The position numbers and the translations under genes are program-made. Shown here in pieces: positions 1 to 64,000 of a DNA stretch of 64,000 nt. How positions within the stretch are numbered: the stretch's first letter is position 1; every line of letters starts with the position of its first letter. The notes below the pieces were generated by a model. It did not search any database. It was not told where the DNA came from and saw only the letters and a list, made by a program, of their open reading frames with translations. The stretch is from positions 100,721,122 through 100,785,121 of the forward strand of contig OW121744.1 of assembly GCA_933228675.1 (NCBI GenBank), read 5' to 3'. The stretch comes from Stomorhina lunata (Eukaryota > Arthropoda > Insecta > Diptera > Rhiniidae).

Positions 1-90
1 CACATCCTCATAATCATGCGACGCGTCCTCATCTTCTTCATCATCAGGTTCGTCGTCGTCGTCGTCATTATTCAGCGTTGAGCCGTCCAT
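1..90 (-). CDS. Possible partial coding exon, acidic N-terminus, cut by window edge
   Basis: Reading leftwards from an ATG at 90-88, the minus strand is open to the edge of the window. It encodes MDGSTLNN, then five Asp (all GAC), EPDDEEDED, ASHDYEDV. The acidic run uses mixed synonymous codons (GAC, GAT, GAA, GAG), which suggests selection on protein rather than a plain trinucleotide repeat, and the stretch is GC-richer than its surroundings. The frame is open upstream to a stop at about 133-135. An acceptor-like CTAAACTTAG lies just upstream, so the true exon may begin before the ATG. I do not recognise the protein; acidic tails and heads of this kind occur in many nuclear proteins. A decayed (GAC)n microsatellite is the alternative. 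Confidence 0.4.
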   Translation of the reverse strand, partial: MDGSTLNNDDDDDEPDDEEDEDASHDYEDV

Positions 91-365
91 CCATCCGTCT
101 AAGTTTAGGCTATAGTAAAGTATATCTATCACTTATAAATTGGCTAGACAAGCCAAGACAACAACAAAAACAATCATACAGAAGCGTTTATCTTAAGAAT
201 GTAAATATGTATCTTTTAGAAAATGAACATGTCTTCTTCCTTCTTACACAATAGATACTTCTTGTACTAAACATATGCTCGCCAGCTTAAAGCTCTTCAA
301 CGCTTTCCTTATCTTTCTGTTTAGTTAAGTTAAAGTTTGTAGTTCTTACTCCAGTTTTATTTAAT
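91..365. other. AT-rich non-coding flank
   Basis: No coding potential or repeat unit seen. If the exon at 1-90 is real, this is its 5' UTR, promoter or intron on the minus strand. Confidence 0.4.
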
Positions 366-3300
366 AACTAGCTTTATAACCCGCTACTTCGTTAGCGGCA
401 CCATTTGAATTGACAAAGTTACAAAATTTACCAAAATAACTTTTTCACTTATTTATCAATTCCGATATAAATTAAATTAAATACTTATTGGTTCTTAAGA
501 TACATATAGGACAAAATAAGTACCTACCCTCTACATTTTCAAAAAAGTACTACACACGCCTCCCTTATTTTTGTAGCTGACCCAATTTTGATTGCTAACC
601 CAATTTAAATCTTGTTCTTGTCGCTTTTGATTTTGAATATTTTACAAAAGTTTCCTTTTTTTACCCGTTGGTTACCCCTGATCAGCCAAATTAAAAAAAA
701 AAAATCCGGATACATGTCCTAATATTTTTATTGCTGATCTTAACTCCATTTTTGTTAATTGAAAAAAATACCAAACACCTGTCACATATTTCTTCAATGT
801 CAATAGAACAGTCCATAAATCATTGATTTATTTATTATTTTATTGATTTAAACAACATGCACAGTTTAAAAGGAAAAAACCTATCTTTAAATTTTTGACC
901 CGTTTTTGTTATTTTCGATTGCGGTATAAATTTTGTTTCTATAATAATTGATTCAAAAATTATATATGGGTCAAAAAAGTACCAAAATTTAGTTTTTATC
1001 CTTTTTATTCCCTATTTTTAGCTCATTTACGAAAAGTACCTACTAAAAACATGACTTTTTATTTTTCTATTCGATCTAAATCCAATTTAAATTTTTTTTC
1101 TGTCGATATTAGTATCAGAGATATAACTTTACTAATGTTTTTATTTTCTACCCTATTTTAACCCCAAAACTGTTTAATTTGCAAAAAGTACTGAAAAGTC
1201 CCTTAATTTTTAGGGCTGATCTTAGACCATTTTAGTGTTTGTTTCCATCCATTAGGTTTAGAAGATATAATGTCATCGATTTTTCCCTTTTTTACCCCTT
1301 TGATTGACACATCTCTAATTTATACTTTTGACTTCATTAGCTTAAATGAATATTTTCCCGTTTTCACCTTTTGGAACCCCATTTATCGTAAAAGTACCAA
1401 GCACATGTTTAATATTTTGTTAATACTTATTGATTGTGGCATAAAGTGAGTCTTTATGTTTATAAGTTCAAAAGATACGCATGGATACGCAAGTACAAAA
1501 ATATAGTTTTTACCCTTTTTGCCCTTATTAGTGCCATTTCCAAAAAAAGTACAGAACACATGTCCCTTTCATTTTCTAGCCGATTATATGATTTATTCAT
1601 TTTCTAGCCTGTTTTAACCATAAGCGGCCAAATTAAAAAAAATACCGAACCCGTGTCCTTTAATTTTTAATGCTGATCATAGACCAATTTAATCTTTGTT
1701 TCTATCACTTTTGATTTATGAGATATTACGTTACCTATTTTCCCCCTTTTTACTCCAAACATTAAAAAAAGGAATCAATCGCGTGTCTTATACTTCTGCA
1801 ATGTGAATAGACCTGTCTGTAAATTATACTTCTGGCTTTATTTGTTTAAATGATATTCATAGTTTTTACTCTTTTGTGCCTCATTTATCGTAAAAGCGCC
1901 AAGCACCTTCTTAATTTTTGTTAGTCCTTATCAATTGTGATGTAAATAGAGTATTTATGTTTATTAGTTCAAGAGATACTTATAGGGTTAATAAAGTACC
2001 AAAATATAGTTTTTTCCCTTTTTCTCCCTTATTAGTTCCATTTCCAAAAAAGTACCAAACTCGTGTCTCCTTTTTTTTCAAGATGATCCAAATCCAATTT
2101 CAACTTTGTTTCTAACGATGTAAATTTCGGAGATATGATGTTACTAATTTATCCATTTTCTTTTTCAATTTTTTTCAATTTACTTTTTCAATATGAATCC
2201 ACCCGTCTGTAAATTATAGTTCTGGCTTCATTAGTTAAAAACCTACCCTTGAATATTTTTTTATCTTTTTTACCTCAATTATCGTAAAAGTACCAAATAC
2301 GTGTCTAATAATTCTTTGTTACTTATCAATTGTGACGTTTACTGTTTCTCTATGTTTGTTATTTCAAAAGATACGTATGGGTTCAAAAAAGTACCAAAAT
2401 ATAGTTTTTGCCCTTTTTTACCCTTATTAGTACCATATTCAAAAAAGTACCAAATACGTTTCTCGTTTTTTTTCAGCCCATCCGAAGCAAATTTCAACTC
2501 TATTCCTATCGTTTTGAATTTCGGAGATATGACGTTACTAATATTTCCCATTTTTTCCCTGTTTTAACCCCAAAACGGCCGAATTAAAGAAAAAAGTACC
2601 GAATACATGTCCCTTAATTTAAAGTGCCGATTTTAGACCGATTTAGTTGTTGTTTCTATCACTTTTGGCTAAGAAGATATATTTTTACCGATTTTTACCC
2701 CCAAAATTAAAAAAAGTACCAGACACTTATTTTACTTTTTTCAGTGTCAATTTACCAGCCAATAAATTATGCTTCTGGCTTCATTAGCCGAAAAGATATT
2801 CTTAGCTAAAAAGCAAAAAACCTACTCTTGAATATTTTCCCTTTTTTTTACCCTTTCGTCCCACATTAATCGCAAAAGTACCAAATACGTGTTTAATAGT
2901 TTTTTAATGCCTATCAGTTGCGATATAAATTATGTTTCTATGTTTATTAGTTCAAAAAATATATATGTGTTAAAAAAGTACCAAAATATAGTTTTTACCC
3001 TTTTTTATTCTTATTAGTACCATTTTTGAAATAGTACCAAATACGTGGCCATTTATTTTTTTATCCGATTCAAATCCAATTTAAACTTCTTTTGCATCGG
3101 TGTTAGTTTCGGAGATATGATGTTACTAATTTCTCCCTTTTCTACCCTGTTTTACCCTTTAAAAGGCCGAATTTCAAAAAAGTACCGAATACTTGTCCCT
3201 TAATTTTTAGTGCTGATCTCAGACTAATTTAGTTTTGGTTTCTATCACTTTTGATTTAGAAGATATATTTTTACCCCCAAAATTAAAAAAAGTACCAAAA

Positions 3301-5084
3301 ATGTATTTTATTTTTTCTTTGTCAATCGACCAGTCAATAAATTATACTTCTGGCTTCATTAGCCTAAAAGATATTCATAGCTAAAAACAAAAAACCTACC
3401 CTTAAATATTTTCCCTTTTTTACCCTTTTGTATCCCATTAATTGCAAAAGTACCAAATACGTATTTAATTGTTTTTTAATATCTATCTGTTGCGATATAA
3501 ATTATGTTTCTGTATTTATTAGTTCAAAAGATACATATTAGTTGAAAAAAGTACCAAAATATAGTTTTTACCCTTTTTTATCCTTATTAATGCCATTTCC
3601 AAAAAAGTACCAAGCACGTGCCTCCTTATTTTCCTAGCCGATTCAAATCCAATTTCAACTTTGTTTGCATCGATGTTGGTTTCGGAGATATGATGTTACT
3701 AATTTCTCCCTTTTCTACCCTGTTTTACCTTCTAAGAGGTTGAACTTCAAAACAGTACCGAACATGTGTTCCTTAATTTTAAGTGCCAATCTCAGACCAA
3801 TTTAGTTTTTGTTTCTATCACTTTGGGTTTAGAAGATATACTTTACCGATTTTTACCCCCAAAATTAAAAAAAAGTACCAAACACGTAGCTTATTTCTTT
3901 TCAATGTAAATCTACCAGTCAATAAATTATACTTCTAACTTCATTAGCCTAAAAGATATCCATGGCTAAAAAGCAAAAAACCTATCCTTGAATATATTCC
4001 CTTTTTTTACCCTTTTGTACCCCATTAATCGCAAAAGTACCAAATACGTATTTAGTTCTTTTTTAATATCTGTCGGTTGCGATATAAAATATGTTTCTAT
4101 GTTTATTAGTTCAAAAGATACATATGGGTTAAAAAAAGTACTAAAATATAGTTTTTACCCTTTTTTATCCTTATTAGTGCCATTTTCAAAAAAGTACCAA
4201 ACACGTGTCCCCTTATTTTTGTAGGCGATTCAAATCCAATTTCAACTTTGTTTCTGTCTATGTTGGTTTCGGAGATATGATGTTACTAATTTCTCCCTTT
4301 TCTACCCTGTTTTGCCCGCTAGGCGGCCGATTTTCAAAAAAGTACCGAACACGTGTCCCTTAATTTTTAGTGCTAATCTCAAGCCAATTTAATTTTCGCT
4401 TCTATCGCTGTTGGTTAAGGAGATATAATGTTACCGATTTTTCCCTTTTTTACCCTTTTAATTGAAAAAAGTACCAAACACATATTTAATATTTTGTACT
4501 GGGCAATCGACCTCCCTATAAATTTTATTGGTAGCTTTATTGGTTCAAGTCAAATACAAAGAAAAAGAAAAATGGACCTACCCTAAATTTTTTTCCCCGC
4601 TTTTCCCCCTTTTTGAACCCTGAATCAAAATAGTACCAAACACGTGTCTAATATTTTTTTCTTGTTTACCGGCTCCGTTTTGAATTTTGTTACTCTGTTG
4701 ATTGGTTTAAAAGATACACATGGGTTTAAAAAAGTACCAACATTTCATTTTTACCCTTTTTACCCCCTATTTGTCCCATCTGCTAAAAAGTACCAAACAC
4801 GTGTCTACTTATTTTTGCAGCTGATCCCAACGCAATTTCAATTTTGGGCCTATGACGTTTACTTCCGGAGATACAGCATTACTAATTTTTCCCTTTTTTA
4901 CCCCTTTTTACCCCCTTAGAGGCCGAATTTCCAAAAATCCCGTCTTAGTGGATCTATACTTTGAAAAAGGTACCAGCTGTCAAAATTTCAGCTCTCTAGC
5001 TTTAGCCGTTTGGGCTGTGCGATGATGAGTCAGTCAGTCAGTCAGTCAGTCAGTCAGTCACGTTAGAGTTTTATATATATAGAT
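366..5084 (+). repeat. Repeat family C: about 590-bp tandem units with GTACC modules, possible transposon
   Basis: This block is built from many copies of a module of the form AAAAAAGTACCRAAYACGTG. The modules are organised in longer units, marked by a TTAGTTCAAAAGATACATAT-like segment near 1456, 1963, 2358, 2948, 3518, 4108 and 4694. The spacing is about 590 bp in the right half and shorter and more irregular on the left, where copies are more decayed. The left edge carries a hairpin CCGCTA-CTTCGT-TAGCGG (381-398); the right edge has a GTCA microsatellite and a TATATATATAGATA tail. Defined, different ends suggest one mobile element whose interior has been tandemly amplified; I cannot assign the class. 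Many copies contain an E-box-like CACGTG. Short ORFs inside (near 1918, 2301, 3988, 4644) resemble each other only because they lie in repeat copies. Confidence 0.7.
5028..5060. repeat. (GTCA)n microsatellite at the end of family C
   Basis: About eight uninterrupted AGTC/GTCA units, followed by CGTTAGAG and a TA-rich tail. It probably belongs to the 3' end of the family C element. Confidence 0.85.
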
Positions 5085-5387
5085 AAAGCATCAACATATC
5101 AACTTTTTTTCGAAATAATTTTTTCAACATTTTAACTGTTAATTTGTGTTAGAAAAAATAGAATAAATGTAACATAATAAAACAAGTTGTTTGTTACAGA
5201 TTGTCTTGAAGAGATTTGGCTTTTTCTTTAAAGAATAAATAAAGAGGCTTTTTTGTTTGATTTGGCATTAAAAGAGGATTTTTGGTTGCTTTAACTGGCA
5301 CTATCTTCATGTTATAATAACACTTCTTGGCATTATGAAAGGCAGGTGTTTAAAAGAGTCAAAAGCTCTTCATAAAAACAAAAAATT
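5085..5387. other. AT-rich spacer
   Basis: Spacer between family C and satellite array A1. No ORF, RNA gene or repeat unit recognised. Confidence 0.5.
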
Positions 5388-8092
5388 TATTTAAAATTTC
5401 CCATAAAAATAGGAAATTTTTGAGAAATTTCCCATACAAATAAGAAATTTTTGAAAAATTTCCTATAAAAATAGGAAATTTTTGAAAAATTTCCTATAAA
5501 AATAAAAAAATTTTGAAAAATTTCCTATAAAAATAGGAAATTTTTGAAAAATTTCTTATAAAAATAGGAAATTTTTGAAAAATTTCCTATAAGAATAGGA
5601 AATTTTTGAAAAATTTCCTATGATAATAGGAAATTTTTGAAAAATTTCCTATAAGAATAGGAAATTTTTGAAAAATTTCCTATGATAATAGGAAATTTTT
5701 GAAAAATTTCCTATGAAAATAGGAAATTTTTGAAAAATTTCCTATGAAAATAGGAAATTTTTGAAAAATTTCCTATGAAAATAGGAAATTTTTGAAAAAT
5801 TTCCTATGAAAATAGGAAATTTTTGAAAAATTTCCTATGAAAATAGGAAATTTTTGAAAAATTTCCTATGAAAATAGGAATTTTTCGAAAAATTTCCTAT
5901 GAAAATAGGAAATTTTTGAAAAATTTCTTATAAAAATAGGAAATTTTTGAAAAATTTCCTATAAAAATAGGAAATTTTTGAAAAATTTCCTATAAAAATA
6001 GGAAATTTTTGAAAAATTTCCTATAAAAATAGGAAATTTTTGAAAAATTTCCTATAAAAATAGGAAATTTTTGAAAAATTTCCTATAAAAATAGGAAATT
6101 TTTGAAAAATTTCCTATAAAAATAGGAAATTTTTGAAAAATTTCCTATAAAAATAGGAAATTTTTGAAAAATTTCCTATAAAAATAGGAAATTTTTGAAA
6201 AATTTCCTATAAAAATAGGAAATTTTTGAAAAATTTCCTATAAAAATAGGAAATTTTTGAAAAATTTCCTATAAAAATAGGAAATTTTTGAAAAATTTCC
6301 TATAAAAATAGGAAATTTTTGAAAAATTTCCTATAAAAATAGGAAATTTTTGAAAAATTTCCTATAAAAATAGGAAATTTTTGAAAAATTTCCTATAAAA
6401 ATAGGAAATTTTTGAAAAATTTCCTATAAAAATAGGAAATTTTTGAAAAATTTCCTATAAAAATAGGAAATTTTTGAAAAATTTCCTATAAAAATAGGAA
6501 ATTTTTGAAAAATTTTCTATAAAAATAGGAAATTTTTGAAAAATTTCCTATAAAAATAGGAAATTTTTGAAAAATTTCCTATAAAAATAGGAAATTTTTG
6601 AAAAATTTCCTATAAAAATAGGAAATTTTTGAAAAATTTCCTATAAAAATAGGAAATTTTTGAAAAATTTCCTATAAAAATAGGAAATTTTTGAAAAATT
6701 TCCTATAAAAATAGGAAATTTTTGAAAAATTTCCTATAAAAATAGGAAATTTTTGAAAAATTTCCTATAAAAATAGGAAATTTTTGAAAAATTTCCTATA
6801 AAAATAGGAAATTTTTGAAAAATTTCCTATAAAAATAGGAAATTTTTGAAAAATTTCCTATAAAAATAGGAAATTTTTGAAAAATTTCCTATAAAAATAG
6901 AATTTTTGAAAAATTTCCTATAAAAATAGGAAATTTTTGAAAAATTTCCTATAAAAATAGGAAATTTTTGAAAAATTTCCTATAAAAATAGGAAATTTTT
7001 GAAAAATTTCCTATAAAAATAGGAAATTTTTGAAAAATTTCCTATAAAAATAGGAAATTTTTGAAAAATTTCCTATAAAAATAGGAAATTTTTGAAAAAT
7101 TTCCTATAAAAATAGGAAATTTTTGAAAAATTTCCTATTTTTCAAAAATTTCCTATAAAAATAGGAAATTTTTGAAAAGTTTCCTATAAAAATAGGAAAT
7201 TTTTGAAAAATCTACTTTAAAAATAGGAAATTTTTGAAAAATTTCCTTTAAAAATAGGAAATTTTTGAAAAATTTCCTTTAAAAATAGGAAATTTTTGAA
7301 AAATTTTCTATAAAATTAGGAAATTTTTGAAAAATTTCCTATAAAATTAGAAAATTTTGGAAAAATTTCCTATAAAAATAGGAAATGTTTGAAAAAATTC
7401 CTATAAAAATAGGAAATTTTTGAAAAAATTCCTTTAAAAAATAAGAAATTTTTAAAAAAATTTCCTTAAAACAATAGGAAATTTAAAAAAAAATGTCCTT
7501 TAAAAAATAGGAAATTTTTGAAAAATATCCTTTAAGAAACAGGAAATTTTTGAAAAATTTCCTTTAAAAAATAGGAAATTTTTGAAAAATTTCTTTTAAT
7601 GAAAGGAAATTTTTGAAAAATTTCCTTAAAAGAAAGGAAATTTTTATAAATATTTCCTTTAAACGAAAGGAAATTTTTGAAAGATTTCCTATAAAAATAG
7701 GAAATTTCCTTTAAAAAATAGGAATTTTTTGAAAAATTCCTTTAAAAAATAGGAAATTTTTGAAAAATTTTCTTTAAAAAAATAGGAAATTTTTGAAGAA
7801 TTTCCTTTAAAAAATAGGAAATTTTTGAAAATTTTCCTATAAAAATAGGAAATTTCTATACAAATAGGAAATTTTTGAAAGAGATTTGAAAAATTTGCTA
7901 TAAAATGAAGAAAGTTTTGAAAAATTTCTATAAAATGAAGAGATCTTTGAAAAATTTTCTATAAAATTAAGAAATTTTTTAAGAATTTCTATAAAATTTA
8001 GAAATTTTTGAAAATTTTCCTATAAAATTAAGAAATTTTTGAAAAATTTCCTTTAAATATAAGAAATTTTATGAAATAATTCCTTTACTTTC
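5388..8092 (+). repeat. Satellite family A, array A1 (31-bp unit, + orientation)
   Basis: Roughly 87 copies of a 31-bp unit made of GGAAATTTTT, a central G, AAAAATTTCC, then TATAAAAATA. The first 21 bp form a perfect odd palindrome. The joint plus flanking bases forms a second one, CCTAT-AAAA-ATAGG. The array is zoned: GATAAT and GAAAAT joint variants fill about 5590-5930, nearly identical canonical units run from about 5930 to 7130, and units become steadily more diverged (CTTTAAAAA joints, AAGAAATT variants) from 7140 to the right edge. It is non-coding: TAG and TAA recur in the unit. Confidence 0.97.
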
Positions 8093-9183
8093 CGGATATC
8101 AAAATAAAATGTATATTTTTACATAAAAATGATTTGATACCCATATCTTACGAATATGTTAAGAGAGATGGAAAACACCTGTTGCTTTGACACCGTCATT
8201 TTGGCAAAAAAAAATCGTATGTCCTCTAACAAGACAAGACAAAAGCTTTAGAGCTTTAGCAATGTTAGGTAGATATACATACAAATGTATATATAAGTGT
8301 AAGTTTATATATAGTCCCGAGTGTTTCAACGTTAGTAAACCAGTAGCTTAAATCTTAACACCCTCTTGGGGTAAAAAATTTTTCTGCTCCAATGTTTTTG
8401 TTACAGTTTTGTTTTGCCACATTAAATTCGATACGAAATGGTTTACTGTTGTAATTTTTTTTGAAATGTGTAGCTGGTGTAGCTTTTTTTTACCGCCACA
8501 GGATGTAGATAGAAGATGATGATGATGATGATGATGATGATGGGTGATGAGTATGAAAGTTGATGTTGTCAAAAGGGGGAAAACTGATGGCAACTAGAAC
8601 AGTTTGGGAGCTGGTTAAGCTGAATAGCAGCAACAAGTTTTTATTTTTCATGGGTAAAATGTAGGTTTCCAAAAGCATGTAATCAAGCGTAAAATGTTAC
8701 GTTTTTGTAACGCTTCAGTGTACACAGAAATGTTTAAGGCTACAAATTACTATGATTTCTATAAACAACATTAAGGCAAATTCTACAATAACGATGACTA
8801 CCATGACAGTATACTAGAAACTTTGATTAATTTTAGCTTTAACATTCATTCTGTTTTTAAATAGAACTGAACCTAGTACTCAAAATAACAGTCCGTCCTT
8901 CCATAGGTCCATTGGTTGTTTCTATTTTCTGGAACTCGTGTATGTTTTACCTTTTGCAAATAAGGTTTATTTAGGTTTACTCAGGCGTTTAGGCATTCAT
9001 TTGACATATCATTTGAGCAGAGATTTATTGAATGCTTTTATATTAACATATATAAATAGAATCTGTTTTATTGAATTAAAACTATTCAAAAATGATGATA
9101 AGGGTAGGTAGCGATTGGTTGGCATCTAAGAACGAATTGAGTTCAATTCACTTAAATAACTTTTCAATTTAAATAACTTTTAA
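8093..9183. other. Spacer 3' of the COX7B-like gene
   Basis: AT-rich unique sequence between array A1 and the mitochondrial protein gene. It contains one GAT microsatellite. Its minus-strand ORFs, including a poly-His stretch, come only from that microsatellite. No other feature is supported. Confidence 0.5.
8515..8543. repeat. (GAT)n microsatellite
   Basis: Nine to ten consecutive GAT triplets. On the opposite strand they read as a His run in a spurious ORF. Confidence 0.9.
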
Positions 9184-9189
9184 TTTATT
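9184..9189 (-). terminator. Polyadenylation signal AATAAA of the COX7B-like gene
   Basis: Minus-strand AATAAA about 97 bp beyond the TAG stop codon at 9288-9286. This is the expected distance for a short 3' UTR. No cleavage site can be fixed. Confidence 0.5.
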
Positions 9190-9285
9190 CAAAAGTTTGT
9201 TTCAATCTCAATCAAATAATTATAAAAATTAGACAAATGAACAAAAATATTACAAATTTTCTTTAAAATCGAAAAAAAAACAAAA

Positions 9286-9695
9286 CTATTCCTCCTCTTC
9301 ATAGGGATAATCAGGTACTGAAAAATTAAATTCCATTTTGCCATTAGCCACCTTTAAAAGAGAAAAACTTTAAAAAAACTTTTTAATTACCAAATTTCTT
9401 CTCAAACCTACAAATATACAAGAACCAATAAATGAGGCCAAACCACTTAATAACACCATCATATAACGATTTTGGGCTTTTGAATGATGTTCTTTCCAGC
9501 ATCCCTGAGGAATGGGCATATCATTGAAAGTGGCATGATCTCCACCATCCTTGAATCCGCGTAGCTGCATTAGAAAGGCTTAAGATTTTTTTTCTTTTAA
9601 TACCTTATAATCAAAAAGTTGTTTATTTAATTAAACTTACGCTTCCTGTTGATTTGTCTTCTTGACTGAGTTCTAAGCAAATTTAAGGCCATCAT
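9286..9695 (-). CDS. COX7B-like / prag01-type (Deltameth_res) mitochondrial membrane protein, three exons
   Basis: Proposed minus-strand exons are 9695-9641, 9578-9412 and 9351-9286, with introns of 62 nt (9640-9579) and 60 nt (9411-9352), giving about 95 residues. Exon 1 encodes MMALNLLRTQSRRQINRK, an Arg-rich, acid-free presequence typical of mitochondrial import, ending at a strong donor GTAAGT. Exon 2 carries FNDMPIPQGCWKEHH (about residues 36-50) and one membrane span, MMVLLSGLASFIGSCIFVA. Exon 3 ends VPDYPYEEEE-stop. The PxPQGxWxEH motif followed by a single helix is the mark of the Deltameth_res family (mosquito prag01, Drosophila CG7630). From memory, CG7630 was identified as the fly COX7B subunit of cytochrome c oxidase (inner membrane). 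Splice choices are not certain. The acceptor TTAAG at 9579 keeps frame but has a poor pyrimidine tract, while the better-looking CTAATGCAG acceptor (exon start 9564) breaks frame with exon 1. For intron 2, donor GTAGGT (60 nt) is preferred over GTAATT (39 nt). The gene sits between inverted satellite arrays A1 and A2. Confidence 0.82.
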
Positions 9696-9861
9696 TTTAT
9701 TAAAGAATTATTTCAATTTTAAAATGATTTTATTTTCCCAAGTCTTTAGAATAAAAATAAAATAAACAAATTGTCAAATATTTCAAAATATATTTGTCAA
9801 TTAAAATCAACAGAAAAAAATATTTAACTAAAAATGACAATTATTTAACCCAATAAAAAGT
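9696..9861 (-). promoter_or_regulatory. Presumed 5' UTR and promoter of the COX7B-like gene
   Basis: Only about 165 bp of non-satellite sequence separates the start codon from the first decayed family A units, so any core promoter is here or inside the satellite. No TATA box or initiator can be assigned with confidence in such AT-rich DNA. Confidence 0.3.
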
Positions 9862-12800
9862 TTTAGTAAGACAAAATATTTAAAAATTTCTTACATTTTA
9901 AAATTTTATATTTTTGAAGAAAATTTTTAATTTCAAAAATGTTATAATTTTGTAGTAAATTTTTCAAAAATTTTCTATTTTTATAGGAAATTTTTAAAAA
10001 ATTTTCTATTTTGATAGGAAATTTTTCAAAAATTTTCTATTTTTATAGGAAATTTTTCAAAAATTTTCTATTTTTATAGGAAATTTTTCAAAAATTTTCT
10101 ATTTTTATAGGAAATTTTTCAAAAATTTTCTATTTTTATAGGAAATTTTTCAAAAATTTTCTATTTTTATAGGAAATTTTTCAAAAATTTTCTATTTTTA
10201 TAGGAAATTTTTCAAAAATTTTCTATTTTTATAGGAAATTTTTCAAAAATTTTCTATTTTTATAGGAAATTTTTCAAAAATTTTCTATTTTTATAGGAAA
10301 TTTTTCAAAAATTTTCTATTTTTATAGGAAATTTTTCAAAAATTTTCTATTTTTATAGGAAATTTTTCAAAAATTTTCTATTTTTATAGGAAATTTTTCA
10401 AAAATTTTCTATTTTTATAGGAAATTTTTCAAAAATTTTCTATTTTTATAGGAAATTTTTCAAAAATTTTCTATTTTTATAGGAAATTTTTCAAAAATTT
10501 TCTATTTTTATAGAAAATTTTTCAAAAATTTTCTATTTTTATAGGAAATTTTTCAAAAATTTTCTATTTTTATAGGAAATTTTTCAAAAATTTTCTATTT
10601 ATATAGAAAATTTTTCAAGAATTTTCTATTTTTATAGGAAATTTTTCAAAAATTTTCTATTTTTATAGGAAATTTTTCAAAAATTTTCTATTTTTATAGG
10701 AAATTTTTCAAAAATTTTCTATTTTTATAGGAAATTTTTCAAAAATTTTCTATTTTTATAGGAAATTTTTCAAAATTTTCTATTTTTATAGGAAATTTTT
10801 CAAAAATTTTCTATTTTTATAGGAAATTTTTCAAAAATTTTCTATTTTTATAGGAAATTTTTCAAAAATTTTCTATTTTTATAGGAAATTTTTCAAAAAT
10901 TTTCTATTTTTATAAGAAATTTTTCAAAAATTTTCTATTTTTATAGGAAATTTTTCAAAATTTTTCTATTTTTATAAGAAATTTTTCAAAAATTTTCTAT
11001 TTTTATAGGAAATTTTTCAAAATTTTTCTATTTTTATAAGAAATTAAAACAAAAATTATTTTTATAGGAAATTTTTCAAAAATTTTCTATGTTTATAGGA
11101 AATTTTTTAAAAATGTTATATTTTTATTGGAAATTTTTCAAAAATTTTATATTTTTATATGAAATTTTAAAGAAAATTTTTATTTTCACAGGAAGTTTTT
11201 CACTAATATCTTACTTCTATAGGAAATTTTTCAAAAATATTCTACTTTTATAGGAAATTTTTCAAAAATTTTCTATTTTTATAGGAAATTTTTCAAAAAT
11301 TTTCTATTTTTATAAGAAATTTTTCAAAAATTCCTTAATTTTATAGGAGATATTTTTTTAAAAATTTTTCAATTTCTTATTTTTAAGTGAAAATTTTCAA
11401 AAATTTCCTATTTTTATAGGAAACTTTTCCAAAATTTCTTACTTTTATAGTAAATTTTTCAAAAATTTCTTATTTTGTTATTTTTATAGGGAAATTTTTA
11501 AAAAAATTTCTTAATTTTTATAGGAAATTTCTCAAAAATTTCTTATTTTTATAGGAAATTTTTCAAAAATTTCTTATTTTTTTAAAAATTTCTTATTTTT
11601 TATAGGAAATTTCTCAAAAATTTCTTATTTTTATAGGAAGTTTTTCAAATATTTCTTATTTTTAAAGGAAATTTTTTAAAAATTTCTTATTTTTATATGA
11701 ATTTTTTAAAAAATTTCATATTTTTATAGGAAATTTTTTAAAAAATTTCTTATTTTTTATAGGAAATTTCTCAAAAATTTCTTATTTTTATAGGAAATTT
11801 CTCAAAAATTTCTTATTTTTATAGGAAAATTTTCAAAAATTTCTTATTTTTTTTTAAGATATTTTTCAAAATTTTTTTATTTTTTTAAGATAATTTTCTA
11901 AAATTTCTTATTTTATAGAAAACTTTTCAAAGATTCTAATTGTTAACGGAAATTTTTTAAACATTTCTTATTTTTAAAGGAAATTTTTCAAAAATTTCTT
12001 ATCTTTATAAAAAATTTTTAAAAATTTTCATATTTTTAAAAGAAATTTTCCAAAAATATCTTATTATTAAAGAAAATTTTTCAAAAATCTCTTATTTATA
12101 TCGGAAATTTTTCAAAAATTTCATATAAAAATTTTTTAGAAATTTTACATTTTTATAGGAAGTTTTTCAAAAACTTTTTATTTCTATAAAAAAATTTTTC
12201 ATAAATTTTTTTATTTTTATAGCAAGTTTTTCATAAATTCTCTATTTTTATAGAAAATATTTCAAAAAATTGATTTTTTTATAGGAAATTTTTTTATTTT
12301 ATGGGAAGTTTTTCAAAATTTTTCTATTTTTATAGTAAGTTTTTCAAATTTTTTTATTTTTGAAGGAAGTTTTTCAAAGATTTTCTATTTTTAGATACAT
12401 TTTTTTTAATTTCTTATTTTAAAAGAAAATCTGTTACATTAATAAATAAATGTAACAGGTTTGGGATCAAATGCAAATACACTTCTTTTTGAATAATATT
12501 TACATCCCGACTAATTTGTTATTTTTTGAGAAATATTTTGAATTTGTTTTTTTTTTAGAAAATATTTCAAAAATTTCTTATTTTATAAGAAAATTTTTAA
12601 AAAACTTCTTATTTTTCTAGGAAACTTTTCAAAATTTTCTTACTTTTATAGAAAGTTTTTTAAAAATTTCTTATTTTTATAGGAAGTTTTTCAAAAATTT
12701 CTTATTTTAATGGAAAAGTTTCAACAATTTCTTATTTTTATAGGAAATATTTTAAAAATTTTTTATTTTTATAAAATTTTTTTATTTTTATAGGAAATTT

Positions 12801-13258
12801 TTCAAAAATTTCTAATTTTTATAGGAAATTTTTAAAAAATTTTCTATAAAAGTAGGAAATTTTTAAAAAATTTCCTATAAAAACAGGACATTTTTGAAGA
12901 ATTTCCTATAAAAATAGGAAATTTTTGAAAAATTTCCTATAAAAATAGGAAATTTCCTATTTATATAGGAATTTTTCAAAAATTTCCTATTTTTATAGGA
13001 AATTTTTCAAAAATTTCCTGTTTTTATAGGAATTTTTCAAAAATTTCCTACTTTTATAGGAAATTTTTTAAAAAATTTTTATAGGAAGTTTTTCAAAAAT
13101 TTCTTATTTTAATGGAAAAGTTTCAACAATTTCTTATTTTTATAGGAAATTTCATATTTTCATAGGAAATTTTTCAAAAATTTCTTATTTTTAAAGGTAA
13201 TTTTTTAAAACTTTATTTTTATAGGAAATTTTTAAAATAGTTTTTATATCAGTTTTTT
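9862..13258 (-). repeat. Satellite family A, array A2 (- orientation), palindrome-breaking subfamily
   Basis: About 100 units in the opposite orientation to A1 (CTATTTTTATAGG joint, central C). The clean stretch at 9953-11030 is dominated by a variant with TTTTC instead of TTTCC, which puts one fixed mismatch into the 21-bp palindrome. From about 11040 to the right end units are highly diverged. A roughly 110-bp unrelated insert (about 12425-12535) interrupts the array. At about 12835-12955 several units switch to + orientation before returning. Confidence 0.95.
12431..12458. repeat. Perfect 10-bp inverted repeat inside array A2
   Basis: CTGTTACATT, an 8-bp AATAAATA loop, then AATGTAACAG. 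It lies in the short unrelated insert that interrupts array A2. It could be the remnant of a small transposon end or a simple hairpin; there is no further evidence. Confidence 0.8.
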
Positions 13259-14086
13259 TTTAATTTATTAAATTTATATTTCTTTCTTTTAAGGTATTTT
13301 CACAATTTTAAATCAACCCTCGTCTTTCTGTAAGTAATTTAATTATGTATTTGTTAAGCTAATTAGGTTTGTGATATCATCATTTAAATGAGTTTTAAAA
13401 CGGTTTAATTTGTTCAAATATAAATTTTAAATTCACTTTTAAATACTTAAAATTTGTTATGAGAAAAAATTTTACTCATGGAAAAATATTGAAGATTATT
13501 AATATTTAAACTAATAACTCAACTCAGGGCTAAAGCAATAATTAGGCAACATAAGAGCAAAACAAAAACTTCAAAATAAAGACGAAGAAAACAACAGAAA
13601 AGAAAGAGTTATACAAACAAAATTGTATAGAAAAGCACGAACATTGAATACTGATACTTTACAAAAACTTTGTTAAAATTTCAATGAAATGTTCTATATT
13701 TAGCTTGAAGACAAAAGTTTCTTCATTAGTCACTAGCACCCAGATTTGTAAAGAAAGTCAGACAGGCGGTTGGAAGGAAGGACGGGGTATAAGATGGACA
13801 GACAGATTGTCTGAAGAAACTCTTAATGCCAACAAAAAACGTTTATTGTTTAAATTTTATAAATAAAGAATTGTTTACTTTGGTATTGCTCTTCTTTTGT
13901 TGCAACTTTTTGTTAATATCAACAATATTTTACACAAAATAATAGCAGAAAAATGAGAACAGAAATTTGTTTTCATTTTTATTGTTTAAAATTCTTTTTC
14001 TATAAAGAGAAATTTATTAAATTTCTTTTTTTTTGTAATTTATTGCTTAAAGAATTTATTTATTAGTGCAAAATAGTGAACATTTG
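13259..14086. other. Spacer between arrays A2 and A3
   Basis: AT-rich sequence without recognisable genes. A 60-codon ORF at 13684-13866 has no recognisable motif and includes a short purine-rich GGAAGGAAGGACGGGG-like patch; I treat it as chance. Confidence 0.5.
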
Positions 14087-16165
14087 TTTCCTATCAAAAT
14101 AAAAAATTTTTGAAAAACTTCCTATAAATATAAGAAATTTTTAAAAAAATTCCTTTAAAAATAAGATATTTTTTAAAAATTTCCTATGAAAATAAGAACT
14201 TTTTGAAAAATTTCCTATAAAAATAAGAAATTTTTGAAAAAATTCCTATAAAAATAAGAAATTTGTGAGAAATTTTCTATAAAATAAAGAAATTTTTGAA
14301 AAATATATAAATAAGAAAAATAATAAATTTTTGAAAAATTTCCTATCAAAATAAGAAATTTTTGAAAAATTTCCTATAAAAATAAGAAATTTTTGAAAAT
14401 TTTCCTATAAAAATAAGAAATTTTTTAAAAATTTCCTATAAAAATAAGAAATTATTGAAAAATTTCCTATAAAAATAAGAAATTTTCGAAAAATTTCCTA
14501 TAAGAATAAGAAATTTTTGAAAAATTTCCAATAAAAATAAGAAATTTTTCAAAAGTTGCCTATAAAAATAAAAAAATTTTAAAAAATTTTCTTATAAAAA
14601 TAAGAAATTTTTTTAAAAATTTCCTATAAAAATAAGAAATTTTTAAAAAAAATTCCTATAAAACTAAGAAATTTTTATAAATTTCTTATTAAAAAAAGAA
14701 ATTTCTGAAAAATTTCCTATAAAAATAAGAAATTTTTTAAAAATTTCTTATAAAAATAAGAAATTTTTGAAAAATTTCCTATAAAAATAGGAAATTTTTG
14801 AAAAATTTCCTATAAAAATTGGAAATTTTTGAAAAATTTCCTATCAAAATAGGAAATTTTTGAAAATTTTCCTATAAAAATAAGAAATTTTTAAAAAATT
14901 TTCTATAAAAATAAAAAAATTTTGAAAAATTTCCTATAAAAATAAGAAATTTTTGAAAAATTGCCTATAAAAATAAAAAATTTTTGAAAAATTTTTGAGA
15001 AATTTCCTATAAAAATAAGAAATTTTTAAAAAATTTCCTATAAAAATCAGAAATTTTTGAAAAATTTCCTATAAAAATAAGAAATTTTTGAAAAATTTTC
15101 TATAAAAAATAAGAAAATTTTGAAAAATTTATTATAAAAATAAGAACATTTTGAAAAATTTCCTATAAAAATAAGAAAATTTTGAAAAATTTATTATAAA
15201 ATTAAGAAATTTTTGAAAAATTTTCTATAAAAATAAGATATTTTTGAAAAATTTCCTAAAAAAATAAGAAATTTTTGAAAAATTTCCTATAAAAAAAAGA
15301 AACAAGAAATTTTTGAAAAATTTCCTATAAAAGCAGGAAATTTTTGAAAAATTTCCTACAAAAATAAGAAATTTTTGAAAAATTTCCTATAAAAATAAGA
15401 AATTTTTGAAAAATTTCCTATAAAAATAAGAAATTTTTGAAAAATTTCCTCTAAAAATAAGAAATTTTCGAAAAATTTCCTATAAAAAGAAGAAATTTTT
15501 GAAAAATTTCCTATAAAAATAAGAAATTTTTGACAAATTTCCTATAAAAATAAGAAAATTTTGAAATATTTATTATAAAATTAAGAAATTTTTGAAAAAT
15601 TTTCTATAAAAATAAGAAATTTTTGAAAAATTTCCTAAAAAAAAATAAGAAATTTTTGAAAAATTTCCTAAAAAAAAATAAGAAATTTTTGAAAAATTTC
15701 CTAAAAAAATAAGAAATTTTTGAAAAATTTCCTATAAAAAAAAGAATCTTTTGAAAAATTTCCTATAAAAACAAGAAATTTTTGAAAAATTTCCTATAAA
15801 AGCAGGAAATTTTTGAAAAATTTCCTACAAAAATAAGAAATTTTTGAAAAATTTCCTATAAAAATAAGAAATTTTTGAAAAATTTCCTATAAAAATAAGA
15901 AATTTTTGAAAAACTTCCTAAAAAATTAAGAAGTTTTTGAAAAATTGGTTACAAAAATCAGATATTCTTAACAAATTTTCTATAAAAATAAGAAATTTTT
16001 GAAAAATTTCCTATAAAAATAAGAAATTTTTTAAAAGTTTCCTATTAAAATAAGAATTTTTTTTAAGTTTCCTATTAAAATAAGAAATTTTTGAAAAATT
16101 TGCTATAAAAATAAGAAATTTTTGAAAAATTTGCTATAAAAATAAGAAAATTTTGAAATTTTTCA
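14087..16165 (+). repeat. Satellite family A, array A3 (+ orientation, diverged)
   Basis: About 67 units in the A1 orientation. Most carry AAGAAATT in place of AGGAAATT, so this is a separately homogenised and older-looking subfamily. A segment near 15180-15400 is repeated near 15540-15840, both holding TTATTATAAAATTAAG- and AAGCAGG-type variants, which indicates a block duplication of roughly 0.45-0.5 kb. Confidence 0.95.
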
Positions 16166-17306
16166 AAAATTGTTCAATTTTTTCTCTCTTAAATGACATA
16201 GAAATTCCTCAGATTTGTTGAAAAGCGGAAAATTGTTTTACAAAAAATAAAATTAATTTCCTTTGTATGCATCCAGCGGAATATTTTAAACAAATTACCG
16301 GTAGTCTTTTTTGTTATAACAGATATAATGGAGAATACTAATTAAGTTTGATATACAACTTTTTTACAATTAAAATAAATATTTAAATTAAAAAAGATGC
16401 ACTATCTCTGACTTTGAATTATGGTTTGCATTTGCAAGTATCTATTTTGACAAACGCTTTGGTGAACATCATTAAATCAATCACGTCAGTGTTTCTAGTT
16501 TGTTAGCGACAAAGGGATTATATTTAAATATTATTTTAGAAAAGTAGTTAAAATATTACGTCATTTAATCATTAATTTAAAATCGTCGTTTTAAAGTTTC
16601 AAACCCTACAAAATTCTAAACTAAGCTTAAAGTAGTGACCAAATACTTTATTAATGAAACACACCCATTCCAATGAGGAAGCTCTCAGCATAAAATTTAC
16701 CTAAACGATCTCTTTTTGCATTTAATTTGGGTAAAAACTACCAAAAACAATTTTTAGTAAATTTTATAATTACTAAATATTGGAAACCATAAATTTTAGG
16801 TTTGAATAGTTAGGGCTAACTAACAACAAAATCTTAACAAAAAGTGACTAAATGTTATACATAGTTAAATTTTTAGAAATTTTCAAACTTTAAAATTTTA
16901 ACAATCTATGGAAATTTTAAAATTTTTTTTTATACATACATTACCACTTTTTTTGAGTTAAAACCCTAGTTGTGAAGACGTCCCTTTGTAACATAGTTTG
17001 TTTAACCTTTGACCTTGTAGTACATACATACGCTCATTTCTCTCCCTCTTTTTATCTTTTTAGTCTCAATTTCTTTCATTTCTTTGAACTTCAAACAAAC
17101 ACTTCTATTATAATCACGTTCATCATAAGGTCTCTTTAGATTTCTAACACATCTTGTCATAATTCCTGACAAAATAAACTCAACGGATTTGTTTGTATTC
17201 AAACACTAGAACAGCACTTCAAACATTTGTGCAACATGCCACACGTATTAAGTGCTAACAAGACATTTTTAAACAAGCATTAGGGAGCAACAATAAAATA
17301 AAATTC
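16166..17306. other. Spacer between arrays A3 and A4
   Basis: Unique AT-rich sequence flanked by oppositely oriented A arrays. A 66-codon minus ORF (17202-17002) has no recognisable domain. Nothing else is supported. Confidence 0.5.
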
Positions 17307-19896
17307 CAAAAATTTCTTATCTTTATAGGAAATTTTTCAAAAATTTCCTATTTTTATAGGAAATTTTTCAAAAATTTCCTATTTTTATAGGAAATTTTTC
17401 AAAAATTTCCTATTTTTATAGGAAATTTTTCAAAAATTTCCTATTTTTATAGGAAATTTTTCAAAAATTTCCTATTTTTATAGGAAATTTTTCAAAAATT
17501 TCCTATTTTTATAGGAAATTTTTCAAAAATTTCCTATTTTATAGGAAATTTTTCAAAAATTTCCTATTTTTATAGGAAATTTTTCAAAAATTTCCTATTT
17601 TTATAGGAAATTTTTCAAAAATTTCCTATTTTTATAGGAAATTTTTCAAAAATTTCCTATTTTTATAGGAAATTTTTCAAAAATTTCCTATTTTTATAGG
17701 AAATTTTTCAAAAATTTCCTATTTTTATAGGAAATTTTTCAAAAATTTCCTATTTTTATAGGAAATTTTTCAAAAATTTCCTATTTTTATAGGAAATTTT
17801 TCAAAAATTTCCTATTTTATAGGAAATTTTTCAAAAATTTCCTATTTTTATAGGAAATTTTTCAAAAATTTCCTATTTTTATAGGAAATTTTTCAAAAAT
17901 TTCCTATTTTTATAGGAAATTTTTCAAAAATTTCCTATTTTTATAGGAAATTTTTCAAAAATTTCCTATTTTTATAGGAAATTTTTCAAAAATTTCCTAT
18001 TTTTATAGGAAATTTTTCAAAAATTTCCTATTTTTATAGGAAATTTTTCAAAAATTTCCTATTTTTATAGGAAATTTTTCAAAAATTTCCTATTTTTATA
18101 GGAAATTTTTCAAAAATTTCCTATTTTTATAGGAAATTTTTCAAAAATTTCCTATTTTTATAGGAAATTTTTCAAAAATTTCCTATTTTTATAGGAAATT
18201 TTTCAAAAATTTCCTATTTTTATAGGAAATTTTTCAAAAATGTCCTATTTTTATAGAAAACTTTTCAAAAATTTCCTATTTTTATAGGAAATTTTTCAAA
18301 AATTTCCTATTTTTATAGGAAATTTTTCAAAAATTTCCTATTTTTATAGGAAATTTTTCAAAAATTTCCTATTTTTATAGGAAATTTTTCAAAAATTTCC
18401 TATTTTTATAGGAAATTTTTCAAAAATTTCCTATTTTTATAGGAAATTTTTCAAAAATTTCCTATTTTTATAGGAAATTTTTCAAAAATTTCCTATTTTT
18501 ATAGGAAATTTTTCAAAAATTTCCTATTTTTATAGGAAATTTTTCAAAAATTTCCTATTTTTATAGGAAATTTTTAAAAAATTTCCTATTTTTATAGGAA
18601 ATTTTTCAAAAATTTCCTATTTTTATAGGAAATTTTTCAAAAATTTCCTATTTTATAGGAAATTTTTCTAAAATTTCCTATTTTTATAGGAATTTTTTCA
18701 AAAATTTCCTATTTTTATAGGAAATTTTTCAAAAATTTCCTATTTTTATAGGAAATTTTTCAAAAATTTCCTATTTTTATAGGAAAATTTTCAAAAATTT
18801 CCTATTTTTATAGGAAATTTTTCAAAAATTTCCTATTTTTATAGGAAATTTTTCAAAAATTTCCTATTTTTATAGGAAATTTTTCAAAAATTTCCTATTT
18901 TTATAGGAAATTTTTCAAAAATTTCCTATTTATATAGGAAATTTTTCAAAAATTTCCTATTTTTATATAAAATTTTTCAAAAATTTCCTATTTTTATAGG
19001 AAATTTTTCAAAAATTTCCTATTTTTATAGGAAATTTTTCAAAAATTTCCTATTTTTATAGGAAATTTTTCAAAAATTTCCTATTTTTATAGGAAATTTT
19101 TCAAAAATTTCCTATTTTTATAGGAAATTTTTCAAAAATTTCCTATTTTTATAGGAAATTTTTCAAAAATTTCCTATTTTTATAGGAAATTTTTCAAAAA
19201 TTTCCTATTTTTATAGGAAATTTTTCAAAAATTTCCTATTTTTATAGGAAATTTTTCAAAAATTTCCTATATTTATAGGAAATTTTTCAAAAATTTCCTA
19301 TTTTTATAGGAAATTTTTCAAAAATTTCCTATTTTTATAGGAAATTTTTCAAAAATTTCCTATTTTTATAGGAAATTTTTCAAAATTTTCCTATTTTTAT
19401 AGGAAATATTTCAAAAATTTCCTATTTTTATAGGAAATTTTTCAAAAATTTTCAATTTTTATAGGAAATTTTTCAAAAATTTCCTATTTTTATAGGAAAT
19501 TTTTCAAAAATTTCCTATTTTTATAGGAAATTTTTCAAAAATTTCCTATTTTTATAGGAAATTTTTCAAAAATTTCCTATTTTTATAGGAAATTTTTCAA
19601 AAATTTCCTATTTTTATAGGAAATTTTTCAAAAATTTCCTATTTTTATAGGAAATTTTTCAAAAATTTCCTATTTTTATAGGAAATTTTTCAAAAATTTC
19701 CTATTTTTATAGGAAATTTTTCAAAAATTTCCTATTTTTATAGGAAATTTTTCAAAAATTTCCTATTTTTATAGGAAATTTTTCAAAAATTTCCTATTTT
19801 TATAGGAAATTTTTCAAAAATTTCCTATTTTTAAAGAAAATTTTGCAAAAATTTCCTATTTTTAAAGAAAATTTTGCAAAAATTTCTTATTTTTAT
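17307..19896 (-). repeat. Satellite family A, array A4 (- orientation, highly homogeneous)
   Basis: About 83 units of the exact reverse complement of the A1 consensus: GGAAATTTTT, C, AAAAATTTCC, TATTTTTATA. Nearly every unit is canonical and only isolated point changes are seen (for example around 18240, 18960 and 19440). The last few units at 19830-19895 are decayed. This is the most uniform array together with A5. Confidence 0.97.
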
Positions 19897-20640
19897 ATTC
19901 TTTAAAAAGGTTTTACCACAAAAGCCTAAGACAATAGTAATGTTTATTATATTTCCCTCCTATTAAGCTATTTCTTATTCTTGTCATAATTTTTACTTTA
20001 GTTGAGTTTACAGATCTTAAGACACATTTTCATATTGAAATGTCAAAGAGATCAACGACACAAGTCACATCCATTTCTAACAATTTGTCTTATGTCGATT
20101 GCATTTCTATGTGTTTAAAAGATACATACACAAATTTTAAAGTACCTTTACACTAAATGTAAGTACATCAATTATATTACGTTACTCTATTATTAAGGCA
20201 ATTCACACTATGTAGAAATTGATCTTGCAAGCCAAATACCTAGAGCATATCTAAAATGTACATGATCTATAAATTGAAAATTTAATTTTTATTTGATCAA
20301 CATCTTTTTCATCTGATCAACATCAAAAACTGCGAATAGAAAACTTGAAAAAATTCATAACTTCCAAATATTCTACTTATCATGATTACCCCTATTATTA
20401 CCTTTCTTATTGACATTCCTCTTTAATGTAATCCTAAGTTCTTAAATAGTAATTCCTAGTCTTTTTTGTTTGAAATGTCAAACTCTTCAGCATTTAATTT
20501 ACAACATATAAACATATGTTGGTATAAACACATGTTGCATTGAAAATGTTGGTAAACATGTTGTAACTACAATATTTTGTACTTAACAGTAGTTAAGTTT
20601 TCCTTGTAACCAAAGAACACCTGTTTTAGAGGGAAAATAG
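19897..20640. other. AT-rich spacer after array A4
   Basis: No coding or repeat structure recognised. Confidence 0.5.
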
Positions 20641-22443
20641 ACAATTTCCATTTAGATGAGTTGAATAAATTTATAGATAAATTCAAAAAATTATCTGGAA
20701 ATTATTGAAAAATTGCATAAAGTAGATGAATTATAGCTATGCATTTTTGTATAAAATTTTAGCTTCAAATTCATAAACGAATTATAAAATTATCAAAGTT
20801 TTACAATAGGAATTTTATATGGAAAATTTGAATAAGCTTGTCATAGCTATATTTTTAGTTTATGAATTAGGGGGTTAATATTTTGGAATAAATGTTGGGA
20901 AATAAAATAATTCAGCTTGTCATAGCTATATTTTTGGTTTATGAATTAGGGGTTTACATTTTAGAAACAATTTTAGAAATAATAGCCTAGTTCAAGCTCC
21001 GCACATAAAAAAATGGTAATAAATCTATATCTTCTAAACTATAAGTCTGCTTGCATTAGTATCTATGAAAGAATTGATAAGGAGGAGCCAGAATTTTCAA
21101 ATTTTGAATTTATAGTATTTACACAGGGTGAATCATTGGGCGTCAAAGTAGACCACCTCAGAAGTAAAAAAGCTTTTGGAACGTGTAGCTCTTTTAATTA
21201 CTGTCCAATATGATTGATTTTTTACATTTTGGAATGAGCTTGAAAAAGCGAAGAAAAAACATTTTTATTTTACTATAATTACTATTATGGGTTTTAAGTT
21301 ATTTCATTTCAAAAATAGAAAAAATCAATTTTCTCTTCGACTTTTTTTAGTTTTTGACCCATTGTGCATGCGATATTAAATCCATAATTTAAAAAAAAAA
21401 ACTGGCATACAGCCAACAATTTAGGAAATAAAACAGTGAAACCCGTTTTTAAATATCTTGAGCCGTTTAATAATGAGAAATTTTCAAATATTTTTTGCTG
21501 ATCGAAAAAAGTGCATTTTTTTCAAAAAGATGATTTTAATTTTTTACTTTTTACAAAGAAGTTTTTCATTAAAAGTTAATATTTTATTATATAATCGTAG
21601 AGAATGGGGTTCTAGAATGATTTCAAACCAAAATTTAAGTCAGTGCAACATTCCCTTTGCGTACAGCTTTGAACGAAACTTGTCTAATTTTTAAGAAAAT
21701 TTCGACTTTTTAGTTTTTGACCCATAGTGCATTTAATATTAAAACCATATTTTTTTTAAATATCTTAAACCGTTTATTAACGAGAAATTTCGAAATTCAA
21801 ATATTTTTCGCTGATCGAAAAAAGTGCATTTTTTCTCAAAAATGTGATAGCAATTTTTTTACTTTTTACGAAAAAGTTTTTCATTAAAAGTTAATATTTT
21901 ATTATATATTCGTAGAGAATGGGGTTCTAGGATGATTTTAAACCAAATTTAAGTCAGTGCGACATTTCCTTTGCGAACAGCACTGAACGAAATTTGTCTA
22001 ATTTTTCAGAAATTTTTTGTGTTTTCGAACATATTACAAAAAAGTCAAGCCAATTTGGCAACTTTCTGAAATGCAGTTATATAGTCCCATACATTGTCTT
22101 TAGATTTCAAAAATAAAAATTAGCGCAAATTCATAAACGAATCCAGAAAACCGAATTTTATACGAAATGACGAAATTTTATATTACATAATTTTAATTGC
22201 AAAAAAAGGTCAATTGGGTTTCCTTTTTTGAAATTTTTGAAAATGTTTTACATAAACAATGAAATAAACTGCAAAAAATTATTTATGTACATTATTTATG
22301 TACAGTTTTTCAGAAATTTAAAAAAGTTCCTGTGTGCAAGGTTTTTGAGAAGACTGCTCTAGTGCCGTGTAGCTGCATTTGTGGAAAACAGCTTTGAAAG
22401 CTCTAATAATTTTACGCAAGTGTGAGCGGGACAAACATAGTTG
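20641..22443. repeat. Uncharacterised element with two internal duplications
   Basis: A TTGTCATAGCTATATTTT... segment at about 20838 recurs at about 20920. A longer block containing CTGATCGAAAAAAGTGCATT (21498) and CGTAGAGAATGGGGTTCTAG (21596) recurs at 21811 and 21911, an offset of 313-315 bp. Sequence between copies differs by scattered substitutions, so the duplication is old or inherited from a transposon family. No protein domain is seen; ORFs at 21013-21213 and 21458-21694 are unrecognised. It is probably a non-autonomous mobile element, class unknown. Confidence 0.5.
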
Positions 22444-23031
22444 CCCCAGCTAGCATTTTTTGAAAATTTTAATCAGATATGAGTCTTTTCCACTGCACTT
22501 TTAAAATGATCATTTATGATATCACTTATGAGTCAAAAATGAATTTTTGTGTGAAAAAATGGTACCCTTAATGCGACTCTTTAGAAAGAGTCTTTAATGA
22601 CTCGTTTTCTGAATTATTATGATTAGATTATGACTGCACACATTTTGCTAGATTTGTTAAAAAATAAAGCTCAACAACGTCATATCTATTTTTGCGTTAA
22701 TAATTACAGAAATTGATGTTGCCGAGACCGAGGATCGAACTCATGCTGAATATGATATGTTATGCTTAGTAGTCGACGTGCTAACCAACTAAGCCACATC
22801 ACCCATAATGAGATATGAGCATTTTTGTGGCGTTTTTTATATTATGACTGCGCACATTTTGCATAATTTTTTTGTGCTATTTTTAACTAGTCGCTTGCTA
22901 AGCGTCTTTGAGTCTTTTTGTGCACTTTTTTGATCACCAAGCTGATTAATCAGTTTCTGATTATCGAAACGAATCTCAAAAGACTCATTTTGCTGATATT
23001 ATCATCAACAATCTCCTAAATTCTGGGGGGG
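22444..23031. mobile_element. Candidate MITE with imperfect inverted ends
   Basis: The left end starts CCCCAGCTAGC and the right end finishes TTCTGGGGGG, so both termini read CCCCAG inward. ATGAGTCTTTT occurs near the left end and again, inverted, near the right end (about 22977-22987). An internal perfect hairpin GACTCTTT-AG-AAAGAGTC lies at 22575-22592. An ATTATGACTGCRCACATTTTGC segment is repeated on both sides of a tRNA-like core. I could not identify a clear target-site duplication, and no transposase is present. Confidence 0.4.
22718..22804 (-). ncRNA. tRNA-like Pol III promoter sequence (tRNA-derived element or pseudogene)
   Basis: The minus strand holds an A box TGGCTTAGTTGG (22796-22785) and a B box GAGTTCGATCCTC (22742-22730), with a normal order and a 54-bp start-to-start distance, plus the D-arm-like TTAGCAC. 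The acceptor stem does not pair and the anticodon stem is poor, so it is not a functional tRNA gene. It lies in the middle of the candidate MITE and is best read as a tRNA-derived SINE-type head captured by, or part of, that element. Confidence 0.55.
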
Positions 23032-24204
23032 TGTCGCTTATACATAGTGTGTCGGTGTGAAGGCTTTAAAGCTCTTCTGCAAAAGTTCGCATATTGTACT
23101 GTAGAGCTGGACATCTGTGCTCTAGTTTAATATATCGGCTTACAAACTTCCGATTCAGCCTTAAAAGTCTTCAAAATATAGTTTCCTTTATTTAGTACTA
23201 TATTCTCTTTCATCCCAATTTTTAACAAATAACATCACTTAAGCGATTTTTCACCTAAAAAGCTTGTTTATATGTATTTAAAATTTTCCCATTTAACCTT
23301 CAACAAGTTTTATTTTAAAACCTAAATAATTCATTGGAAACTTAAAGGCATGTGTAAGTGAAGCATCGTTCATCATTAATGATGATTATTTAACATGATT
23401 ATGAAAATGGTAATTACAATGAAATAAATAGTTTAGTAAACTACACAGCTTACAAGTGTTAGTACATAAATATTAAGGGTATTCACAAAGGCACTTATCT
23501 AATCGTATTTTTATATTATAAAAAAGTCTTAGTCCTTAAATATTTTTAAAAACTATATTCAAATTTTTCACATAGAATTTTAACGAAGATTTTTTTTAAA
23601 GATACAACACCTTGTGAATACCTTTATTGTATGTATTAAAGTGTTTACACTAGTACAATATTAATTTGAAATTTTGTAAAGCTATTAGAGATGCTTCTTG
23701 TTTGTACTATTTGTACATTTGTAATGAGTTTAGCTTTAGAGAGATGTTGTTGATGGAATGTTCATTTAACTGCAACTACCACATTATTGACTTAAGAATG
23801 TGGTTCGCATTGTAAAATTGATGCTAAACAAAAAACCCCCCTCCTCTATCGTTTGCTCAAATATTCTGTTGTATTCACAGCTATAGTATAGTAAATAGTC
23901 ATTGCTCTGATAATACAGTAGAAGCTTGTTGGTTTGTTTCAGTTATTCGAACAGTTTTCTGTGTATGTTGTAAAATTTAGATGAAAACGAAGTGAAGTTC
24001 TAATATCAAGAATTTTTAATTTAAGTTTTTATAACGTTTTAGCGGGACTCTACTGTTTGTATCATTATTGTTTTTTTTTCTTTTCTGAAAACAAAAAACT
24101 TATAACAAAATATTTTATATAATTTTCTGTAAATGGTTTTAACTGAAACCAAAAAAAAATTATTTATAAATCGATTTCAGTGAAAGAAAATTGAAAAAGG
24201 AATA
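23032..24204. other. AT-rich spacer
   Basis: No gene, RNA or tandem repeat recognised in either strand. Confidence 0.45.
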
Positions 24205-25442
<1,238 letters not shown>

Positions 25443-26920
25443 AACTCTGCAGTTATAACGAGGAAAAATACTTTTTCCGTTTAAACTGCTATAAATTCTG
25501 TTATAACGTTTTGTTTTCAAAACAAAAGCTCTGCTGGCCATTAAAGTTGAGCTATTCCTTTGAAACTTTTAACTTTAATTATCCTCATAATGAGCTTTTG
25601 AGTTATTTGCTATTTTTTGCGCCTCTTAATACGGCCTACTAATTAAATGTTTCTAAGCAATTAATTAAAAAGCCAAACAAGTATGAAAAAATAATAAGAA
25701 AAACTGGTCAAGGTATACTTTCTCCTTGACTACTTAAATCAAAGATAAAATAAATAAAATAAAATAAATTTATGACTAAAAAGATGAACTTAAGAAAAAA
25801 ATTTAAACAAAAAAAAATTTACAAAATCTTCAAACTATCATATGGAAGATTTAAAGAAGATAAATGATGTTAGCCTATAAGACATTTAAACTCTATTACC
25901 CTAAAAACCCAACAGATACCGGAAGAATTCATTTAAATCCCATTTTTTTTTCTTTTTTAACAAAAAACCTTCAAAACTGTCTTAAACCTTTATCAAAACA
26001 TTATTTTAACCAAAAATCACAATTTTTCACCACAAATATCCGTTGCCATTTATTTGATTGAGGTATTTTAGCAATTTTTAAATGGTATGTGAAAAAAAGC
26101 GTATAATAAAAGTTAACAAACAATTATTTTAATACCTTTTAACCCAAATACTTCTTAAACTGCTCAATAGCAACTTATCATGTCTTAAACTTTATTCTTT
26201 CTCCACATTCATATAACGGCCATCAAAAAGTTTTGCGGAACGAACTACTACTGCTGCTGACATATGGGGGGCTTTTTTGCTTTACAGGCATAAATTTTAA
26301 ACCGAATACAAAAAAAACGCAAACTTACACTTAAATTACGGGAATACAAAAATTGCAAGTAAAAATGAGAAGAAAAAACATTAAACAATTTGTAAATGTT
26401 TAATGTTTTTTTTTTCAAGAAAGTAAAGAATTTTGTTATGGTGGCTATATCCAACCCAGTTTAAATGAACACATTTTAAACATTACAATACATATCGCTA
26501 AATAACAGTGAAGGAGAAAATTTGAAAGACAAATGCTCTGAATGACTCGCTATAAGCCTCTAAGATCCTAGGGTTAGCGTCACGGATAAACAACCGCCAC
26601 TCTGGTGGCCGCCCATGACTCTATGATACTCTAAACTTAAATCGAAACAGTTTTAATGCTTAGAAGAATCTGTTCTGTACGTATTCAGAGCAATTGGGAT
26701 TCTGGTGAAAAGCTTTCAAAAAGAAGGAGCTTTTACAGTGGTTGCGTTGTAATCCCTAACATAATGTCTGACATAGCAATTACCATTGACTATTCTCAGC
26801 CCGTTCCGCTGATCACACATCTGCAGCAGATAGAGAAGCATGATAGCAAATTTCAAATAAATTGGGTATCGACTTACAAATTTTTCCGCGAGAATTGAAG
26901 AGCATTTAGTTAAGCAAATA
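25443..26920. other. AT-rich region with one less AT-rich patch
   Basis: Mostly AT-rich without recognisable genes. The stretch 26540-26640 (CTAGGGTTAGCGTCACGG, CCGCCACTCTGGTGGCCGCC) is unusually GC-rich for the window. It is followed by an 80-codon ORF (26656-26898) with no domain I recognise. It may be a decayed transposon or a small unrecognised exon; I cannot decide. Confidence 0.35.
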
Positions 26921-27189
26921 ATAGACTAACGCCTGTCGGTGTAGTCTGTAGTTATAGTCTCTAGTAGAAGTTTTCAGTCAGAATCTCTCTTCCAGGCATA
27001 AGGTTAGGTCATGTCACTCAATGCTAATTTTTGGCTAAATATGCAAATATATGCAGATAATTTATTTATTGCTGTAAAGCTAAGACTTTGGGCTTTAAGT
27101 CCATATAATATTTATTCGCTAGGTCTGGACTGAAAAAAGTTATTGTTTGGCGAAATGTGTGTCGGTTACTTTTTATAAATTTTTAATTC
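26921..27189 (-). repeat. Family D fragment, inverted copy
   Basis: Contains GGTTAGGTCATGTCACTCAA and GGCTAAATATGCAAATATAT (27033-27052), the reverse complement of the family D unit found at 29.6-31.9 kb. It is cut on the right by the Helitron-like element. Confidence 0.7.
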
Positions 27190-27985
27190 TTTTTATACCC
27201 TTCACCACCATAGGTGGAAAGGGTATTATAAGTTTGTGCTGATGTATGTAACGCATAGAAATATTTGTCTTAGATCCACCTTTTAGTATACCAATAGGCT
27301 TAGAAACACTTTCTGAGCCGATTTAGCGACGTAAGTCCGTCTGGACGGCTGGCTGGACCCCATGTGAACCATGTAATCAAAGTACAGGTCGCAATTTTTA
27401 AGATAATTTGATGAAATTTGGCACAGATCATTTTTTTTATAGTGGGACCATGGTTATTGAAATTCGTGAAAATCGGTCCATTATTTTTGGTACCTCCCAT
27501 AGGTTCCACTTCCCGAAATTAATGCTTTGGCCACAAAAATCAATATTTTTTCATGAAATTAAAAACTAATACTGCTCATGCTAACCAAAATCACTGTACC
27601 AAATTTCGTTGAAATCGGTCCACATTTGACCATAGCTCCCATACAAACTCTTCTGTCAAAACGCACTAAATGAGACAAAAATCTATAAAACGCTCGTAAA
27701 TCTGAAGATAATGAGAATTTTGAGTCTATTTTTTGCATACATAATTTTTGTAAAAAATGTAATCGATTTGAAAAAATTTCGAGATAATTGGTCCACTTTT
27801 GACTTTAGCTCTCATATAAGTCCAAATGACGGAAATAGCTTAAATATTAAAAGTTTTGCGAAAATGTTTGTATGATGGCAAAATTTAGCAAATATTTGTC
27901 TTTATACAGGAAAAAGAATACCTTTGACCTTTGTGGTGAAGGGCATCGTATGGTCGGCCTTGACCGACTATACTTATTTTCTTAC
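27190..27985 (+). mobile_element. Helitron-like (DINE-1/INE-1 type) element inserted in family D
   Basis: Begins TTTTATACCCTTCACC, then GGTGGAAAGGGTATTATAAG, a hairpin-like end closely matching the general DINE-1 pattern, and continues with GTATGTAACGCA. The GTCCGTCTGGACGG segment near 27330 is the GTCY-like core. Three related sub-blocks each contain AAATCGGTCCAC or ATTGGTCCAC (about 27470, 27615 and 27790). It ends near GGTCGGCCTTGACCGACTATA. No coding capacity. Flanks on both sides are family D material, so it is a nested insertion. Confidence 0.65.
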
Positions 27986-28560
27986 TTATTTTTGACAGAA
28001 AATCTTCTCACATACTAATCACTATAACTATGACTTAGGGATGTTACAGAGACTATGACTAGAGATCTTATTAGACTATGACTAGAAAACAATGGCTGGA
28101 GTCTACGGCTAGACAGCATTCCAATTAGACTTGTAGTAGACTTAGTTAATTCTAAACTTAAATTAGACCATAACTAGACTTGAACTAGGCTATAACAGGG
28201 CTTTAAACTGCCATTAGCTATGACACTTAAAATCCTTTGACTATGACTTAAAATAATGGCCCTAGGTCGATAGCTACATGTTTATAGGCCAAGTGTTACT
28301 AGACACAATTTCAAAAAACTTGACAAATCCTAAACTAGACTTCAAGTAAACTTAAACTAGACTTGAAGACTTAAAGTAGACTTTAACTAGACTTGAAATA
28401 GGCTTTAAAAATACTTTAAACAGACATTAACTGGACTGGAACTAAGCTTGAATTAACCAGAAATCAATTTGAACTAGAATTTAACTGGATTTTAATTATA
28501 GTTTATCGTGTCTACAACTTGAGGAACTAGGCCTTTAATAACATGTCATTGCTAGTTTAA
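27986..28560. repeat. Decayed short-period repeat (GACTATGACTAGA / GACTTGAACTAG)
   Basis: Many degenerate copies of a motif of about 12-20 bp related to GACTATGACTAGA and TAGACTTGAACTAG. Blocks of the same motif recur inside family D at about 30300-30360, 30610-30665, 31060-31150 and 31630-31710, which links this segment to that family. Confidence 0.65.
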
Positions 28561-29585
28561 TGTTAAATGCTTTTCATTATTACCATTCAATGCAAAGCTT
28601 TTAAACAATTAAATATCATTATAACTTTTCTCTGGAAATTGTTATAAACTTTTAGTGAAAACAAAAGCACTTAAACATTTAGCAAATTCACTTTAATGCT
28701 AAAAAATTTACTATCTCTTTTTATGGCTTTAAATAAAACCTTTCCCCCGGAAGCTGTAAAAGTGAATAAATTGCAGTGTAAAATATAAAAATTTCCTTAA
28801 AATATCCTGGCCACAAAAAAACGAAAACAATTGCAATTTCAAATTCTCTGGCTAACAAAGACTCCAGGGGAGCCCATTTATTAGGCAATAAAACTTTCAT
28901 TTAATGCAACGAGCCAAAGATTTTAAGAAAAATGAAAACAACTAAAACTGAGTTCAAAAAAACCTAAAAAAAAACACTCATTTGTAATTCAATTTTTAAA
29001 ACTAAAACAAAAAATTTTTCATTTCTTTTCAATTTCATTTGAAATTGAATTTTCATTTTTCTATTTTTTTTTTCTTGACGTTTTTTTTAAGTGTTTTAAT
29101 GAGTTTTAATTTGATTAATGATAAATAGAACAGAAAGAAATTTTAAACTATTAAGACTTTAAACATTGGCTACTTTTACTGCTATAACACCAGCCGCTTG
29201 CTGCTGCTGCTATTTACTCGAATGTTTTGCTTTTGAGTCGTTTTATTTTTATGATCTTGATCTACAGCGCGATATTGTTAATAACTTTCATTTAATCTCC
29301 CGTTCAAAACGGACACGAGTCTTGTGTTTTTTTCTTAATGGAGACTTAAGATTTCTTGCTTTTCTTTAGTAGATTTCTTTAGCTACTTTTTAATTACTAC
29401 TTTTTCTTAATTGTCAGCTAAATTGTTTTCAAATAGAACTTGATTTTAATTTTCTTCTAATCATAAATCTTTGCGTTGACGAAGTCTTTAAGAAAAGTTT
29501 TAATATGAATTTTAGATTCTTGAATTGTTTTCTGTAGTTGTATAACAAATGACCAAACAAAGAATTATAAAGTTTTAAAAAAATA
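28561..29585. other. AT-rich region, no supported gene
   Basis: A 67-codon plus ORF at 29166-29369 includes a short GCTGCTGCTGC run and has no recognisable domain. The less AT-rich piece around 28740-28920 could be regulatory, but nothing specific is seen. Confidence 0.4.
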
Positions 29586-31960
29586 ATTGACACACTTTTC
29601 TTTAGAATATAACTTTTTTCAATCACGATCTAGAAGATAAATTTTATATTAAATTAAAGCCTCAGGCCTTAGCTTTACAGCAGTAAATAAATTTTGTGCA
29701 TATATTTGCATATTTAGTCTAAAATCCCTATTGAGTGACATGACCTAACCTAATAAGAACAGTTTTAAGCCGAGTTTTGGATTCGTGAATTTTTTTTGTA
29801 GTTTTGTAGTAAATGACCAAACAAAGAATTAAAAACTGTTATAAAAAATAATTGACACACTTTTCATTAAAATATAACTTTTTTAATGAAAGCCTAGAAA
29901 CTAAATATTATATGAAGTTAAAGGCTGAAACCTTGGCTTTACAACAGTAAATAAATTATCTGCATATATTTGCATATTTAGCCTAAAATCCCTATTAAGT
30001 GGCATGACCTAACCTAATAAGTGAAAAACTGAATTTTAGATTCTTAAAATTTTTTTGTAGTTTCATAGTAAATGACCAAACAAAGAATTAAAAAGTGTTA
30101 TAAAAAATAATTGACACACTTTTCCTTACAATATAACTTTTTTCAATCAAGACCTAGAAAATATTTTTTTTATGGAATTGAAGCCTGAAGTCTTGGCTTT
30201 ATAGCAGTAAATAAATTATTTGCATATATTTGCATATTTAGAATAAAATCCCTATTAAGTGACATGACCTAACATAATACCTGGAAAGTATGATTAGAAA
30301 GACTCTGACTAAAAACTTTGACTAGAGACTATGGTAAGATACTAAGACATGATCTTATAAAAGTAAACTGTTAGCCAAAATTCTACTACTTATTACTTCT
30401 TGTCATCTAAAAAAACATTTTTTAATTTGATTTTTAAAAAAGCCTTTGGCTGCTTTTCTTCTTTAAGTAGAATTTTTACAAATATCTCTTATATCCTTGC
30501 TTTGAACTGAAGCCTGAAATCTTGGCTTTACAGTAACAAATAAATTATCTGCATATATTTGCATATTTAGCCTTAATTCCCTAGTAAGTGGCATGACCTA
30601 ACCTAATACCTGAAAAATATTATTAGAAAGACTCTGACTAGAAACTTTGACTACAGACTAGAACTATGGGTATAAAAAAGTTAAAGTAAATAACTGACAC
30701 ACTTTTCTTTAGTATATAACTTTTTTGAATCAAGGCCTAGAAAAAAAACGTTATATAAAACTAAAGCCTCATTTTGTAGCTTTACATCAGTAAATAAATT
30801 ATTTGCATATATTTGCATATTTAGCCTAAAATCCCTATTAAGACAAAGAATTAAAAAGTGTTATAAAAAATAATTGACACACTTTTCTTTAAAATATAAC
30901 TTTTTTCAATCAAGACCTAGAAAATAAATTTTATATGAAATTAAAGCCTGAAGTCTTGGCTTTACAGCAGTAAGTAAATTATTTGCATATATTTGCATAT
31001 TTAGCCTTAAATCCCTATTGAGTGACATAACCTAACCTTATGCCTGAAAAATATGATTCAAAAGACTCTGACTAAAAACTGCGACTAGAGACTATGGTAA
31101 GAGACTAAGACTAGAAACTATGACTAGATACCATGGCTAGAACAATATGAAAATAAACTATGGCAATATTCCAGTCTCTAAAGAATGACATGATCTCATA
31201 AAAGTAAATTGTTAGCCAAAATTCCAATAATAATTACCTCTTACGTTCTTTAAGAGTCTTTTTAACAATTTGATTTTTAAAAAAGCCTTTGGCTGCTATT
31301 CTTCTTTAAGTAGAATTTTTACAAATATATCAAATATCTTTTTTTTAACAAACTCTTTAGGAAAAGTTTTAAACGGAATTTTAGATTTTTAAATTTTTTT
31401 GTAGTTTTATATTAAAGAATTAAAAAGTTATAAAAAATAATTGACACACTTTTCTTTACAGTATAACTTTTTTTAATCAAGACCTATAAAATAAACATTA
31501 CATTAAATTAAAGCCCGGGATCTTAGCTTTACATCAGTAAATAAATCATCTGCATATATTTGCATATTTAGCCTTAAATCCCTATTGAGTGGCATGACCT
31601 AACCTAATGTCTGGAAAATATGATTTAAAAGACTCTGACTAAAAACTGCGACTAGAGACTATAGTAGGAGATTAAGACTAGAGACAATGGCTATATACCA
31701 TGGCTGGAAAATATAATTATAAAGTATGAAAATATTCTGGTTCCTTGGCTGTATAATAGTATAAAAATCATCTGCAAATATTTGCATATTTACCTAAAAA
31801 TTCCTAAAGAATGAAATGATCTCATAAAAGTAAATTGTTTGCCAAAATTCCAATTTTAATTACCTTATGTCTTCTAACGAGTCTTTTTTACAATTTGGTT
31901 TTAAAAAAGCCTTTGGCTTAAATTCTTCTTTAAGTAGAATTTTTACAAATATTTTGTATT
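29586..31960 (+). repeat. Repeat family D, tandem units of about 260 bp and longer composites
   Basis: The unit start ATTGACACACTTTTC recurs at 29586, 29851, 30110, 30693, 30873 and 31440. The segment TGCATATATTTGCATATTTA recurs at 29697, 29961, 30221, 30550, 30804, 30984, 31551 and, as a variant, 31773. A second module with AAAGCCTTTGGCTG recurs near 30443, 31283 and 31908. Longer composites arise where GACTATGACTAG blocks are included. Copies differ by many point changes. No protein coding is seen. The shared ATTTGCAT is the reverse of the POU octamer ATGCAAAT. Confidence 0.8.
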
Positions 31961-32392
31961 GCTTTTTAAGTGTTAATAAGTACTTTTTTTCATATAAACA
32001 TGTTTATTAAAAAAAAACTGCTGATTGTTTTATATAATTATTTACTTAACTTGTCAATAAATACTTCACAAATATCACAAGTATTTATGTTTTGAGTGCA
32101 AGCGAACGAAAAAAAATCAGCAATTTCAGCGGTTTTAAATATTTATCGACATATTAAAACCAACAATTCAAGAGGTTTTAGTCTGCTTGAAACTGAAGTT
32201 GTATAAAGTAGAGTTCGAAAGCAAAAATTCTCAGATATCTTTATATACTTGAAACAAAGTTTTTAAGAGTTATAAGAAAAAAAAAATGAAGATATAGTTT
32301 TCAGAATTATATAAGAAAACTTTAATTCAACGCTATTAGAATCAAAAACAAATATCAAAATTAGCAAGTATTAGATCACTTAGTCTTTCATG
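31961..32392. other. AT-rich spacer
   Basis: No gene or repeat structure recognised. Confidence 0.45.
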
Positions 32393-32480
32393 ATTTTAGG
32401 CTAAATATGCAAAAATATGCAGATAATTATAAAACTTATGGAAAGCTGATACTTAAGCCTTTAATTTGGTATATATCTTA
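32393..32480 (-). repeat. Family D fragment, inverted copy
   Basis: TTTTAGGCTAAATATGCAAA followed by AATATGCAGATAATTATAAA, GCTGATACTTAAGCC and TTTAATTTGG: the reverse complement of the octamer-bearing part of family D. Confidence 0.65.
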
Positions 32481-32854
32481 TATTCTTAATGTTCTAGTCT
32501 GATTAGTTCTATAACCTTTTGTCTCTTGTCGATTACTACAAAAAATTTTCTTGTATTACAAAATATTTTGAAATAATTCAATAAATCAAAAAAATGTTCA
32601 ATAAAACAAACTAAAACTAATTTGTGAACAGAAAAATGAGTAAATGTTTAACTCACGATTTTAAGTGGTTGGAACTTCCGTTTGCAGTTTCAGCTGTTGG
32701 TAGGTCTTACAGCTACAACTCAAAAATAATAAAAACAATAAAAAGAGTATTATATAAAAAAATTAAAATTGAACCTGATATAAACAAAAAAAATATAAGC
32801 AAACAATCACGTTTTTATTACAAAGAAAATAATAAGGGTATTCAGGAAAGGGAA
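32481..32854. other. AT-rich spacer before array A5
   Basis: A 79-codon ORF at 32624-32863 runs into the satellite and shows no domain; probably chance. Confidence 0.45.
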
Positions 32855-35795
32855 ATTATTTAAAAATTTTCTATAAAAATATAAATTTTTGAAAATGTTC
32901 CTATAAAAATAAGAAATTTTTTAAATACTTGCTTTAAAAATAAGAAATATTGGAAAAATTTCCTATAAAAATAAGATATTTTCGAAAAATTCCCTATAAA
33001 AATAAGAAATTTTCGAAAAATTTCATATGGAAATGATTTTTGAAAATTTTCCTATAAAAATAAGAAGTTTCTTATAACAATAAGAAATTTTTGAAAAAAA
33101 TCCTAACAAAATAAGAAATTTTGGGAAAATTTTCTTCTAAAATAAGAAATTTTTGAAAAATAAAACATTTTTCCAAATTTTCCTATATTATTTTTATTTT
33201 TTTGAAAAATTTCCTATAAAAATAGCAAATTTTTGAAAAATTTCCTATAATAATAGCAAATTTTTGAAAAATATTCTATCAAAATAGGAAATTTTTGAAA
33301 AACTTCCTATCAAAATAAGCAATTTTTGAAAACTTTCCTATAAAAATAGGAAATTTTTAAAAAATTTCCTATAAAAATAGGAAATTTTTGAAAAATTTCC
33401 TATAAAAATAGGAAATTTTTGAAAAATTTCCTATAAAAATAGGAAATTTTTGAAAAATTTCCTATAAAAATAGGAAATTTTTGAAAAATTTCCTATAAAA
33501 ATAGGAAATTTTTGAAAAATTTCCTATAAAAATAGGAAATTTTTGAAAAATTTCCTATAAAAATAGGAAATTTTTGAAAAATTTCCTATAAAAATAGGAA
33601 ATTTTTGAAAAATTTCCTATAAAAATAGGAAATTTTTGAAAAATTTCCTATAAAAATAGGAAATTTTTGAAAAATTTCCTATAAAAATAGGAAATTTTTG
33701 AAAAATTTCCTATAAAAATAGGAAATTTTTCAAAAATTTCCTATAAAAATAGGAAATTTTTGAAAAATTTCCTATAAAAATAGGAAATTTTTGAAAAATT
33801 TCCTATAAAAATAGGAAATTTTTGAAAAATTTCCTATAAAAATAGGAAATTTTTGAAAAATTTCCTATAAAAATAGGAAATTTTTGAAAAATTTCCTATA
33901 AAAATAGGAAATTTTTGAAAAATTTCCTATCAAAATAGGAAATTTTTGAAAAATTTCCTATAAAAATAGGAAATTTTTGAAAAATTTCCTATAAAAATAG
34001 GAAATTTTTGAAAAATTTCCTATAAAAATAGAAAATTTTTGAAAAATTTCCTATAAAAATAGGAAATTTTTGAAGATTTTCCTATAAAAATAGGAAATTT
34101 TTGAAAATTTTCCTATAAAAATAGGAAATTTTTGAAAAATTTCCTATAAAAATAGGAAATTTTTGAAAAATTTCCTATAAAAATAGGAAATTTTTGAAAA
34201 ATTTCCTATAAAACTAGGAAATTTTTGAAAATTTTCCTATAAAAAAGGGAAATTTTTGAAAAATTTCCTATAAAAATAGGAAATTTTTGAAAAATTTTCC
34301 TATAAAAATAGGAAATTTTTGAAAAATTTCCTATAAAAATAGGAAATTTTTGAAAAATTTCCTATAAAAATAGGAAATTTTTGAAAAATTTCCTATAAAA
34401 ATAGGAAATTTTTGAAAAATTTCCTATAAAACTAGGAAATTTTTGAAAATTTTCCTATAAAAAAGGGAAATTTTTGAAAAATTTCCTATAAAAATAGGAA
34501 ATTTTTGAAAAATTTCCTATAAAAATAGGAAATTTTTGAAAAATTTCCTATAAAAATAGGAAATTTTTGAAAAATTTCCTATAAAAATAGGAAATTTTTG
34601 AAAAATTTCCTATAAAAATAGGAAATTTTTGAAAAATTTCCTATAAAAATAGGAAATTTTTGAAAAATTTCCTATAAAAATAGGAAATTTTTGAAAAATT
34701 TCCTATAAAAATAGGAAATTTTTGAAAAATTTCCTATAAAAATAGGAAATTTTTGAAAAATTTCCTATAAAAATAGGAAATTTTTGAAAAATTTCCTATA
34801 AAAATAGGAAATTTTTGAAAAATTTCCTATAAAAATAGGAAATTTTTGAAAAATTTCCTATAAAAATAGGAAATTTTTGAAAAATTTCCTATAAAAATAG
34901 GAAATTTTTGAAAAATTTCCTATAAAAATAGGAAATTTTTGAAAAATTTCCTATAAAAATAGGAAATTTTTGAAAAATTTCCTATAAAAATAGGAAATTT
35001 TTGAAAAATTTCCTATAAAAATAGGAAATTTTTGAAAAATTTCCTATAAAAATAGGAAATTTTTGAAAAATTTCCTATAAAAATAGGAAATTTTTGAAAA
35101 ATTTCCTATAAAAATAGGAAATTTTTGAAAAATTTCCTATAAAAATAGGAAATTTTTGAAAAATTTCCTATAAAAATAGGAAATTTTTGAAAAATTTCCT
35201 ATAAAAATAGGAAATTTTTGAAAAATTTCCTATAAAAATAGGAAATTTTTGAAAAATTTCCTATAAAAATAGGAAATTTTTGAAAAATTTCCTATAAAAA
35301 TAGGAAATTTTTGAAAAATTTCCTATAAAAATAGGAAATTGTTGAAAAATTTCCTATAAAAATAGGAAATTTTTGAAAAATTTCCTATAAAAATAGGAAA
35401 TTTTTGAAAAATTTCCTATAAAAATAGGAAATTTTTGAAAAATTTCCTATAAAAATAGGAAATATTTGAAAAATTTCCTATTCAAATAGGAAATTTTTGA
35501 AAAATTGCCTATAAAAATAGGAAATTTTTGAAAAATTTTTAAAAAATAAGAAATTTTTGAAAAAATTTCCTATAAAAATAACAAATTTTTGAAAAATTTT
35601 CTATAAAAATAGGAAATTTTTGAAAAATTTTTAAAAAATAAGAAATTTTTGAAAAAATTTTCTATAAAAATAACAAATTTTTGAAAAAATTTCCTATAAA
35701 AATAAGATTTTTTTAAAAATTTCCTATAAAATTAAGAAATTTTAGAAAATTTTTCTATAAAAATAATAAATTTTTGAAAAATTTGCTTTAAGAAA
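32855..35795 (+). repeat. Satellite family A, array A5 (+ orientation, highly homogeneous core)
   Basis: About 95 units in the A1 orientation. Diverged left shoulder at 32855-33340, near-perfect canonical core at 33360-35460, diverged right shoulder at 35470-35795. A block with AAACTAGG and AAAAAGGGAAA variants at about 34200-34260 is repeated at about 34430-34480, and single units with central C or CAAAATAGG occur (33730, 33930). Confidence 0.97.
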
Positions 35796-36769
35796 ATAAA
35801 TGTTTGTCTGTATTTTGTTATGATATTCTTTTCAGAGTATAAAAAATTGTTTTTTTTTATAGTGATTGCATCCCTCGTAATCATCTATTTATGAAAGATT
35901 ACATTAAGTCAATTTCCTGTGCCGTGTGTAAGTATTTTGTGGGAATTTATAAAATTACTACTCCCTCATATTATCGTTACTATTTAGATAAAGAAATATT
36001 GAAAACAATTTTTAGTCATGGTGACTCTTCAAATCGTCCAAATTTGTAAAAGAAAAGTGACTAAATTTAAAAAGCATTGAGTGAAATGACTAAATCTATA
36101 AAAAAAAACTGAATAAATAAACTAAAGAATGAAAATTTCGGTTGCACAAAGGATGACACCAAATCTCCAACCAAAAAATGTGAGTTAGCGTTTTTAATAT
36201 AAGACCTTAAATCAACTGCAACAAAGAAACTTAATGATCATGATGATCATGATCACAAATGCATTTTTTGCTTTTCAACTAAAATGTCTTTTAAAGCAAA
36301 CAAAAAAATGTTTAAATGAAAAAAATAAAAAACCTATAACGCTTATTAAACATAAATAAAAATCGTGTATTACTTTTGAAAAAAAAAACAAACTTAATGT
36401 AAAATTACCATTTTTCTTATATTTTGTAGTGGTCATCATTTAGTTTTTTCTTAAGGTTTTTGACCTTTTTTTCGCTTTAGCTTTAGCTTAGCCATAATAT
36501 TCAAAACAGTATATTTTTTTAGTTTTTTGATTTTTTTGAAATTTAATGTAAAATTTTTAAATGTTTATGAGTAAATTATTATAATTTATATTGACAGTTT
36601 TATATGTGGCCACAATTTTCGAAAAGTACCTTAATAATTTGTGGTGAGAAAGCAATTTTTCAGACTCTAATCAAATGTGAAATACCGAAATTGTTAAAAT
36701 ACAAAATATGAATACTTTGTAGTTTTACTAAATTGACATAATTTATGGACTATTTAAACTTTTGTTTAT
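35796..36769. other. Spacer between arrays A5 and A6
   Basis: Unique AT-rich sequence between convergent A arrays. It contains a small cluster of GATCATGATGATCATGATC at about 36237-36257. No gene seen. Confidence 0.45.
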
Positions 36770-38936
36770 TACAGGAAATTTTTCAAAATTTTTGTATTTT
36801 TATAGAAAATTTTTCAACAATTTTTCGATTTTTTTAAGAAATTTTTCAAAATTTTTCTATTTTTCTAGAAAATTTTTTTTTTTAAATTCTTATTTTTATA
36901 GGAAATTTTTCAAAAATTTCTTAATTTTATAGGAAATTTAAAAAAAAATTTCTAATTTTTATAGGATATTTTTAAAAAATTTCTTATTTTTATAGAAATT
37001 TTTCCAAATTTTCTTATTTTTATAGAAATTTTTTCAAAAATTTCTTATTTTTATAGGAAACTTTTCAAAAATTTCTTATTTTTATAGAAATTTTTTCAAA
37101 AATATCTTATTTTGATAGGATATTTTTCAAAAATATCTTATTTTGATAGGAAATTTATATAAAATTCTTAAAATTTCTTATGTTTATAGAAAACTGTTCA
37201 AAAAAATCTTATTTTTATAGGAAAATATTCAAAAATTTCTTATTTTAAAAGGAAATTTTTCAAACATTTCTTATTTTTATAGGAAATTTTTCGAAAATTT
37301 CTTATTTTTGTACGAAATTTTTAAAAATTTCTTATTTTTATAGAAAATTTTTCAAAAATTTCTTATTTTTATAAAAAATTTTTCAAAAATTTCTTATTTT
37401 TATAGGAAATTAAATTTTTTTTTGTAGGAAATTTTTCAAAAATTTCTTATTTTTGTAGGAAATTTTTCAAAACTTTCTTATTTTTATAGGAAATTTTTCA
37501 AAACTTTCTTATTTTTATGGAAAATTTTTTAAAAATTTCTTATTTTTATAGGAAATTTTTCAAAAAAAATTCCTATTTTTATAGGACTTTTTTCAAAATT
37601 TTTTCATTTTTATAGGAAATTTTTCAAAAATTTCATATTTTTATAGGAAATTTTTCAAAAATGTCTTATTTTTTTGAAAAATTTCAAAAATTTCTTATTT
37701 TTAAAGGAAATTTTTCAAAAATTGTTTATTTTTATAGGAAATTTTTAAAAAATTTCTTAGTTTTATTGAATTTTTTTCAAAAATTTCTTAGTTTTATTGA
37801 AAATTTTTCAAAAGTTTCTTATTTGTATAGAAAATTTTTAAGAAAATTCTTATTTTTATAGGAAATTTTTCAAAAATTTCTTATTTTTATAGGAAATTTT
37901 TCAAAAATTTGTCAATTTTATAGAAAATTTTTCAAAAATTTCTTATTTTTATAGAAAGTTTTTCAAAAATTTTTTAAGAAAATTCTTATTTCTACAGGAA
38001 ATTTTTCAAAATTTCTTATTATTATAGGAAATTTTTCAAAAATTTGTTAATTTTATAGAAAATTTTTTAAAACTTTCTATTTTTTATAGAATGTTTTTCA
38101 AAAATTTCTTAATTTTTATGGGAAATTTTTCAAAAATTTCTAGGAAGTTTTTAAAAAATATCTAATTTTTTATAGGAAATTTTTCAAAAATTTATACTTT
38201 TTGTATTCATTTCTTATTTTTTATAGGAAATTTTTTCAAAAATTTCCTATTTTCATATGAAATTTTTCAAAAATTTCTTATTTTTATATGAAATTTATCA
38301 AAAATTTCCTATTTTTGTAGGAAATTTTTCAAAAATTTCTTATTTTTATAGGAAATTTTTCAAAAATTTCTAATTTTTATAGGAAATTTTTCAAAAATTT
38401 CTTATTTTTATAGAAAATTTTTCAAAAATTTCTAATTTTTATGGGAAATTTTTCAAAAATTTCTTATTTTTATAGGAAATTTTTCAAAAAATTTCTTATT
38501 TTTATAGGAAATTTTTCAAAAATTTATTATTTTTATAGGAAATTTTTCAAAAATTTATTATTTTTATAGAAAGTGTTTCAAAAGTTTTATATTTTTATAG
38601 GAATTTTTTAAAAAATTTCTTATTTTATAGGAAATTTTTACAAAAATTTATTATTTTTATAGGAAATTTTTCAAAGATTTCTCTTTTTTTATTGGAAATT
38701 TGTTAAAATTTTCCTGGTTTTTTAGAAAATTTTGAATTTTTTTTTATTTTTATAGGAAATTTTGAAAATTTTTTATTTTTAACGGAAATTTTTCGAAAAG
38801 TTTCTTATTTGCATGAAAATTTTTCAAAAATTTTTTTAGTTTTATAGGATTTTTCAAAAATTTCTTGTTTTAATAGGAAATTTTTAATTTTTGAAAAATT
38901 ATTTTTATAGAAAATTTTTTCAACTTTTCTAGAGAT
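36770..38936 (-). repeat. Satellite family A, array A6 (- orientation, diverged)
   Basis: About 70 units in the A4 orientation, mostly the CTTATTTTTATAGG variant and with many indels and substitutions throughout. No long homogeneous core. It forms an inverted pair with A5. Confidence 0.95.
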
Positions 38937-40672
38937 TATTCCAAAAAAGACTTCTATAGAAATGTCATTTTATATGGAGAAGTTTTTTTCCCATAGTGTA
39001 ATTATAACAAGTGACTGCAACTCGTCAGCTGTTTTTCAAATTTTGTTCTAGTTCAAAATTTGTTTAAGTTTTCTAATGTCAAATTATTGTTGTTATTCTG
39101 AATTGTCGAATTGTTGTTTTAAATTTTGGCATTAAAAAACTTATTATCCAACAACAAAATCTATGTTGTTTTTGGCTTGTTGTATTTGTTGTAGCCATGC
39201 GTTAACCTGTATATATGAGCCTTGTTTTTTTCCTAAGTCTTTTGTTTTTATTTATTTAAATTATGTTTATACTAAAAAAATGTTAGTTTCATTCAACCCA
39301 CAACTTTTCTGTAGAAAATTCATACTTTCTATAACTTTTATATCAAAATTTATTGTGCTTTGTAAGAGCCACCTGTTATTTTTGCTAAAGGTATCTAATA
39401 ATTTAAGTTTTTTGCTGATTAACTGCCTTTAATATGAACATCATAGATAAGTATTATTAAGCAGTTTTTAGTCAATAGTTTTAAATATGTTTTGTCAATT
39501 CATTTGACTGCTCATTTAGATGACTTTGCTTTTGTTGGAAGTCGATTTAACTTTCAAAACTTTCTTTATTTTATTTTATTTTTGTTTCAACTTAAGACAT
39601 GTCAACGCTAATCAATTCTTTTTATCCATTAACTAATAAACATTTATTAAATAATTATTATGAGAAAGATAAAAGACATACGTTTTTTTTTAATATGCAT
39701 TACACGTTCATATTAAAATGTGACACATGAGTTTGAGAATTTCTGAAAATTTTATAATTAATAATTTTATATATAAGCATTAAATTTGAAGTTAAAAGCC
39801 ACATCATTAACGGGTTTTTTTTTCGAAATTTATTTTGTTTGATTTTTTTCATTTTTTAGAATTTGAACATGAGAAAAAATATGAATTTTAAGGCCTTAAC
39901 GGATAATCGGCTAATTTATTGTTCAAATAGTAAATATTATTTTAGTCATTAGTTCCTCGTATTTAGAACTTTAGTGTGATTGCATATTTTTAATATTCAT
40001 TTATTTTCTTAAAGATTATGTTTTAGTCATTGAGACATTAAACATCGTTTGAGCCCTCTTCTTCAAAAGGCTAACATTTTGTTTCGGTATGTGTGTGTGG
40101 TCTTTTTAGGTTCTTGAAATCGCTTAATTTTTATTTAAATTCTTTATACTGAACTCAAAAATTCCTTACATAATATTTTCCATTTTTTCCTTTCGATAAT
40201 TAAATTTGTGGTAACTCCCCGTTTGTCTGGGGCCCTGTATATACATATAGAAATATTTTGTTATATATTATTTTGGTTATAGTGATTTCTTGAGGTTTTT
40301 TGTACATATTTAACTTTGTTATAATAAAGTAATTAATTAAGTTAAAAAGTTTAACAAAAAAATTCCATATGAAAAAATTGTAGCAATCACAAGCTTTTGC
40401 AGCTGAAACTTCTGTGTGTGGCAACGAATGGCCTATAAAATATAAGAAACGATTAATAATAATTTTAGCAATTTAAAGTTCAGCAGTTTTTTAAACTCGT
40501 GCCAAAAAACTTAAACAATAAATCAGCAGGAACGAGAAAATATAAAAAATAAAGAAAATAGAAAAAGAAAGTACAAAATGTTAATAATTTAACAAAAAAA
40601 AATGTTAAATTTTTACTTTCCTCAATCAATATCAATGTTTATACCATAACATTTCAAAAGAAACATAAGCGA
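38937..40672. other. AT-rich spacer between A6 and the first B array
   Basis: ORFs of 74-89 codons here (39163-39432 plus, 40424-40200 minus) have no recognisable domain. It contains one copy of the dispersed motif (39232). No gene supported. Confidence 0.4.
39232..39249 (+). repeat. Dispersed motif CYTAAGTCTTTTGTTT, copy 1
   Basis: Exact CCTAAGTCTTTTGTTTTT, preceded by a T-rich run. Confidence 0.7.
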
Positions 40673-41344
40673 TATCATGACTTTCTATAGAAAAGTTGGC
40701 GATAGTAAGAGTTTTCTATATAAAAGAGTTTTCTATAGAAAAGTTGGCGATATTAAGAGTTTTCTATAGAAAATTTGGTGATATTATGAGTTTTCTATAG
40801 AAAAGTTGGCGATAGTAAGAGTTTTCTATAGAAAAGTTGGCGATAGTAAGAGTTTTCTATAGAAAAGTTGGCGATAGTAAGAGTTTTCTATAGAAAAGTT
40901 GGCGATATTAAGAGTTTTTTATAGAAAAGTTTGCGATAGTAAGAGTTTTCTATAGAAGAGTTTTCTATAGAAAAGTTGGCGATAGTAAGACTTTTCTATA
41001 GAAAATTTGGTGATAGTAAGAGTTTTCCATAGAAAAGTTGGCGATAGTAAGAGTTTTCTATAGAAAAGTTGGCGATAGTAAGAGTTTTCTATAGAAAAGT
41101 TGGCGATAGTAAGAGTTTTCTATAGAAAAGTTGGCGATAGTTAGAGTTTTCTATAGAAAAGTTGGCGATAGTAAGAGTTTTTTATAGAAAAGTTGGCGAT
41201 AGTAAGAGTTTTCTATAGAAAAGTTGGCGATAGTAAGAGTTTTCTATAAAAAAGTTGGCGATAGTAAGAGTTTTCTATAGAAAAGTTGGCGATAGTTAGA
41301 GTTTTCTATAGAAAAGTTGGCGATAGTAGGAGTTTTATATAGAA
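40673..41344 (+). repeat. Satellite family B, array B-a (31-bp unit, GTTGGCGATAG linker)
   Basis: About 21 units of GTTTTCTATAGAAAAGT plus TGGCGATAGTAAGA. The TATAG-centred palindrome is one base short of perfect here, and the linker differs from other B arrays (GGC...TAAG instead of ATC...GATG) while keeping GATAG as found in array B-e. It runs without spacer into family A array A7 at about 41344. Confidence 0.95.
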
Positions 41345-42888
41345 AAGGAAATTTATTTATAGGAAATTTTTCAAAAATTTCTTATTTTTATAGGAAATTT
41401 TTCAAAAAATTTCTTATTTTTATAGGAAATTTTTTAAAATTTCTTATTTTTATAGGAAATTTTTTAAAATTTCTTATTTTTATAGGAAATTTTTTAAAAA
41501 TTTCTTATTTTTATAGGAAATTTTTTAAAAATTTATCATTTCTATAGGAAATTTTTATAGGAATTTTTCAAAAAATTTCTTATTTTTATAGGAAATTTTT
41601 AAGAAATTTTTTATTGTTATAGAAAAGTTTTCAAAAATTTTCTTATTTTTATAGGAAATTTTTCAAAAATTTCTTATTTTTATAAAAAATATTCAAAAAT
41701 TTCTTATTTTTATTGCAATTTTTTCAAAAATTTCCTATTTTGATAGGAAATTTTTCAACAATTTCTTATTTTGATAGGAAATTTTTCAAAAATTTCTTAT
41801 TTTTATAGGAAATTTTTCAACAATTTCTTATTTTTATAGGAAATTAAAAAAAAATTTATTTCAATAGGAAATTTTTCAAAGATTTCTTATTTTTATAGGA
41901 AATTTTTCAAAAATTTCTTATTTTTATAGGAAATTTTTCAAAAATTTCTTATTTTTATAGAAAATTTTTCAAAAATTTCTTATTTTTATAGGAAATTTTT
42001 CATAAATTACTTATTTTTATAGGAAATTTTTCAAATATTTCTTATTTTTATAGGAAATTTTTAAAAATTTCTTATTTTTTTAGGAAATTTTTTTTAAATT
42101 TCTTATTTTTTTTTTATATTAATAGGAATTTTTTTTTAATTTTTTATTTTTATAGGAAATTTTTCAAGAATTTCTTATTTTTATTGGAAATTTTTCAAAA
42201 ATGTCTTATTTTTATAGGAAATTTTTCAAAAATTTCCTATTTTTATAAGAAATTTTTCAAAAATTTCTTATTTTTATAGGAATTTTTCAAAAATTTCTTA
42301 TTTTTATAGGAAATTTTTCAAAAATTTCTTATTTTTATAGAAAATTTTTCAAAAATTTCTTATTTTGATAGGAAATTTTTCAAAAAAATCGTATTTTTAT
42401 AGGAAATTTTTCAAAAATTTCTTATTTTTATAGGAAATTTTATTTTTATAGGAAATTTTTCAAAAATTTCTTATTTTTATAGGAAATTTTTCAAAAATTT
42501 CTTATTTTTATAGGAAATTTTTCAAAAATTTCTTATTTTTATAGGAAATTTTCCAAAAATTTCTTATTTTTATAGGAAATTTTTCAAAAATTTTTTATTT
42601 TTATAGGAAATTTTATTTTTATAAGAAATTTTTTAAAAATTTCTTATTTTTATAAGAAATTTTTCAAGAATTTCTTATTTTTATAGGAATTTTTTTTTTA
42701 ATTTCTTATTTTTATAGGAAATTTTTTTTTTTTAATTTTTATTTTTATAGGAAATTTTTTTAAAATTTCTTATTTTTATAATAAGTTTTTTAAAAATTTC
42801 TTATTTTTATAGGAAATTTTTTAAAAATTTTTTATTTTTATAGGAAATTTTTCAAAATTTTCTTATTTTTAAAGGAAATTTATAAGTA
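41345..42888 (-). repeat. Satellite family A, array A7 (- orientation), inside a B array
   Basis: About 50 units of the CTTATTTTTATAGGAAATT variant, with some A-rich deletions. Left junction: GTTTTATATAGAAAAGG fuses to AAATTTATTTATAGG. Right junction: AAAGGAAATTTATAAGTAGG leads into B-type sequence. Family B material on both sides means A7 expanded inside, or was inserted into, array B-a. Confidence 0.95.
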
Positions 42889-42945
42889 GGACTTCTCTAT
42901 TGAAAAGTTGGCGTAAGTAAGGCTAAAGATATTCTATAGAAAATC
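42889..42945 (+). repeat. Remnant of array B-a to the right of A7
   Basis: CTTCTCTATTGAAAAGTTGG, CGTAAGTAAGGC and ATTCTATAGAAAATC: two decayed units carrying the same GTTGGCG linker as the array left of A7. Confidence 0.75.
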
Positions 42946-43033
42946 TTTACCTTACTTATCTTTACTCTTTTGTTTACTTTTTATTTTTATTTCTGTTTTA
43001 TTATTTTTTTCTTAATTAAGATCAGGTTTTGTT

Positions 43034-43050
43034 CCTAAGTCTTTTGTTTT
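43034..43050 (+). repeat. Dispersed motif CYTAAGTCTTTTGTTT, copy 2
   Basis: CCTAAGTCTTTTGTTTT preceded by CAGGTTTTGTT. Confidence 0.7.
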
Positions 43051-43091
43051 GTTTATTAAAACGATTGTTTTGCCACAAATAAGGTTTTTGT

Positions 43092-43107
43092 CTTAAGTCT
43101 TTTGTTT
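43092..43107 (+). repeat. Dispersed motif CYTAAGTCTTTTGTTT, copy 3
   Basis: CTTAAGTCTTTTGTTT preceded by AAGGTTTTTGT, 58 bp from copy 2 and in the same orientation. Confidence 0.7.
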
Positions 43108-44883
43108 CTTAGCTTAAATTTCAACAATTTACATGTGTTTATTTAATGAAGAAATTTCTTTTGGAGCTTAAATTAAATTAAAATGTTTGCGATTTTTTTT
43201 TTGTTTTTGTTTTTTTTTTTTTAACATAATGTTAAGTTGTTGGATTGTAGTTAATGTTTACTCAAGCTAAAGCTGCATGTAGCAATTGTTTTAATACTCA
43301 TGCGTGTAGACTTGAGGCAGACAATTTTTTTTGTGTGTTTATTTAAACAAGATTTTCTTTGAATTTGAAAATTAAGTACTAACAAACTCTTTACTTAACA
43401 ACATTATTTGCTCTATAGTTCCTTAACATTTGTATAATTTTTTTTTTGTTTGCTATTTTCTTGTCTAAATGTAAACTTATGTTAAAGCATTAGTTAGTTT
43501 TTGAACGAAAGTTAAACTAACTGAAAGTATACAGACTCTAGAGAAATAAAAAGGAGTTTATTAAACGCTTTCATTTGTTTTCGCATTTTGAAAAATATAA
43601 AAAAAACAAACAAAAACTCAAACAGTGATTGCCGTTTACCTTTAGAGTGTGTAGCTAGACAAATGTTATTTTATTTTTCGTTTTTTTTTTTTAAAGAAAT
43701 GAAAAGTAGTTTTTCTTTTTCAAGTGGCTTTTTCACGCAATCCCCAAACCGAAAAAAAACACCTCTCAACTGTTAATACAAAACCGTTAGCAAGTTAACA
43801 CAAAACTTTTAACTGAAAACTAACTTTGTAAGTGAATATCTTGGAAAAATCTTGGTTAATATCGAAAAAAAAATATCGTAAGCAAAAAATGTGTGTTTGT
43901 AAACACATTTAATACCTGGCCTAACCAAACGACTTAAGCTATTCGGCCAGCTTCTTTTTCTATTTTTCAGTTTAAATCACAAGTGGAAATTTTGTGCAAA
44001 TTTATGAAAATGGAAAGTTGTTGTCGTTTATAGCTTGTTTGTCTAATATAAATTTTTCTTTTATGTTTTAGTTGTGCTATGCGTTTAAAATCTTAGAGGA
44101 TTTTCCAGTTTCGCTTTTTTTTCTTTAAATAAACTGAAAATGTTAAAAAAATCTCATAAATATTGACTGACAGCTTAAGAAAAAATCAAATAAAAAAATT
44201 TCAAATATTTTAAAGAAAAATTTTAAAAGCTTTTAATTAAAAAATCTGTAAAATTTATAAAAAAAAATCTCTAAAATATTAAAAAAAATTACATAACGGT
44301 TTTTTATTACAAATTCAAAATTTATTATAATTTTTTCATATAAATGCTAAAATTTTTTTTAAATTTCATTTATAATTCACTCATGATTATTCAAGTTTTT
44401 ATGAGCTCTTAGCTTGCGCCCCTTTATAAAGTGGCTTTTTCTTAATAAAATGTAAATTTTATGTAAAACTAAAAAAAAAATTACAAAACAAATTGAATTG
44501 ATTCTTTTTTGAAGCTTTCAGTTTTTTTTACAAATTTTTTGCTTAGGTTTTATTAAATAAGTATGCGGAAATCATAAGATATTTTGGTGGTTTGGTGCTG
44601 ACTGTTTTTGGTATGCTTAAGTATTAGCATAATGACCTCAAGTGGTTTCGTTTAAGTTTCAAGTGGAGTAACGATAGAGAGACTAACAAATAAAAGACAA
44701 TCATTTAAAAACAATTTAAGACTTAGGTGTCGAAAATAAGGTACTTAAGCATAACAACAAATTTTTGTCATTAAATCGATATCTTTTTAATAGGAAATCA
44801 CAATTACACCATTTACGGTCACAAGCCCTGATGAAAAAGAATGATGACTTTTGATCAAAAAGTTTTTTTTCTTTTTTACGGCA

Positions 44884-46654
44884 AAGTCATAACAATAATA
44901 ACTTTTCTATGAAAAAGTAATTTTCTATAGAAAAGTCATCACAGCGATAACTTTTTTCTAAAACAATTTGGCATTGTGATGATCTTTTTATAGAAAAGCC
45001 ATCACGATGACAACTTTTCTATAGTAATGTTATCATCACGATGAATTCTCTATAGAAAAGTTATCATTGTGATGACCTTTCGATAGAGAACATATAGAAC
45101 ACATAGAAAAGATGTCATCAAGATGACTTTTCTATAGAAAAGTTATCATTATGATGACTTTTCTATAAAAAAGTTATCATTGTGATGACTTTTCTATAGA
45201 AAAGTTATCATTGTGATGACTTTTCTATAGAAAAGTTATCATTGTGATGACTTTTCTATAGAAAAGTTATCATTGTGATGACTTTTCTATAGAAAAGTTA
45301 TCATTGTGATGACTTCTATAGAGAAGTTATCATTGTGATGACTATTCTATAGAAAAGTTATCATCAAGATGACTTTTCTATAGAAAAGTTATCATTGTGA
45401 TGACTTTTCTATAGAAAAGTTATCATCAAGATGACTTTTCTATAGAAAAGTTATCATTGTGATGACTTATTACTGTGATGACTTTTTTATAGAAAAGTTA
45501 TCATTGTAATGACTTTTCTGTATAAAAGTTATCATTGTGATAACTTTTCTATAGAAAAGTTATCATTATGATGATTTTTGTATAAAGAAGTTATCATTGT
45601 GATGACTTTATCATACAAAAGTTATCATTGTGATGACTTTTCTATAGAAAAGTTATCATCAAGATGACTTTTCTATAGAAAAGTTATCATTGTGATGACT
45701 TTTCTATAGAAAAGTTATCATTGCGATGACTTTTCTATAGAAAAGTTATCATTGTGATGACTTCTATAGAGAAGTTATCATTGTTAGAGAAGTTATCATT
45801 GTGATGACTTTTCTATAGAAAAGTTATCATTGTGATGACTTTTCTATAGAAAAGTTATCATTGTGATGACTTTTCTATAGAAAAGTTATCATTGTGATGA
45901 CTTTTCTATAGAAAAGTTATCATTGTGATGGCTTCTATAGAGAAGTTATCATTGTGATGACTATTCTATAGAAAAGTTATCATCAAGATGACTTTTCTAT
46001 AGAAAAGTTATCATTGTGATGACTTTTCTATAGAAAAGTTATCATCAAGATGACTTTTCTATAGAAAAGTTATCATTGTGATGACTTATTACTGTGATGA
46101 CTTTTTTATAGAAAAGTTATCATTGTAATGACTTTTCTGTATAAAAGTTATCATTGTGATAACTTTTCTATAGAAAAGTTATCATTATGATGATTTTTGT
46201 ATAAAGATGTTATCATTGTGATGACTTTATCATACAAAAGTTATCATTGTGATGACTTTTCTATAGAAAAGTTATCATCAAGATGACTTTTCTATAGAGA
46301 AGATATCATCAAGATGACTTTTCTATAGAAAAGTTATCATTGTGATGACTTTTCTATAGAAAAGTTATCATTGTGGTGACCTTTCTATAGAAAAGTTATC
46401 ATTGTGATGACTTTTCTATAGAAACGTTATCATTGTGATGAATTTTCTATAGAGAAGTTATCATTATGATGACTTTTCTATAGGAAAGTTATCATTATGA
46501 TGACTTTTCTATAGAAAAGTTATTATTTGGATGACTTTTCTATACAAACATTATCATTGCGATGACTTCTCTGTAGAAAAGTTATCGTTGTGAAGATTTT
46601 TCTATAGAAAGGTTATCATTTTGATGAATTGTATATAGATATTATCATTGTGGT
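44884..46654 (+). repeat. Satellite family B, array B-b (loop ATTGT)
   Basis: About 57 units of ACTTTTCTATAGAAAAGT plus TATCATTGTGATG, with a minority of TATCATCAAGATG units. Marker variants GACTTATTACTG (45464 and 46083) and GACTATTCTATAG (45340 and 45959) recur at an exact 619-bp offset, so about 20 units were duplicated as a block. Edges are decayed. Confidence 0.97.
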
Positions 46655-48111
46655 AATAACAGTCTCTAGTTCTATTCAACTTTTTTTTTTAAGTCCGTCC
46701 ATCCACTTAACATTAATTCTGTTCTAATGGTTTTGTCTAAGCCCACAAAGAATTTTCAAAGCTCTGATAATTTTGTAAAGAATTTAATACTAGATTTTAT
46801 TTGAAATATTTTTCGAAATTAATTTTTTATAATAGATAAATATGTTAAGCTAGGGTTGTGCAATATTGTATAGAAACCAGTATTTTTACTTGTTTTTTGT
46901 GTTAAAGCAAATTTGTTATGTCTGTTATTTGGTTGTCGGTCTTGCTGCCCAAACAAAAACTACCGTTGACATATATTTTCAAAAAAAAAAAATTTTTTGT
47001 CAAACAAAAATAAATAAACAGCTTTTATATTTTTAGGTTTTTATCATTTTTAATGTTATAAAAAAAAATCCAAAGATAACTGTTAAAATTTTATCAGCTT
47101 AAGGTTTTTGCTGTAGAGACTTACCTAAATAAAAATTTAGGTTTTGTGTAGAAAAAAAAAACTAATTAAAAAAGATGAAATTGTAATTTATGGCTGGACA
47201 ATAGCAAAAATTTAATTTACAGATTTTTAATGTTATTCATTATCGTGTTGTATAATGTGCAAAATTAAGCAAAGAAAAATATTAGGAAAATAGGGAAAAG
47301 TGTCATCTTGATGACGAAAAGATGATTTTTATTTTCATCCTAAATTTTTGCTAATTATCAACAACAATTATGTCATAATTATCTTTCGCATTAAATTTAA
47401 TTTCACTTTACTTTTTTCAAAAATGCGCTGCTTCTTTTATTTTTTAATTAAGCCAAAAAAATATTTAAGGCCATAAAATTTATGCCAAGAAAACTTTAAA
47501 ATAAGCCATAAAAAGATGAACATAATTAAGTGAAAGTGAACCACACAAATCGCAAATATCCAGTTTGTTAAACATTTTTTTTTTTTTTTTTTTTTAAATA
47601 CATTTAATAAAAATTCACATACTCTTGAGATTAAACGTGTGAGTGTTAACGAGTTACCAAAACAAAAAATTTCACAATATTTCATTTAAAAAGCAATTAA
47701 ATTTTAAACTATATATGAAAAATGCAACTTTAACTAAATAATTCCAAGACAAGTAAAATATAACCTCGTTTTTAATTTTATTTTTTTACAAAACATTATT
47801 TTAAGAAGACAAAAAAAATTGGTTTGCACCAAATTTGGTTTTAGTCGTAATGTAACAAGATACTCCAAGTGGGTTTGTTATTATTGTAGGCTTCAATTAA
47901 TTAATGAGTTTTGTTTTCTTTTAAAAAACTTTGTCATTGACTGATATTTTAATGGTAATATTATTTTAGTGTTTTTTAATAAACTTAATAAGTTGAAATA
48001 CAAAAGTTGTAATTTGAGAAAAACTAACCAAACTCTAGACTTGATGGCGATTGTCTAGAGCTAAGTGATGCAATATATCAAAACCACATAAATCTTCCAA
48101 AGAAAAATAAA
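46655..48111. other. AT-rich spacer between B-b and B-c
   Basis: Homopolymer-rich sequence; an 82-codon minus ORF (47685-47437) includes a poly-Lys run from an A-tract and is spurious. No gene seen. Confidence 0.45.
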
Positions 48112-50843
48112 AATATCATGACTTTTCTATAAAAAAAAAGTTAACGATAGCAAGACTTTTGTATAGAAAAGTTAACGAAATCATCAAATTGTTAAAGAAA
48201 AGTTATCATTGTGATGACTTCTTTATAGAAAAGTTATCATCAAGAGTTTTTTTCAATAGAAAAGTTATCATCAAGATGAATTTCTATGCAACAATTATTA
48301 TCAAGATGACTTTTTTATAAAAAAGTTATCATTGTGATGACTTTTCTACAGAAACCTTATCATTGTGATGACTTTTCTAAAGCAAAGTTAAAATTGTGAT
48401 GACTTTTCTATAGAAAAGCTATCATTGTGATGACTTTTCTATAAAAAAGTTATCATTGTGATGACTTTTTTATAGAAAAGTTATCATTGTGATGACTTTT
48501 TTATAGAAAAGTTATCATTGTGATGACTTTTCTATAGAAAAGTTATCATTGTGATGACTTTTCTATAGAAAAGTTATCATTGTGATGACTTTTCTGTAGA
48601 AAGTTATCATTTTGATGACTTTTCTATAGAAGAGTTATCATTGTGATGACTTTTCTATAGAAAAGTTATCATTGTTGTGACTTTTCTATAGAAGAGTTAT
48701 CATTGTGATGACTTTTCTATAGAAAAGTTATCACTTTTCTATAGAAAAGTTATCATCAAGATGTTTTGTCCACAGACAACTTATCATCACGATGACTTTT
48801 CTATAGAAAAGTTATCCTCAAGATGACTTTTCTATAGAAAAGTTATCCTCAAGATGACTTTTCTATAGAAAAGTTATCATCAATATGACTTTTCTATAAA
48901 AAAGTTATCATTGTGATGACTTTTCTATAGAAAAGTTATCATTGTAATGACTTTTCTATAGAAGAGTTATCATTGTGATGACTTTTCTATAGAAAAGTTA
49001 TCATTGTGATGACTTTTCTATAGAAGAGTTATCATTGTGATGACTTTTCTATAGAAAAGTTATCATTGTGATGACTTTTCTATAGAAAAGTTATCATTGT
49101 GATGACTTTTCTATAGAAGAGTTATCATTGTGATGACTTTTCTATAGAAAAGTTATCATTGTGATGACTTTTCTATAGAAGAGTTATCATTGTGATGACT
49201 TTTCTATAGAAGAGTTATCATTGTGATGACTTTTCTATAGAAAAGTTATCATTGTCATGACTTTTCTGTAGAAAAGTTATCATTGTGATGACTTTTCTAT
49301 AGAAAAGTTATCATTGTGATGACTTTTCTATAGAAGAGTTATCATTGTAATGACTTTTCTATAGAAAAGTTATCATTGTGATGACTTTTCTATAGAAGAG
49401 TTATCATTGTGATGACTTTTCTATAGAAAAGTTATCATTGTGATGACTTTTCTATAGAAAAGTTATCATTGTGATGACTTTTCTATAGAAAAGTTATCAT
49501 TGTGATGACTTTTCTATAGAAAAGTTATCATTGTGATGACTTTTCTATAGAAAAGTTATCATTGTGATGACTTTTGTATAGAAGAGTTATCATTGTGATG
49601 ACTTTTCTATAGAAAAGTTATCATTGTGATGACTTTTCTATAGAAGAGTTATCATTGTGATGACTTTTTATAGAAAAGTTATCATTGTGATGACTTTTCT
49701 ATAGAAGAGTTATCATTGTGATGACTTTTCTATAGAAAAGTTATCAACAAGATGACTTTTCTATAGAAAAGTTATCAACAAGATGACTTTTCTATAGAAA
49801 AGTTATCATTGTGATGACTTTTCTATAGAAAAGTTATCATTGTGATGACTTTTCTATAGAAAAGTTATCATTGTGATGACTTTTCTATAGAAAAGTTATC
49901 ATTGTGATGACTTTTCTATAGAAAAGTTATCATTGTGATGACTTTTCTATAGAAAAGTTATCATTGTGATGACTTTTGTATAGAAGAGTTATCATTGTGA
50001 TGACTTTTCTATAGAAAAGTTATCATTGTGATGACTTTTCTATAGAAGAGTTATCATTGTGATGACTTTTCTATAGAAAAGTTATCATTGTGATGACTTT
50101 TCTATAGAAGAGTTATCATTGTGATGACTTTTCTATAGAAAAGTTATCAACAAGATGACTTTTCTATAGAAAAGTTATCATTGTGATAACTTTTCTATAG
50201 AAAAGTTATCATTGTGATGACTTTTCTATAGAAGAGTTATCATTGTGATGACTTTTCTATAGAAAAGTTATCAACAAGATGACTTTTCTATAGAAAAGTT
50301 ATCATTGTGATAACTTTTCTATAGAAAAGTTATCATTGTGATAACTTTTCTATAGAAAAGTTATCATTGTGATGACTTTTCTATAGAAAAGTTATCATTG
50401 TGATGACTTTTCTATAGAAAAGTTATCATTGTGATGACTTTTCTATAGAAAAGTTATCATTGTGATGACTTTTCTATAGAAAAGTTATCATTGTGATGAC
50501 TTTTCTATAGAAGAGTTATCATTGTGATGACTTTTCTATAGAAAAGTTATCATTGTGATGACTTTTCTATAGAAGAGTTATCATTGTGATGACTTTTCTA
50601 TAGAAAAGTTATCATTGTGATGACTTTTCTATAGAAAAGTTATCATTGTGATGACTTTTCTATAGAAAAGTTATCATTGTGATGACTTTTGTATAGAAGA
50701 GTTATCATTGTGATGACTTTTCTATAGAAAAGTTATCATTGTGATGACTTTTCTATAGAAGAGTTATCATTGTGATGACTTTTCTATAGAAAAGTTATCA
50801 TTGTGATGACTTTTCTATAGAAAAGTTTTTATTGTGATGATTT
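48112..50843 (+). repeat. Satellite family B, array B-c (loop ATTGT, higher-order structure)
   Basis: About 88 units with the B-b consensus. A GAAGAG variant of the core alternates with GAAAAG over long stretches, giving 62-bp dimers. The rarer CTTTTGTATAGAAGAG unit appears at 49571, 49973 and 50686, offsets of 402 and 713 bp (13 units less one base, and 23 units), so there is higher-order repetition above the dimer. A few TATCAACAAGATG and TATCCTCAAGATG units mark local sub-blocks. Confidence 0.97.
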
Positions 50844-51851
50844 AAGGTTTTCTTTCCTAAAACTAAAATTTCAATGAACACTAACATAATAAGTATTTTT
50901 TCAAAGCCTTTTTTTAAATTTAGCTTAAAGCCATTCATAAACTTGCGTATGCCAGGAAAACATAACTAAAGCCTTAAGTCCTATAATTATTTTCTATTCA
51001 TTTTTTTCAAATCATTTATTCATGTTAACTAAAAGACTTGGTTTTAATGGAATATAAACAAATTTATACAATACAAAACAAAACTTTTTTTATTATATCT
51101 GTACTTTAACATAATTGATTTACTTCCGTTTACATTTTAAATGCTTCTTTTTTATTTTATTTTAATGTTTATTTTAAATAATAATGCCATTCTTTAAGGC
51201 AGGTTAGTTACTACTTTTTACCTATGATTATATATATTTTAATAAACAACTAACTTTTTTCATTTGATTGTTTATATTTTTTACTGATTTTATGTAAATT
51301 TGTTTTGTTTGAGTACGATTTGACGGATTTCCTTTTAATTCTAGTTAGAGAAATTTTTATAATCATAAAATTGAAGAAGTTTAATATAATAAAAAAGTAT
51401 ATGTTTTGGTTTAAACAATTTTTAAAATAATTGATGATTTCTTTTCTTTAAGACTAGATTGATTTCCGTTTGTTTTGTTTGAAATTGATTGAAATGTTTA
51501 GTATTTATTTTGAAAATCATTTCCGTTTTATTTTTGCTTATTAAATGAAATAGTTAGGAGTACATATATTTCTTTAGTTTATAAATATTTAATAATGGTC
51601 TTTTCTATATTTCTATTTAAAGTAATTGGTCTTGCCTTTTTAAGTTGGTATAAACTTAATTATAAGTTAATGGAATAAGCTTTAAAAGTAAGTGTTTAAT
51701 AGTTTTTAACTTTATTTTAATTGGAATTATACAAAGAAGTTAATAAAACAAAAGACTTAGGAAACGAACTTTTTTTGAATACTTGTAAAGAAAACGCCCA
51801 AAAGAACTTTTAAAAACAAAAATTATCAAACAAAGACCTTTAAACAAAAAC
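50844..51851. other. AT-rich spacer between B-c and B-d
   Basis: No gene recognised. It contains one dispersed motif in minus orientation about 90 bp before array B-d. Confidence 0.45.
51745..51761 (-). repeat. Dispersed motif CYTAAGTCTTTTGTTT, copy 4 (inverted)
   Basis: Plus strand AAAACAAAAGACTTAGG, followed by AAACGAAC; reverse-complement orientation. Confidence 0.7.
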
Positions 51852-53150
51852 GTCTATAGAAAAGTAATCATTTGGATAACTTTCCTATAGAAAAGTCATC
51901 ATTTGGATATTTTTTATACAGAAAAGTCATCATTTGGATAACTTTTCTATAGAAAAGTCATCATTTGGATAACTTTTCTATAGAAAAGTCATCATTTGGA
52001 TAACTTTTCTATAGAAAAGTCATCATTTGGATAACTTTTCTATAGAAAAGTCATCATTTGGATAACTTTTCTATAGAAAAGTCATCATTTGGATAACTTT
52101 TCTATAGAAAAGTCATCATTTGGATAACTTTTCTATAGAAAAGTCATCATTTGGATAACTTTTCTATAGAAAAGTCATCATTTGGATAACTTTTCTATAG
52201 AAAAGTCATCATTTGGATAACTTTTCTATAGAAAAGTCATCATTTGGATAACTTTTCTATAGAAAAGTCATCATTTGGATAACTTTTCTATAGAAAAGTC
52301 ATCATTTAGATAACTTTTCTATAGAAAAGTCATCATTTGGATAACTTTTCTATAGAAAAGTTGTCATTTGGATAACTTTTCTATAGAAAAGCCAACTTCT
52401 GGATAAATTTCTATAGAAAAGTCAACATTTGGATAACTTTTCTATAGAAAAGTCATCATTTGGATATTTTTTATACAGAAAAGTCATCATTTGGATAACT
52501 TTTCTGTAGAAAAGTCATCATTTAAATATCTTTTCTATAGGAAAGTCTATATTTGGATAACCTTTATATTGAATAGTCATCATTTGGATAACTTTTCTAT
52601 AGTAAAGTCATCATTTGGATAACTTTTCTATAGAAAAGTCATCATTTGGATAACTTTGCTATGGAAAAGTCATCATTTGGATAACTTTTCTATAGAAGTG
52701 TCATAATTTTAATAACTTTTCTATAGAAAAATCATCATTTGGCTAACTTTTCTATAGAAAAATCATCATTTGGCTAACTTTTCTATAGAAAAGTCATCAT
52801 TTGAATAACTTTCCTATAGAAAAGTCATCTTTTGGATAACTTTTCTATAGAAAAGTCATCTTTTGGATAACTTTTCTATAGAAAAGTCCTCTTTTGGATT
52901 ACTTTTCTATAGAAAAGTCATCTTTTGGATAACTTTTCTATAGACAAGTCATCATTTGGATAACTTTTCTATAGAAAAGTCATCTTTTGGATGACTTTTC
53001 TATAGAAAAGTCATCTTTTGGATGACTTTTCTATAGAAAAGTCAACATTTGGATAACTTTTCTATAGAAAAGTCATCAGTTGGATAACTTTTCTATAAGG
53101 GTCATAATTTGAATACAATTTTTTAGACAGTCAAAACTTTTTTAATAAAA
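51852..53150 (-). repeat. Satellite family B, array B-d (inverted, loop CAAAT)
   Basis: About 42 units reading ATAACTTTTCTATAGAAAAGTCATCATTTGG on the plus strand in pieces: the core palindrome plus CATCATTTGGATA. This is the reverse of B-b/B-c/B-e order. On the minus strand the linker is TATC-CAAAT-GATG. The left part is very uniform; the right part contains CATCTTTTGGAT and CAACATTTGG sub-blocks. Confidence 0.96.
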
Positions 53151-53950
53151 AGTCATGGTTTTTCTTTATGTAAATTTTTACTAAATAAACAAAAATTCTA
53201 TTGAATTTTTACCTTTTATTTAAGCCATTAATTTTTATTGCAAAGCTACTAGAATTTTTTTTCATAAAATTACTATTATTTGGTATGCAATTTATCTGGA
53301 TAATTTCATTTATTTTTTATATATTGTTGGCTAGTTACTAACATACCAATCAAATCACGTATGAATTACAGAAAATCATCAGGTGTTCGTTCTATAATAG
53401 AAAAACTCACAATCATTAACATATAACCACCCGGCTTAGAGTTACCCAGCAGTTGCAAGAAATTAATTGATTTCAAAACTAGTAATGAAGGGACGCAAAA
53501 TTTACAAGACTTAAAATGTTTTGAACCCTCTTGTTAAATTTGTCTTTGTGTAACTAATGTTGAGACAAATTTTCAATTTTGAACTAATGGGTACCTCAAG
53601 CAAACTGTCTGTCTATCTTTATATTCAATTTATAAAAATCTAAACATAGCAACAACCATATCCAACATTAAAGACAATATACAGGTCTTTTCACAAAAAT
53701 TATTAATAGTGTAGAAAATTTTTCAAAAAAAAACCAAACAAAATATTTCATTGAAAATTGTTTATTTAAACATTTATTGCGTAAAAACTACTCAAACTGA
53801 AATTACGAATAAAAAAATGTTAAGGAATTATTATTAAAAACAAACAAAAATATTACCACAAATTATGAAGAATATTATTATAAACAATAATCAAGAAAAA
53901 CAACAACAACTACAACCATATAACGATGTCAATTATTAACAAGTTTTTAG

Positions 53951-53966
53951 CTTAAGTCTTTTGTTT
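53951..53966 (+). repeat. Dispersed motif CYTAAGTCTTTTGTTT, copy 5
   Basis: CTTAAGTCTTTTGTTT followed by GCTGAGAGCTTAAA. Confidence 0.7.
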
Positions 53967-54013
53967 GCTGAGAGCTTAAAAAACGATTTAGCAATCGTTA
54001 AGCATGTTTGCTG

Positions 54014-54030
54014 CTTAAGTCTTTTGTTTT
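54014..54030 (+). repeat. Dispersed motif CYTAAGTCTTTTGTTT, copy 6
   Basis: CTTAAGTCTTTTGTTTT preceded by CATGTTTGCTG. Confidence 0.7.
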
Positions 54031-54499
54031 GGTCTCTAAAAACAACCTGGCAAACAATCAATGAATTATTGTTGCTTAAAACCATTAACAATTTGTCTTA
54101 AATCATTAAATAATTTTTCATAGCCATTTGCTTATTGTAATATTTATACAAGAAACATACAAAAAAAAACGACAGCCAATAATGTGTGAAAAATCTGGTA
54201 TTTAAATTAACATAATAATAACAAATTATTAAATAAAAAAAAACAAAGAAAATTAAATTTATCACTTAGTATTAAAATTTTTTATTGAAATTTAAAAAGG
54301 TGATAATAATTTGATAGAAATATTGCAAAAATTTAATTTTGAGTGAGCAAAGATAATAAAATTATTTAAAAGGTCTTTGTAAATGAATGCAAACAATATC
54401 AAGGTCTGTAAAAAGGCCAAAGAAAAAAAACTGAATTTGACCTTAATCGTTTACATTTTTATAGTCGATTTAAATATATAAGTTTACATTACGACTACT

Positions 54500-56062
54500 T
54501 GTCTTTAAAAAGTTATCAATAGGATAGATTTTTATAGAAACAGTATCAATAAATGGCTTTTTTATAGAAAAGTTATCGATACAATGACTTTTCTATAGAA
54601 AAATTATCAATAGGATGACTTTTCTATAGAAAAGTAATCGATATGATGACTTGTCTAAAGAAAAGTTATCGAAAGGATGACTTGTCTGAAGAAAAGTTAT
54701 CTATAAGATGACATTTCTATAGAAAATATATCGATAGGATGACTTTTCTTTAGAAAAGTTATCGATATGATGACAGGATACCTTCCCTATAGAAAAGTTA
54801 TCGATACGATAACTTTTCTATAGAAAACTTATCGATAGAATGAATTTTCTATACAAAAGTTAGCGATAGGATGACTTTTCTATAGAAAAGTTATCGATAA
54901 GATGACTTTTCTATAGAAAAATTATCGAAACGATGACTTTTCTATAAAAAAAAATTATCGATAGGATGACTTTCCTATAGAAAAGTAATCGATAGGATGA
55001 CTTTTCTATAGAAAAGTTATCGATAGGATGAATTTACTATAGAAAAGTTATCGATACGATAACTTTTCTATAGAAAAGTTATCTATAAGATGACTTTTCT
55101 ATAGAAAGGTTATTAATAGGATGACTTTTCTATAAATAAGTTATCGATAGGATGAAGTTATCGTTAGGATGACTTTTCTATAGAAAAGTTATCGTTAGGA
55201 TGGCTTTTCTATAGAAAAGTTATCGTTAGGATGACTTTTCTATAGAAAAGTTATCGATAGGATGACTTTTGTATAGAAAAGTTATCGTTAGGATGACTTT
55301 TCTATAGAAAAGTTATCGTTAGGATGACTTTTCTATAGAAAAGTTATCGTTAGGATGACTTTTCTATAGAAAAGTTATCGATAGGATGACTTTTCTATAG
55401 AAAAGTTGTCTATAAGATGACTTTTCTATAGAAAGGTTATTGATAGGATGACTTTTCTATAAATAAGTTATCGATAGGATGAAGTTATCGTTAGGATGAC
55501 TTTTCTATAGAAAAGTTATCGTTAGGATGGCTTTTCTATAGAAAAGTTATCGTTAGGATGACTTTTCTATAGAAAAGTTATCGATAGGATGACTTTTGTA
55601 TAGAAAAGTTATCGTTAGGATGACTTTTCTATAGAAAAGTTATCGTTAGGATGACTTTTCTATAGAAAAGTTATCGATAGGATGACTTTTCTATAGTAAA
55701 GTTATCCATAGGGGGACTTTCTTTAGAAAAGTATTTAATAGTATGACTTCTACGAAAAGGTTATCGCCAGAATGACTTTTTTATGGAAAAGTTATCAAAA
55801 GGATGACTTTTCTATAGAAAATATATCGATACGATGACTTTTCTTCTGAAGAGTTATCGATGGAATGACTTTTCTTTAAAAAAGTTATCAACAGGATGAC
55901 TTTTCTTTAGAAAAGTTATTGATTTGATGACTTTTCTATTGAAAAGTTATCGATAGGATAACTTTTTTAAAAAAGTTATCGATAGGATAACTTTAAAAAA
56001 AAAAAGTTATCGATAGGATGACTTTTTTATAGAAAGTTATCGATAGGATTACCTTAAAAAAT
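54500..56062 (+). repeat. Satellite family B, array B-e (loops GATAG and GTTAG)
   Basis: About 50 units of the core palindrome plus TATCGATAGGATG, with a run of TATCGTTAGGATG units in the middle. A truncated unit (ATAGGATGAAGTTATCG) and its neighbours recur: TATAAATAAG at 55131 and 55458, an offset of about 327 bp, indicating a block duplication. Both shoulders are decayed. Confidence 0.96.
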
Positions 56063-56734
56063 GAGTGTATTAATTTCATTTAACTTTCTTTACATAATTA
56101 TTGAGGTAGTAACTCGGTTTTTCTTCCAACATTATTAGTATTCAACTCTCACTATTGAACACTTACTCAGACCTTATTTGTAGAACTAACTTTTATATAA
56201 ACCAAAAAAAAAAGAAAACCAAATCGCTAAAAAATATTGTATTTAAAAACAAAAAACGAGAAACAAAACAAAAACCTCCAACCAATTTAACTTTAAACAT
56301 AATTGAAAACAGCCACCTCTGGGCCTTTTTAAACCAATTGAAAGCACAAAATCGTTCCAAAACCTTTAACAACAAAATAAACCAAATAAAATTGAATCGA
56401 AGAAAAAACAAATAACACACAAAACAAATTTACCAAATTTGGTTTTAAAATTGTTGTATTTACAGTTCCCAGTAAATAAGCAATAAACAGACGTCAATAA
56501 AACAAATCAATATCTGGAGAAAAACCAGCAACACAAAAAAAAACAACTGCAACATTGTTGACATATGGTCAACATTGCAACACGTGCGTTGCTCTTTTTT
56601 TGCTGTATTTATTGCTTTGTTTTTGCCACAAACTGCAGAAATGTCTTGCTTTCTAGCTGTAACTTGTTGCTGTTTTATTGCTAATAAGAAAGTGCTGTCA
56701 ACTAAACGAAAAGAAAAATGAAGAAAAGATAGCG
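56063..56734. other. AT-rich spacer between B-e and B-f
   Basis: ORFs of 75-86 codons on both strands (56155-56420) are Lys/Asn/Phe-rich noise. No gene supported. Confidence 0.45.
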
Positions 56735-58083
56735 TTGTGATAAGTATAGAAAAGTATTTGTTATTTTTATGACTTTTCTATAGAAAATTTATCGATGTGA
56801 TGAATGTTTTATAGAAAATTTATCTTTGTGATGAATTTTCTATAAAAAAATCTATCATTGTGATGAATTTTCTATAGAAAATTTACCATTGCGATCAATT
56901 GTCTATACAAAATTCATCGTTGTGATAAATTTTCAATAGAAAATTTAACGTTGTGATGAATTTTCTACAGAAAAGTTATCATTGTGATTACTTCATCATT
57001 CTGATGATTTTCTTATAGAAAACTTATCATTGTGACGACTTTTCTGTAGAAAACTTATCATTGTGATAACTTTTCCTTACAAAAGTTATAGATGTGATGA
57101 CTTTTCGATAAAAAAGTTATCATTGTGATGACTTTTCTATAGAAAAGTTATCATTGTGATGACTTTTCTATAGAAAAGTTATCACTGTTATGACTTTTCT
57201 ATAGAAAAGTTATCACTGTTATGACTTTTACCATTGTGATGACTTTTCTATAAAAAAGTTATCATTGTGATGTCTTTTCTACAGAAAAGTTATCATTGTG
57301 ATAACTTTTCTATAGAATATTTATCATTGTGATGAATTTTCTATAGACAATTTATAATTGTGATGAATTTTCTATAGAAAATTTATCATTGTGATGAATT
57401 TTCTACAGAAAATTTATCAATGTGATGAATTTTCTACAGAAAGTTTATCATTGTGATCAATTTTCTATACAAAATTTATCGGTGTGATAAATTTTCTATA
57501 GAAAATTTAACGTTGTGGTGAATTTTCTATAAAAAAGTTATCACTGTAATGACATTTTTATAGAAAATTTATCATTCTGATGACTTTTTTATAGAAAAGT
57601 TATCACTGTGATGAATTTTCTATAAAAAAGTTAACATTGTGTTGACTTTTTTAGAGAAAAGTTATCATTGTGATGACTTCCCTAGAGAAAACTTGTCATT
57701 GTGATGACTTTTCTATAGAAAAGTTATCATTGTGATGATTTTTCTATGGAAATGTTATCATTGTGATTTTTATAGAAAAATTATATTTGTGATGACTTTT
57801 CTATATAAAAGTTATCGTTGTGAAGACTTTTCTATAAAAAAGTAATCGTTGTGATGACTTTTCTATAGAAAAATTATTATTGTGATGACTTTTCTATAGA
57901 GAAGTTATCATAATGATTATCATTGTGTTGACTTTGGCTGACTTTTCTATAGAAAATTTATCGTTTGGATTACTTTTCTATAGAAAAGTTATCGTTTGGT
58001 TTACTTATCTAGCGAAAATTTATCGTCTGGATTACTTTTTTAAATAAAAGTAATCGTTTGAAAGACTTTTCTGAAGAAAGGTT
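56735..58083 (+). repeat. Satellite family B, array B-f (loop ATTGT, AATTTT core variant)
   Basis: About 43 fairly diverged units. Many have AATTTTCTATAGAAAATT instead of ACTTTTCTATAGAAAAGT: the C-to-A change on the left is matched by G-to-T on the right, so the palindrome is kept. The right end (57950-58080) shifts to a GTTTGGATTAC linker related to B-d. Confidence 0.93.
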
Positions 58084-58120
58084 ATGGTTATGTCAATAAT
58101 AATTAAATTCGAATGTTTTA

Positions 58121-58137
58121 AAAAACAAAAGACTTAG
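58121..58137 (-). repeat. Dispersed motif CYTAAGTCTTTTGTTT, copy 7 (inverted, one mismatch)
   Basis: Plus strand AAAAACAAAAGACTTAG followed by AAAACAAAC, about 40 bp after the end of array B-f. Confidence 0.65.
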
Positions 58138-59243
58138 AAAACAAACTTTGCACAAAAGTTATTACAACGAACCACTTTTCTATAGTTTGATCATTCAATA
58201 CTTTTTTCTTCAACTTCACTGTTTTCCTGGTTTACTTTTGACATCACTTCTTTTACCAGAATTTTTTAGTTTTGTTGACGTTTTTTCTTGTTTATAGTCT
58301 GGTCTGTAATTTTTTTTCTCCAATTTTATATTTCGTTTAAACATTATTCAAGTGTTTGTAAATGTTGAAGAGTGAATTTCGCGGGAATTCATCACTCAAG
58401 CGTGCTTAGGTGAATTTGACCACAAATGGAGTTATCAAACCAAATACGTCTTTTTTCATATTGAATATTTTGTTAGAGTTTTCGTTTGTTTTTTTTGTTT
58501 CGTGTTTGTCGTCTGCATTTGTTGCCTCTAGTGCTGCCCAAGTGAGTGTTTAACTCTTTAAAGGATTTACTTAGATTCTAAAGAACTCTAAAACTGAAGT
58601 TTTTCTTTTTGAATTTTTTGTCGTTTCTTACAAACTGTTGTTTTCCTTGTAGTACTTGTGTTGTTAGTCGTAGTCTAAGTTTTCTTCTGATTGTTGTTTC
58701 AAGTCTCAAAGGGTATGTTTTTATAAGTGTTTAGGTATTTTTTTTTTTTGTCTACAATGAATTTCTGTTGCTTCTTGCTTTGGCTTTGGCCAGAGGAGTG
58801 GCCTGTGTTATCTTGGCTACTGTATTTTTATAAGTAATTTCTTAACATGACCACTTATTAGACATGTTTGGTAACATGACGCAAATCAATCTTTTTCTCT
58901 AAAAAAAACAACAAAACTTATAAAAACAACAACAACAAAACATCTAAACGTGCTTTAGTTTGTACAAGATTTTTCCTCTTCTAATGGTTTCTTAAGTTTC
59001 TTTTAGTTTTTCGTAGCCTTTAAAAATTGTAGAGTCTTAAAAAACGACAACAACATTTGGTTATTGTTGTTATTGGTCTTGTTTATTGCTGTGGCCTGAA
59101 ATTATTATAGAGATGTTATTTTTAATACTATTAAAACTATATAATGAAAGTTTCTTTCGTTTTTTGTTTAATCATTTTGCAATACATATATTTAGCATAA
59201 TTTCTAATAATTTTCTTAGGAAGCTACTGCTATTTTTAAAACT

Positions 59244-59261
59244 AAAAACAAAAGACTTAAG
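59244..59261 (-). repeat. Dispersed motif CYTAAGTCTTTTGTTT, copy 8 (inverted)
   Basis: Plus strand AAAAACAAAAGACTTAAG followed by AAAGAAACTAG, about 130 bp before array B-g. Confidence 0.7.
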
Positions 59262-59394
59262 AAAGAAACTAGTTTTACAAAAAAAAAGCATTTTCTAAAT
59301 TCCTGCATAAAGAATAGAATTTTAAAGCAGAAATTAAAACACTTAACAAAAAATTTAAACTATAAATAACTTTTTAATAGAAATCTATAACTCT

Positions 59395-60965
59395 TTCTAT
59401 AACGAAGTATCAAGATAATAACATTAATATAGAAAATTCATTATAACGATAACGTTTCTGTAGAAAAGTCAGAAATCTTATCGTCATAGAAAAGTTATCA
59501 CCACTATAACCTATCTCTAGAATTGTATTTTTTTGTCAACACAATGATATATTCTCTATAGAAAAGTCATCACAATGATATAAAAATTACCACAATGATA
59601 ACTTTTTTATAGAAAAGTCATGATAAGTTTTTTATAGAAAAAACATCAAGTTATCACAATGACAACTTTTCCATAGAAAAGTTATCACAATAACAATTTT
59701 CTATAGAAAAGTTATCACAATGACAACTTTTCTATAGAAAACTTATCACAATGACAACTTTTCTATAGAAAGGTTATCACAATGACAACTTTTCTATAGA
59801 AAAGTTATCTTAATGACAACTTTTCAATAGAAATGTTTTCACAATGATAACTTTTCTATAGAAAAGTTATCACAATGACAACTTTTCTATAGAAAAGTTA
59901 TCACAATGACAACTTTTCTATCGAAAAGTTATAACAATGACAACTTTTCTATAGAAAAGTTATCACAATGACAACTTTTCTATACAAAAGTAATCACAAT
60001 GACAACTTTTCTATAGAAAACTTATCACAATGACAACTTTTCTATAGAAAAGTTATCACAATGACAACTTTTCTACAGAAAAGTTATCACAATGACAACT
60101 TTTCTACAGAAAAGTTATCGCAATGACAACTTTTCTACAGAAAAGTTATCACAATGACAACTTTTCTATACAAAAGTAATCACAATGACAACTTTTCTAT
60201 AGAAAAGTCATCACAATGACAACTTTTCTATAGAAAAGTCATCACAATGACAACTTTTCTATAGAAAAGTCATCACAATGACAACTTTTCTACAGAAAAG
60301 TTATTACAATGACAACTTTTCGATACAAAAGTAATCACAATGACAACTTTTCTATAGAAAAGTCATCACAATGACAACTTTTCTATAGAAAAGTCATCAC
60401 AATGACAACTTTTCTATAGAAAAGTCATCACAATGACAACTTTTCTATAGAAAAGTCATCACAATGACAACTTTTCTATAGAAAAGTCATCACAATGACA
60501 ACTTTTCTATTGAAAAGTCATCACAATGACAACTTTTCTATAGAAAAGTCATCACAATGACAACTTTTCTATAGAAAAGTCATCACAATGACAACTTTTC
60601 TATAGAAAAGTCATCACAATGACAACTTTTCTATAAAAAAGTCATTACAATGATAACTTTTCTATAGAAAAGTCATCACAATGATAACTTTTCTATAGAA
60701 AAGTCATTACAATGATAACTTTTCTATAGAAAAGTCATCACAATGATAACTTTTCTATAGAAAAGTCATCACAATGATAACTTTTCTATAGAAAAGTCAT
60801 CACAATGATAACCTTTTTATAACAATGATAACTTTTTTATAGAAAGGTCATGATATTTTTAACTTCTCTATAGAAAAGTCATAAAATCTGTATATTTTTT
60901 ATATAAAGGTCACTGTATCTGTATCTTTTTTATAAAGAACAATGATAAGTTCTTTTGTAACTTTT
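59395..60965 (-). repeat. Satellite family B, array B-g (inverted, loop ATTGT on minus strand)
   Basis: About 50 units. On the plus strand the linker reads TATCACAATGACA or CATCACAATGACA, and CATCACAATGATA towards the right. The last form is the exact reverse complement of the B-b consensus, so this array is inverted. There is a left-to-right shift of variants: TTATC then TCATC units, then GATAAC units. Edges are decayed. Confidence 0.96.
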
Positions 60966-61537
60966 ATATAAAGATCTTATGAAATCATCACATCGATAAA
61001 CTACTATTTATAATGATTTATAATATTTCTAAAACTAAAATCAACATTTTTCTATAAGAATTATTCTATTGTTATAGATTTAACAAAAAATTTTAACAAA
61101 AACATGTTTCTTATCAATTTTAATTATAAAAATTTTTTTATTTATTAAATAGTTGACTTCAATGATTTGACATTAATAGATTTGAAATGAAAATAATAGA
61201 ATTTGTTCTTTATTGTATTTTCTATAAATTCTTTAAAACTGATGACAATTAGAATAGACTTTCTATTTTCTTTCTTTTTCTATCATAGAGGCTTCTAAAA
61301 ATGTGTTGATGAGTTTTGAAACTGTTACAGGTTGAATGAAAGTTGTGCTAGAATTGTTTGGTAAAGAAGATGATGATGATCATGTATCAACCAGATAAAT
61401 TCAATTATTAACAATTTGAAAGAAATAAATTTGATGAACAAATTCTTAAACTTAATTAAATAGAGATAAATTAAGCATTAAATACTTTTTTTTATTAAAA
61501 TATGGAAGAAATGCTAACAAGCAAAACAGGTTTGTTT

Positions 61538-61557
61538 CTTAAGTCTTTTGTTTTTTT
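61538..61557 (+). repeat. Dispersed motif CYTAAGTCTTTTGTTT, copy 9
   Basis: CTTAAGTCTTTTGTTTTTTT preceded by CAGGTTTGTTT. Confidence 0.7.
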
Positions 61558-61755
61558 AAGGAAATATTTAAGAAAAGTAGGTTTTTTTGTAAAAAATGGC
61601 TTTAAATGTTTAAACTAAGAAATTTTTCACATAATTTTTTAACTAACATAATTAAATCAATGCAAGGTAATTGTTTTTAATTAAAAAGAAAATCTCTGGG
61701 GTCAGCTAAATTAATTGTTCCTTAATATCCCCTAATGAATTCATCAGGTTAATTT

Positions 61756-61770
61756 CCTAAGTCTTTTGCT
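61756..61770 (+). repeat. Dispersed motif CYTAAGTCTTTTGTTT, copy 10 (one mismatch)
   Basis: CCTAAGTCTTTTGCT preceded by CAGGTTAATTT. Confidence 0.6.
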
Positions 61771-62825
61771 TAGTTTAGTTTTTTCTTTTTTTTTTCATTT
61801 TCATTACGTTTACAGAATATTTTGAAATTTTCAATTGCTGGTGATTAATTTTATGACCAAAAACACTTTTGAGAAAAATGCATATGAGGCCAAGTCTTTA
61901 ATAGACAATTTTGTAATAATTTGATCATTTTACAAAACAAGCCATAAAATTTGAACATTAAATGTTACATAACTTTTAACATCTTTTGAATTACACAAAT
62001 TGTTTGCTACAAAAGCATCGATCATTATGACAAGTTTCAAATGATGGTGTGTATCTTTCGCTCTCGCCTAAAAGCAATAAAATAGATAAAACGCCAACAA
62101 ACGGGCAACAAAAATGTTAGAGAAGATGTTGAAACCCAATGAGGTGGTAGCATGAATATGGCCTCTTACGTCTGAATGCAACATTTGTTTCTCTGCTATC
62201 ATAGCAATATAATATAAATGTTTTTTTCTTATTTTATATTATACAACCCAAATGCAATTCTTTCTTGTCAAAATATTTAATAAAATTGTTTTCCATTAAT
62301 TAAAAGCAACTTCTACATAAAAGTAATTCTCCTCTAATCTATCCTCTCTATTACTATTAGTAATTCTCTTAATTAATGACTATTTACCAACCCACCATCA
62401 ACTGGGTTATAACCGATTTTGATAAATCGCTGTAAATACATTAATCTTGGCCATTAATTGAAGTTGACAAATATCCACATATTTTTGCTTCCCTTTTTGC
62501 ACATATTTAAAATTTTTATAAAAGTTTAGTTAAAATTAAATGGAATTACTTGTTAGAGATTATGAACAACAAAAAATGTTATTTCTTAATAAAAATAGGT
62601 GGACAGTAGCTGGTTTATAGATCTTCCTTGTTCTGTTAAGTGTCTGTTTGTTGTTATTGATTAGATCTTATATTAAAAGGCAAAAAGAAAAAACTAGTTA
62701 TTTTCTAAAAGTTTTCGAAGGAGTTTCGAGCTTTATGAGTAAAGAAATTTATAACGCAGGTCTCATGGTCAGGAGAATATAAATGCAAATTTAATTCTCA
62801 TTTCATGATGCAAATTCTTAATACA

Positions 62826-64000
62826 AAAAAGTTATCCACCGGATGACTTTTCTGTAGAAAATTTATCAACAGGATGACTTTTGTATAGAAAAGTTATCAA
62901 CAGGTCGACTTCTTTCTACAGAAAAGTTATGGAAAGGATAACTTTTCTATTGAAAAGTTATCGAAATGATGACTTTCCTATAGAAAAGTTATCGAAAGGA
63001 TTACTTTTCTACAGAAAAGTTATCGAAAGGATGACTTTTCTATAGAAAAGTTATAGAAAGGATGACTATTCTATAGAAAAGTTATCGTAAGGATGACTTT
63101 TCTATTTAAAAGTTATTGAAAGGATGACCTTTCTATAGAAAAGTTATAGAAAGGATGACTTTTCTATAGAAAAGTTATCGTAAGGATGACTTATCTATTT
63201 AAAAGTTATTGAAAGGATGACCTTTCTATAGAAAAGTTATCGAAAGGATGAATTTTCTATAGAAAACGTCACGAAATTATGACTTTTCTATAGAATAGTT
63301 ATCGATAGGATGACTTTTCTATAGAAAAGTTATCGAAAGGATGACTTTTCTATAGAAAAGTTATCAAAAGGATGACTTTTCTATAGAAAAGTTATCGAAA
63401 GGATGACTTTTCTATAGAAAAGTTATCGAAAAGATGACTTTTCTATAGAAAAGTTATCGAAAGGATGACTTTTCTATATAAAAGTTATCAAACGGATGAC
63501 TTTTTTATAAAAAACTTATCGAAAGGATGTCTTTTCTATACAAAAGTTATCGAAATGATGACTTTTCTATGGAAAAGTTATCGAAAGAATGACCTTTCTA
63601 TAGAAAAGTTATCAAAAGGATTAGTTTTCTATAGAACAATTATCGGTAGGATGACTTTTCTTTAGAAAAGTTGTCAATAATATGACTTTTTTATAAAAAA
63701 TTTATCGAAAAAATAACTTTTCTATGGAAAAGTTATTGACAGGATCACTTTTCAATAGAAAAGTTATCGAAAGAATGACTTTTCTATAGAAAAGTTATCG
63801 AAAGAATGACTTTTCTATGGAAAAGTTATCGAAAGGATGACTTTTCTATAGAAAAGTTATCGAAAGAATGACTTTTCTATAGAAAAGTTATCAAAAGGAC
63901 GACTTTTCTATAGAAAAGTTATCGAAAAGAAGACTATTTTATAGAAAAGTTATCGAAAGGATGACTTTTCTATAGAAAAGTTATCGAAAGTTTGACTTTT
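62826..64000 (+). repeat. Satellite family B, array B-h (loop GAAAG), continues past window
   Basis: About 38 units of the core palindrome plus TATCGAAAGGATG. It starts with a few decayed units (TATCCACCGGATG, TATCAACAGGATG) and is still running at the last base. A 66-codon ORF (63465-63665) is the repeat read through. Orientation is the same as B-b, B-c, B-e and B-f. Confidence 0.96.

Follow-up and report, generated by a model that had tools for sequence, protein, structure and literature searches.

The CENP-B box is the conserved box of primate alpha satellite, and the likeness of the repeats considered here to it is one of general description. The 1.688 satellite of Drosophila forms short, dispersed arrays that are homogenised locally, with a monomer of ~359 bp and no known palindromic core. 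Meloidogyne satellites are described as keeping a conserved box amid divergent tandem repeats (PMC3694981), and insect satellites as carrying inverted repeats, with possible hairpins or cruciforms, in their monomers (PMC8122249, PMC13081366). For Tribolium madens, the latter source gives inverted repeats of <10 bp in subunits of ~110 bp and longer ones with arms of ~300 bp, in arrays that occupy megabase (peri)centromeric regions (PMC13081366). Correction of quasi-palindromes by template switching is described as matching the arms of inverted repeats without selection on pairing (PMC8794818, PMC8604942, PMC3820800).

The repeats in the window (the whole stretch of 64,000 nucleotides analysed) belong to a highly abundant satellite DNA of an insect: a palindrome of 14 letters comes back at intervals of 31 letters, and the 17 letters between vary by array. 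An earlier note had described part of this DNA as a constant hairpin stem with an array-specific five-base loop; that pattern is real, and so partly confirmed, but means less than was claimed. Since the core is constant and the 17 letters vary between arrays, the stem and its variable loop are a local case of a broader pattern rather than an RNA-hairpin barcode.

Core palindrome, period and copy number

The exact core TTTTCTATAGAAAA occurs 928,301 times in the 728-Mb host genome, which its odorant receptors mark as that of an insect, versus 32 times for a control, on average ~1 per 784 bp, and the exact frame CTATAGAAAA-N17-TTTTCTAT occurs 442,342 times versus 0, with very different interiors. 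These 442,342 exact 31-bp frames sum to 13.7 Mb, or 1.9% of the assembly, a copy number as high as that of satellite DNA; in the window, the arrays are likewise head-to-tail repeats of a single unit. Family A contributes 196,311 exact units genome-wide, and the B units are about equally divided between the strands (23,677 versus 24,680). In the window and the fetched loci, most of which were picked for containing arrays, 1,230 of 1,240 exact cores had a neighbouring core (≤3 mismatches) 28–34 bp away. The core motif stays constant across divergent repeats with varied interiors, as in a conserved-box satellite, although tests of motif constancy themselves presuppose the core, which leaves its abundance as the one independent piece of evidence. 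A universal helical period of 31 bp was weakened as an idea by a 29-bp family that shares this core and lies next to B arrays in loci L013 and L015.

No stop-to-stop frame of 100 codons falls inside any 31-bp array of the window; one spacer frame, at 56460–56777, runs 38 bases into the edge of array B-f. An exact-pattern search of viral contigs gave no relatives, and a 20-mer search of bacterial and archaeal genomes gave only four single matches, taken as chance. Among the openly accessible papers listed, no title describes this repeat, which may already be published.

Arrays of the window and their variation

The pattern AAAAGTTATCN5GATGACTTTT, with ≤3 mismatches and on both strands, gave 584 matches versus 0.09 expected. 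Seven arrays, B-b to B-h, with 339 units as counted by an ungapped scan, have the common form AAAAGTTATC-N5-GATGACTTTT-CTATAG, B-d and B-g being reversed. On the plus strand are B-b (44884–46660; 52 units), with majority loop ATTGT in 28/52 units and ATCAA second in 8; B-c (48100–50845; 84 units), with ATTGT in 70/84 and AATAT, GATAG and GAAAT in its first units; B-e (54500–56060; 44 units), with GATAG in 13 and GTTAG in 11; B-f (56740–58090; 40 units), with ATTGT in 18 and blocks in which pair 5/21 is changed from G-C to T-A; and B-h (62825–64000; 37 units), with GAAAG in 18, which extends beyond the window end (L021, 28–769) with its loop unchanged. On the minus strand are B-d (51850–53130; 39 units), with CAAAT in 29/39, and B-g (59370–61020; 43 units), with ATTGT in 36 and A8 changed to G in 30/43. 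The majority loops are thus those previously listed: ATTGT in B-b, B-c, B-f and B-g, CAAAT in B-d, GATAG/GTTAG in B-e, and GAAAG in B-h.

The stem-loop form attributed to every array is present in B-b to B-h, but B-a, which that account left out, keeps the core with a broken stem. B-a (40669–41347, plus strand) consists of about 20 units of AAAAGTTGGC-GATAG-TAAGAGTTTT-CTATAG and has the loop of B-e, with GATAG in 17 and GATAT in 3 of 20 units (a scan counted 22, the first and last of which are not B-a units); its stem is unpaired, and its RNA fold is −0.8 kcal/mol (z −0.28). Inside B-a lies the family A array A-7 (41348–42882, plus strand; boundaries read by eye); the 5′ switch between the two is at TATAGAAAAGGAAA, and a B-a-like stretch resumes at ~42885, after A-7 (also read by eye). 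A single unit stands isolated outside the arrays at 39299–39339 (minus strand), with loop GAAAG and core TTTTCTGTAGAAAA. Six more family A arrays, with a period of 31 and no strand assigned, are located at 5222–8090, 9880–13240, 13960–16190, 17300–19900, 32740–35810 and 36760–39000, and the family A unit of six arrays is C-AAAAATTTCCTAT-TTTT-ATAGGAAATTTTT. Ungapped homology of families A and B at the unit level was unsupported, as 206 to 572 of 2000 symmetric shuffles equalled the match. An array in L022 (2601–3095) combines the B core with A-like arms, and L016 contains one inverted sub-array. Self-comparison outside the arrays, made for flank homology between them, gave only a short motif common to the array flanks of the B half.

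Near-uniformity of the loop within each array had also been claimed; the frequency of the majority loop ranged from 13/42 in B-e to 70/82 in B-c and 35/41 in B-g, computed on 329 of the 339 units. The loops are not array-specific: ATTGT is common to four arrays, B-c also contains AACAA, CTCAA and ATCAA beside the eight ATCAA units of B-b, and the outer units of B-c and B-g bear GATAG and GATAC. Shared ATTGT and mixing at the edges rule out the loops as barcodes unique to each array.

Variation is not confined to the loop: between arrays the loop carries 83% of variance, but within arrays it carries only 26%, the null expectation for 5 of 31 positions being 16%. Changes in consensus between arrays were 13 in the loop to 2 in the arms, versus 59 to 251 for variants within arrays (p 9e-8); by parsimony the ratio of loop to arm changes was 8:2 (p 8e-5), and with loop replacement counted as a single event the contrast was 3:2 (p 0.054). 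A frequency of 10% was reached by 15 of 59 loop variants versus 14 of 251 arm variants. With base class matched (A/T), variation within arrays was 0.040–0.045 in arms versus 0.108 in loops (pooled; B-d excepted), and this lower arm variation may reflect constraint on the arms. For deletions possibly centred on the core hairpin, 30 listed events contained 11 distinct ones of 9–25 bp; eight span the core centre and four the loop centre, numbers that are small and counted by hand. Outside the window, the loop made up 0.61 of interior diversity in 32 B-type arrays, although B-type membership allows no more than 3 arm differences, a criterion biased towards loop-concentrated diversity. The loops of 39 B-type arrays took 15 forms as printed, in which two ACAAT entries are probably ATTGT in the opposite reading. 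Loop drift is not supported as a rule, as family A loops had an Fst of 0.05, with no between-array difference, and B-a and B-e have different arms with the same loop.

Homogenisation per array, another part of the earlier reading, was apparent in B-c, B-d, B-e and B-h, whose units are nearest their own array, but B-b (mean unit similarity 0.86 within versus 0.88 to B-c) and B-f (0.79 versus 0.83) are nearer B-c, with which B-g ties at 0.88. Similarity fell little with distance in B-c, B-d, B-e and B-h but strongly in B-f and B-g, and B-b contains an internal duplication displaced by 20 units, whose 18 pairs show an identity of 0.977.

Probable founding of arrays and symmetry of interiors

We consider it likely that this is a dispersed insect satellite whose palindromic core stays constant and whose arrays each began from few units and were then amplified. 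The basic unit is the 14-bp palindrome, repeated at 31-bp spacing, plus an interior of 17 bp; in the B subfamily, this interior is GTTATC-N5-GATGAC, such that the stem described before comprises the flanking AAAA/TTTT and the six-base arms, and the loop is the interior centre. One or a few units with a given interior would found an array, which would grow by local tandem duplication and decay by point mutation; the multi-unit duplication and the near distance-independent similarity of four arrays were observed directly, and the order of events is what we infer. Adjacent arrays could exchange interior type at or beside the core, as seen by eye at three places (B-a to A-7 in the window, L015 near 4149 and L013 near 3067) from which the general process is extrapolated; a fourth switch, in L013 near 3940, falls within an arm, outside the core. 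The core may be constant because it is recognised in amplification or recombination, or by a bound dimeric protein.

Seventeen interior types, ≥4 differences apart, were distinguished among 62 arrays, and their self-complementarity was 4.06 of 6 pairs versus 2.82 for shuffled halves (0/5000 shuffles equal), with the excess confined to pairs 1, 4 and 5 and none at pairs 2, 3 and 6. The eight types with ≥5 G/C bases gave 3.50 versus 2.57 (102/5000 shuffles equal). Complementarity was weaker than in the 17-type test in four further sets of 8, 34, 16 (11 without near-duplicates) and 20 arrays, taken from among the matches listed, all on contigs 1 and 2, with one interior per array as judged by position: 735, 203, 111 (167 non-redundant) and 104 of 5000 shuffles, respectively, reached the observed value. 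Because C was required at interior position 2 in the 34-array set and at position 1 in the 20-array set, the corresponding pairs were dropped from the tests; C at position 2 had a compensating G partner in 0/34 arrays. Genome-wide, compensation amounted to 3,529 versus 3,300 expected for C5-G21 (1.07x) and 1,109 versus 549 expected for C6-G20 (2.0x). Interiors might owe their self-complementarity to template switching between palindromic cores, with one arm copied onto the other at founding, or else to better amplification of symmetric units.

Several observations are against the founding model. Founding alone does not account for exactly identical arms in 22 of the 39 B-type arrays beside 15 loop forms; the loop-to-arm contrast shrinks to 3:2 under single-event counting; arms are less variable than loops within arrays; the excess of complementarity is limited to three of six pairs; units of B-b and B-f lie nearer to B-c than to their own array; genome-wide compensation is little; one switch in L013 is inside an arm; and loop inversion is absent, with 0 among 581 units that have their array's loop in either orientation, a count that array-wide fixed inversions would escape.

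Selection on a protein site is possible, if rather doubtful: either the 26-bp palindrome GATGACTTTTCTATAGAAAAGTTATC or the 14-bp core would be a putative site for a dimeric protein and the 5-bp loop a free spacer. Purifying selection on such a site fits the arm/loop contrast between versus within arrays, the arms that are less variable than loops within arrays and the 928,301 exact cores, and A/T tracts phased at ~10 bp agree weakly (33 to 492 of 3000 symmetric shuffles equal the values). Yet within arrays arm and core positions are also variable, chiefly at G/C bases, which leaves individual units unprotected, and the arms are changed in B-a and other types. It is improbable that a dedicated dimeric protein, perhaps a domesticated transposase, reads the core, drives array amplification and marks arrays in chromatin, with the 17-bp interiors as free cargo whose symmetry comes from template switching between cores.

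Pairing within units and comparison with known systems

The proposed stem makes up one half of a more extended symmetry. The ATTGT unit matches the reverse complement of the tandem unit at 26 of 31 bases (0/2000 shuffles equal) and units with other loops match at 24 of 31 (reached by 1 to 6 of 2000 shuffles); this symmetry being unit-wide, pairing across CTATAG is equally available. An RNA stem-loop reading, in which transcribed arrays would retain the 10-bp stem for a hairpin labelled by its loop, is very unlikely. The unit does fold well as RNA across the loop (−8.5 kcal/mol, z −6.3), one strand tolerates the G-U wobble and types are complementary, but the hairpin across CTATAG folds equally or better (−10.6), A-C replaces G-U on the reverse strand (−4.3), array orientation alternates within 20 kb, with B units strand-balanced genome-wide, B-a is stemless, and Rfam at the gathering threshold gave 0 matches in the window.

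The covariation that the earlier note had suggested checking is lacking within units, which had 8.201 Watson-Crick pairs across the loop versus 8.211 with block-shuffled arms, and there was none above background across the core; a stem upheld by within-unit covariation is thereby ruled out. Joint changes numbered 21 versus 12.9 under independence across the loop and 14 versus 7.8 across the core, but only three and six of them, respectively, were Watson-Crick, and most therefore point to degenerate units. Compensatory changes within units, as in an RNA family, were limited to the single block of pair 5/21 in B-f. Variants at ≥12% kept the pair in 5/9 cases versus 26/127 singletons (p 0.03), which favours an RNA stem, but with transitions only the figure was 5/7 (p 0.43). 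Single transitions gave no support for a one-strand bias, the pair being kept in 26/51 singletons, and strand-specific pairing is unsupported by this test. At the level of types, interiors keep complementarity, and change between arrays centres on the loop; maintenance of pairing in each unit is not supported. Selection for an RNA stem is not supported, and no RNA function is needed.

Insertion of a 26-bp palindromic element with a 5-bp target duplication and later tandem expansion, by which the loop would be the array's target site, has hardly any likelihood: it would suit the exactly five contiguous variable bases, the fixed 31-bp period and the array-wide majority loops, but the 5-mers of the loops lack independence (ATTGT in 7/39 and GATAG in 7/39 arrays, with GATAG, GATAA, GATAT and GAAAG kindred), the lone unit at 39299 is without a flanking 5-bp repeat of its loop (by eye; one solitary unit), and arms change too.

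Hundreds of thousands of units combine one palindromic core and period with many interiors, so that what array spread needs (core, period, symmetry) is separable from the parts that are free. The absence of unit covariation versus the complementarity of types leads to a testable choice between selection on satellite dyad symmetry and template switching at array founding.

Like Meloidogyne satellites and alpha satellite with its CENP-B box, the present repeats keep a short motif among divergent tandem repeats, and they share with conserved-box satellites type switches in the motif and uneven variability along the monomer (PMC3694981). Unlike in those satellites, the box here is a perfect 14-bp palindrome that makes up near half of the 31-bp monomer, in arrays that are short and dispersed. 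The companion product of quasi-palindrome correction, spacer inversion, is at 0/581 here. Inverted repeats and inverted sub-arrays (here the one in L016) are features shared with dyad-symmetric insect satellites; unlike in T. madens, each 31 bp here carries two dyads, and short arrays are scattered along contigs where sampled. With the 1.688 satellite, the repeats share short, dispersed arrays that are in part locally homogenised, and they differ from it in having a 31-bp monomer, against ~359 bp, and a palindromic core.

Constant stem and genomic abundance

Fifteen arrays with a period of 31 bp were found in the AT-rich window (23.8% G+C), seven belonging to family A and eight (B-a to B-h) to family B. 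In family B, a 14-bp palindromic core recurs every 31 bp, and the 17-bp interior between cores consists of two arms (GTTATC/GATGAC) around a five-base loop. An ungapped scan allowing ≤9 mismatches over 26 fixed positions recovered 339 units from B-b to B-h, all of which arrays carry the stem AAAAGTTATC/GATGACTTTT. The stem-loop pattern, at ≤3 mismatches on both strands, was matched 584 times (0.09 expected), bearing out the constant stem and five-base loop that the earlier note had described for these arrays. The 31-bp arrays in the window contained no stop-to-stop frame of 100 codons, a tRNA search of the window found none, and an Rfam search of it gave no match. Elsewhere in the window, a TCTG microsatellite of ∼98 copies (24946-25320) was the source of long spurious open frames, and self-comparison revealed, at 1-5000 and 29489-31952, two regions of diverged repeats (tandem or segmental) with no relation to the 31-bp arrays.

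The whole assembly was also searched (728,027,400 bases, 104 contigs; window, C11:100721122-100785121). The genome is that of an insect, with 136 matches to the insect odorant receptor family PF02949 and none in 14 control genomes; its composition and number of large contigs suggest that it may be a fly. For large families the counts are minimum values. With ≤3 mismatches, the B unit had at least 23,677 matches on one strand and 24,680 on the opposite strand (control, 0 and 1). A single family A unit, matched exactly, was present at least 95,871 times on one strand and 100,440 times on the other. The exact core TTTTCTATAGAAAA occurred at least 928,301 times (control, 32; mean one per 784 bp), and CTATAGAAAA-N17-TTTTCTAT at least 442,342 times (control, 0), amounting to 13.7 Mb (1.9% of the assembly).

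The spacers in the second part of the window held a non-tandem motif, TAAGTCTTTTG, with TTT next at 9 of 10 places. Its 10 copies (39234, 43036, 43094, 51747, 53953, 54016, 58124, 59247, 61540, and 61758; 0.11 expected for the 11-mer) all lie after 39,000, and exact AAAGACTTA was absent from the first 39 kb. In the assembly, TAAGTCTTTTGTTT occurred 2,249 times (control, 50), and 94 among the 100 places listed belonged to five clusters on contig C1, each 45-164 kb long. One of 98 listed homeobox matches was ∼53 kb from one of these clusters, and none was near the other four.

Loop variation between and within arrays

Variance analysis of 329 of the 339 units (10 with >6 mismatches were left out) assigned the loop 83% of the between-array variance, the most for any five-base window among all 31, and 26% of the within-array variance. 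The concentration of variation in the loop, the main contrast of the earlier note, thus holds between arrays; within them, mutations fell nearly everywhere: variants per site and array numbered 1.69 in the loop and 1.38 at other sites. Relative to the ATTGT unit, array consensi showed 13 loop differences and 2 elsewhere, as against 59 and 251 distinct within-array variants (p = 9e-8); recounting loop changes by parsimony gave 8:2 (p = 8e-5), and counting one event per loop replacement gave 3:2 (p = 0.054). At the same base class, with arrays pooled, loop variation was 1.5 to 2.7 times that of arms plus core, an excess absent in B-d.

ATTGT was the majority loop in four arrays, and foreign loops occurred in blocks and at array edges, including AATAT, GATAG, and GAAAT in the first units of B-c and GATAC and GATTT in the outer units of B-g. 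The majority-loop share was lowest in B-e (13/42), reaching 70/82 in B-c and 35/41 in B-g. Homogenisation per array was only partial: units of B-c, B-d, B-e, and B-h were closest to their own array, but B-b and B-f units had a higher mean similarity to B-c than to their own array, and for B-g the own array tied with B-c. An isolated unit outside the arrays, at 39299-39339, has the loop GAAAG.

B-a retains the core and the GATAG loop, with five arm differences from B-e and a stem that does not fold. Among the consensi of the seven family A arrays, the unpaired bases did not differ between arrays (Fst 0.05), and the chief difference sits in an arm. Loop drift on a fixed stem therefore characterises subfamily B and is not a rule.

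Arm pairing within units and across interiors

The ATTGT unit matched its own reverse complement at 26 of 31 positions, which 0 of 2000 shuffles reached, so that either arm has two possible partners, one beyond the loop and one beyond CTATAG. In RNA folding, the CTATAG hairpin (-10.6 kcal/mol) was stronger than the loop hairpin (-8.5); in DNA folding the two were about equal (-5.1 and -5.3, respectively). Same-unit arm complementarity did not exceed that of arms shuffled within six-unit blocks (8.201 vs. 8.211 Watson-Crick pairs; reached by 819 of 1000 shuffles), nor did it with B-f left out (8.244 vs. 8.270; 996 of 1000), and pairing across the core between arms of adjacent units (8.348 Watson-Crick pairs) resembled that between arms at a separation of two or three units (8.337 and 8.314). 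The only clear compensated change, at pair 5/21 in B-f, occurs as a block, its association being seen across both the loop (p = 0.0002) and the core (p = 0.004), as well as weakly with the unit two along (p = 0.04). Pairing kept unit by unit is not supported. Of 51 singleton transitions, 26 preserved the pair on the G-U strand, as did 5 of 9 variants at ≥12% (transitions only, 5 of 7, p = 0.43).

Interiors were compared across 62 arrays, drawn from the window and from 34 further loci (L013-L046) of the same assembly and defined by cores with ≤2 mismatches, 31-bp spacing, and ≥4 units; four more loci (L047-L050) yielded no array by these criteria. Thirty-nine arrays were B-type (≤3 arm differences once oriented), 22 with exact GTTATC/GATGAC arms. 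They show 15 loops as printed, of which ACAAT (two arrays) is probably a reversed reading of ATTGT. The loop share of B-type interior diversity was 0.65 overall and, for the 32 arrays that lie beyond the window, 0.61, although the arm limit and the picking of loci by the B pattern both favour constant arms. Adjacent arrays had the same loop in 8 of 25 cases, vs. 0.09 for random pairs. A 15-unit array in L022 (2601-3095) combines the B core with the interior TTTTTC-GTTAT-CAAAAA, a form lying between those of the two families, A and B.

Among 17 interior types ≥4 differences apart, 4.06 of 6 positions were paired, vs. 2.82 with 3′ halves shuffled among types (0 of 5000 shuffles). The excess lay at pairs 1, 4, and 5, using three or four different pair types, with none at pairs 2, 3, and 6; nine types had ≥5 pairs and three had ≤2. 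Three smaller sets from the matches listed pointed in the same direction with less weight, and a fourth, of eight arrays from the matches listed, gave no clear excess (735 of 5000 shuffles). Counting against complementarity, C at interior position 2 was partnered by G in 0 of 34 arrays. At pair 2 the genome-wide joint C-G count was 1,109 vs. 549 expected, and at pair 1 it was 3,529 vs. 3,300; most C changes at these two pairs are not compensated.

Array formation and comparison with known satellites

The simplest account is that arrays were founded on a constant core and then expanded locally; interior symmetry would be made at founding, and the core may be where switching or slippage takes place or where a dimeric protein binds. 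In B-b, a block is duplicated in tandem (lag 20 units, identity 0.977), and unit similarity is nearly flat with distance in B-c, B-d, B-e, and B-h and decays strongly in B-f and B-g. Read by eye, switches of array type lie at or next to the core, in the window from B-a to A-7 (a family A array inside B-a) at TATAGAAAAGGAAA, and further in L015 near 4149 and L013 near 3067; one other, in L013 near 3940, lies in an arm. A 29-bp satellite family with core TTTTCTATAGAAAA and interior like ATTTTATACCGAAAA adjoins B arrays in L013 (2102-3071) and L015 (3611-4149). Orientation inverts inside one array at ∼4935 in L016, the joint, also read by eye, lying just after a unit's loop. Template switching predicts some loop inversions, and none was found in 581 units carrying their array's loop in either orientation (340 with other loops and 141 with an unclear stem marker were set aside), which disfavours its simplest form.

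The 31-bp repeat fits a known kind of satellite. Published accounts describe divergent Meloidogyne satellites with conserved boxes in which type switches sit (PMC3694981), the dyad symmetry and curvature of satellites in insects (reviewed in PMC8122249), and short, long, and macro-dyads in Tribolium madens (PMC13081366). Compared with these, the repeat differs in its extreme form: the palindromic core makes up nearly half of the monomer, each 31 bp contains two dyads, and a single lattice accommodates many interiors.
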